Shown one piece after another: positions 1-31,299 of a stretch of 31,299 bases of DNA. The first letter of the stretch is position 1. Each line of letters opens with the position of its first letter. The position numbers and the translations under genes were made by a program. The stretch is from the IMG/VR virus record IMGVR_UViG_3300030102_003854, positions 1 to 31,299 of that record; one strand, 5' to 3'. The notes below the pieces were generated by a model. It saw only the letters and a list, made by a program, of their open reading frames with translations. It was not told where the DNA came from and did no database searches. The DNA comes from a virus.

Positions 1-2
1 CA

Positions 3-584
3 CAAGGTCAATGCACCGAAAACTTAATTTTTACAAACCCATCAGTTCAATCAATAAACGTTGGTCCAAATATTAACGTAATCAACAACTTCAGAGAAAT
101 CATAATGAATAAAGTTGGTGATGATTACAGTGCAAACATTTACGAGACACAATATGACAGAGATGCACAACATCAAGTAAATACTCAAGAGGGTAGTTTT
201 ACTTTTGAATCATTTCATGGTTTTGATTCGATAACACCACAAGAATTACTGTATACAGATCCTTCTTATGCATTTGCAGCACCCATAAGTCGAAACGGTG
301 CTACGTTTTGGTGGTCACCATCAGGCACTAACTCTACTTTTATGGTGACTGTTGCTGTCTATTCTTTTGATGGCTCTCAAATGCTTGGTTATGTTGCATG
401 CTCAACTGGTGATAATGGTATGATTACAATTCCCGGACAATATTTGTCCAGATATCCATCAAGTTCACTTGTTGCTGTTCATCTTGCGAGACATAAAATT
501 CAAAATGTTTTGTGGGAGAGCAGGAATACGTTTGTTGAAACTCACATGGAGCATGAAGTTATTGGCACTGGATATATACAATAA
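3..584 (+). CDS. C-terminal part of a probable surface/secreted protein (5' truncated by window)
   Basis: The reading frame is open from base 3 with no stop upstream, so the gene starts left of the window; the first internal ATG is at 105 and lacks a good ribosome site. About 193 residues are visible. The second half is rich in aromatic, Ser, Thr and Gly residues and looks like alternating beta strands (FMVTVAVYSFDG, GYVACSTGDNG, SLVAVHLARH) ending in a short IGTGYIQ strand. This resembles beta-sandwich domains of extracellular lipoproteins, an impression from pattern only. In a phage it could be a fibre or surface-attachment protein; the family is not recognised. Confidence 0.6.
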   Translation, partial: QGQCTENLIFTNPSVQSINVGPNINVINNFREIIMNKVGDDYSANIYETQYDRDAQHQVNTQEGSFTFESFHGFDSITPQELLYTDPSYAFAAPISRNGATFWWSPSGTNSTFMVTVAVYSFDGSQMLGYVACSTGDNGMITIPGQYLSRYPSSSLVAVHLARHKIQNVLWESRNTFVETHMEHEVIGTGYIQ

Positions 585-610
585 AACATGTAAATCATAG
601 GGGATTATTG

Positions 611-763
611 ATGAGGAACATCAAAAGAGCAGTGAGAAGATCGAGAAACTCATCTGAATTCTACTTATTAAGTAGGAGGAAAAAAGACATGAAAAAAGAT
701 CAAAAAGAACCTTGTCCAGTGTGTGAATGTTCACCCTGTGATTGTCACTGGGGAGACCAGTGA
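611..763 (+). CDS. Cys-rich microprotein (50 aa, or 24 aa from internal start)
   Basis: The open frame from ATG 611 encodes 50 residues: a very basic N-terminal half (RRSRNSSE, SRRKK), then a tail CPVCECSPCDCHWGD with five cysteines and a histidine in 13 residues. AGGGGA precedes the 611 start by about 6 nt, but a better AGGAGG at 674-679 sits 9 nt before an in-frame ATG at 689, which would give a 24-residue Cys-rich peptide alone. The cysteine spacing suggests metal binding. Its stop overlaps the GTG start of the next gene at 760. Function unknown. Confidence 0.5.
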   Translation: MRNIKRAVRRSRNSSEFYLLSRRKKDMKKDQKEPCPVCECSPCDCHWGDQ

Positions 764-990
764 ACATAAGCCCTCGACTTCGCTGTGAAGTCGGGGATCT
801 AGTTGTCGTAGTTGTAGGCCCTGATATATTAATGATCAATCGCTTTTTAAATAAAATATGCATTGTCATTAAGGTTTACCCACCAGATTACTTCGACGAT
901 GAGCAATTAATAACAGGTTTTCATTACAGAATATCAGATATCAGCGGAGCAGAGATTGATGTATGGTGTACTGAGGTAAGAAAAATATAA
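760..990 (+). CDS. GDLV-family small protein (SH3/KOW-like)
   Basis: A 76-residue protein that carries the EVGDLVVVV signature near its N-terminus, followed by a hydrophobic strand (ICIVIKVYPP) and a C-terminal strand (EIDVWCTEV). This is the layout of the family repeated more than 20 times further right. The GTG start at 760 overlaps the preceding stop by 4 nt (GTGA) and has GGGGAG just upstream; a TTG at 742 in the same frame is less likely. The fold is probably a small beta barrel; function unknown. Confidence 0.65.
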   Translation: MNISPRLRCEVGDLVVVVVGPDILMINRFLNKICIVIKVYPPDYFDDEQLITGFHYRISDISGAEIDVWCTEVRKI

Positions 991-1307
991 TGTCAGAAAG
1001 ATTATACAATTCATATAGGCACTTAATGTCTGAACATCTAACTGTTTTTGAATGCCCAAAGGGTTGGGAACCTATACTAGAATGCTTCTTAGAATTTGTG
1101 GAGCAAGATTGTATTATATCTGCTTCCGAAACAAAAATAATTGAAGTAAAGAGAATAAACAATACTCTTGTGATATATGTTGAGCATGCCCCTGATTATA
1201 TCTGGCATCGAACATATTTTTGTGGAGCATTGACAGAGAAGTATTGCCCTATGACTGGGGCACCAATAACAACTTTCAAAAACACGGAGGAAACATGGAA
1301 AGTTTAG
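990..1307 (+). CDS. Hypothetical protein with C-terminal Cys cluster
   Basis: A 105-residue protein whose ATG shares one base with the preceding TAA. The layout is ECPKGWEPIL, then ETKIIEVKRINNTLVIYVEHA, then a Cys-containing end (YFCGALTEKYCPMTG). This resembles a widespread phage/bacterial small-protein pattern of GW-x-PL, a KEKFG-LR-Y-like strand and a terminal metal-binding CxxC, but here the cysteines are spaced C-x7-C. The resemblance is from memory of the pattern. Function unknown. Confidence 0.6.
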   Translation: MSERLYNSYRHLMSEHLTVFECPKGWEPILECFLEFVEQDCIISASETKIIEVKRINNTLVIYVEHAPDYIWHRTYFCGALTEKYCPMTGAPITTFKNTEETWKV

Positions 1308-1561
1308 AGATGATTATGGACGGATATTACTCCGCCCTTTACTGGCGAGCGTTCTTTTATGGAATGCTTATACCGTCATTGGTGTATATGGTATTTACAT
1401 ATTTCACGCATAGGATGATAAGAAGACATTTTGCGAGATTTGAAACACAAATCAGGGATGCCTACAATGAATTATTAATTAAAGATCTTGAAAGCCAAGC
1501 AGAATTTCTTAAAGAGATGAATGATGCCATGAGGGAAGAGAGAGAGGAAAATGGCATATAG
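1295..1561 (+). CDS. Single-pass membrane protein with coiled-coil tail
   Basis: The start is ATG 1295 with CGGAGG 5 nt upstream, not the upstream TTG. The 88 residues contain one membrane segment (about 20-39, AFFYGMLIPSLVYMVFTYF), a basic stop-transfer stretch (HRMIRRHFAR), then a charged helix likely to form a coiled coil (about 45-85). The last 13 nt of the preceding gene overlap its start. Small bitopic phage proteins of this type can be holins, spanin parts or membrane anchors; nothing here decides between them. Confidence 0.6.
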   Translation: MESLEMIMDGYYSALYWRAFFYGMLIPSLVYMVFTYFTHRMIRRHFARFETQIRDAYNELLIKDLESQAEFLKEMNDAMREEREENGI

Positions 1562-1739
1562 GGCTTATGAAAAAGGAGATCTGGTAATACATAGGGCAGA
1601 CTATCACCTACCTGGTTTTGGAATAGGTGTTGTGTTATCATATAACCGTTGGCATGGTCTTTACGAGGTCTGGTGGCCACAAAAAGAATGTATCAAACAC
1701 CATGCCTATGACATCTTGACAAAATTGGAGGAAAAGTGA
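1551..1739 (+). CDS. GDLV-family small protein
   Basis: A 62-residue protein with YEKGDLVIHR at its start, GIGVVLSYN in the middle and YEVWWPQKECI near the end, the three-strand pattern shared with the accessory-region family. It overlaps its upstream neighbour by 11 nt and the next gene by 4 nt (GTGA), indicating translational coupling. Function unknown. Confidence 0.65.
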   Translation: MAYRAYEKGDLVIHRADYHLPGFGIGVVLSYNRWHGLYEVWWPQKECIKHHAYDILTKLEEK

Positions 1740-2230
1740 ATCAACCATCGTATGTGGGTTTTGATGAGAAAAGTTATGCTTGGAAAGCGGACATTGATTA
1801 TCGGGACAACCCACACCTTTATCGTGTTGGTCGAGGGCAACAAGGGGTGTTAACTTGCGAACCCTACAAAAGCGAGATAGTTCAGCATTGGCGATTTAAG
1901 ACTCCAGAATTAGCGCAGCGCTCGAGCCAAAAAATTCTTGCTTTATTCTATAAATACCTAGAAAACGACGATTTCGTGGGGGCCGACATGGCCAAAAAGT
2001 TTCTTCACATGGGATACACACGATCCAGACGGTATGCTAACCACAGATCAGGAAAGAAATGGACAAAAGAATCTGGCAACTGGGAGGTTTTACCACAAGA
2101 GCCGGATGCGATGACCTGCGCCAAAGCCGAGTCTGCCGAGATATTTAAGGTTGCGTGGAAAGAAGCAAGAGAAAATATTACATACTTGAGACTTAAAAAG
2201 CGGCATAAGAAAATTCATGAGTCTAGTTAA
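1736..2230 (+). CDS. DUF4385 family protein
   Basis: The 164-residue sequence matches the conserved core of DUF4385: DYRDNPHLYRVGRGQQGVL, EPYKSEIVQHWRFKTPE, DFVGADMAKKFLHMGYTR, RRYANHRSGKKW and a C-terminal KAESAEIFKVAWKEAR...YLRLKK helix. The family occurs in bacteria and their phages and has no established biochemical function. The GTG start at 1736 is preceded by GGAGG within the upstream gene, which it overlaps by 4 nt. Length is normal for the family. Confidence 0.85.
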   Translation: MNQPSYVGFDEKSYAWKADIDYRDNPHLYRVGRGQQGVLTCEPYKSEIVQHWRFKTPELAQRSSQKILALFYKYLENDDFVGADMAKKFLHMGYTRSRRYANHRSGKKWTKESGNWEVLPQEPDAMTCAKAESAEIFKVAWKEARENITYLRLKKRHKKIHESS

Positions 2231-2269
2231 AAGACTCAAAGTAAAATTTGCAATAATAAGGAGTCGCTT

Positions 2270-2350
2270 ATGATCGAGTTTAATCTTATATTATTTCTGG
2301 CTATGGCAGCGAGTGCTACGTGGTTCTATAGATATTACGGTAACAAGTAA
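2270..2350 (+). CDS. Tiny membrane peptide (26 aa)
   Basis: ATG 2270 preceded by AAGGAG at a 7-nt spacing opens a 26-codon frame ending at 2350. The peptide has a hydrophobic core (NLILFLAMAASATWF) followed by RYYGNK, a classic single membrane helix with a positively charged cytoplasmic end. It lies between DUF4385 and another membrane/coiled-coil gene. A lysis-related role is possible but unsupported. Confidence 0.5.
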   Translation: MIEFNLILFLAMAASATWFYRYYGNK

Positions 2351-2381
2351 CTAATTAGTATGAATCATGGAGGATTTATGA

Positions 2382-2654
2382 ATGGAGGCTATAATTGAGG
2401 GCTTGGCCCAATACGGTCCGCTTGGTTTATGGACGGCATCACTGCTGTGGATGAACTGGCAACAGCGCAAAGATGCGGAAGCAGATGAGCAACGTGCTGC
2501 TGAAACGCTTCGCTACCATCAAGATAAAATCGTTGAAAAACTAAACGATCAAGAGATACTACTCGAAAAGGCACTGGACAAACTAGATGCGGGTCTTGGT
2601 GCAATGAGAGAAAAGTACGCCGAAGACAGAATGCTTCGCATGAAAAACCAGTAA
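2382..2654 (+). CDS. Holin-like membrane/coiled-coil protein
   Basis: A 90-residue protein with a short hydrophobic N-terminal segment (about 10-25, YGPLGLWTASLLWMNW) followed by a long charged helix (26-85). This layout resembles BhlA/UviB-type holin-like proteins. A GGAGGA site 7 nt upstream supports ATG 2382; the ATG at 2378 in another frame closes after six codons. It ends the first gene cluster; the next unit has its own promoter. Holin is a guess based on layout, and the endolysin is not adjacent. Confidence 0.5.
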   Translation: MEAIIEGLAQYGPLGLWTASLLWMNWQQRKDAEADEQRAAETLRYHQDKIVEKLNDQEILLEKALDKLDAGLGAMREKYAEDRMLRMKNQ

Positions 2655-2681
2655 ATAAAACAAAAAACACGCTCACGCTCC

Positions 2682-2710
2682 TTGACAAATGTTGGGGGGC
2701 GTGTTATGTT
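2682..2710 (+). promoter_or_regulatory. Promoter with -35 inside an inverted repeat
   Basis: TTGACA (2682-2687), 17-nt spacer, TATGTT (2705-2710) with TG just upstream of the -10. Inverted-repeat arms CACGCTCC (2674-2681) and GGGGCGTG (2696-2703, one G:T pair) flank the -35. It serves the gene at 2742. Confidence 0.8.
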
Positions 2711-2741
2711 ATTTATATGTTCAAAACAACAGGAGGAGAAC

Positions 2742-3335
2742 ATGTTAGATAACGTTCAAATAGCAACAATGGAAGCTGCTTTGGAGGACTTGTTTGAAAT
2801 TGCAAGAGACTCTGGAGTAAACATTTTGCATAATTATAAGTGGCGAGAGATCCTGCAAATTCGATCCCTTAATCAAATTGGCGTAAAAGCTGAGGCTGTG
2901 CCGGGAGTTGAAGGAGCGGATTTCACAACTCCAAAGTATCCTATAGGAGAACTTAAGTCTGCTAGGATTCTAAAAACAAAAGAGGGATTTTTAAGCAAAG
3001 GAATTACGTTTGAGTTTGATAAGCAAAAAGATCCGCTTCGTAGAAAACAAACTCTTAAAAACGATTGTCACTTTTACTCTTACTTTGATGGCACCCAAGA
3101 GGTTGCTCAAGTTATGGTTCGAGACAAACGAACAAAAGAAAAGTTCAGTTTATTGGCTGAACAAAAACAAAAAGCTTTTGTTACAAAGTGGCAGAAAAAA
3201 GAAGCCGAGGGTAAAAGAGTAAGAGATACAATAAAGTTTACTTATCATGACTTTATTAAGATGCCACACGCAGAGTTCTATGCTCAAGGCAAAAGAATCA
3301 GTAAACAAGAATTTATGAAATTGTTTGGCGATTGA
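2742..3335 (+). CDS. Putative PD-(D/E)XK nuclease-like protein
   Basis: A 197-residue soluble protein starting at ATG 2742 behind AGGAGG. Residues 59-72 (ADFTTPKYPIGELK) give Asp60-x9-Glu70-Leu-Lys72, the spacing of the catalytic core of PD-(D/E)XK nucleases, followed by strands (GITFEFDKQK, VAQVMVRDKR). This could be a restriction-type or repair nuclease, but the assignment rests on a short motif. It is the sole gene of its unit, with its own inverted-repeat promoter, and is AT-rich compared with dnaE. The C-terminal half is Lys-rich and may bind DNA. Confidence 0.5.
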   Translation: MLDNVQIATMEAALEDLFEIARDSGVNILHNYKWREILQIRSLNQIGVKAEAVPGVEGADFTTPKYPIGELKSARILKTKEGFLSKGITFEFDKQKDPLRRKQTLKNDCHFYSYFDGTQEVAQVMVRDKRTKEKFSLLAEQKQKAFVTKWQKKEAEGKRVRDTIKFTYHDFIKMPHAEFYAQGKRISKQEFMKLFGD

Positions 3336-3336
3336 C

Positions 3337-3364
3337 TTGACAAAAATCAATAACGTGATACATT
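3337..3364 (+). promoter_or_regulatory. Sigma70-like promoter of uvdE
   Basis: TTGACA (3337-3342), 16-nt spacer, extended -10 TGATACATT (TACATT at 3359-3364). The predicted start of transcription is only about 10 nt before the uvdE start codon, so the leader is very short. Confidence 0.8.
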
Positions 3365-3381
3365 AAGTTCATGGAGGACAA

Positions 3382-4302
3382 ATGAATTATCAACTTGGTT
3401 ATGCGTGCATCAATATGGAACTATCTGGTCTAAAGCCAAAGGTTTCAACCAACCGTACAATGCGCAAGAAAACTTTTCAAGAGAAAGGCATCAGTTATGC
3501 ATCGGAACTAATTACCCAGAACGTAAAGGACTTAAAGACAATCCTTGAGTGGAATGTTGCTAACAACATCACATTCTTCCGGATGTCATCCGAGATATTC
3601 CCTTGGGCATCTGAGTATGCCCTTGAGGATCTTCCTGAGTTTGATCTGATCGAGGAGACTCTTTTTAATTGTGGTTTGTACGCAGAAGAACATGGCATTC
3701 GCCTAACAATGCACCCTGGGCCATTCAACAAACTTTGTTCTCCTAACGAGCAGGTTGTTCTCAATACCATTCGCGATCTTGAGATTCATGGTCGTCTTAT
3801 GGACTTGTTGTGTCAACCACGTACACCGCAAGCTAAACTAAACATTCATGTAGGAGGAGCATACAATGATAAACCTATGGCCCTTGGCAATTTTTGCCGG
3901 AACTTCGGTCGATTATCAGAGTCTGTACGGTCTCGACTGACTGTAGAGAATGACGATAAAGAAAGCCTATACTCAACCAAAGAGTTGTATGATGGTATAT
4001 TCAAAGAATTAGGCATCCCCATCGTGCATGACTATCACCATCACACTATGTGTACCGGTGGTCTGTCACAACAGGATGCCGTTGAGTTGGCTCTTCAAAC
4101 TTGGGGCGATGTCGTCCCTGTCGTTCACTACAGTCAGTCTCGTGCTGTCGAACACAACGATCCCAAGATCAAGCCCCAAGCACACAGTGACTCTTACTGG
4201 GAACCAATTGATACCTTTGGTCACCGTATGGACATTATGCTTGAGTGCAAGCACAAGGAGATTGGTTTGTTCAAGATGCGAGAACTTATGCAACAAAATT
4301 AA
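3382..4302 (+). CDS. uvsE: UV damage endonuclease UvdE
   Basis: A 306-residue TIM-barrel endonuclease that nicks DNA 5' of UV photoproducts and some abasic sites, starting an alternative excision repair. The family signatures appear in order: LGYACIN at the N-terminus, FFRMSSEIFPW, LTMHPGPF, NIHVGGAYNDK, LTVENDD, IVHDYHHH, VVHYSQSR and DIMLECKHKE. The His, Glu and Asp residues in these blocks are the metal ligands in characterised homologues. Length is normal. It is a single-gene unit with a GGAGG ribosome site. UvdE gives a marine or surface phage light-damage repair independent of the host. Confidence 0.93.
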   Translation: MNYQLGYACINMELSGLKPKVSTNRTMRKKTFQEKGISYASELITQNVKDLKTILEWNVANNITFFRMSSEIFPWASEYALEDLPEFDLIEETLFNCGLYAEEHGIRLTMHPGPFNKLCSPNEQVVLNTIRDLEIHGRLMDLLCQPRTPQAKLNIHVGGAYNDKPMALGNFCRNFGRLSESVRSRLTVENDDKESLYSTKELYDGIFKELGIPIVHDYHHHTMCTGGLSQQDAVELALQTWGDVVPVVHYSQSRAVEHNDPKIKPQAHSDSYWEPIDTFGHRMDIMLECKHKEIGLFKMRELMQQN

Positions 4303-4321
4303 AAAAAACTTACACACGCCC

Positions 4322-4350
4322 TTGACAGATGTTGAGTGGCGTGTTATATT
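4322..4350 (+). promoter_or_regulatory. Promoter with -35 inside an inverted repeat
   Basis: TTGACA (4322-4327), 17-nt spacer, TATATT (4345-4350). Perfect 7-bp arms ACACGCC (4314-4320) and GGCGTGT (4338-4344) flank the -35. It drives the DUF262 gene. Confidence 0.85.
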
Positions 4351-4354
4351 ATAC

Positions 4355-4371
4355 TTGTAGTTAAACTACAA
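4355..4371. promoter_or_regulatory. Perfect palindrome at predicted transcription start
   Basis: TTGTAGTT (4355-4362) and AACTACAA (4364-4371) are perfect inverted repeats around one central base. The site begins 5 nt after the -10 box, so it covers the expected +1. It could be a repressor operator or a 5' RNA hairpin protecting the DUF262 mRNA. Confidence 0.5.
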
Positions 4372-4433
4372 AATTAATTAATCATTTGAAAGTATGAAGA
4401 TGGTTAATGCTCATAAAATACAAGGAGAAAAAA

Positions 4434-5642
4434 ATGAGTAAAAATGTTACATTAAAACACTTTGTTGAAGATATTCTTCCAACAATTTACGTTGACAGAA
4501 GTTTTCAACGTAAAGCATGTTGGTCTGATGATTCTTGTAGAAGCTTTATCGTTTCTGCCAACAAAAACCATGCGCCTTACCCAATTGTGGTCTCAGACGT
4601 AAAATCAGGGATTAAAAAAAGCCAGCAAGTTCACGATAAAAATAGCGAAGAACAATATACAAAAGCTAGTTTGCAAAACTTCAATTACATTTCGCTAGAT
4701 GGTCAAAATAGAGCCGTTGCTTTAAAAAGGCTACTCAATAATCAAATAACATTATCAGGTGATTTTATTGATGCTGATGGAAAACAAGTTAGAGTTTCAA
4801 ATAAATTTTATCGTGATTTACCTGATAGGCTAAGGGATGCCCTTAGAGATATAAGAATTGAACTTAATAGTATTGATGGAGTTTTGTATAGTGAGTTACA
4901 CGAGGTTTTCATAAATATCAATTCAGGAGAAGCACTTTCAAGACAAGAGAAGAGAAATGCATTTTCAACACCAATTTCCTCCTTTATAAGAGAAACGTCT
5001 GAAGATACACTATTTTCTTCAATGTATTTGAGGATTAGTGGTCAAGATGAGAGAAAAGTTCTTAGATCGATGGATGCCGAGTGGTTGCTAAAAGCATATC
5101 TTGCATGCTTACCAGAAACAAAAAGCAATAATTACTTCAAAGGATTTGGTAAACCTGACATAATGGACGAGTTTTATTTACTTGGAACACCCAATAGGTG
5201 TGGTAATTATACCCCAGAACAATACTCTGAGTCTCATAAAAACAGGTTTATGAAAATATTGACCCTAATTGATCAAATCACCTCTGAAGTGTCAATTATT
5301 CCTGCCAAAATGTGGTGGCTGAGTTTATATGTCGCTGAATATTTAATTGACAACAATATCTTTGTTTCTGATTACGGTAAACTTTACAAAGTGATGAAAA
5401 ACATTGATAAAACTTTGCAAGATAATTCTAGAAAAACACACTCAAGTGACATTGAAAAGTGGGAAAAACAAGGTAAACAAATCTCACAAGAACCAAGCAA
5501 GACAGATTATTATTTCTGGTGGACATCACAACCTGGTGATATGAAAAGAGTTCAAAAAAGAAAAAAAGCTTTCTTTAAAAAACTTATTAGAAATAAAAAA
5601 TTCTTAGAACTAAACAAACAGCAATTACAATTGCAATTGTAA
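4434..5642 (+). CDS. DUF262 (ParB/GmrS-N-like) protein
   Basis: The start is ATG 4434 with AAGGAG 6 nt upstream. The 402-residue protein has the DUF262 N-terminal signatures: YVDRSFQRKACW (19-30; family xxYQRxxxW) and ISLDGQNRAVALKRLL (86-101; family DGQQR), then an LPxRLRD segment. DUF262 domains form the nucleotide-handling half of GmrSD-type and SspE-type DNA restriction systems and also occur alone. No DUF1524/HNH nuclease domain is visible at the C-terminus; it ends in a Lys/Gln-rich helix. The gene is clearly more AT-rich than dnaE beside it, suggesting separate acquisition. Confidence 0.75.
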   Translation: MSKNVTLKHFVEDILPTIYVDRSFQRKACWSDDSCRSFIVSANKNHAPYPIVVSDVKSGIKKSQQVHDKNSEEQYTKASLQNFNYISLDGQNRAVALKRLLNNQITLSGDFIDADGKQVRVSNKFYRDLPDRLRDALRDIRIELNSIDGVLYSELHEVFININSGEALSRQEKRNAFSTPISSFIRETSEDTLFSSMYLRISGQDERKVLRSMDAEWLLKAYLACLPETKSNNYFKGFGKPDIMDEFYLLGTPNRCGNYTPEQYSESHKNRFMKILTLIDQITSEVSIIPAKMWWLSLYVAEYLIDNNIFVSDYGKLYKVMKNIDKTLQDNSRKTHSSDIEKWEKQGKQISQEPSKTDYYFWWTSQPGDMKRVQKRKKAFFKKLIRNKKFLELNKQQLQLQL

Positions 5643-5660
5643 AAAACTTACGCACGGCCC

Positions 5661-5689
5661 TTGACAAATGTCTTGGGTCGTGTTACTTT
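5661..5689 (+). promoter_or_regulatory. dnaE promoter with -35 inside an inverted repeat
   Basis: TTGACA (5661-5666), 17-nt spacer, TACTTT (5684-5689). Arms CACGGCCC (5653-5660) and GGGTCGTG (5675-5682, one G:T pair) bracket the -35 and spacer start. Confidence 0.8.
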
Positions 5690-5707
5690 ATATCACGGAG
5701 GAAAACT

Positions 5708-8700
5708 ATGGAAAAAATTAATTTTGTTGGACTACATGCTCATTCTGGTGTTGGGTCACCATTTGACGGATTTGGTTATCCGCAAGAGCATATGGACTTT
5801 GCTTATGAGAATGGCTCTGAAGCGTTGGCATTGACCGACCACGGGAACATGAACGGCTTTGCCTATCAGGTTCTTCACGCCAAGCGTATGAAGAAGCAAG
5901 GCAAGAACTTCAAGCCCATCTTTGGTGTTGAAGCATACTTCATCGAGTCTCTTGATGATTGGAAAGTCAAGTTGGAGGAATACAAAGCCGACAAGGTTAA
6001 GTCAAAGCAGATTGATAACGCACGTTCTGGAACTACGGTTGAAAACGAAGCAGAGTCAAAGTCTGCGACCAAACACGACATCAATCGCAAGAGACACCTT
6101 GTGCTTGTGGCAATGAACCAGACTGGCTTGAACAACATCTTTAAGTTGGTGTCTACGTCTTATTCGGGTGATTACTTCTATCGTAAGCCACGTATTGACT
6201 TTGAACTTCTCAAAGAACACAACGAAGGCATCATCGCCATGTCTGCGTGTCTTGGTGGTGTGTATGCTGGTTGTTACTGGCAGAATAGAGAGCAGGGTGA
6301 AGAAGCCGTACTTCAATGTATGCGTGAGATGACCACCAAGATGATGGACATCTTTGGTGACCGTTGGTACGGTGAACTGCAATGGAACGGTATCGCAGAG
6401 CAACACGAACTAAACCAATACATTATCAAAATGCACGAGGAGTTCGGTATTCGACTCGTATCCACCTGTGACTCTCACTATCCTAACCCAACTGCTTGGC
6501 AAGACCGTGAACTTTATAAGCGGATTGGCTGGCTTGGGAAAGGTGCGCCCGAGTGGCTTGACAACAACATCCCCGACCACATTGACGAAATGGAATACGA
6601 ACTGTATCCAAAGAACGGTGAACAAATGTGGGAGGACTACTTAAAATATTCTAAACAATGTGGAGTTGAATATAATGATGACCTTATACTACAATCTTTT
6701 GAAGAGACACATAGGATTGCTTTTGACAGAATTGAAGACTTTATCCCAGACAATACTGTCCGCTTACCTGACTTTGTCGTGCCTGCTGGCCACACCGCTG
6801 ATAATTATCTATCACAGTTGGCTTTCGAGGGTCTTCTCAGAATCCTTGAACGAAGAGGAACTAAAGATGCTGAGGGAGTGCTTGAACTTTACAATGACCG
6901 CCTCAGTCATGAACTTTCTGTTATTTCTGACCGTGGTTTTAGTCGCTACTTTCTTACTATGAAAGCAATCGTTGACAAGACTGACGAGGTACAACTCGCT
7001 GGTCCCGGTCGTGGTTCTGCTGCTGGTTCTCTTGTGGCTTATGCACTTGGCATTACACAGGTTGATCCTATCAAATACGGACTGCTGTTCTCTCGTTTCC
7101 TACGAGCGGATGCAACTGACTATCCTGATATTGATTTTGACGTGTCTGACCCGATGATACTCAAAGAAAAGTTAATTGAGGAGTGGGGTTCGAATACTGT
7201 TGTGCCTATCTCTAACTTCAATACGCTACAACTACGTTCTCTTATAAAGGACATATCTAAGTTCTACGACATCCCTTTTACTGAGGTAAACAAAGTGACT
7301 GCTGTGATGATGCGTGAAGCGACAGGCCCTGCTAAGAAGCGCAGAGGCATGAAAGCAGGTATGTACACTCCCAACTTTGAAGAGGTATGTGAGTTTTCAC
7401 CTACGCTTCAAGCATTCTTCCGTCAGTATCCTCGTGTCAAATCTCACGTTGAGGGCTTGATGGGTCAGATCCGCTCAACCTCTCGTCATGCTGGTGGTGT
7501 GGTTATTGGTGAGCAACTAGACCAGTTCATGCCATTGATTGCATCTAAGGGTGTCCGACAGACTCCTTGGTCCGAGGGGCAGAACGTCCGTCAATTAGAG
7601 CCAATGGGCTTCATTAAGTTTGATATTCTTGGCCTTGCAACACTGAGAATGATGGAAGAGTGTATCCGTAGAATACTTCAACGTCATCACGGCGTTGAGA
7701 ACCCTACCTTCGCAGATATCAAGGAGTACTACGATACTACCCTGCACCCGGACGTAGTAGACCTACACGACCAAGAAGTCTATAAGAATATCTTTCATGA
7801 TGGAAAGTGGATTGGGATCTTTCAGTTTGCTGAGAAAGGTGCGCAGAAGTTTGCGACCAAGGTTCAACCTAAGTCTATTGTTGATATTTCTGCTATCACA
7901 TCTATCTTTCGTCCCGGCCCTTTATCGGCTGGTGTTCATAACGATTATGTCGAGGCTGTACGTGATCCGCTATCAATCCGTTACGAGAATGAAATCATGG
8001 AAGAATTTACGAGTGAAACTCACGGTTTCCTCATCTTCCAAGAGCAGATTGCTTTGTTGGCTCACCATCTAGGTAAAGACTTGGATCTTGATGATGCTAA
8101 CCTGCTACGGAAACTTCTCACAAAGAAAGGTCTTGATCCTGCAAAGGAAGCAAAAAAGGAAGAGATATACAGCAAGTTTGTTGCTGGTTGTGTTGAGAAA
8201 GGCATGACCGAAGATATGGCAGATGAACTGTGGCAGAAGTTTGAATACTTCTCTGGTTACGGCTTTAACAAGTCTCACGCCGTGTCTTACTCGCTTGTGT
8301 CTTATCAGTGCGCTTGGCTTGCAACCTATTACAATGCTGAATGGTGCTGTGCTTTCTTGGACAAGGAACCGGAGACAAGAAAAGAAAAAGCAATCAACCT
8401 CGTGAAAGCACAAGGATATAACGTGAAGCCATTGAACATTAACACTTCAGGTCGTAATTGGGATATACTTGATAACTCTACTCTTGTTGCTCCCCTTACA
8501 ACAATCAAAGGCCTAGGTGATGCAGCCATAGATGAGATCTTAGAGAAGCGTCCTTTCACCTCAGTAGAGGACTTATTGTTCGACAAGGGTGTAGTGGCTC
8601 GGAAACTAAACAAGAAGTCTCTGGACGCTTTATGTCGCTCTAACGCAATGACTGATTTGATTGATGAACGCTTCAGTGGGTCCAAGCACTTCTGGTCTGC

Positions 8701-9160
8701 TGTCGTGGTTGATAAGCCAAAGACCAAAAAGAAACTTAATGAAAACATTGAGAAGTATTTACCCGAAGGAGACTTTACTAAGAACGAGTTTATCGAACAC
8801 ATTCAAACCCTGACTGGTATCTATCCACTAAACTTGGTGGTTCCAGAACAACTTCGTCAGCGATTTGAAAAGAAAGGCTTGCCACCAATCAGTGAATATG
8901 TCGAGAGCGGTGAAGAGTTCTGTTGGTGTATTCCGATAAACGTCAATTCAAAAAAGACTAAGAATAAAAAATGGTATCACATCGTTACTGTAATCGACTC
9001 TAACTCTGTCACAACGCAGATTAGATGCTGGAACATTGGTAATGATTACACTGATCAACCAGATATCAATGTGCCATACTTCTTGAAGCCAAAGTATGAT
9101 GAGAACTGGGGTTTCTCAACTAACGGTCGTATTGATGAAAGTTGGGCAAGGTTAGCATAA
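5708..9160 (+). CDS. dnaE: DNA polymerase III alpha subunit (DnaE type, with PHP domain)
   Basis: At 1150 residues this is full length for a C-family replicative polymerase. The N-terminal PHP domain keeps metal-binding blocks HAHS (10-13), TDHGN (43-47) and later CDSHYPN, so a metal-dependent phosphoesterase/proofreading activity may be retained. The palm shows GPGRGSAAGS (432-441) and YPDIDFD (472-478) carrying catalytic aspartates. Fingers motifs (GIFQFAEKGAQ, FRPGPLSAG, FLIFQEQI, GYGFNKSHA) and a helix-hairpin-helix (TTIKGLGDAAIDEI) follow, then a C-terminal region that may be OB-like. It is a single-gene unit started by ATG with CGGAGG 6 nt upstream. It suggests the phage replicates with its own polymerase; no clamp, loader or helicase is in the window. 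Confidence 0.95.
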   Translation: MEKINFVGLHAHSGVGSPFDGFGYPQEHMDFAYENGSEALALTDHGNMNGFAYQVLHAKRMKKQGKNFKPIFGVEAYFIESLDDWKVKLEEYKADKVKSKQIDNARSGTTVENEAESKSATKHDINRKRHLVLVAMNQTGLNNIFKLVSTSYSGDYFYRKPRIDFELLKEHNEGIIAMSACLGGVYAGCYWQNREQGEEAVLQCMREMTTKMMDIFGDRWYGELQWNGIAEQHELNQYIIKMHEEFGIRLVSTCDSHYPNPTAWQDRELYKRIGWLGKGAPEWLDNNIPDHIDEMEYELYPKNGEQMWEDYLKYSKQCGVEYNDDLILQSFEETHRIAFDRIEDFIPDNTVRLPDFVVPAGHTADNYLSQLAFEGLLRILERRGTKDAEGVLELYNDRLSHELSVISDRGFSRYFLTMKAIVDKTDEVQLAGPGRGSAAGSLVAYALGITQVDPIKYGLLFSRFLRADATDYPDIDFDVSDPMILKEKLIEEWGSNTVVPISNFNTLQLRSLIKDISKFYDIPFTEVNKVTAVMMREATGPAKKRRGMKAGMYTPNFEEVCEFSPTLQAFFRQYPRVKSHVEGLMGQIRSTSRHAGGVVIGEQLDQFMPLIASKGVRQTPWSEGQNVRQLEPMGFIKFDILGLATLRMMEECIRRILQRHHGVENPTFADIKEYYDTTLHPDVVDLHDQEVYKNIFHDGKWIGIFQFAEKGAQKFATKVQPKSIVDISAITSIFRPGPLSAGVHNDYVEAVRDPLSIRYENEIMEEFTSETHGFLIFQEQIALLAHHLGKDLDLDDANLLRKLLTKKGLDPAKEAKKEEIYSKFVAGCVEKGMTEDMADELWQKFEYFSGYGFNKSHAVSYSLVSYQCAWLATYYNAEWCCAFLDKEPETRKEKAINLVKAQGYNVKPLNINTSGRNWDILDNSTLVAPLTTIKGLGDAAIDEILEKRPFTSVEDLLFDKGVVARKLNKKSLDALCRSNAMTDLIDERFSGSKHFWSAVVVDKPKTKKKLNENIEKYLPEGDFTKNEFIEHIQTLTGIYPLNLVVPEQLRQRFEKKGLPPISEYVESGEEFCWCIPINVNSKKTKNKKWYHIVTVIDSNSVTTQIRCWNIGNDYTDQPDINVPYFLKPKYDENWGFSTNGRIDESWARLA

Positions 9161-9176
9161 AAGTAACAAAAAGCCC

Positions 9177-9205
9177 TTGACAGATTGCCAAGGGTGTGTT
9201 ACATT
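9177..9205 (+). promoter_or_regulatory. Promoter of the 9223-10844 operon
   Basis: TTGACA (9177-9182), 17-nt spacer, TACATT (9200-9205), TG-extended. A short inverted repeat CCCTT (9174-9178) / AAGGG (9190-9194) overlaps the -35, the weakest example of the inverted-repeat type. Confidence 0.75.
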
Positions 9206-9222
9206 ATAAACATGGAGGTTCA

Positions 9223-9342
9223 ATGGAACATTTAATGAATTGCCACGGTGAATGGAATGCCCTCATCGCCTTGGTATCATCACTGCCGTTAATCGGTGTT
9301 TGGGCAAAATCTAAACTTGGAGGAAACAATGACGAGATTTGA
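9223..9342 (+). CDS. Small single-pass membrane protein (39 aa)
   Basis: ATG 9223 follows GGAGG and lies about 18 nt after the -10 box, so it is the first gene of the operon. The product has a central hydrophobic helix (WNALIALVSSLPLIGVW) followed by AKSK, the shape of a one-helix inner-membrane protein. It overlaps the next gene by 14 nt. Function unknown. Confidence 0.55.
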   Translation: MEHLMNCHGEWNALIALVSSLPLIGVWAKSKLGGNNDEI

Positions 9343-9625
9343 GAGAGGGCTACAAAACGTAGTCGCAATGCATCAGCAAGTAGAAGAAGAGAAAAGCAAA
9401 GAGCAGCACATGGCTGATTATATTGCATCGATGAAAGCACTTGAGGAGGCTATGGAGCCTTACAAAGAGCAAAAGCGAGAACTTAAAGCCAACTACGTTG
9501 AGAATGGCTGGCTCACAAAGGATGACATCAGCCTGACAGTTAAGGCTTACCGTCTCTTAAAAGATGACGTTGATCTTGACCAACTGATTGACATTTATGA
9601 ATCACTAAGAAAAAAGGAGCAGTAA
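9329..9625 (+). CDS. Hypothetical coiled-coil protein
   Basis: ATG 9329 has GGAGG 5 nt upstream and is preferred to the upstream in-frame ATG 9296, which lies inside the previous gene. The 98-residue protein is almost wholly charged helix (RFERGLQNVVAMHQQVEEEK to YKEQKRELKANYVENG) with a short C-terminal segment (DDISLTVKAYRLLKDD). The family is not recognised. The stop overlaps the next ATG by one base. Confidence 0.6.
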   Translation: MTRFERGLQNVVAMHQQVEEEKSKEQHMADYIASMKALEEAMEPYKEQKRELKANYVENGWLTKDDISLTVKAYRLLKDDVDLDQLIDIYESLRKKEQ

Positions 9626-9834
9626 TGAGATTTATTACAATACAAAATCAACAAGGTGAAAAACTTGCCATTAATACCGACAGTATTGGACACGTAGAGT
9701 TCTGGTCAGATCCTACTCATAACTGTGTTGTGATTTATTCTAATGGCAAAGCAATCACCACAAAATTTACATCAATCGAAGCAGCAGTTGATTACATTCA
9801 ACGTGCAGCATCAATTAGCATGGGGGTGTCATAA
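9625..9834 (+). CDS. Hypothetical small beta protein
   Basis: A 69-residue product whose pattern is strand-rich: FITIQNQQGEKLAINTDSIGHVEF, then VVIYSNGKAITTKF, and a helix (SIEAAVDYIQRA). This resembles short FlbD-like or phage 'IN-x-xxI-xxV' proteins, as do the genes at 16773 and 20692 in this window. It shares one base with each neighbour's start or stop. Function unknown. Confidence 0.6.
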   Translation: MRFITIQNQQGEKLAINTDSIGHVEFWSDPTHNCVVIYSNGKAITTKFTSIEAAVDYIQRAASISMGVS

Positions 9835-10079
9835 TGGACGTAACTAATGAAAACGCAGAGGACACACCACTTCTTACAAAAGGTGACCTTGCAGTAGCAG
9901 CATTTGCTTTATCTGAAACATTTAATGCTTATCTTGCAGATTATCAAGCAGAAGAATATGGTGAGATGTCTAAGGAACAATACGAGTCATCCCTAAACCA
10001 CATACGCACAGCGTTTGTTAAGTTTGATACTTTACTAAAAGCAATGTCAGTGGAGGAAACAGATGATTCTGAGGTATGA
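9834..10079 (+). CDS. Hypothetical acidic protein
   Basis: An 81-residue acidic, helical protein (TKGDLAVAAFALSETFNAYL, EQYESSLNHIRTAFVKFDTLL). It overlaps the previous stop by one base and the dut start by 17 nt, so it is translated with dut. No family is recognised. Confidence 0.6.
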   Translation: MDVTNENAEDTPLLTKGDLAVAAFALSETFNAYLADYQAEEYGEMSKEQYESSLNHIRTAFVKFDTLLKAMSVEETDDSEV

Positions 10080-10521
10080 AAAAGTTCGTCTTGGTGTAAA
10101 AGAACCAGTTCGCTCTAATCCATCGGATGCAGGTCTTGATGTTTTTTACTGCCCATCACCAGAAAATGGCCCCTTGATGATTCAACCGGGACAATCAGTC
10201 GTGCTTCAGACAGGATTAAGATTTGAAGTTCCTCATGGTTTTATGCTTGAGGTAAAAAACAGATCTTCAATGGCATCAAAAAAACATTTGCTCGTTGGAG
10301 CGTGTGTGATTGATCCTGGTTATAGTGGAGAGGTTTTTATAAATCTGCACAATGTTGGTACACAACCTCAGTTAATCAGCACTGGTGATAAGATAGCACA
10401 ACTAGTATTGATACCTGTTTACCATTTTGAATGTCAGGAAGCACCAGCAGATACTATTTACAATCGACCGGTGTGTATCTCCAGCAGGGGTGAAGGCGGT
10501 TTTGGTTCTACTGGCTCGTAA
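10063..10521 (+). CDS. dut: dUTP diphosphatase
   Basis: A 152-residue trimeric-type dUTPase that hydrolyses dUTP to dUMP and PPi, keeping uracil out of DNA and feeding dTMP synthesis. All five family motifs are present in order: DAGLDV (motif 1), NRSSMA (2), VIDPGYSGEV (3, with the catalytic Asp), GDKIAQLVL (4) and RGEGGFGSTG (5, the P-loop-like C-terminal arm). It lies in an overlapping small-gene operon. Confidence 0.96.
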   Translation: MILRYEKVRLGVKEPVRSNPSDAGLDVFYCPSPENGPLMIQPGQSVVLQTGLRFEVPHGFMLEVKNRSSMASKKHLLVGACVIDPGYSGEVFINLHNVGTQPQLISTGDKIAQLVLIPVYHFECQEAPADTIYNRPVCISSRGEGGFGSTGS

Positions 10522-10844
10522 TGTCCGAATACAAAAAGAAGTTCACATTCTATGGCAAGGAAGAGTACCATGCTCAGTTTAAGTTGAGAATGGAGTATCA
10601 CTCTATGTCTCAATCTGAGTTCTTCCGTGCCTGTGTGGAAGCAGTAATTGATCGAGAAGATATTATCGAAGACTTTATAGAAGAGTATAAAGAAAAGAAA
10701 GGCACTGCCAAGCAAAAGAAAGCAAGATCAAGAGTTCGCTCCGAAAGAAAACAAGGTGAAGAGTTGATCAACAAACTTGGCTTGGGAGATGATGAGATAG
10801 ACAATATCTTCGACATTATAGCAAAAGAACACCCAGAACTATGA
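10521..10844 (+). CDS. Possible ribbon-helix-helix protein
   Basis: A 107-residue, highly charged protein starting one base inside the dut stop. The N-terminal 45 residues (KKFTFYGKEEYHAQFKLRM, then HSMSQSEFFRACVEAVIDRE) have a strand followed by two helices with the 'MSQSEFFRACVEAV' pattern typical of ribbon-helix-helix DNA-binding proteins. A Lys/Arg-rich linker and an acidic C-terminal helix follow. It could be a phage transcription regulator, and is a candidate reader of the repeated operators in this window; that link is inference. Confidence 0.5.
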   Translation: MSEYKKKFTFYGKEEYHAQFKLRMEYHSMSQSEFFRACVEAVIDREDIIEDFIEEYKEKKGTAKQKKARSRVRSERKQGEELINKLGLGDDEIDNIFDIIAKEHPEL

Positions 10845-10867
10845 AAGAGGGTCTTTTTTCTTTTTTA
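10844..10867 (+). terminator. Weak intrinsic terminator
   Basis: AAAGA (10844-10848), loop GGG, TCTTT (10852-10856), then a long T-rich tract. The stem is only 5-6 bp but it sits immediately after the stop codon of the operon's last gene. Confidence 0.5.
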
Positions 10868-10913
10868 AGATCTATTTATGTCAGTAACGCATAATATAAG
10901 GAGAATTACTGTT

Positions 10914-11501
10914 ATGTCTAAGAAATTATTATCAGAAGCACAAATCCGTCGCTTTCAATCACTTGCAAACCTTCCTGCCTTAAATGAAAAGTATCATGCT
11001 AAGGTTGATGATATGGAAGAAGGGCGATACGGAATGGAAGAAGATGGCCACATGGAAGAAATGGCACATCCTAAGAAAGATGAAGAGATGAAAGAAATGG
11101 CTCACCCTAAGAAAGACGAAAAAGTCTTAGATGAAGGAGAGCACGAAGAAGAAGAAATGGACATGGACCCAATGGAACCAAAAATGGATGCATCTGGTGG
11201 CGATCTTGATCTCACCGAAGAAGAAGCACGAGTAATCATTGAACTTGGCAAGAAACTTGAGGGTATTATGGGTGCTGATGCTGAAATGGATGACATGGAA
11301 GCCGATGCTGCTAAAATGGGCGCTGAGGATGCAATGGATATGCCTGACTTAGGTGAGGAACTCATGGAAGCCCTTGCGGAAGTTGAAGTTCAACCAAGCC
11401 GAAAAGAAGTTGTTGAGGAAGTTGCACGTCGAGTTGCACGTCGCCTCAATGAAGCCAAAAGAGCACAACGAAGACTTAACCGCGCTCTTGGAAACAAGTG
11501 A
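10914..11501 (+). CDS. Acidic Met/Glu-rich repeat protein
   Basis: ATG 10914 is used because AAGGAG lies 10 nt upstream; the in-frame ATG 10878 has no ribosome site. The 195-residue protein opens with MSKKLLSEAQIRRFQSLANL, then a low-complexity acidic region with a tandem EEMAHPKKDE / KEMAHPKKDE repeat, and ends in an Arg-rich helix (EEVARRVARRLNEAKRAQRRL). An acidic centre with a basic tail next to a ClpP-like protease would suit a capsid scaffold, but this is context inference. A terminator follows at 11540. Confidence 0.6.
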   Translation: MSKKLLSEAQIRRFQSLANLPALNEKYHAKVDDMEEGRYGMEEDGHMEEMAHPKKDEEMKEMAHPKKDEKVLDEGEHEEEEMDMDPMEPKMDASGGDLDLTEEEARVIIELGKKLEGIMGADAEMDDMEADAAKMGAEDAMDMPDLGEELMEALAEVEVQPSRKEVVEEVARRVARRLNEAKRAQRRLNRALGNK

Positions 11502-11508
11502 TTATCAC

Positions 11509-11536
11509 TTGACACCCCTTAAATATGTGTTATAAT
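11509..11536 (+). promoter_or_regulatory. Consensus promoter directly upstream of a terminator
   Basis: TTGACA (11509-11514), 16-nt spacer with TG at the extended position, and a perfect TATAAT (11531-11536). The predicted start of transcription (about 11543) falls inside the hairpin of the terminator at 11540-11559. Confidence 0.75.
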
Positions 11537-11539
11537 ATG

Positions 11540-11573
11540 GGAGAGGAGCAATCCTCTCCTTTTTTATTTTTAT
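11540..11573 (+). terminator. Strong intrinsic terminator
   Basis: Perfect 8-bp stem GGAGAGGA (11540-11547) / TCCTCTCC (11552-11559) closed by a GCAA tetraloop and followed by TTTTTTATTTTT. It ends the transcript of the acidic repeat gene. Confidence 0.92.
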
Positions 11574-11599
11574 AAAATTGTCAAACCCAGGGAGTTATA

Positions 11600-12268
11600 A
11601 TGACAAAAGTAACAAAGAAAACAAAGAAGACTAAGAAAGACAAGGAGAAAGAAGTAGTAGAGGAAGTAGAAGAGACAGGTGAGGAGCAAGTAGAAGCGGA
11701 AGATCTGCTGTCGCTGTTGACCGGAGGTATGGAGGAAAACCCTGAAGCAAGGTCAATCTACTTTAGTGGTGATCTTAACGAAGAAAGAGCAGCAGAGATT
11801 ATTACTGCCTTGCTGGTCTTGTCAAGGCAAAAAAATAAAGATGATGAGATTGATCCCATCAAACTTTACATATCAACTTATGGCGGAGCAGCAGATGAGA
11901 TGTTCGCTATTTATGATGTTATGAACCACATCAAAAAGCAAGGCGTAATTATTGAAACAATTGGTCTTGGTAAGGTAATGTCAGCAGGAACCCTAATGTT
12001 GGCTGCCGGTTCAGAAGGGCATCGTAAAGTTGGGGCACATACTCGAATTATGATTCACTCAGTTGCTGGAGGTTCAATGGGCGAACTTCATTCAATCAAA
12101 AACGAACTTGAGCAAATGAATGTTTTGCAAGAAGAATATATTCAAGCAATGGCAAATGAAACTGAAATGAGCAAAAAGCAAATACAGAATCTAATTAATA
12201 GAAAGATTAACGTGTATTTAAGTGCCGATGAGGCCATTGAAAAAGGCTTGGCTGACGAGGTTTATTAA
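11600..12268 (+). CDS. clpP: ClpP-like serine protease, catalytic Asp replaced by Asn
   Basis: A 222-residue protein with a Lys/Glu-rich 40-residue N-terminal extension followed by a ClpP fold: IYFSGDLNEERA, LYISTYGGAADEMFAIYDVM (oxyanion region), IGLGKVMSAGTLMLAAG with nucleophile Ser128, TRIMIHSVAGG with His153, and INVYLSADEAIEKGLADEV. The third catalytic position, Asp in most ClpP (xRDxFLSAxEA), aligns with Asn204. ClpP1 of Listeria also uses Asn there, so activity is possible. In phages ClpP-like proteins often act as prohead proteases. No ClpX/ClpA is in the window. The stop overlaps the amidase start by one base. Confidence 0.9.
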   Translation: MTKVTKKTKKTKKDKEKEVVEEVEETGEEQVEAEDLLSLLTGGMEENPEARSIYFSGDLNEERAAEIITALLVLSRQKNKDDEIDPIKLYISTYGGAADEMFAIYDVMNHIKKQGVIIETIGLGKVMSAGTLMLAAGSEGHRKVGAHTRIMIHSVAGGSMGELHSIKNELEQMNVLQEEYIQAMANETEMSKKQIQNLINRKINVYLSADEAIEKGLADEVY

Positions 12269-13161
12269 TGGATAAGATTTTTTACAATGAGGGTTCTGCT
12301 GCAAAACTTGGGTGGACTCCTGACTGGTTTGGTTGTGATGACTTTGATGAGGATCTCATCAATGCTATTATAAAGTTCCAGAAAGAACACAATCTCACAG
12401 CAGATGGTCTTATGGGGCCTACCACATATCGTAGAGTCTACAATGACAGAGTTGCAAATCTCGAGGATTATCAACCAAAATCTATGAAAAATAATAGAGA
12501 GTCTTTCATTGTATATAACTCAGACTATTTACCTATTGAATGGCCGAGAGTCAGACTCTTCTTCGAGGGTGATGGTTACAAGTTAACTAAAGGCTTCAAG
12601 AAGATGACACAAAAACGAGACCCAAAGTTCTTCGTGTGTCACTGGGACGTTTGCCTCTCTTCTGAGACCTGCTTTAGGGTGCTCAAGAAGAGGGGTATTT
12701 CGGTCCACTTTGCTATTGATAATGATGGAACAATCTATCAATTCATGGATATGAATGATGTTGCTTATCATGCTGGTTCCCGTAAGTGGAACGATGCTTC
12801 GGTTGGTGTTGAGATCACCAATGCTTTCTATCCAAAGTATCAAGATTGGTACAAGAGAAAAGGTTTTGGCGAAAGACCTGTGATTAAAGATGCTATGGTT
12901 CATGGCAAAAAACTTGAGACCCATCTGGGTTTCTACCCAGTTCAATTACAAGCACTCCAAGCACTTATGAAAGCCGTTCATAAAGCCACAGGAATGCCCC
13001 TCAAGGCACCTTTAGATAGAAAGGGTAACACTAGCACTAAGGTAAGCAAACCGGTCGCTGACGGTCGTTTTGAAGGCTTTGTGAGTCACTATCATTTGAC
13101 CAATCGTAAGATTGATTGCGCTGGTTTAGACATCAAAAAATTGTTGGAGGAAATTAAATGA
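12268..13161 (+). CDS. N-acetylmuramoyl-L-alanine amidase (endolysin) with peptidoglycan-binding domain
   Basis: A 297-residue modular lysin. Residues 1-60 resemble a peptidoglycan-binding domain (FDEDLINAIIKFQKEHNLTADGLMGPTTYRRV). The Amidase_2 domain follows at about 118-290: FFVCHWDVC with His125, SVHFAIDNDGTIYQF, VAYHAGSR (His168), ASVGVEI, and SHYHLTNRKIDCAG with probable zinc ligands His274 and Asp283. It cleaves the amide bond between muramic acid and L-Ala. There is no signal peptide, so export would need a holin. It is translationally coupled to clpP and overlaps the next gene by 4 nt (ATGA). Confidence 0.92.
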   Translation: MDKIFYNEGSAAKLGWTPDWFGCDDFDEDLINAIIKFQKEHNLTADGLMGPTTYRRVYNDRVANLEDYQPKSMKNNRESFIVYNSDYLPIEWPRVRLFFEGDGYKLTKGFKKMTQKRDPKFFVCHWDVCLSSETCFRVLKKRGISVHFAIDNDGTIYQFMDMNDVAYHAGSRKWNDASVGVEITNAFYPKYQDWYKRKGFGERPVIKDAMVHGKKLETHLGFYPVQLQALQALMKAVHKATGMPLKAPLDRKGNTSTKVSKPVADGRFEGFVSHYHLTNRKIDCAGLDIKKLLEEIK

Positions 13162-14336
13162 AAGATACATTCCGAATGCTAATTGAACAGGCTTTGAATG
13201 AGGAAGAGAAAGGTGGTGTAGAGAAGAAAGTCGCTGCTCCAAAAAGCGTTGACAACTTGGGCCTTGACCTTGCAGAGATTGCGGACATTATTGTAACCGG
13301 AACGGAGACAGATAAAATTCTTAAGTCGTCTGATGCAGCACTAAATACCTTGATAGGCAATGCCGGCATAAACATCGATCTTTCATCCGCACAGTCTTTG
13401 GTGGACTCATTTAGTTTCTTTAACTTCAAGTCTCAAGAGGTTCTGAATGAGAGATGCTCTAGCCTTGGTGGATTGATGTCTAAGATTGCATTGTCTGCTG
13501 GTCTGATTTCTATTCTTGATCAGTTTAATGCTATTTCGGCTGGTTTTGTAAACGAGGCATTTCTTGCAAAATTAATGGGAGGACAATCCGTACCAGTTGG
13601 TCAAGGAGGTATCGAAGACATTGGCATTGGGAATGTGGGAATCTCTCTAAAGGTTAGAAAAACTTCTAAACTTGGTGGTTCATTTGGTAACTTGCTGGAG
13701 ACCCTATCAATACCATATACAATAAATAAACAAGTCAAAAGAATTAGGCCCAAGACAGAAGTTTACGAAAAGGATGGTAGAAGATATGTTAGGCCGCCTG
13801 ACGATCCAGTTAATCCTGGTGGGTTATACTACCTAACGTTCATCAAGCAAACAGATGGCCTGACCGTCGCTGCTTACAAGATCACACGAGAGGATATTAT
13901 TGGCTCCGCAACACCCACAATGGTCAAAATCGGTGCAGAGGAATTTCCCGTTTACAACATCGAGGACCTGAACAATGTTTTAGACACTGACACTCCTGAT
14001 GTTGCCGAGAAAGCATCATATAAGATGGAGTCTCCTCTTACACCCGAAAGTTTAAACGAAGTCTTGCGTCAAGAAATGTCAGAGGTATTTGAATCTCTCG
14101 CTATTCTTGATGCTTGGTATGGACAGATGAAAGAAAAGATCGTTGGATACATATCAACTTTGGAGAGAGATAATTTTGATGAGTTACAGAACCACCTCGA
14201 TGTTGGCTCTGACTTCACTTTCAAAGCATTTAGCACAAAGTCATGTGCCGAGCCTATGATGGAACAAAAAGAAAAAAAATCACACTTTTCCCTTGACAAA
14301 CTTATAAAAGAGGTTATAATAGGTATAGATAAATAA
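13158..14336 (+). CDS. Hypothetical protein with possible PD-(D/E)XK-like core
   Basis: A 392-residue protein of unknown family. An Ala/Leu-rich helical region (about 60-130) is followed by VNEAFLAKLMGGQ (Glu133) and GGIEDIGIGNVGISLKVRK, giving Asp154-x8-Ser163-Leu-Lys165. The order helix-Glu, Asp, then x-x-K is that of PD-(D/E)XK nucleases with Ser in place of the usual acid. A second domain (GLYYLTFIKQTDGLTVAAYKI and beyond) and an acidic C-terminal coiled coil follow. Its position between endolysin and groEL also allows a structural role. The groEL promoter lies inside its last codons. Confidence 0.6.
   Translation: MKDTFRMLIEQALNEEEKGGVEKKVAAPKSVDNLGLDLAEIADIIVTGTETDKILKSSDAALNTLIGNAGINIDLSSAQSLVDSFSFFNFKSQEVLNERCSSLGGLMSKIALSAGLISILDQFNAISAGFVNEAFLAKLMGGQSVPVGQGGIEDIGIGNVGISLKVRKTSKLGGSFGNLLETLSIPYTINKQVKRIRPKTEVYEKDGRRYVRPPDDPVNPGGLYYLTFIKQTDGLTVAAYKITREDIIGSATPTMVKIGAEEFPVYNIEDLNNVLDTDTPDVAEKASYKMESPLTPESLNEVLRQEMSEVFESLAILDAWYGQMKEKIVGYISTLERDNFDELQNHLDVGSDFTFKAFSTKSCAEPMMEQKEKKSHFSLDKLIKEVIIGIDK
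14293..14320 (+). promoter_or_regulatory. groEL promoter
   Basis: TTGACA (14293-14298), 16-nt spacer, perfect TATAAT (14315-14320), lying inside the 3' end of the preceding gene. Among the closest matches to consensus in the window, implying strong expression of the chaperonin. Confidence 0.8.
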
Positions 14337-14350
14337 CCTTTGGAGGAAAA

Positions 14351-15919
14351 GTGAAACATTATAAGAACGGTCAACCCCTTAATGCGAAAATCATTGAGGG
14401 TGTTGATCTTTTAGCAGATAACGTTGCTACTACCCTAGGCCCCCGTGGGCGTAACGTGGCATTATATCACAAGGGGCAAGACGTTCCTGTGATTACGAAA
14501 GATGGGGTTACTGTTGCAAAGTTCGTATCGTTTGAAGATCCGTTTATGAACCTTGGCGCCCAAGTAATCAAGCAGGCAGCAGAACAATCAGTTAGCGTTG
14601 CTGGTGACGGAACAACCACTGCCACTGTTCTTGCTCGAAGCATCCTTAAAACCGCCCAGCAATACCTCGTATCTGGTGTTTCTCCTGTGGAAATGAAGAG
14701 GGGTATGGACAAGGCGGTTGAAGCAGTTTGCGAACGTCTAACGGAAATGTCGAGGCCCATACAGACCGTTGATGATATACGACATATCGCTACAATCTCT
14801 GCAAATAATGACGAAGCGATTGGCACACTGATTGCAACGGCAGTTGATAAAGCAGGCAAGGATGGTTCTGTTCTCGTGGAAGAAGCACGAAGCATGGAAA
14901 CCTCTCTTGACTTGATTGAGGGCTTTAGATTTGATTCTGGGTACGTCTCTAACAAGTTTATTAACAATGAAAGAACTGGCACTGTTGAGTATGACAACCC
15001 TTTGATCCTTGTGACAGATGAAAAGATTGAACACATCGAACAGATTATGCCAACACTTGAACTTGCTGCAAGAGATAACAGGCCACTGCTTATTATCTCT
15101 AATGACTTTGAGGGTCAAGCACTGGCTGCTTTGATTGCTAATGCGGTTCGTGGAACAATGAAGATCTGTGCGGTCAAGGCTCCAAAGTATGGAGAAGAAA
15201 GAAGAAACATCATGAGAGACCTGTGTGCAACCATCGGTGCAACATTTATCACTAGAGAGGACGGCTTGATCTTATCAGAAGTGACACTACCACAATTTGG
15301 TGGCTGTAAAAACATTAGAGTCTTGAAAGGCTGGACAACAATTGTAGGAGGAAAAGGAAATGGTGAGGACATCGATACGCGGATTGATGCGATTAAGAAC
15401 GAGATACAACAGACTGACAACTTATCTGAGTGCGAACGACTTCAGGAACGTATTACACGACTTGCGTCGGGAGTGGCAGTCATCAAAGTGGGAGCAGCGA
15501 CCGAGATCGAAATGATTGAGAAGAAGCATCGCATTGATGATGCTCTAGAGGCCGTCAGGGCTGCTAGGGACCTAGGTACCCTCCCGGGTGGGGGCGTGGC
15601 CCTGCTACGTGCGACAACAGACCTTTTCGTTGAAACTGACAACGAAGAGCAATCAATCGGAGCACAAGTCATTCTGCAAGCGTGTCAAGCACCCATCAGA
15701 CAAATGGCAAAGAATGCAGGCGAGTCTGCTGACATTATCGTCTCAAAGATCAAAGAAGAGACAGGTGATAACGGTTACGACTTTCTTAGGAGACAAATAA
15801 CAAATATGTATGAAACAGGTATCATCGATCCTTGTAAAGTTACAACCTCGGCTTTGAAGAATGCCACATCCGCAGCAGGAACTTTGCTGACAACTTCACA
15901 TGCGATTGTTTCTGATTGA
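14351..15919 (+). CDS. groEL: Phage-encoded GroEL chaperonin
   Basis: A 522-residue group I chaperonin subunit, which assembles into a double-ring ATPase folding chamber. The ATP-site blocks are intact: ATTLGPRGRNV (26-36), VITKDGVTVAK (47-57), GDGTTTATVLA (85-95), and LGTLPGGGVALLRA near the C-terminus. It is about 25 residues shorter than bacterial GroEL and lacks the Gly-Gly-Met tail. The GTG start has GGAGG 6 nt upstream. No groES is present in the window, so host GroES or an unlinked phage co-chaperonin is needed, unless it works without one as reported for some phage chaperonins. Confidence 0.95.
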   Translation: MKHYKNGQPLNAKIIEGVDLLADNVATTLGPRGRNVALYHKGQDVPVITKDGVTVAKFVSFEDPFMNLGAQVIKQAAEQSVSVAGDGTTTATVLARSILKTAQQYLVSGVSPVEMKRGMDKAVEAVCERLTEMSRPIQTVDDIRHIATISANNDEAIGTLIATAVDKAGKDGSVLVEEARSMETSLDLIEGFRFDSGYVSNKFINNERTGTVEYDNPLILVTDEKIEHIEQIMPTLELAARDNRPLLIISNDFEGQALAALIANAVRGTMKICAVKAPKYGEERRNIMRDLCATIGATFITREDGLILSEVTLPQFGGCKNIRVLKGWTTIVGGKGNGEDIDTRIDAIKNEIQQTDNLSECERLQERITRLASGVAVIKVGAATEIEMIEKKHRIDDALEAVRAARDLGTLPGGGVALLRATTDLFVETDNEEQSIGAQVILQACQAPIRQMAKNAGESADIIVSKIKEETGDNGYDFLRRQITNMYETGIIDPCKVTTSALKNATSAAGTLLTTSHAIVSD

Positions 15920-15945
15920 TACTAATTAGTGTGGAGGGTTCTATC

Positions 15946-16209
15946 GTGGACGAAAAAGAGATTCAAGAACTGAAAGATGCTATTGTTCGTTTGACAATGA
16001 CAATCGAAAGAATGGCAGACAAGCAAGATGAAATGCTTGATGACGTTAAGAAGATTAAAGAAGCGATTTATAATCCCGACCAAGGGCTTTATGCTCGTGT
16101 CCGAGACCTTGAGCAATGGCAAGCCAGCGTATCCAGAGTGATCTGGACCGTCGGCCTTGCTGTTACTGGTCTGATTATAAACTCTATTTATTTGGGAATT
16201 TTCCAATAA
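15946..16209 (+). CDS. XhlA-like coiled-coil/membrane protein
   Basis: GTG 15946 sits 8 nt after GGAGGG; the upstream in-frame TTG lies inside groEL. The 87-residue protein is a heptad-like helix (EIQELKDAIVRLTMTIERMADKQDEML..VKKIKEAI), a linker, and a C-terminal membrane segment (VIWTVGLAVTGLIINSIYLGIF). This order resembles haemolysin XhlA-type phage proteins that help lysis, and it is downstream of the endolysin gene. It is the best holin-accessory candidate in the window. Confidence 0.6.
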   Translation: MDEKEIQELKDAIVRLTMTIERMADKQDEMLDDVKKIKEAIYNPDQGLYARVRDLEQWQASVSRVIWTVGLAVTGLIINSIYLGIFQ

Positions 16210-16213
16210 ATAC

Positions 16214-16242
16214 TTGACAGACAATTACTAATCGGTTATATT
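16214..16242 (+). promoter_or_regulatory. Sigma70-like promoter of the 16264 operon
   Basis: TTGACA (16214-16219), 17-nt spacer, TATATT (16237-16242), starting just after the stop of the previous gene. No inverted repeat around the -35. Confidence 0.8.
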
Positions 16243-16263
16243 ATATGTATAACTGGAGGAAAA

Positions 16264-16611
16264 ATGAGAGTTAGAATTTCTTATGGTGTGGAACTTGATG
16301 AAGTACCAGCCGAGTTAAGAGACTTAACAATTAGATCAATCGTAAAACTAAAAGAGTCAATCAAAATTTTAGAAAAAAATATTGAAACAATGACTGAGAG
16401 TAGTGACGATTCTGGTTGTTTAAACCTAGTTAACTCTAAGATCGATAGTGCAAGACAAGGATTAGCAAACTCTGACGCAATCCTTGCTGATGTGCAGTCG
16501 ATCCTAGGTGGACTAGCAGATTATTATGCAGGAGAAGAAGATGTACGAGAGGGGAGACTTAGTATGGATACCACAAGGAACGGTGCTGCATCGGAAGTTC
16601 ACGGAGAATGA
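16264..16611 (+). CDS. Hypothetical coiled-coil protein
   Basis: A 115-residue protein, first of its operon, with GGAGG before ATG. It has a short beta start (RVRISYGVELDEVP) and a long helix (RSIVKLKESIKILEKNIETM, DSARQGLANSDAILADVQSILGGL). The last 24 codons overlap the next gene in another frame. No family recognised. Confidence 0.6.
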   Translation: MRVRISYGVELDEVPAELRDLTIRSIVKLKESIKILEKNIETMTESSDDSGCLNLVNSKIDSARQGLANSDAILADVQSILGGLADYYAGEEDVREGRLSMDTTRNGAASEVHGE

Positions 16612-16780
16612 TAATCTTTTCTCTCCAATCAGTGTGACGGCCAAACCGCAAATAGGTGTGTTTGTTGAAAACCATTCTCGCGGTTTTAGCAAGGTTATGA
16701 TTGACTCAAAGGTTTGGGAGATAGAAAGCAAAGAGATAAAATACTTTACAGATAACAAACAAGAGGTGTGCTATGGTTGA
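16541..16780 (+). CDS. GDLV-family small protein
   Basis: ATG 16541 lies 5 nt after GGAGAAG and opens with MYERGDLVWIPQGT, the family signature; the in-frame ATG 16526 has no ribosome site. The 79 residues continue with IGVFVENHSRGFSKVMIDSKVWEIESKEI, again a set of short strands. It overlaps 71 nt of the preceding gene, a long overlap, so one of the two ends may be wrong. Function unknown. Confidence 0.6.
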   Translation: MYERGDLVWIPQGTVLHRKFTENDNLFSPISVTAKPQIGVFVENHSRGFSKVMIDSKVWEIESKEIKYFTDNKQEVCYG

Positions 16781-17042
16781 TTTGGTTGAGATTGTAAGAG
16801 AAGATGGAAGATACCGTCTGAAAGAAATCTATGTTAACCCTTCGTGGATTATCTCAATCTCCGAGGAGCCAGCAAGCAAACAGATTATGGAAGAAGCACA
16901 ATCAATCGGTCTAGCACCACAAGCAAGATACTCTAGGATAACTGTGTCTTCTGGATACGGACCACCAAGAGACATAGTAGTTGTTGGTGACCCCAGTTCT
17001 TTGAATAGAAGATTTAGCACTAAAAAGGTTTTGAAAGGATGA
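16773..17042 (+). CDS. Hypothetical small beta protein
   Basis: An 89-residue product with strands LVEIVREDGRYRLKEIYVNP, WIISISEEP, SRITVSSGYG and DIVVVGDP. The pattern 'VNPSWIISI ... I-V-S ... I-VVGDP' resembles the proteins at 9625 and 20692. It overlaps its upstream neighbour by 8 nt and the glutaredoxin gene by 4 nt (ATGA). Confidence 0.6.
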   Translation: MVDLVEIVREDGRYRLKEIYVNPSWIISISEEPASKQIMEEAQSIGLAPQARYSRITVSSGYGPPRDIVVVGDPSSLNRRFSTKKVLKG

Positions 17043-17290
17043 AATATTTCAAGGTAGTGGCAAAGAAAGATTGTCCATATTGCATAAAGGCCAAACTATT
17101 ATTGATGGAAAGAGACCAGCAGTTTGAGTTTTGTACGATTGATTGTAGTCCTGAATTATGGGAAGCGTACAAAGGCAATCACGACCACAAAACAGTTCCA
17201 ATGATCTTTCTGAAAGATACAGGAACTAAATATGAAAGGTTGATTGGTGGTTTTGATGATCTTGTAAATTTCTTTAGGGAGAAGAAATGA
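17039..17290 (+). CDS. grx: Glutaredoxin
   Basis: An 83-residue thioredoxin-fold protein with active site CPYC (13-16, in KKDCPYCIKAK), the cis-Pro loop KTVPMIFL and GGFDDL near the C-terminus, all glutaredoxin landmarks. It reduces disulfides with glutathione and in phages typically serves ribonucleotide reductase; no reductase gene is in this window. Translationally coupled to both neighbours by 4-nt overlaps. Confidence 0.92.
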   Translation: MKYFKVVAKKDCPYCIKAKLLLMERDQQFEFCTIDCSPELWEAYKGNHDHKTVPMIFLKDTGTKYERLIGGFDDLVNFFREKK

Positions 17291-17865
17291 TTTTATTAAT
17301 GATGTTAACAGCATTGGCTGGTGAGCCACCAGTAACTGTTGCCAAAAAAACCATCTCTGTTGAAGATGGACCACAAGAAATCTATATTGAGGAGGCGACA
17401 ATTGTTGATAAGAGAGAAGTTCTAAACAATGAACACGTCAACTTTGTCATCAGTGGGGCAGCAGCGCAATATGCTGACAACTTTCTCAAGCATGACTATG
17501 AACCTATTGTGTTTGATAAAACCAGCAACATATATGCTGAGGATTGTGATTACGAAAAGAACAGTTATAAATGTTCTGTTGAAAATGAGCATTGGCTTGT
17601 CAAGACAAATGTGTATTTAGACAATGATGTCTTAGGCATTTCAATGAAAATTTATAATTACAACGGTATTCTAAAAGCATCTTCATCCACCAATGAACTT
17701 GTTAGGACAGAGTGTCGTAATCCACCGAGGAGACGGTTGCCACACCCCACTCAAGGGTCGGCTCCTTATGACCCTCCAGAGCAATGTAAGGAGGTTTATC
17801 CTAACCTACTATCTAAAAATGTGAGACAGTCTATCAAAATTTTGTTTAGTAACGTTCGTCCGTGA
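17287..17865 (+). CDS. Secreted protein of unknown function
   Basis: A 192-residue protein with an N-terminal signal peptide (MILLMMLTALAG, cleavage probably near residue 12). The mature part starts EPPVTVAKKTISVEDG and has strand-rich sequence with two cysteines close together (CDYEKNSYKC), possibly a disulfide outside the cytoplasm. A Pro/Arg-rich stretch (CRNPPRRRLPHP) precedes the C-terminus. The start style recalls secreted proteins of predatory or deltaproteobacterial-type genomes, a weak impression. The stop codon lies in the terminator stem. Confidence 0.6.
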   Translation: MILLMMLTALAGEPPVTVAKKTISVEDGPQEIYIEEATIVDKREVLNNEHVNFVISGAAAQYADNFLKHDYEPIVFDKTSNIYAEDCDYEKNSYKCSVENEHWLVKTNVYLDNDVLGISMKIYNYNGILKASSSTNELVRTECRNPPRRRLPHPTQGSAPYDPPEQCKEVYPNLLSKNVRQSIKILFSNVRP

Positions 17866-17890
17866 GTCCGATGACCACGGACTTTTTTCT
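17858..17890 (+). terminator. Intrinsic terminator
   Basis: Perfect 7-bp stem GTCCGTG (17858-17864) / CACGGAC (17876-17882), 11-nt loop, then TTTTTTCTTTTT. It contains the stop codon of the 17287 gene and ends the glutaredoxin operon. Confidence 0.88.
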
Positions 17891-17898
17891 TTTTCCGA

Positions 17899-17915
17899 CC
17901 CTATTTAAAATAGGG
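17899..17915. promoter_or_regulatory. Palindrome overlapping the protease ribosome site
   Basis: CCCTATTT (17899-17906) and AAATAGGG (17908-17915) are perfect inverted repeats around one base. The right arm runs into AGGGGGA, the probable Shine-Dalgarno of the GTG at 17926. It could be an operator, or an RNA hairpin that hides the ribosome site. Confidence 0.5.
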
Positions 17916-17925
17916 GGACGGGGGA

Positions 17926-18651
17926 GTGACAAAAAAAATTCTATTCTTATTTCTAATTCTAACATTGGGAACATCATTTGGTTGGTGGCAAAATTATGAC
18001 GAGTCTTATGTACCAGACATTTATGATTTTGCACCCACAGGTATGTTCAAGGCTGTAAAATCATCAGTTATAATAACTGTCCTCGATCAAGAAACTAACC
18101 CAATTAGTTCAGGTTCTGGTAACTATTTTAGACATAAGGGTCACTTGTTTATAATTACAGCAGCACACGTAGTTGACTCGGGAGAGTACATAGCAATTCA
18201 AGAACGAGGCCCTAACATTGAGTTTGCTAGAGTTTTATATATGGACTCTAGCAACGACATAGCAGTGCTTACAACTGAAAATCAACTAAAATATACCAAA
18301 CCAATACATTATCACATTGATAATAAGTTAGAGTACGCGGAGCCTATTTGTTATGTAGGGGCACCAGCAGGAACAGCGTTCTATCCATCTCAAGGTTTAG
18401 CGGTTGAAAAAAGAGGAAACTTTATCTTAACAAATATATTCGCTTGGCCTGGATCAAGCGGATCAGTTGTATTTTCTGACGATGGAATAGTTGGGGTAGT
18501 CTCAAGTGTTATGATGAAACAAGATGTGTTTGGTGTTGATATAATTCCAAACATTGCTTTACTGTCAGACATAAATGTTATAGACATAAAAAATTTGGAG
18601 GGCTTATTGAAAGATGAACGAAAACGTCTTGAAAGAGGGAATGCTGATTAG
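17926..18651 (+). CDS. Secreted trypsin-like serine protease
   Basis: A 241-residue protein with a signal peptide (KKILFLFLILTLGTSFG, about 1-19) and a trypsin-like fold. The triad is visible: His81 in FIITAAHVVD, Asp111 in DSSNDIAVL and Ser178 in WPGSSGSVVF. GAPAG and GIVGVVSS are typical neighbours of the active site. No PDZ domain is seen. It would act in the periplasm or outside the cell, which is unusual for a phage gene; roles could include processing envelope proteins or surface receptors. GTG 17926 follows AGGGGGA at 7 nt. No clear promoter lies between it and the terminator upstream. Confidence 0.85.
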   Translation: MTKKILFLFLILTLGTSFGWWQNYDESYVPDIYDFAPTGMFKAVKSSVIITVLDQETNPISSGSGNYFRHKGHLFIITAAHVVDSGEYIAIQERGPNIEFARVLYMDSSNDIAVLTTENQLKYTKPIHYHIDNKLEYAEPICYVGAPAGTAFYPSQGLAVEKRGNFILTNIFAWPGSSGSVVFSDDGIVGVVSSVMMKQDVFGVDIIPNIALLSDINVIDIKNLEGLLKDERKRLERGNAD

Positions 18652-18838
18652 TGATGGTGGAAGAATTGGGGTGATCGTAAAAGAGATAAAATCTGGAACG
18701 TGGTCAGAAGCCCCTTTGTTTAACTGGAGAACAAATTATGAAATTTATTTTTTTTCTACTGGAGACACTACAATTATCGGCGAAGAAACAATACACAGAC
18801 TAATGGAGTTGGGGTCTTTCAAGATCCTAAACGACTAG
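18614..18838 (+). CDS. GDLV-like small protein, variant
   Basis: A 74-residue protein overlapping the protease gene by 38 nt, with GGAGGG 11 nt before the ATG. LKEGMLISDGGRIGVIVKEI resembles the GDLV start with the Asp-Leu-Val core altered, then NYEIYFFSTGDTTIIGEE gives the central strands. It is probably a divergent family member. Confidence 0.55.
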   Translation: MNENVLKEGMLISDGGRIGVIVKEIKSGTWSEAPLFNWRTNYEIYFFSTGDTTIIGEETIHRLMELGSFKILND

Positions 18839-18843
18839 TGCTG

Positions 18844-18908
18844 CCCTACTACCCTACTACTACCCTACTACCCCCCTACCTATCACATCACCCCTATCAC
18901 AACCATAA
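18844..18908 (+). promoter_or_regulatory. C-rich, G-free leader (possible Rho-binding segment)
   Basis: These 65 nt contain no G and 32 C by hand count, with repeated CCCTACTA units. This composition is that of Rho utilisation sites on the transcript. The complementary strand has four runs of three or more G separated by 5, 8 and 5 nt, a G-quadruplex pattern. Confidence 0.45.
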
Positions 18909-18939
18909 GAACATACAAACGCGGAGGTGACTATAGCAA

Positions 18940-19317
18940 ATGTTAGTCAAGAATATACCAGAGGGATCACTCATACTCGCACGTAAAGGCGAGACTGTGC
19001 ATACCTGTGTTGTGGTTACTGACTATACAAGTATAATGGTAGATGCAACGTACTCATATTACTATGTGTGGTCTATGACCATAAACTCGTGCATACTCGT
19101 ATACGCGAATGAGGTTATGACCGTGCTTGACGACAAGTGTAGGTATGAGGTGAAGATAGAGTACTCGGATCTAGGTGTGGCCGAGGGATACTCTATAAAC
19201 CCTTTTCGTTGGATTCCAAGGATGTCAACAACACCAGAAGATTTTGACCACTGTGATGACGATGACTGTGATCTGGAATCTCTTTTTGAACTTTCTGGTG
19301 TTGATCTCGATGAGTAA
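18940..19317 (+). CDS. Hypothetical protein, possible divergent GDLV member
   Basis: A 125-residue product. An in-frame TAG two codons upstream fixes ATG 18940 as the start; GGAGGTGA is about 10 nt before it. The N-terminus (IPEGSLILARKGETVHTCVVV) is reminiscent of a GDLV start and the middle is strand-rich and Tyr-rich. The acidic C-terminus contains DHCDDDDCDLE, a likely metal-binding or disordered tail. Function unknown. Confidence 0.6.
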   Translation: MLVKNIPEGSLILARKGETVHTCVVVTDYTSIMVDATYSYYYVWSMTINSCILVYANEVMTVLDDKCRYEVKIEYSDLGVAEGYSINPFRWIPRMSTTPEDFDHCDDDDCDLESLFELSGVDLDE

Positions 19318-19321
19318 AATT

Positions 19322-19346
19322 CTTATTGAGAATGATTATCAATAAG
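19322..19346. repeat. Perfect inverted repeat
   Basis: CTTATTGA (19322-19329) and TCAATAAG (19339-19346) separated by GAATGATTA, starting 5 nt after a stop codon. No U-tract follows, so it is more operator-like or a mRNA 3' hairpin. Confidence 0.5.
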
Positions 19347-19357
19347 CACATTTAAAC

Positions 19358-19377
19358 AAATTGTCAACAATTTTTTC
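19358..19377 (+). terminator. Weak AT-rich intrinsic terminator
   Basis: AAATTG (19358-19363), loop TCAA, CAATTT (19368-19373), followed by T residues. The stem is AT-rich, so efficiency is uncertain. Confidence 0.45.
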
Positions 19378-19395
19378 TTAAAAACTAGATAAAGT

Positions 19396-19695
19396 ATGAG
19401 AAAACCTCGATTTGATCCCGTTCGTTACAAATATGAAGTTGGAGACTTGATTGTTTGGAAAGATGTAATCGACCAACGAGGAGATGAAGTTGGGATTGTC
19501 ATCGGCTTGTTTCCCGACACTGTAGAAGAGGAAGAGTTACCAATCTACGTGGTTATGATGCCATACGGCCAAGACATTATAACTGGCTGGGATGCTCAAT
19601 TCGTTATGGAGCCTCACGATGTTTACCTTGAAAAGAAGAAAAAACTTGACAAATCAAAGAAAGATGTTATAATGAAGTATGGACAAAAAAAATGA
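19396..19695 (+). CDS. GDLV-family protein, long form
   Basis: A 99-residue protein with YEVGDLIVWKDV, GDEVGIVIGLFPD and IYVVMMPYG, giving the family's three strands, then a Lys-rich tail (LEKKKKLDKSKKDV). The ribosome site is weak (GATAAAG). A promoter for the following genes lies within its last codons, and it overlaps the next gene by 4 nt (ATGA). Confidence 0.65.
   Translation: MRKPRFDPVRYKYEVGDLIVWKDVIDQRGDEVGIVIGLFPDTVEEEELPIYVVMMPYGQDIITGWDAQFVMEPHDVYLEKKKKLDKSKKDVIMKYGQKK
19646..19673 (+). promoter_or_regulatory. Intragenic sigma70-like promoter
   Basis: TTGACA (19646-19651), 16-nt spacer, perfect TATAAT (19668-19673), inside the 3' end of the 19396 gene. It would start transcription about 12 nt before the ATG at 19692. 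Confidence 0.7.
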
Positions 19696-19868
19696 AAGTT
19701 GGGGATTTAGTAATCCTTTGCACTAACGCATACGAACCTGAGTTTGTTGATGATTGGGGTATTGGGATTGTTATGTCTCACTCGAAAGAGTTCCACACAG
19801 CAGATGTTTTTTGGTTCAAACGGAGTACCTACAGAGTATTCATTGATCGTGTACTGGAGATAATATGA
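19692..19868 (+). CDS. GDLV-family small protein
   Basis: A 58-residue protein starting MKVGDLVILC, then WGIGIVMSHSKE and TADVFWFKRS. ATG overlaps the previous TGA by 4 nt; the next gene overlaps its TGA in the same way. The start motif ATGAAAGT-GGGGA matches the array form in which upstream genes end at TGA. Confidence 0.65.
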   Translation: MKVGDLVILCTNAYEPEFVDDWGIGIVMSHSKEFHTADVFWFKRSTYRVFIDRVLEII

Positions 19869-20065
19869 AACTAGAGATCGGTGACCTTGTTGAATACAAG
19901 ATACTGCTTGGTTACGATGGCACTGGGTCTGTCTGGTCTTGGCGCGAGGGTATAGGCCACATCACAGGTGCGATATATCTGGATGATGGAGAGATGTTTT
20001 ACGAAGTCACAAGCGCAGATGGTGAACTACACGAAGCATTAGAAGAGGAACTAAAAAAACTTTGA
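19865..20065 (+). CDS. GDLV-family small protein
   Basis: A 66-residue protein: MKLEIGDLVEYK, GIGHITGAIYLDDGEM and an acidic C-terminal helix (GELHEALEEELKKL). Starts in a 4-nt ATGA overlap. The stop codon forms part of a TTGACA hexamer at 20062, 12 nt before the real -35 box. Confidence 0.65.
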   Translation: MKLEIGDLVEYKILLGYDGTGSVWSWREGIGHITGAIYLDDGEMFYEVTSADGELHEALEEELKKL

Positions 20066-20073
20066 CAAAATAC

Positions 20074-20101
20074 TTGACAAACACTACTGCCGTGATACAT
20101 T
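20074..20101 (+). promoter_or_regulatory. Sigma70-like promoter, extended -10
   Basis: TTGACA (20074-20079), 16-nt spacer, TGATACATT (TACATT at 20096-20101), the standard accessory-region promoter. Drives the three-gene unit at 20131-20638. Confidence 0.8.
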
Positions 20102-20130
20102 ACTTACACAAATGAATAAAGGAGAGTATT

Positions 20131-20322
20131 GTGCAAGTAGGAGACTTGGTAAGAATAAAGAACAGTTGGCACCTAAAAGGCCAAATGGGTATTGTAACAA
20201 AGTATGTCAAGAAAAAATCATTACCTGATACCGTACAGGTGTACATACCTAACCCACCACCAGAACAACCAAGCAACTGGGCTTGGCTACAATACTATAA
20301 TGTGGAGTTACTGTGCAAATAG
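20131..20322 (+). CDS. GDLV-family cassette protein
   Basis: A 63-residue protein from GTG 20131, opening MQVGDLVRIKN, with MGIVTKYVKK and TVQVYIPNPP, ending NVELLCK. The last ten bases (GTGCAAATAG) are also the start of the next gene, the cassette junction described in the findings. AAGGAG lies 7 nt upstream of the start. Confidence 0.75.
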   Translation: MQVGDLVRIKNSWHLKGQMGIVTKYVKKKSLPDTVQVYIPNPPPEQPSNWAWLQYYNVELLCK

Positions 20323-20477
20323 GCTCCTTAGTGCGACACAAGGATAGTGGTTCAATCGGTATAGTGGTTTATATTTCTCCTGTGCCCGAAGCCATTCATC
20401 ACATTGAAGTATGGATATGTGATGACAACAGCACTAGATGGTGGTCGCACGAGTTTTGCGAGGTAATATGCAAGTAG
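20313..20477 (+). CDS. GDLV-family cassette protein
   Basis: A 54-residue protein from GTG 20313: MQIGSLVRHKDSG, IGIVVYISPVPEA, HIEVWICDDN, ending FCEVICK. Both ends lie in ten-base overlaps with neighbours. The SD for its start (GGAG) lies inside the coding sequence of the upstream gene. Confidence 0.7.
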   Translation: MQIGSLVRHKDSGSIGIVVYISPVPEAIHHIEVWICDDNSTRWWSHEFCEVICK

Positions 20478-20638
20478 GTGATTTGGTATTGATAACGTCA
20501 AATGATAAGCAACTAAAAATGGTGGGGGTCTACATAGGTAAGCCATACCACTGCCAGTTTTCATACAAACTAATGTACGAGGGCGGTAAGGTCGCAGACT
20601 TTGACATAAGATTTTGGAAAATAGAAGTTTTGTCTTGA
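20468..20638 (+). CDS. GDLV-family cassette protein (terminal)
   Basis: A 56-residue protein: MQVGDLVLITSND, MVGVYIGKPYH, YKLMYEGGKV, ending WKIEVLS. As last of its run it lacks the CK end; its TGA stop lies inside the TTGACA of the next promoter (20635). GAGG upstream of the start lies in the previous gene. Confidence 0.7.
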   Translation: MQVGDLVLITSNDKQLKMVGVYIGKPYHCQFSYKLMYEGGKVADFDIRFWKIEVLS

Positions 20639-20662
20639 CAAATCTTTCAAACGTGTTACATT
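20635..20662 (+). promoter_or_regulatory. Sigma70-like promoter, extended -10
   Basis: TTGACA (20635-20640), 16-nt spacer, TACATT (20657-20662) with TGT before it. The -35 contains the stop codon of the upstream gene. Confidence 0.8.
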
Positions 20663-20691
20663 ATAAATGACATATAAACAAAGGAGATAAA

Positions 20692-21018
20692 ATGTCAACA
20701 TTCATTCAACTAACACCATTCGATAACATTGGCTTGGTCGCTCACTCTGACGAAACAATAAAAGAGTTTGCCACGATCACTATCAACCGCGACCATATTG
20801 TTGCAATACGAAAGCCAAGGAGACGTAGTAATAACTCCCTAAGATGTGATGGACTTACTTACACTCCGACCATTATAACATTGGTCACAGGCGACGTAGT
20901 CAAGGTCTGCGAGTCTTATGAATATGTGCGTGGTTTTGACAGTGCAGGACTATATCCTTACGTTCAAGGCGTTCGCACTGACCAATGGGGTAATGCGATT
21001 GTTGAAGAGCAAGGATAA
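20692..21018 (+). CDS. Hypothetical protein
   Basis: A 108-residue protein with its own promoter and AAGGAG site. Strands TITINRDHIVAIRKPRRR and TIITLVTGDVVKVCESYE suggest a small beta fold like those at 9625 and 16773. A basic loop (RKPRRRSNNSLR) could contact nucleic acid. Function unknown. Confidence 0.6.
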   Translation: MSTFIQLTPFDNIGLVAHSDETIKEFATITINRDHIVAIRKPRRRSNNSLRCDGLTYTPTIITLVTGDVVKVCESYEYVRGFDSAGLYPYVQGVRTDQWGNAIVEEQG

Positions 21019-21036
21019 AAAACTTGCCCACACCCC

Positions 21037-21065
21037 TTGACAAATGTTAGGGGGTGTGTTACCTT
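21037..21065 (+). promoter_or_regulatory. Promoter with -35 inside an inverted repeat
   Basis: TTGACA (21037-21042), 17-nt spacer, TACCTT (21060-21065). Perfect 8-bp arms CACACCCC (21029-21036) and GGGGTGTG (21051-21058), one of the clearest examples of this type. Confidence 0.8.
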
Positions 21066-21086
21066 ATAAACAACCACGGAGGAAAC

Positions 21087-21338
21087 ATGGCCTCATACTA
21101 TCAATACGAAAACGCAACACCTTACAGATTTGACCACGGGCTGGTGCCCCAAACAGGCGATCTTGTAATCGTAAAGACTACTGTGATGAGTTCTATTTAT
21201 CTTGACGACGGCCTCCCGATGTTTGTGGTCGGGTATATTGTGGAAGCACCTGATAACTGTCGCGATAATGATGTGGTCGTTCTGGTCAATGGCGAGACAC
21301 GCGACATACATTACAGTTGGCTAAGAAAAGTTTCCTAA
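21087..21338 (+). CDS. GDLV-family protein with N-terminal extension
   Basis: ATG 21087 with CGGAGG 5 nt upstream (not the ATG at 21054, before the ribosome site). The 83 residues start with a Tyr-rich extension, then PQTGDLVIVKTTV, VVGYIVEAPD, VVVLVNGETRDIHYSWLRKVS. The 3' end shares AAAGTTTCCTAAAATACTTG with the end of the 24446 gene. Confidence 0.65.
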   Translation: MASYYQYENATPYRFDHGLVPQTGDLVIVKTTVMSSIYLDDGLPMFVVGYIVEAPDNCRDNDVVVLVNGETRDIHYSWLRKVS

Positions 21339-21343
21339 AATAC

Positions 21344-21371
21344 TTGACAGACTTTTTTATTGTGTTATAAT
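21344..21371 (+). promoter_or_regulatory. Sigma70-like consensus promoter
   Basis: TTGACA (21344-21349), 16-nt spacer ending TGTGT, perfect TATAAT (21366-21371). Drives the zinc-ribbon gene and the run to 22441. Confidence 0.85.
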
Positions 21372-21400
21372 AATAATGAACCCTAACACTGGAGGTCATT

Positions 21401-21739
21401 GTGGCCCGTTTCAAGGATTGTACCCACTGTGGTGATAGATTTAGATTAGATAGCCAGCGCAAAAAGCGTGTTGGTGGCAAGATAAACGAGTGCCCTGACT
21501 GCGTTGAAGAGTTACAGACTGAGACTGCCCCCGTGATACGGGGCTTTGTATCAGGTTCTGCCAAACAAGCAGCCATTTCTTTTGTCAGGTTTGACAACGA
21601 GAAAGACGCTATCCGTTATGGCAAAGCGTGGAGAGCCAACTCAGGATGGAACAACCAACGGTCTGGTGGATTGAATGACGTAAGATTCACTCACGCTGGT
21701 GCAAATGCAACAGAAGAACCAAAAAAGAAAGGAGCATAG
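21401..21739 (+). CDS. Zinc-ribbon protein
   Basis: A 112-residue protein from GTG 21401 (GGAGG upstream). Cys7, Cys10, Cys31 and Cys34 (CTHC and CPDC) form a C4 zinc ribbon with a basic loop (SQRKKRVGGK), a likely nucleic-acid or protein-binding module. The rest (FVRFDNEKDAIRYGKAWRAN) resembles an RNA-binding-style beta-alpha unit, and the C-terminus is Lys-rich. Function unknown. Confidence 0.7.
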   Translation: MARFKDCTHCGDRFRLDSQRKKRVGGKINECPDCVEELQTETAPVIRGFVSGSAKQAAISFVRFDNEKDAIRYGKAWRANSGWNNQRSGGLNDVRFTHAGANATEEPKKKGA

Positions 21740-21740
21740 T

Positions 21741-21941
21741 ATGTCCAGTCTTACACAGTTTGAAAAAGTTGAGAAAGAAGTTGAGAGAATGGCTGAAAGA
21801 CTTACCCTCACACAACTACTAGTTAGTAGTATGGAACTTATTAAAGATTTGCCAGAAGATGAACGTGATGCTGCTTGGCAGTCAGTGTTTCTCTTGATTG
21901 AGGGCGCACGTCTAAATGGGGTTCTCGTAGCGGAGGGCTGA
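21741..21941 (+). CDS. Hypothetical helical protein
   Basis: ATG 21741, with GGAG 9 nt upstream. A 66-residue all-helical product (QFEKVEKEVERMAERLTL, TQLLVSSMELIKDLPEDERDAAW). No recognised family; its stop is one base from the next GTG start. Confidence 0.6.
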   Translation: MSSLTQFEKVEKEVERMAERLTLTQLLVSSMELIKDLPEDERDAAWQSVFLLIEGARLNGVLVAEG

Positions 21942-21942
21942 T

Positions 21943-22128
21943 GTGGAGTTTGAGATAGGAGACTTAGTTATTGATCCCGATTTGGGCATCGGTTTAGTTA
22001 CCGAGGTCATGGTGGATGATAATGAGATTGACGGTCTTATCTATCTCGTTTTCTACGCAAAAGTAGACGAACACGTTTTAGAGTATGCCTACGAACTGAT
22101 ACCCTATTGCCCAGGGTACAGAGACTAA
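21943..22128 (+). CDS. GDLV-family small protein
   Basis: A 61-residue protein: MEFEIGDLVIDPD, IGLVTEVMVDD, IYLVFYAKVDE, YELIPYC. GTG start at 21943, with CGGAGGG in the end of the preceding gene as ribosome site. Typical family layout. Confidence 0.65.
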   Translation: MEFEIGDLVIDPDLGIGLVTEVMVDDNEIDGLIYLVFYAKVDEHVLEYAYELIPYCPGYRD

Positions 22129-22141
22129 CACAGGAGGAACA

Positions 22142-22441
22142 ATGGCAAATCTAGCATTCAGCAAAAAAGAACCTTGGGATGAAGTGCATCGTGCAATGAC
22201 GACACACATACTTGACCAGACCGATGGTGCGTTTGAGATAAGAAACAAGAACGGTGCGCTCTGTGTTTATGCAGAGGGTTCTGATACACTACCAGAGGGG
22301 CCTGCGGGCTATAGGAAGATCGTACCATCTTCATACAAGGATGGTGCTGACTTACCAGTTAGGTTTATGGGGTGGCGATGTGTTTATTACAACGTGCCAT
22401 ACGGACTGTTAGACATAATGTTCAGAGAAAAGAAAAAATAG
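22142..22441 (+). CDS. Hypothetical protein
   Basis: A 99-residue protein with AGGAGG upstream. The sequence (AFEIRNKNGALCVYAEG, YRKIVPSSYKDG, RFMGWRCVYYNVPYGLLDIMF) suggests a mixed fold with a Cys pair far apart. No family recognised. A promoter follows immediately. Confidence 0.6.
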   Translation: MANLAFSKKEPWDEVHRAMTTHILDQTDGAFEIRNKNGALCVYAEGSDTLPEGPAGYRKIVPSSYKDGADLPVRFMGWRCVYYNVPYGLLDIMFREKKK

Positions 22442-22454
22442 TTTATCTTTTTTC

Positions 22455-22482
22455 TTGACAAATCTTATAACCGTGATACATT
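22455..22482 (+). promoter_or_regulatory. Sigma70-like promoter of the zinc-knuckle gene
   Basis: TTGACA (22455-22460), 16-nt spacer, TGATACATT (TACATT at 22477-22482). Preceded by GTTTATCTTTTTTC, the upstream block shared by several accessory promoters. Confidence 0.8.
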
Positions 22483-22520
22483 GAATATGTAACCAACAAC
22501 CGCACAGCCTTGGAGGTACA

Positions 22521-23441
22521 GTGCAAGTATATGATAATAAGGGAAGTCGCGGTCCAAACTCTTGTGGCTATTGTCGAGAGTCTGGACATAATATAACACA
22601 ATGCCCTCACGTCGCTGGTGACTACGCATCGTGGATAAGAATGGAAGTTCCTTTGAAAGATCCTGGCAACTGGGTACATAACCGTAGAATGCGTTATGGT
22701 AGAGGTCACTGGTTCAAGAACCCTAGGTATTGGGGCGAGTGGTATCAAATGGCTATGAACGCACACGCCAAGCAGGAAGCATCAAAGAAAAAAGCAAAAA
22801 CTCCTCGTAGGCAACGTGGTCCTAGGAAATGTGGTTTTTGTGGTGGAGCAGGTCATACCCGTAGGCACTGTGCAGAAATGTTAGCATTTCGTCAAAAAGC
22901 AAAGAGAGCAAATCAGGCTATCCGTCGTCACGTTTATGACCTACTGGTCACTGAACACGGACTAGATGTCGGTGCTTTGATTGAACCTATGCAAAGAAGA
23001 TATGATTATAACACTAGACAATATGATAATGTCTCCTTGGGTGTCTGTACAGTTACTTCGATAAACTGGGATAAAATCAGTGTTACTTCGGACATAAATA
23101 ACTCTCTCGCAGGGGGTCTGCCTCGTTTAGACTGGGAACTTCAGACACCAATAACCATCGAATGGATTACACCAGATGGTAATAAAGGTCATAGCCAGAT
23201 CGACATAGGAAAGCCCATCGTTGGTAATCCTGACGAAAATCAGTGGGGTAGTAGAACATTTTTCAACAGAGTAATCTCTCCATCCCCCACACCCCTAGAC
23301 GAGGAATGGGTAGAGAACGCACGGCAGGATGCCTTTGACTGGTTATCTAAGAAGCGTAATCTTGAATGGCTGACAAACAAAAACATAGTTGCATTAGTGG
23401 ACCTATGGTCTGCACGATATGAAGATGTGGAGGAAAAATGA
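22521..23441 (+). CDS. Double zinc-knuckle (CCHC) protein
   Basis: A 306-residue protein with two CX2CX4HX4C zinc knuckles: Cys15-Cys18-His23-Cys28 (CGYCRESGHNITQC) and Cys104-Cys107-His112-Cys117 (CGFCGGAGHTRRHC). Such knuckles bind single-stranded RNA or DNA in retroviral nucleocapsid and eukaryotic RNA-binding proteins and are rare in phages. The region between and after them is strongly basic (KKKAKTPRRQRGPRK). Residues about 150-306 form a separate, Trp-rich, mixed domain of unknown family. The start GTGCAAGTA matches the first nine bases of the GDLV cassettes. Confidence 0.8.
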   Translation: MQVYDNKGSRGPNSCGYCRESGHNITQCPHVAGDYASWIRMEVPLKDPGNWVHNRRMRYGRGHWFKNPRYWGEWYQMAMNAHAKQEASKKKAKTPRRQRGPRKCGFCGGAGHTRRHCAEMLAFRQKAKRANQAIRRHVYDLLVTEHGLDVGALIEPMQRRYDYNTRQYDNVSLGVCTVTSINWDKISVTSDINNSLAGGLPRLDWELQTPITIEWITPDGNKGHSQIDIGKPIVGNPDENQWGSRTFFNRVISPSPTPLDEEWVENARQDAFDWLSKKRNLEWLTNKNIVALVDLWSARYEDVEEK

Positions 23442-23644
23442 AAGACATTGTGGGAAAACTATACCGACATAGGTATTACACCGAAGAATACTGGGTAGTC
23501 ACAGAAAAGTTTGTGTCTGCTGGAACAGGCAGACGGTCTTTGAAACTAAAACTAACCAGTCCTAGCAACAGACTAGGCAACGCAGCGACAGGGATTACTC
23601 ACATATATGAGGACACCTTACACAAAGATTATGAAGAAATCTAA
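23438..23644 (+). CDS. Small protein, possible divergent GDLV relative
   Basis: A 68-residue protein coupled to the zinc-knuckle gene by a 4-nt ATGA overlap, with GGAGG just upstream. DIVGKLYRHRYY, YWVVTEKF, SLKLKLTSPS and THIYEDTLHKDY suggest the same small beta-barrel layout, but the GDLV core is not intact. Function unknown. Confidence 0.55.
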   Translation: MKDIVGKLYRHRYYTEEYWVVTEKFVSAGTGRRSLKLKLTSPSNRLGNAATGITHIYEDTLHKDYEEI

Positions 23645-23653
23645 ACTTTTTTC

Positions 23654-23681
23654 TTGACAAATCCTACTACCGTGATACATT
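23654..23681 (+). promoter_or_regulatory. Sigma70-like promoter, extended -10
   Basis: TTGACA (23654-23659), 16-nt spacer, TGATACATT (TACATT at 23676-23681), preceded by CTTTTTTC. Drives 23704 and 23865. Confidence 0.8.
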
Positions 23682-23703
23682 ACAAACAACAACGGAGGGA
23701 ACA

Positions 23704-23868
23704 ATGCAAGTAGGAGATGTAGTCTGCCTACCCTGCAAGCGAGAGATTGGTCTAGTTATGCAGATTGGCAATGGAACAGATGACGATATGATTTACGTTC
23801 ATTGGACAGGCGGTCAGTTCGCTGGTGAAACAGAGTGGTGGGTTGCTGCTTTACTGGAGGTAGTGTGA
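23704..23868 (+). CDS. GDLV-family cassette protein
   Basis: A 54-residue protein: MQVGDVVCLPCKR, IGLVMQIGNG, IYVHWTGGQF, ending AALLEVV. At its end the TGC codon of other cassettes is TGA, removing the CK tail and at the same time giving the downstream start GTGAAAGTAGG (M-K-V-G). CGGAGGG precedes its own start. Confidence 0.7.
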   Translation: MQVGDVVCLPCKREIGLVMQIGNGTDDDMIYVHWTGGQFAGETEWWVAALLEVV

Positions 23869-24047
23869 AAGTAGGTGATTTAGTTGCACACCGCGACCCA
23901 CACATTTACATTGACGATCCGAAAGGCGAGCGTTCTCTGGGTATGGTTGTGGAAATCAGTAGGATAACAAAGTCAGTGAAAGTGTATTGGCCCCGATGGT
24001 TTGGGTTTCAATACTTCTACGATGCTGAGGATTTGAGAAAAATATAA
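23865..24047 (+). CDS. GDLV-family cassette protein
   Basis: A 60-residue protein from GTG 23865: MKVGDLVAHRDPH, LGMVVEISRI, SVKVYWPRWFG, ending DAEDLRKI. It overlaps the previous TGA by 4 nt, with GGAGG in the upstream gene. An upstream in-frame TTG at 23835 is not used, judging by the family start. Confidence 0.7.
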   Translation: MKVGDLVAHRDPHIYIDDPKGERSLGMVVEISRITKSVKVYWPRWFGFQYFYDAEDLRKI

Positions 24048-24065
24048 AAAACTTTATCTTTTTTC

Positions 24066-24093
24066 TTGACAAATCCTGCTACCGTGATACATT
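24066..24093 (+). promoter_or_regulatory. Sigma70-like promoter, extended -10
   Basis: TTGACA (24066-24071), 16-nt spacer, TGATACATT (TACATT at 24088-24093), preceded by AAAAACTTTATCTTTTTTC. Drives the three-gene unit 24124-24598. Confidence 0.8.
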
Positions 24094-24123
24094 ATGAATG
24101 TAACCAACAACAACGGAGACAAA

Positions 24124-24294
24124 ATGCAAGTAGGTGATTTGGTAAAACATAAGAATGGAATAAAAAACATTGGATTGATTGTAGATTACCTAAGTGACCA
24201 CGGGTTATACAAAGTCAGGTGGCTTGTGTCTAGCATTCATTATTACGAAAATAGCACAGGTATTTGTCCAGCCAAAAACTTGGAGGCAATATGA
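24124..24294 (+). CDS. GDLV-family cassette protein
   Basis: A 56-residue protein: MQVGDLVKHKNGI, IGLIVDYLSD, LYKVRWLVSS, ending AKNLEAI. Like the 23704 gene it stops at TGA where other cassettes have TGC, and the downstream gene starts M-K-V. CGGAG lies 7 nt before its ATG. Confidence 0.7.
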   Translation: MQVGDLVKHKNGIKNIGLIVDYLSDHGLYKVRWLVSSIHYYENSTGICPAKNLEAI

Positions 24295-24455
24295 AAGTAG
24301 GCGATTTGGTAAGTTATATTCCATACGGTCACGACAATAGCGATGGTAGTGTCGGTATTATCCTAAGCATTTCTGACGGATACTATGATGTTTATTGGTC
24401 TGACATTGGTGTGATTGGTCTGGTCTATAGCGAGTTGGAGTTAGTATGCGAGTAG
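24291..24455 (+). CDS. GDLV-family cassette protein
   Basis: A 54-residue protein: MKVGDLVSYIPYG, VGIILSISDG, YYDVYWSDIG, ending LELVCE. The last ten bases (ATGCGAGTAG) start the next gene, so the C-terminal Glu here and the Arg at position 2 of the next protein come from the same G. Confidence 0.7.
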   Translation: MKVGDLVSYIPYGHDNSDGSVGIILSISDGYYDVYWSDIGVIGLVYSELELVCE

Positions 24456-24598
24456 GCGACCTAGTGATGCACTGCGAGGATAGAAAGTTTGGTGTCATCA
24501 CAAGACTAGCAAAAGACAACTACCCTTTTTATGTGGTCGAGTTTGTTGATGGTGGTATGTGCTTGTGCTCTCCACAATCTTTGATAAAAGTTTCCTAA
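24446..24598 (+). CDS. GDLV-family cassette protein (terminal)
   Basis: A 50-residue protein, the shortest family member: MRVGDLVMHCEDR, FGVITRLAKD, FYVVEFVDGG, ending SLIKVS. The start lies in a ten-base overlap with the upstream gene; the end lacks CK because a promoter follows. Confidence 0.68.
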   Translation: MRVGDLVMHCEDRKFGVITRLAKDNYPFYVVEFVDGGMCLCSPQSLIKVS

Positions 24599-24603
24599 AA
24601 TAC

Positions 24604-24631
24604 TTGACAAATCTTTCAGACGTGATACATT
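24604..24631 (+). promoter_or_regulatory. Sigma70-like promoter, extended -10
   Basis: TTGACA (24604-24609), 16-nt spacer, TGATACATT (TACATT at 24626-24631). The upstream 20 nt match those before the promoter at 21344. Confidence 0.8.
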
Positions 24632-24660
24632 ACTAGTACCCCCCGAACATAGGAGATACG

Positions 24661-24906
24661 ATGGGTAAGAAAAAGAAAATCAAAAACCCCTACAACCTCA
24701 CACTAACCGAAGCAGTGCAAATCGCTGAGGGCGAGGTAGAAGTTGAAGAGAACAAATATATTGCAACGTGGCAGTGGCTTATTGATACTGACCATGCTTG
24801 GAACCTACAGGGTTTCTATGGCCGAGCAGCAGCAAGTATGATACAGAATGGCCTTTGTACAATGCCCAACCAACCAGACAACGGAGATAATGATGGAAGC
24901 AAATAA
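24661..24906 (+). CDS. DUF7417-like phage protein, copy 1
   Basis: An 81-residue protein with a Lys-rich start (GKKKKIKNPY), EAVQIAEGEVEVEE, and the pattern WQWLIDTDHAWNLQGFYGRAAASMIQNGLC. That pattern (LI-T-xAW-LQG-YGR-A--I--G-C) is a common small phage protein family, which I believe is annotated DUF7417; function unknown. It is about 79% identical (64 of 81, hand count) to the product at 28381. It overlaps the next gene by 14 nt. Confidence 0.75.
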   Translation: MGKKKKIKNPYNLTLTEAVQIAEGEVEVEENKYIATWQWLIDTDHAWNLQGFYGRAAASMIQNGLCTMPNQPDNGDNDGSK

Positions 24907-25120
24907 TGAGATCAACATTAGCATTAGCGTTAGCGATGACTTGCTAAAGAAAGTTATGGGTATGATGGTTACCCTCAATCAGCCAGCCCCGATGGGGATA
25001 CCAGCAGCGATGCTTGGAGCCTTGGCAGGCCCACCACCATCAAAAAAACCGAACAAAGAAGATAGAACACCCATAGGGTTTGGTCGCCCTGATAACAACG
25101 AGGAGAATGCAAATGACTAG
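24893..25120 (+). CDS. Hypothetical protein, duplicated partner, copy 1
   Basis: A 75-residue protein from ATG 24893 (CGGAGA upstream). The N-terminal strand INISISVSDDLLKKVMGMM is followed by QPAPMGIPAAMLGALAGPPP and a disordered Pro/Lys tail ending IGFGRPDNNEE. Close paralogue at 28613. Function unknown; always paired with the DUF7417-like gene here. Confidence 0.65.
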   Translation: MEANNEINISISVSDDLLKKVMGMMVTLNQPAPMGIPAAMLGALAGPPPSKKPNKEDRTPIGFGRPDNNEENAND

Positions 25121-25334
25121 CAAACTAAAACCATATAGAGCAACCACCGATGAAGCCATCGACATACTCAATCACATTTATGATCGCTGCCCTGATAACT
25201 TTTCTTACAGTGTCGCACTATACGACAACTATGAGATAAAGTGTAATAGAACCAACGACACAATCGTGTTGGCGATGTGGTCTTTTCGTGATCCCGATAG
25301 CGTATTACTCGCATTCCATAAAGATTTTGTGTAA
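25113..25334 (+). CDS. Hypothetical protein
   Basis: ATG 25113 is favoured over ATG 25107 because AGGAG lies 7 nt before it. The 73-residue protein (RATTDEAIDILNHIYDRCPDN, YSVALYDNYEIKCNRTND) appears alpha-beta. It overlaps its neighbour by 8 nt and has no counterpart in the second copy of the duplicated block. Confidence 0.6.
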   Translation: MTSKLKPYRATTDEAIDILNHIYDRCPDNFSYSVALYDNYEIKCNRTNDTIVLAMWSFRDPDSVLLAFHKDFV

Positions 25335-25351
25335 AAACTTCATCTTTTTTC

Positions 25352-25379
25352 TTGACAAATCTCAGCAGTGTGATACATT
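25352..25379 (+). promoter_or_regulatory. Sigma70-like promoter, extended -10
   Basis: TTGACA (25352-25357), 16-nt spacer, TGATACATT (TACATT at 25374-25379), preceded by AAAAACTTCATCTTTTTTC. Confidence 0.8.
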
Positions 25380-25410
25380 ACAAACATAACCGACAAACAG
25401 CGGAGGTCAA

Positions 25411-26169
25411 ATGACTATCACAATCGAACAAATCACAAAAACTGCTGACATTTGCGAGGGCCTTGGTAAAGCGAGTAAGGCGCACGTTTTACGAAGCATC
25501 GCTGACCAGTATGTTGAGAAAGGACAAATCAGTTCTCGGCAGATTGAATGGTGTCAGGAGCAGATCACAGCATTTCCTGCTGAAATGTACGAGGAACAGA
25601 TAAGAAAGCGTAACGAATGGCAAGCACTATGGGATGCTAAAGATGAGCAGTTCCTCAAATGGATTGACTTCTTGACCCTGTTCTATGTGTCTAGCCGTGT
25701 TGTTCCTAATCACGGTCACGTTCAATGGTATAAACATTGTGCTAAAGAGTTACGTAGGACACTGGGCTTGTATTATGATGGCCTTGATCCTGATCTTACT
25801 ATGTCTCGACTTGAGAGATTGGAGGGTAGCAAACTGCGTGATAAACTGTGGGCCTGCTTCAACTCTACCCCCCTGTATGCGGTAGGTGACCTAGTGTCCA
25901 TACGAGGAACCGCTCCCACGTTCTCGTCTTGGCGCATCATCAGTTACAGTCACGATGAGTTTCGTAACGGTCTGCACGGCTATCAGGACCGTAAGGTTGC
26001 GAAGCCTTACAAGACAGCCCTAGTTGCCGAGGTTCTAAACGCTACGTTTGCCTGCCGTCAGATGCACAAATCAAAGGGTAGCACCCGTCTGTACAAGATT
26101 GTGGCATTTAGCGGAGGTCAATCCGATGAGACTTGGGTCTGTGAAAGCGACATAAAACTGGTAAAATAA
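25411..26169 (+). CDS. Two-domain protein: unknown N-terminal helical domain fused to GDLV-like domain
   Basis: A 252-residue protein. Residues 1-150 are helical (ICEGLGKASKAHVLRSIADQY, QIEWCQEQITAFP, WYKHCAKELRRTLGLYY) with no recognised family. From about 155 the sequence reads YAVGDLVSIRGTAP, then WRIISYSHDE, TALVAEVLNA and TRLYKIVAFSGG, the GDLV signature and strands as a C-terminal domain. This shows that the small proteins are a real fold used as a domain. A CGGAGG site and own promoter precede it. Confidence 0.65.
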   Translation: MTITIEQITKTADICEGLGKASKAHVLRSIADQYVEKGQISSRQIEWCQEQITAFPAEMYEEQIRKRNEWQALWDAKDEQFLKWIDFLTLFYVSSRVVPNHGHVQWYKHCAKELRRTLGLYYDGLDPDLTMSRLERLEGSKLRDKLWACFNSTPLYAVGDLVSIRGTAPTFSSWRIISYSHDEFRNGLHGYQDRKVAKPYKTALVAEVLNATFACRQMHKSKGSTRLYKIVAFSGGQSDETWVCESDIKLVK

Positions 26170-26179
26170 CGGAGACACA

Positions 26180-26380
26180 ATGCAAGTAGGCGACTTAGTA
26201 ACACTATCATCAGCAGGTAAAAAAAATCAAGGAAACGTAGCAGTCATTGGTTTACTGGGAGTTATTACCAAAATCAAGGAGCATACCTACCCTTATGAAA
26301 TCCGCTGGTGGAACGCTCCAAGGGGAGACTGCCCTAACGGATTGCTTTCTATGAAGCGATACGAGATAAAAAAAGTTTGA
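26180..26380 (+). CDS. GDLV-family protein, TLSAAGKKN subtype, copy 1
   Basis: A 66-residue protein: MQVGDLVTLSSAGKKNQGN, LLGVITKIKEH, YEIRWWNAP, ending MKRYEIKKV. Close paralogue of the 27793 product, including the C-terminal YEIKKV and the following bases up to the promoter. CGGAGA precedes the ATG. Confidence 0.72.
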   Translation: MQVGDLVTLSSAGKKNQGNVAVIGLLGVITKIKEHTYPYEIRWWNAPRGDCPNGLLSMKRYEIKKV

Positions 26381-26388
26381 GAAAATAC

Positions 26389-26416
26389 TTGACAAACTCT
26401 ACTACCGTGATACACT
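26389..26416 (+). promoter_or_regulatory. Sigma70-like promoter, extended -10
   Basis: TTGACA (26389-26394), 16-nt spacer, TGATACACT (TACACT at 26411-26416). Drives the three overlapping cassettes 26445-26988. Confidence 0.75.
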
Positions 26417-26444
26417 ACCTATGTAACCCAAGCAAGGAGACACA

Positions 26445-26630
26445 ATGCAAGTTGGAGACTTAGTTAGATACCAGCACAAATACCCAGATGGTATGGAGGT
26501 AGACTGGATTGGAATAGTGATTGACTGTGAGATTGACAGCATTGGGAGGATTGTTCCTCATGTTCAATGGAACAACGGGATGAGACAATGGAGATACGAT
26601 ATGAGGGAGTTGGAGGTAGTATGCAAGTAG
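26445..26630 (+). CDS. GDLV-family cassette protein
   Basis: A 61-residue protein: MQVGDLVRYQHKY, WIGIVIDCEID, PHVQWNNGMRQW, ending RELEVVCK. AAGGAG precedes the ATG. Its last ten bases are the ATGCAAGTAG start of the next gene, and its LEV codons are that gene's ribosome site. Confidence 0.75.
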   Translation: MQVGDLVRYQHKYPDGMEVDWIGIVIDCEIDSIGRIVPHVQWNNGMRQWRYDMRELEVVCK

Positions 26631-26782
26631 GAGACTTAGTTAGACACGACCAAGGACACATCGGCATCATTACCTGTATAGACCCCGAACAGATAGGCGA
26701 CGACGATGAAGTGGAAGTCCTTTGGAATGATGGGGATATATGCAATATGTCTGTGTGGGATTTGGAGGTGATATGCAAGTAG
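26621..26782 (+). CDS. GDLV-family cassette protein
   Basis: A 53-residue protein: MQVGDLVRHDQGH, IGIITCIDPE, EVEVLWNDGD, ending WDLEVICK. Ten-base overlaps on both sides; the start has TTGGAGGTAGT upstream, inside the previous gene. Confidence 0.75.
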   Translation: MQVGDLVRHDQGHIGIITCIDPEQIGDDDEVEVLWNDGDICNMSVWDLEVICK

Positions 26783-26988
26783 GTTCATTAGTAAAGTTCA
26801 ACGAGGAGCGTTTACCCTACGTTCTCGGCCCCAGCAACGCAAAGCATTACAAGGGCAAGATAGGTATTATCATTGAAGCCAAGGACGACCACAAAGAACC
26901 GACCTCCAGCACACTGTTCAAGATACACATAGATGGAGAGAGCCTTGAATGGTTCGTATGGCACGAGCTGGAGGTGGTATGCAAATAG
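26773..26988 (+). CDS. GDLV-family cassette protein
   Basis: A 71-residue protein: MQVGSLVKFNEER, GKIGIIIEAKDD, LFKIHIDGES, ending HELEVVCK. It keeps the CK end and the ATGCAAATAGG junction at 26979 although no family gene follows; see the orphan start finding. Confidence 0.72.
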   Translation: MQVGSLVKFNEERLPYVLGPSNAKHYKGKIGIIIEAKDDHKEPTSSTLFKIHIDGESLEWFVWHELEVVCK

Positions 26989-27071
26989 GAAAAACTTTAT
27001 CTTTTTTCTTGACAACTCCTACTCCACAGGTTACATTACTAACATCACAACGAACCGAGAGGTCAATATGA
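26979..27071 (+). pseudogene. Orphan cassette start leading into a promoter
   Basis: ATGCAAATAGG with GGAGGT upstream is a proper junction, but after MQIG the frame reads through the promoter and leader for only 30 codons to a TGA overlapping the next ATG. The missing DLV body suggests that a cassette was lost or replaced here. Confidence 0.4.
27009..27037 (+). promoter_or_regulatory. Sigma70-like promoter
   Basis: TTGACA (27009-27014), 17-nt spacer, TACATT (27032-27037), preceded by AAAAACTTTATCTTTTTTC. No TG at the extended position (GGTTACATT). Drives the five-cassette run 27068-28002. Confidence 0.75.
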
Positions 27072-27268
27072 AAAACATTGAGATTGGCGATTTAGTCAGA
27101 ATAGTAAGTGAATGGAGAGGACACAACCCTTGGATGAAGTTTCCCGATGAACAGCCCATTATTGGCTTGATTACAGGTATTTCACACAACATCACTGCTT
27201 ATAGGGTATTGACCGAGGGCAGGGAAATCTTGCTACCGCCAACGAGAGTGGAGGCATTATGCAAGTAG
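27068..27268 (+). CDS. GDLV-family cassette protein
   Basis: A 66-residue protein: MKNIEIGDLVRIVSEW, IGLITGISHN, AYRVLTEGRE, ending VEALCK. GAGAGG lies 5 nt before ATG 27068. An ORF reading in frame from far upstream crosses the promoter and is not real. Ten-base overlap with the next gene. Confidence 0.7.
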   Translation: MKNIEIGDLVRIVSEWRGHNPWMKFPDEQPIIGLITGISHNITAYRVLTEGREILLPPTRVEALCK

Positions 27269-27435
27269 GAGATTTAGTTATTGATCGCTCAATCAGCAAA
27301 AGAAGAATGGCGATTATCCTTGCTAAGGATTATGTTACAACCATTGGAACTCCATTCGATTGGCTGATCTTTTATATTGATACTGGCCAGCGATGGGGAG
27401 CTGATAATCGTGACTTGGAGGTAGTATGCAAATAG
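27259..27435 (+). CDS. GDLV-family cassette protein
   Basis: A 58-residue protein: MQVGDLVIDRSIS, MAIILAKDYV, WLIFYIDTGQRW, ending RDLEVVCK. Ten-base overlaps on both sides; GGAGG for its start is inside the upstream gene's LEA codons. Confidence 0.75.
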   Translation: MQVGDLVIDRSISKRRMAIILAKDYVTTIGTPFDWLIFYIDTGQRWGADNRDLEVVCK

Positions 27436-27599
27436 GAGATTTAGTGAGAACCATTCCTCTCTCACACCAACACCATCTACCCCCCAGAATGGGCATTCTT
27501 TTAGAGGTTGATGTAGGGCATTATCCAGTAATGGTGCTTTGGTTTGATGGTACAAAGAGGACTGTCGCATGGAACAGGTTGGAGGTAGCATGCAAGTAG
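27426..27599 (+). CDS. GDLV-family cassette protein
   Basis: A 57-residue protein: MQIGDLVRTIPLSHQ, RMGILLEVDVG, PVMVLWFDGT, ending NRLEVACK. Starts at ATGCAAATAG, the A-variant of the junction (Ile instead of Val at position 3), and ends in ATGCAAGTAG shared with the next gene. Confidence 0.75.
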   Translation: MQIGDLVRTIPLSHQHHLPPRMGILLEVDVGHYPVMVLWFDGTKRTVAWNRLEVACK

Positions 27600-27802
27600 G
27601 AGATTTAGTAATGCTACCGTCCTCGCTCGGATACATTAGAGACAGACCAAATCTAAAGCTCATCGGTGTCGTGGTAAGAAAATGGAATAGAGAGGTTACC
27701 TACAATAAGGGTATCCGTATCCAAGAGTATGTCAACGTGCAGTGGGCTAACGGTAACGAATGTGACTACAGACCCGAATGGCTGGAGGTATTATGCAAGT
27801 AG
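27590..27802 (+). CDS. GDLV-family cassette protein
   Basis: A 70-residue protein: MQVGDLVMLPSSL, LIGVVVRKWNRE, YVNVQWANGNE, ending EWLEVLCK. Ten-base overlaps on both sides. Confidence 0.75.
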   Translation: MQVGDLVMLPSSLGYIRDRPNLKLIGVVVRKWNREVTYNKGIRIQEYVNVQWANGNECDYRPEWLEVLCK

Positions 27803-28002
27803 GAGATTTAGTAACACTATCAGCAGCAGGCAAAAAGAACAAAGGCAACGATCTAGTTGTGGGAAAGGTAGGGGTTATTATTGAAATCAGCGAACCGTCA
27901 CAAGCGAAATACCCAATCAATGTTCGCTGGTTCAATGCCTTGGGTTTGCGCCATACTCGCGATACACTCAGGGTGAAACGATACGAGATAAAAAAAGTTT
28001 GA
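27793..28002 (+). CDS. GDLV-family protein, TLSAAGKKN subtype, copy 2
   Basis: A 69-residue protein: MQVGDLVTLSAAGKKNKGN, KVGVIIEISEP, INVRWFNALG, ending VKRYEIKKV. Paralogue of the 26180 product; both end in YEIKKV followed by nearly the same bases and a promoter. Here it is joined to the array by the ten-base junction, whereas copy 1 stands alone, which shows that one cassette can sit in either context. Confidence 0.75.
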   Translation: MQVGDLVTLSAAGKKNKGNDLVVGKVGVIIEISEPSQAKYPINVRWFNALGLRHTRDTLRVKRYEIKKV

Positions 28003-28010
28003 GAAAAAAC

Positions 28011-28038
28011 TTGACAAACATTCAAAACGTGATACATT
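28011..28038 (+). promoter_or_regulatory. Sigma70-like promoter, extended -10
   Basis: TTGACA (28011-28016), 16-nt spacer, TGATACATT (TACATT at 28033-28038). Drives 28067-28834. Confidence 0.8.
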
Positions 28039-28066
28039 ATTATTGTCAGCAACACAGGAGGACACA

Positions 28067-28381
28067 ATGAGAAGATCAACAAACAAACAAGTAGTGAAAG
28101 CGTTCCTAGATGGTCGTAATGCCCAAGCAGGAAGCCTTTCATCCGTTCATTTACCTGCTACTGCACAGGAACCCCCCCGTGGGTATCTGCGCTCGTATAA
28201 CCAAGTTATCGCAAGATACGAGGAGGGAGCTGGATTTATTGTCTTTGACTTTACTTCGGCTGGTGAGTATATCTCGCAAACAACGTCATCACACGTTGGC
28301 CTTATCAAGCGAGAGCTACCAAACAAGTGTGTGATGCACCCACAACAAGCTAGACTGGGCGGTCTACTAGGAGGTCGATGA
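28067..28381 (+). CDS. Hypothetical protein
   Basis: A 104-residue protein from ATG 28067 behind AGGAGG. A basic start (RRSTNKQVVKAFLDGRNAQAG), a central strand pair (YNQVIARYEEGAGFIVFDFTS) and a Gly-rich end (ARLGGLLGGR). No family recognised. Overlaps the next start by one base. Confidence 0.6.
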   Translation: MRRSTNKQVVKAFLDGRNAQAGSLSSVHLPATAQEPPRGYLRSYNQVIARYEEGAGFIVFDFTSAGEYISQTTSSHVGLIKRELPNKCVMHPQQARLGGLLGGR

Positions 28382-28626
28382 TGCCTAAGAAACGTAAAAT
28401 CAAAAATCCTTACAAGCTAACCCTGCTCGAAGCCGTACAGATAGCCGAGGGCGAGGTAGAAGTAGAAGAGGATAAGTTCATAGCAACTTGGCAATGGCTG
28501 ATAGATACAGGCCATGCTTGGAGACTGCAAGGTTTCTATGGTCGCGCTGCTGCCAGCTATATTCAAAACGGGCTATGCACAATGCCCAGTGACACACAAG
28601 ACGGAGAAAACAATGGAACCAAATAA
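28381..28626 (+). CDS. DUF7417-like phage protein, copy 2
   Basis: An 81-residue paralogue of the 24661 product with the same LIDTGHAWRLQGFYGRAAAS core. ATG 28381 is chosen over the adjacent ATG 28378 because it gives MPKK aligned to MGKK of copy 1 and a 6-nt gap to AGGAGG. The C-terminal 14 residues are the most diverged part. Overlaps the next gene by 14 nt, as in copy 1. Confidence 0.75.
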   Translation: MPKKRKIKNPYKLTLLEAVQIAEGEVEVEEDKFIATWQWLIDTGHAWRLQGFYGRAAASYIQNGLCTMPSDTQDGENNGTK

Positions 28627-28834
28627 CGAGATCAGCATCACCATCAATGTGAGCGATGACCTGCTAAAGCGCGTAATGGGTTTGTATGCAACCATCAACC
28701 AGCCCCAGCAGATGGGCATTCCTGCTGCATTGCTTGGAGCCTTAGCAGGGCCACCACCAAAAGCATCAGCCGAAAACAAAGATTCAAAGCCTGCTATCGG
28801 CTTTGGTCGAGAAAAAGTTGAAAAAAATACTTGA
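28613..28834 (+). CDS. Hypothetical protein, duplicated partner, copy 2
   Basis: A 73-residue paralogue of the 24893 product: ISITINVSDDLLKRVMGL, QPQQMGIPAALLGALAGPPP, then a charged tail ending IGFGREKVEKNT. The TGA stop (28832-28834) lies inside the TTGACA of the next promoter. Confidence 0.65.
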   Translation: MEPNNEISITINVSDDLLKRVMGLYATINQPQQMGIPAALLGALAGPPPKASAENKDSKPAIGFGREKVEKNT

Positions 28835-28858
28835 CAAATCAAACAAACGTGATACATT
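28831..28858 (+). promoter_or_regulatory. Sigma70-like promoter (upstream of tandem pair)
   Basis: TTGACA (28831-28836), 16-nt spacer, TGATACATT (TACATT at 28853-28858). No gene starts before the second promoter 53 nt further on. Confidence 0.75.
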
Positions 28859-28910
28859 ATATATGTGACCAGCGAAGATAGTGAGACAACAAAAAAGTTT
28901 ATCTTTTTAC

Positions 28911-28939
28911 TTGACAATCTGTTTCAAACTAGTTACATT
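28911..28939 (+). promoter_or_regulatory. Sigma70-like promoter of the MoxR gene
   Basis: TTGACA (28911-28916), 17-nt spacer, TACATT (28934-28939), preceded by AAAAAAGTTTATCTTTTTAC. Leader to the ATG at 28993 is about 47 nt. Confidence 0.75.
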
Positions 28940-28992
28940 ATAGATACAGTACAAAACTGTTTTACTTTCAACCCTAAACCGAGAGGTTATTT

Positions 28993-30054
28993 ATGTCAAT
29001 CGATTTCAAAACTATGCTTACCGTCCTGCCCCACGTCACTGATGCGAGGTTTCCTGTTCTCATTCGTGGCCGTCACGGTATCGGTAAGTCAAGTATTGTC
29101 TATCAGTTCGCTGTCGAGAATGGTCTGCCTGTTGTCGAGCGTAGAGCTTCACAGATGACTGAGGGTGACTTGCTTGGTCTGCCTAAAGTTGAGGGCGAGG
29201 TCACTACTTGGCTTCCCCCTGAGTGGCTGCACACCGCTTGTAACGAGCCTGTGGTTCTCTTCCTTGATGAAGTAGACCGTGCCACTATGGAGGTACGTCA
29301 AGGTATCTTCGAGCTTTGCGATAGCCGTAAGATTGCTGGCCAGTCACTACACCCCGATACCCTTATCTTCGCTGCCGTCAATGGTGGTGAACATGGTGCT
29401 CAGTATCAGGTTGGTGAAATGGACCCTGCCGAGCTTGACCGCTATACTGTGTTCGACGTACAGCCTACTGTAGATGACTGGCTCACTTGGGCCGATGGTC
29501 GTGTGTCTCAAGTTGTCTGGGATTTTATCAACAACAATCACCAGCATCTCGAACACAATGATGACTACGAGCCTAACAAGGTCTACCCATCTCGACGTTC
29601 TTGGGAGCGTTTGGACAATGCTATCAAGGGTCTTGGTCCTAAAGTGACCAGCAGCCCAGTGTTGTATCACCTTGCCAGCTCCTTCATCGGCTTCGAGGGC
29701 GCAGTAGCTTTCAATGACTTCGTTTCTAACTATAAGTCTGTGGTCACCCCTGAAGATATCATCGATGATGGCCGACAAGAGCTTGTCGCTGACTTCAAAA
29801 TCAATGACCATAACGCTCTTATCGAGAGTATGAAGCAGCAAAAGTGTTTCGACATCGAGCTGGACGAGAACCAACGCTCTAACATTGCTGAGTATCTCGT
29901 AAATCTCCCATCCGAACTTGGGATGAACCTTTGGACTGTTATCACACAGTCAGCCGAAGCATTCAAGAATGCTGCTGCTATCCACAAGTGTGAGACTGCA
30001 TCTGGAAAGACTGTCCGTGAGTATATGATGGAAACACTGCAAGCAAAGCAGTAA
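28993..30054 (+). CDS. MoxR-type AAA+ ATPase
   Basis: A 353-residue AAA+ protein. Walker A GRHGIGKSS (26-34), TEGDLLGLP (57-64, typical MoxR/midasin region), Walker B VVLFLDEVDRA (87-97) and sensor-1 FAAVNGG are clear. The C-terminal 170 residues are helical with a Trp/Arg-containing lid (YPSRRSWERLDNAIKGL). MoxR ATPases act with VWA proteins as metal- or complex-insertion chaperones, and such a protein is encoded next. In phages and bacterial conflict loci similar pairs occur with unknown targets. GAGAGG precedes the start. Confidence 0.88.
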   Translation: MSIDFKTMLTVLPHVTDARFPVLIRGRHGIGKSSIVYQFAVENGLPVVERRASQMTEGDLLGLPKVEGEVTTWLPPEWLHTACNEPVVLFLDEVDRATMEVRQGIFELCDSRKIAGQSLHPDTLIFAAVNGGEHGAQYQVGEMDPAELDRYTVFDVQPTVDDWLTWADGRVSQVVWDFINNNHQHLEHNDDYEPNKVYPSRRSWERLDNAIKGLGPKVTSSPVLYHLASSFIGFEGAVAFNDFVSNYKSVVTPEDIIDDGRQELVADFKINDHNALIESMKQQKCFDIELDENQRSNIAEYLVNLPSELGMNLWTVITQSAEAFKNAAAIHKCETASGKTVREYMMETLQAKQ

Positions 30055-30108
30055 ACTCCCATCGTCACGGGCTTCCAAAAAAAGTTCAAAAAAAGTTCGT
30101 GCCGACCC

Positions 30109-30137
30109 TTGACAAATCGTTGGGGGTCGGTTATATT
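30109..30137 (+). promoter_or_regulatory. Promoter with -35 inside an inverted repeat (VWA gene)
   Basis: TTGACA (30109-30114), 17-nt spacer, TATATT (30132-30137). Perfect 7-bp arms CCGACCC (30102-30108) and GGGTCGG (30124-30130). Two AAAAAAAGTTC repeats lie upstream. Confidence 0.8.
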
Positions 30138-30172
30138 ACTATTGTAATCAACACTCAAACATCGGAGGTTCT

Positions 30173-31299
30173 ATGACTGAACCATTTGATCTCAACAAAC
30201 TGACTTGGCGTTTACTTCAAAACGAGCCGTTCTTTGCTGCCTTGTCTCGACGTATTCACAAAGTATCTTCTACTGCCGTACCCACCGCAGGTGTTACGAT
30301 AGACAAAGAGACTGCACAGTTCATCATGCTGTACAATCCGAGCTTCTTTGAGGATCTCACTGACATAGAGAGACTTGGTGTTCTGAAGCACGAGTTTTAC
30401 CATCTTATCTTCCAGCACGTTACTGGACGGCTACCACCAGAGGGTATGTCTAAAATGTGGAACGTGGCCACTGACCTTGCTATCAACAGCTTCATTGCTG
30501 ACGAGCTACCAGAGGGTGGGTGTATCCCAGGTAAGGGGCCTTTCGAGGATTATCCCCTTGAACAATCGGCTGAGTGGTACTTCTCAAAGCTCCAGAATGA
30601 CGATCAGTTCAAGCCTGACGACGGTGACGGTGAAGGTCAAGGTCAAGGCGGTGGTGACCCTGATGGTGACGGAGACGGACAGTCACAAGGCGGTTCTGGT
30701 GGCGGTCTACCTGATAGTCTGGATGACCACTCAGGCTGGGGTGAGGTTGACCAAGAGACACGCGCTATGGCCGAGGAACGGCTCAAGGATGCAGTCCGTA
30801 AGGCCACACAGGAAGTCAATCAAGGCGGTCGTGGCTGGGGTAGTATCTCGGCTCAGTGCCGTAAGAAAATCCAAGATATGGTCACCCCTCGCGTAAACTG
30901 GCGGTCTGTGCTTCGTTACTTCATCAAAACATCGCAGCGTGCGAACAAGCGGTCAACACCAAGACGTATCAACAAGCGGTTTCCGTATATTCACTCAGGA
31001 AAGCGTGTCAATCGTCAGGCCAAGATTGCTATCAGCATCGACCAATCGGGATCAGTTTCGGATGCGATGCTTGCAGCTTTCTTTACTGAACTTGACGGTC
31101 TTGCGAAGTTAGCGGAGTTTACTGTGGTTCCGTTCGACACTGAAGTAGCCGAGGATGAAGTATACGTCTGGAAGCGTGGGCAACGTAGAACTTGGGAGCG
31201 AGTATCTTGTGGCGGTACAGACTTCAATGCCCCGACAAAATGGGTCAATGAGCGACAGTTCGACGGTCATATCGTGCTCACCGACATGGAAGCTCCTAA
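30173..31299 (+). CDS. VWA/DUF2201-type metallopeptidase-like protein (3' truncated)
   Basis: The frame is open from ATG 30173 (CGGAGG upstream) to the window edge, 375 residues without a stop. Residues 71-83 (LKHEFYHLIFQHV) contain an HExxH zinc-binding motif, as in the putative metallopeptidase half of DUF2201 proteins. A Gly/Asp/Gln-rich linker (148-180) follows. A VWA-like domain has a MIDAS pattern: ISIDQSGSVS (Asp290, Ser292, Ser294), GGTDFNAP (Thr349) and HIVLTDMEAP (Asp371). It is the usual partner of a MoxR ATPase, here upstream but under a separate promoter. Confidence 0.88.
   Translation, partial: MTEPFDLNKLTWRLLQNEPFFAALSRRIHKVSSTAVPTAGVTIDKETAQFIMLYNPSFFEDLTDIERLGVLKHEFYHLIFQHVTGRLPPEGMSKMWNVATDLAINSFIADELPEGGCIPGKGPFEDYPLEQSAEWYFSKLQNDDQFKPDDGDGEGQGQGGGDPDGDGDGQSQGGSGGGLPDSLDDHSGWGEVDQETRAMAEERLKDAVRKATQEVNQGGRGWGSISAQCRKKIQDMVTPRVNWRSVLRYFIKTSQRANKRSTPRRINKRFPYIHSGKRVNRQAKIAISIDQSGSVSDAMLAAFFTELDGLAKLAEFTVVPFDTEVAEDEVYVWKRGQRRTWERVSCGGTDFNAPTKWVNERQFDGHIVLTDMEAP

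Follow-up and report, generated by a model that had tools for sequence, protein, structure and literature searches.

The window, positions 1 to 31,299 of IMG/VR record IMGVR_UViG_3300030102_003854 (one strand), contains an array of modular small genes of predicted SH3-like fold joined by a 20–25 nt overlap junction, and it is highly probable (roughly 0.8) that the cassettes of this array are exchanged between uncultured marine contractile-tailed phages. The comparison set comprised 103 related IMG/VR contigs carrying 1,288 family genes; all sequences are metagenome contigs and, because several of the compared records are re-assemblies of overlapping samples, counts across records are not fully independent. 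Literature searches of partial coverage returned no earlier account of such an array.

The junction joins two reading frames

Nine gene pairs within the window overlap by 10 nt, the upstream gene ending in C-K/E-stop and the downstream gene beginning ATG/GTG-CAA/CGA-GTA/ATA-GG, and a further three overlap by 4 nt (Table 1). The typical 10-nt junction is read as LEV-x-CK-stop in the upstream frame and as MQVG in the downstream frame. Allowing up to three mismatches, the 20-nt motif GGAGGTAGTATGCAAGTAGG occurs 11 times in the window, on the plus strand only, against an expectation of 0.00 and zero occurrences in 100 shuffles. Reading base by base confirmed the cassette junctions described in an initial annotation of this DNA. 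That annotation spoke of ten junctions while listing eleven; the repeated motif itself is real, and the list omitted the 4-nt overlap at 19865 and a complete, gene-less junction at 26970–26989, which is a scar. Its further observation, that CK ends are locked to MQV starts, CE to MRV and TGA to MKV, describes a correspondence that is present but purely arithmetic, following automatically from the DNA overlap, and therefore adds no evidence. Promoter-proximal starts were said to keep ATGCAAGTAGG; most do (20131 as GTG, 23704, 24124 and 26180), the exceptions being 26445 (GTT) and 27068 (MKNIEIG). Some array genes have no overlap or carry atypical ends. Across the related contigs, 679 of 1,185 consecutive family-gene pairs overlap, most commonly by 14, 10 or 4 nt. 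Promoter-bearing spacers, located at some run ends, form a second type of joint.

Table 1. Array genes, junctions and promoter modules in the window
Position	Strand	Feature	Remarks
20313, 20468, 24446, 26621, 26773, 27259, 27426, 27590, 27793		10-nt overlap starts	read base by base
23865, 24291, 19865		4-nt ATGA/GTGA overlap starts	read base by base
20459..20478	+	junction copy	SD + ATG-CAA-GTA-GG / CK stop; motif scan
26970..26989	+	orphan junction	SD+ATGCAAATAGG; no family gene behind; promoter module directly after
19692-19868, 19865-20065	+	two family genes	4-nt ATGA overlap between them
20131..20322	+	family gene	promoter-proximal; GTG start; C-terminus VELLCK
20313..20477	+	family gene	10-nt overlap with 20131 gene; C-terminus VICK; ortholog L003 6162-6329
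20468..20638	+	family gene	10-nt overlap; last of run
23704..23868	+	family gene	promoter-proximal
23865..24047	+	family gene	4-nt GTGA overlap
24124..24294	+	family gene	promoter-proximal
24291..24455	+	family gene	4-nt ATGA overlap; C-terminus VCE
24446..24598	+	family gene	10-nt overlap (CE/MRV); L003 ortholog 6480-6632 behind another gene
26180..26380	+	family gene	LSAAGKK...KRYEIKKV subfamily; not in overlap array
26445..26630	+	family gene	promoter-proximal
26621..26782	+	family gene	structure modelled
26773..26988	+	family gene	
27068..27268	+	family gene	promoter-proximal; MKNIEIG start without standard leader; C-terminus ALCK
27259..27435	+	family gene	
27426..27599	+	family gene	
27590..27802	+	family gene	10-nt overlap
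27793..28002	+	family gene	10-nt overlap; KRYEIKKV end, then promoter
26389..26416	+	promoter module	TTGACA-17/18-TACATT; one of about 14 near-identical, 20.0-29.0 kb
20074, 20635, 21037, 21344, 22455, 23654, 24066, 24604, 25352, 27009, 28011, 28831, 28911		remaining promoter module starts	

The array proteins are predicted SH3-like barrels

An iterated profile recovered 19 family members in the window at E<1e-3. The earlier figure of at least 25 is plausible only under a loose definition, a few additional ORFs carrying a G-D-L-V-like motif. The paralogue pair 26180/27793 is real, though its similarity is only distant. With a pN/pS of 0.25, the family genes can be taken to encode real proteins. 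The AlphaFold model of the gene at 26621..26782 is SH3-like (pLDDT 95.7), a predicted barrel of five strands (residues 6-9, 14-19, 30-35, 40-44 and 48-52), the last of which is LEVIC; this agrees with the SH3/KOW fold anticipated in the initial annotation. Tudor and KOW structures matched it with TM about 0.7-0.8 and E about 0.02, and the family resembles KOW, Tudor, CarD-RID and DUF4314-type small barrels in predicted fold and in weak profile matches. Searches of Pfam and PHROGs gave sub-threshold SH3-like matches only, the first member falling under the curated Pfam cut-off, and assignment to a known family was therefore dropped. At the level of a guess, the array proteins may be interchangeable host-interaction or counter-defence factors.

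Single cassettes differ between related phages, with breakpoints at the junction

Relatives whose backbone is only ~73-80% identical carry individual genes that match window genes at 92-96% identity and stand beside different neighbours. The promoter and gene block 26388-26631 is 94.3% identical to L037 12851-13094; block 26607-26783 matches L040 7376-7552 at 95.5% identity, the flanks being unrelated and MQ changed to MK; block 26760-26989 reaches 95.7% identity with L037 and 92.6% with L036, with different neighbours on both sides; and block 27258-27442 is 96.2% identical to L036 13285-13469, again beside different neighbours. The gene at 27426..27599 is 90.8% identical to L003 11697-11870, at the end of that locus.

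Nearly all high-identity blocks (124/129) are one gene long. Of the ends of short blocks, 71%/67% fall no more than 15 nt from a gene boundary, compared with 16% in a shifted-control null (maximum 25%); about 30% of block ends are away from junctions. Short high-identity blocks occur at 48 per 100 kb inside arrays and 30 outside, a comparison that is no useful control because the outside blocks are mostly conserved backbone. Among array genes of non-clonal contigs, the downstream neighbour was kept in only 47 of 558 ortholog pairs and changed in 511, and exchange involves 41 distinct gene clusters. The related contigs include clean cases in which one gene has been inserted or swapped between neighbours that are orthologous, with breakpoints resolved to base level within the junction; in one indel, beside a gene 99.1% identical between two contigs, a 198-nt gene flanked by two junction copies occurs in one contig and is missing from the other. 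Fixed gene order, which would have counted against swappable cassettes, was thus not what the contigs displayed, and the earlier interpretation is supported. These alignments show exchange, insertion, deletion and swapping of individual cassettes from phage to phage, the breakpoints falling at the junction.

Junction likeness exceeds protein conservation

It had been foreseen that the similarity of the junctions might vanish once conservation of the proteins was accounted for. The similarity survives, both in codon choice and on bodies that do not belong to the family. In the 14-nt overlap class, where the frame leaves the Val3 codon free, GTC is used in 82% of cases compared with a family baseline of 22%, and free starts, without an upstream gene, are enriched for GTC/GTA. 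Unrelated proteins also bear the leader MKVGD and the tail ESR, among them a GIY-YIG nuclease (Pfam 1.1e-16), whereas GIY-YIG homologues outside junctions start with MKNWY or MKEWY and end without ESR. Orphan junction scars were also found. From these comparisons, foreign genes can evidently be fitted with the leader and tail.

The same features bear on what the junction is for. Overlaps of 4, 10 and 14 nt with a Shine-Dalgarno site inside the upstream gene are the classical geometry of translational coupling, and the junction could serve termination-reinitiation and stoichiometry with shuffling as a by-product. Such a purpose is compatible with cassette exchange, but it is doubtful as the explanation, leaving unaccounted for the same nucleotides at starts without an upstream gene and on captured foreign genes.

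Mosaic joints in phages commonly lie at gene boundaries. In ordinary mosaicism, illegitimate joints would arise anywhere, those at gene ends would be retained by selection, and the junction likeness would reflect a selected Shine-Dalgarno site, start codon and MKVGD/LEV residues. The ends found off junctions are in keeping with this, and illegitimate recombination is the mechanism given for phage mosaicism in the introduction of PMC3203893. Nevertheless, this account is unlikely, as the Val3 bias is forced by neither protein nor frame, unrelated proteins bear a leader and tail that their homologues elsewhere do not have, and random joints would have to strike a 10-14 nt overlap, preserving two frames, dozens of times. 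Illegitimate recombination with selection for intact overlapping genes also gives gene-end breakpoints, and sequences cannot fully distinguish such an origin from crossover directed by homology.

Members lie in tandem and have one fold and one start in common, as would paralogues generated by unequal crossing-over, with the junction as an inherited repeat boundary. This origin is very improbable and, for the recent past, largely refuted, although the family may have duplicated in the distant past: of 429 gene pairs similar at the nucleotide level, a single one lies within a contig and all others span two contigs, and nearest relatives reside in other phages beside different neighbours, so that the array expansion proposed earlier, in the sense of tandem duplication, is nearly absent. 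Misjoining of fragments from co-occurring strains at short repeated junctions, conceivable given that the junction is repeated and the data are metagenome contigs, can hardly be credited, since the exchanged genes are not identical from contig to contig but diverge by 4-12%, near-identical arrays recur in records that were assembled separately (both flanks are high in 133 high-identity pairs; 3300006751_000022 and 3300025096_000004, for example, share a gene together with its tail), and a 20-25 nt repeat is shorter than usual assembly k-mers.

A proposed mechanism for cassette exchange

Exchange at the junction is the preferred reading. The upstream frame of the junction encodes the last β-strand (LEV) and a dispensable tail (CK, CE, ESR or none), and the downstream frame supplies the Shine-Dalgarno site and start codon as well as the initial residues (M-K/Q-V-G-D). 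Because ATG-AAA/CAA/CGA-GTA/GTC-GGT-GA, as a start, offers an upstream gene a stop codon in both of the other frames, a cassette bearing it can follow almost any other. Homologous recombination within the common junction, or strand annealing there, may drive the exchange, and a homologous-recombination crossover is what we infer. Exchange is probably aided by a phage RecA-family recombinase, the gene for which is present in 11/11 long records. An incoming gene would thereby join a promoter-driven operon in the right frame, already equipped with a ribosome site, and leave its neighbours intact.

Comparison with known systems

Like an integron, the array is a series of exchangeable one-gene cassettes linked through a repeated site, but its joint is a coding sequence of 20-25 nt, and attC is much longer. 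The PeSL cassettes of T4-type phages (Arbiol 2010; Comeau 2014) are intergenic promoter-terminator elements with an early promoter and a stem-loop terminator (as described through PMC4503421). Like the array joint, a PeSL is a short sequence repeated among the small genes of large myoviruses, and genes next to it are shuffled through it; the array joint differs in that it lies inside both coding sequences and carries Shine-Dalgarno site, start and stop within one operon. Gene content beside the array junction also differs between related phages; no promoter accompanies the main joint, which is coding, and the second joint, a promoter-bearing spacer, is the closer likeness. In cluster K mycobacteriophages, the SAS repeat lies at translation starts of diverse gene families and has been suggested as a homologous-recombination target, with the 17-bp inverted repeats of ESAS upstream at about half of the sites (PMC3203893). 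The array repeat likewise lies directly at the starts of many small genes, and no element like the ESAS inverted repeats caught the eye on reading the sequence; it differs in coding for the C-terminus of one protein and the N-terminus of its successor, and in that sequence comparison shows exchange at the repeat. Phage recombinases also exchange lambdoid modules at short or diverged common homology, under the names of boundary sequences and relaxed homologous recombination, where regions of at least 100 bp and >70% identity were studied (PMC3945230), whereas the array joint measures 20-25 nt and recurs in a single genome.

Relatives and significance

Among 50,697 phage records, no match to an array protein or to array DNA was found, and cultured relatives reach at most 33% identity in MoxR and about 30% in DnaE, which ruled out naming a host through them. 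Prokaryote genomes yielded four MAG loci from unrelated phyla that contradict one another, the WOR-3 locus being without the array, and a host was not assigned from these either.

How compact phage operons gain and swap small genes is an old question, usually answered by joints that form at random and are then selected. In this array the joint can be seen as a short coding connector guaranteeing frame, ribosome site and stop, with many natural before and after pairs at base level. It is possible, if tentative, that this is a dedicated self-compatible coding splice site in DNA, and that a clade-wide pool of dozens of SH3-like and captured genes, each able to slot in at any position, forms a combinatorial repertoire for host takeover or counter-defence. 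The array suggests that a large family of small proteins has gone unannotated, the leader and tail provide a practical marker for spotting captured genes, and junction-directed exchange becomes directly testable in laboratory phages.

Overlapping genes and their reading frames

The 31,299-base IMG/VR virus record encodes a DnaE-type polymerase, UvdE, dUTPase, ClpP, an amidase, a GroEL-like chaperonin, a trypsin-like protein and a MoxR-type AAA ATPase. Runs of 50–71-residue genes that lie between 19.7 and 28.0 kb share the N-terminus M-x-V/I-G-D/S-L-V. Neighbouring genes overlap by 10 nt at nine junctions and 4 nt at three. With ≤3 mismatches allowed, GGAGGTAGTATGCAAGTAGG is present in 11 copies, every one of them on the + strand, and in no copies in shuffled sequence. 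The runs are separated by about 14 near-identical TTGACA-N17/18-TACATT modules (window 20074-28938) with conserved flanks, often ACTTTATCTTTTTTC ahead and a purine-rich SD behind. These modules represent a second repeated joint, resembling the promoter/stem-loop (PeSL) cassettes, and judged by their form they may be early promoters, giving early expression. The segment 26325-26416, comprising the end of the 26180 gene (KRYEIKKV) and the following promoter, resembles 27950-28040 at the end of the 27793 gene; a unit made up of C-terminus and promoter may be a cassette end in its own right.

Shifted by one frame, ATG-CAA-GTA-G reads TGC-AAG-TAG, giving CK and a stop, while ATG-CGA gives CE and ATG-AAA gives TGA at once. 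The initial annotation described these peptide ends as locked to the next start. The ends do match, but because the same start bases read one frame off produce them, the match is arithmetic rather than a special locking. The general junction form, ATG-AAA-GTA/GTC-GGT-GA, was seen only in relatives and has stops in both other frames: an immediate TGA in frame +1 and, for ATG-AAA-GTC-GGT-GA in frame +2, (AT)GAA-AGT-CGG-TGA, or …ESR stop. Among 1,185 consecutive family-gene pairs of the wider clade, 679 overlaps were counted, most commonly of 14 nt (…SESR* / GTGAAAGTCGGTGA, 343 cases), followed by 10 nt (151) and 4 nt (105).

Breakpoints fall at the junctions

Short blocks of the window are far closer to relatives than the surrounding backbone, which is about 70-80% identical or unalignable. 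In base-level alignments, identity sets in between the SD and the third codon and is lost at the TAGG/TGA of the junction that follows.

High-identity blocks shared between the window and related contigs
Block	Position	Identity
One gene	26760-26989	95.7% and 92.6% to two relatives
Block	27258-27442	96.2% to a relative
Block	26607-26783	95.5% to a third relative
Promoter + gene	26388-26631	94.3% to a relative

So as not to preselect whole genes, the survey took in every short block that overlapped family genes and was at least 85% identical between non-clonal contigs (n=129, both directions counted). All but five (124/129) were one gene long, and 71% of left and 67% of right ends lay no more than 15 nt from a gene boundary; blocks shifted at random gave 16% (at most 25% in 200 trials).

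Gene order was likewise not fixed, as the initial annotation had anticipated, with breakpoints at junctions: an orthologous downstream neighbour was retained in only 47 of the 558 orthologous pairs compared (aa identity of 45% or more, non-clonal contigs, close downstream neighbour). Tight joints were found in 22 comparisons of A-B with A-X-B, or A-X-B with A-Y-B. In one, a gene of 198 nt flanked by two junction copies occurs on only one side of the comparison; the two versions of gene A match at 99.1% over 213 nt, and the tail of A turns from ISESR into ISGSR, since the new neighbour has a different codon 2. These comparisons demonstrate that single genes have been exchanged, inserted, lost and swapped with joints in the junction, as proposed for a cassette system; recent tandem duplication is almost absent, only 1/429 nucleotide-similar gene pairs lying in the same contig, so arrays are refreshed from other phages instead.

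Captured genes and scars

The junction also persists beyond protein conservation, the other explanation considered in the initial annotation. Val3 of the 14-nt junctions is encoded by GTC in 224/273 cases (82%) against an interior baseline of 22%, although other Val codons would create no stop; GTC/GTA is also enriched at starts lacking an upstream ORF. More tellingly, the leader appears on unrelated bodies. At 4916-5176 (locus coordinates) of the related locus L117 (3300030333_005934), a GIY-YIG nuclease gene (Pfam 1.1e-16) forms an inserted cassette, its leader VKVGD directly following …VVSESR and its tail INESR running into the next family gene. Homologues outside arrays have MKNWY or MKEWY as their first residues and lack ESR at the end; a further copy within an array carries the tail only. 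Comparison shows foreign genes captured into arrays with frame-compatible ends. Two further leader-bearing bodies (MKVGEQEFDAI…, MQVGDYHRECG…) gave no convincing Pfam match. A second recurrent cassette family with the same leader, ...AIYLGEAFIHRDDGV...ENHRVLMVG...IIDRGLLK... (L041 6310-6522 and L078 5843-6052, for example), scores poorly with the SH3-like profile.

One of the 11 junction copies, at 26970-26989, has an SD and ATGCAAATAGG and then runs on into a promoter (MQIG-KTLSFF…). Two relatives have another family gene behind the same gene at this point, and the copy reads as a scar where a promoter module replaced the next cassette. Very short orphan ORFs (VRVGD*, VKVGEK*) mark further scars.

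Selection alone could conceivably set the joint position. Because leaders are grafted onto unrelated genes and the junction codons are not forced, both of which count against selection alone, shared nucleotides at the joint are the better explanation. Crossover would proceed by short homology at the junction, likely assisted by a phage recombinase.

Family proteins and their carriers

The predicted model of the 26621 gene product (58-sequence alignment, pLDDT 95.7) has five strands. The last is LEVIC, so the bases encoding this β-strand include the SD of the gene that follows. Structure and profile matches, weak and mostly to one fold type, were to Tudor, KOW (DSIF, NusG, uL24, eS4) and other SH3-like barrels. 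The best viral-library match was an unnamed 60-residue protein (77% identity). A pN/pS of 0.25 across 125 pairs shows that these are real, selected proteins. They may act in host interaction.

Contigs assembled from pattern scans and a MoxR search (103 contigs, 1.57 Mb) held 1,288 family genes, with at least one in 99 contigs and a maximum of 31. Long records of the clade span 184-206 kb; a RecA-family gene was found in 11/11 tested and a sheath-like match in 10/11 (above cut-off in 5), so the carriers are contractile-tailed phages with a recombinase. No close relative was found among cultured phages (50,697 phage records). The 185.9-kb record G006 (3300030104_006883) has about 27 profile matches, mostly inside 30 kb around the record ends. 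An exact end repeat was looked for there and not found; array genes at either end are alike, not identical, which suggests a circular genome with strain variation in the array. A MoxR relative at 61%, with the array absent, lies in a WOR-3 MAG 'chromosome' of 2.85 Mb (L118; CP070664.1, 585894-606952); this may represent a provirus or a phage contig joined there by mistake.

The array works in a similar way to the PeSL cassettes of T4-type phages, as described in PMC4503421, and recalls the start-associated sequences of cluster K mycobacteriophages (PMC3203893). Unlike either, the junction here lies in coding sequence on each side, and its copies along the array resemble one another. It belongs with the boundary sequences through which modules are exchanged.
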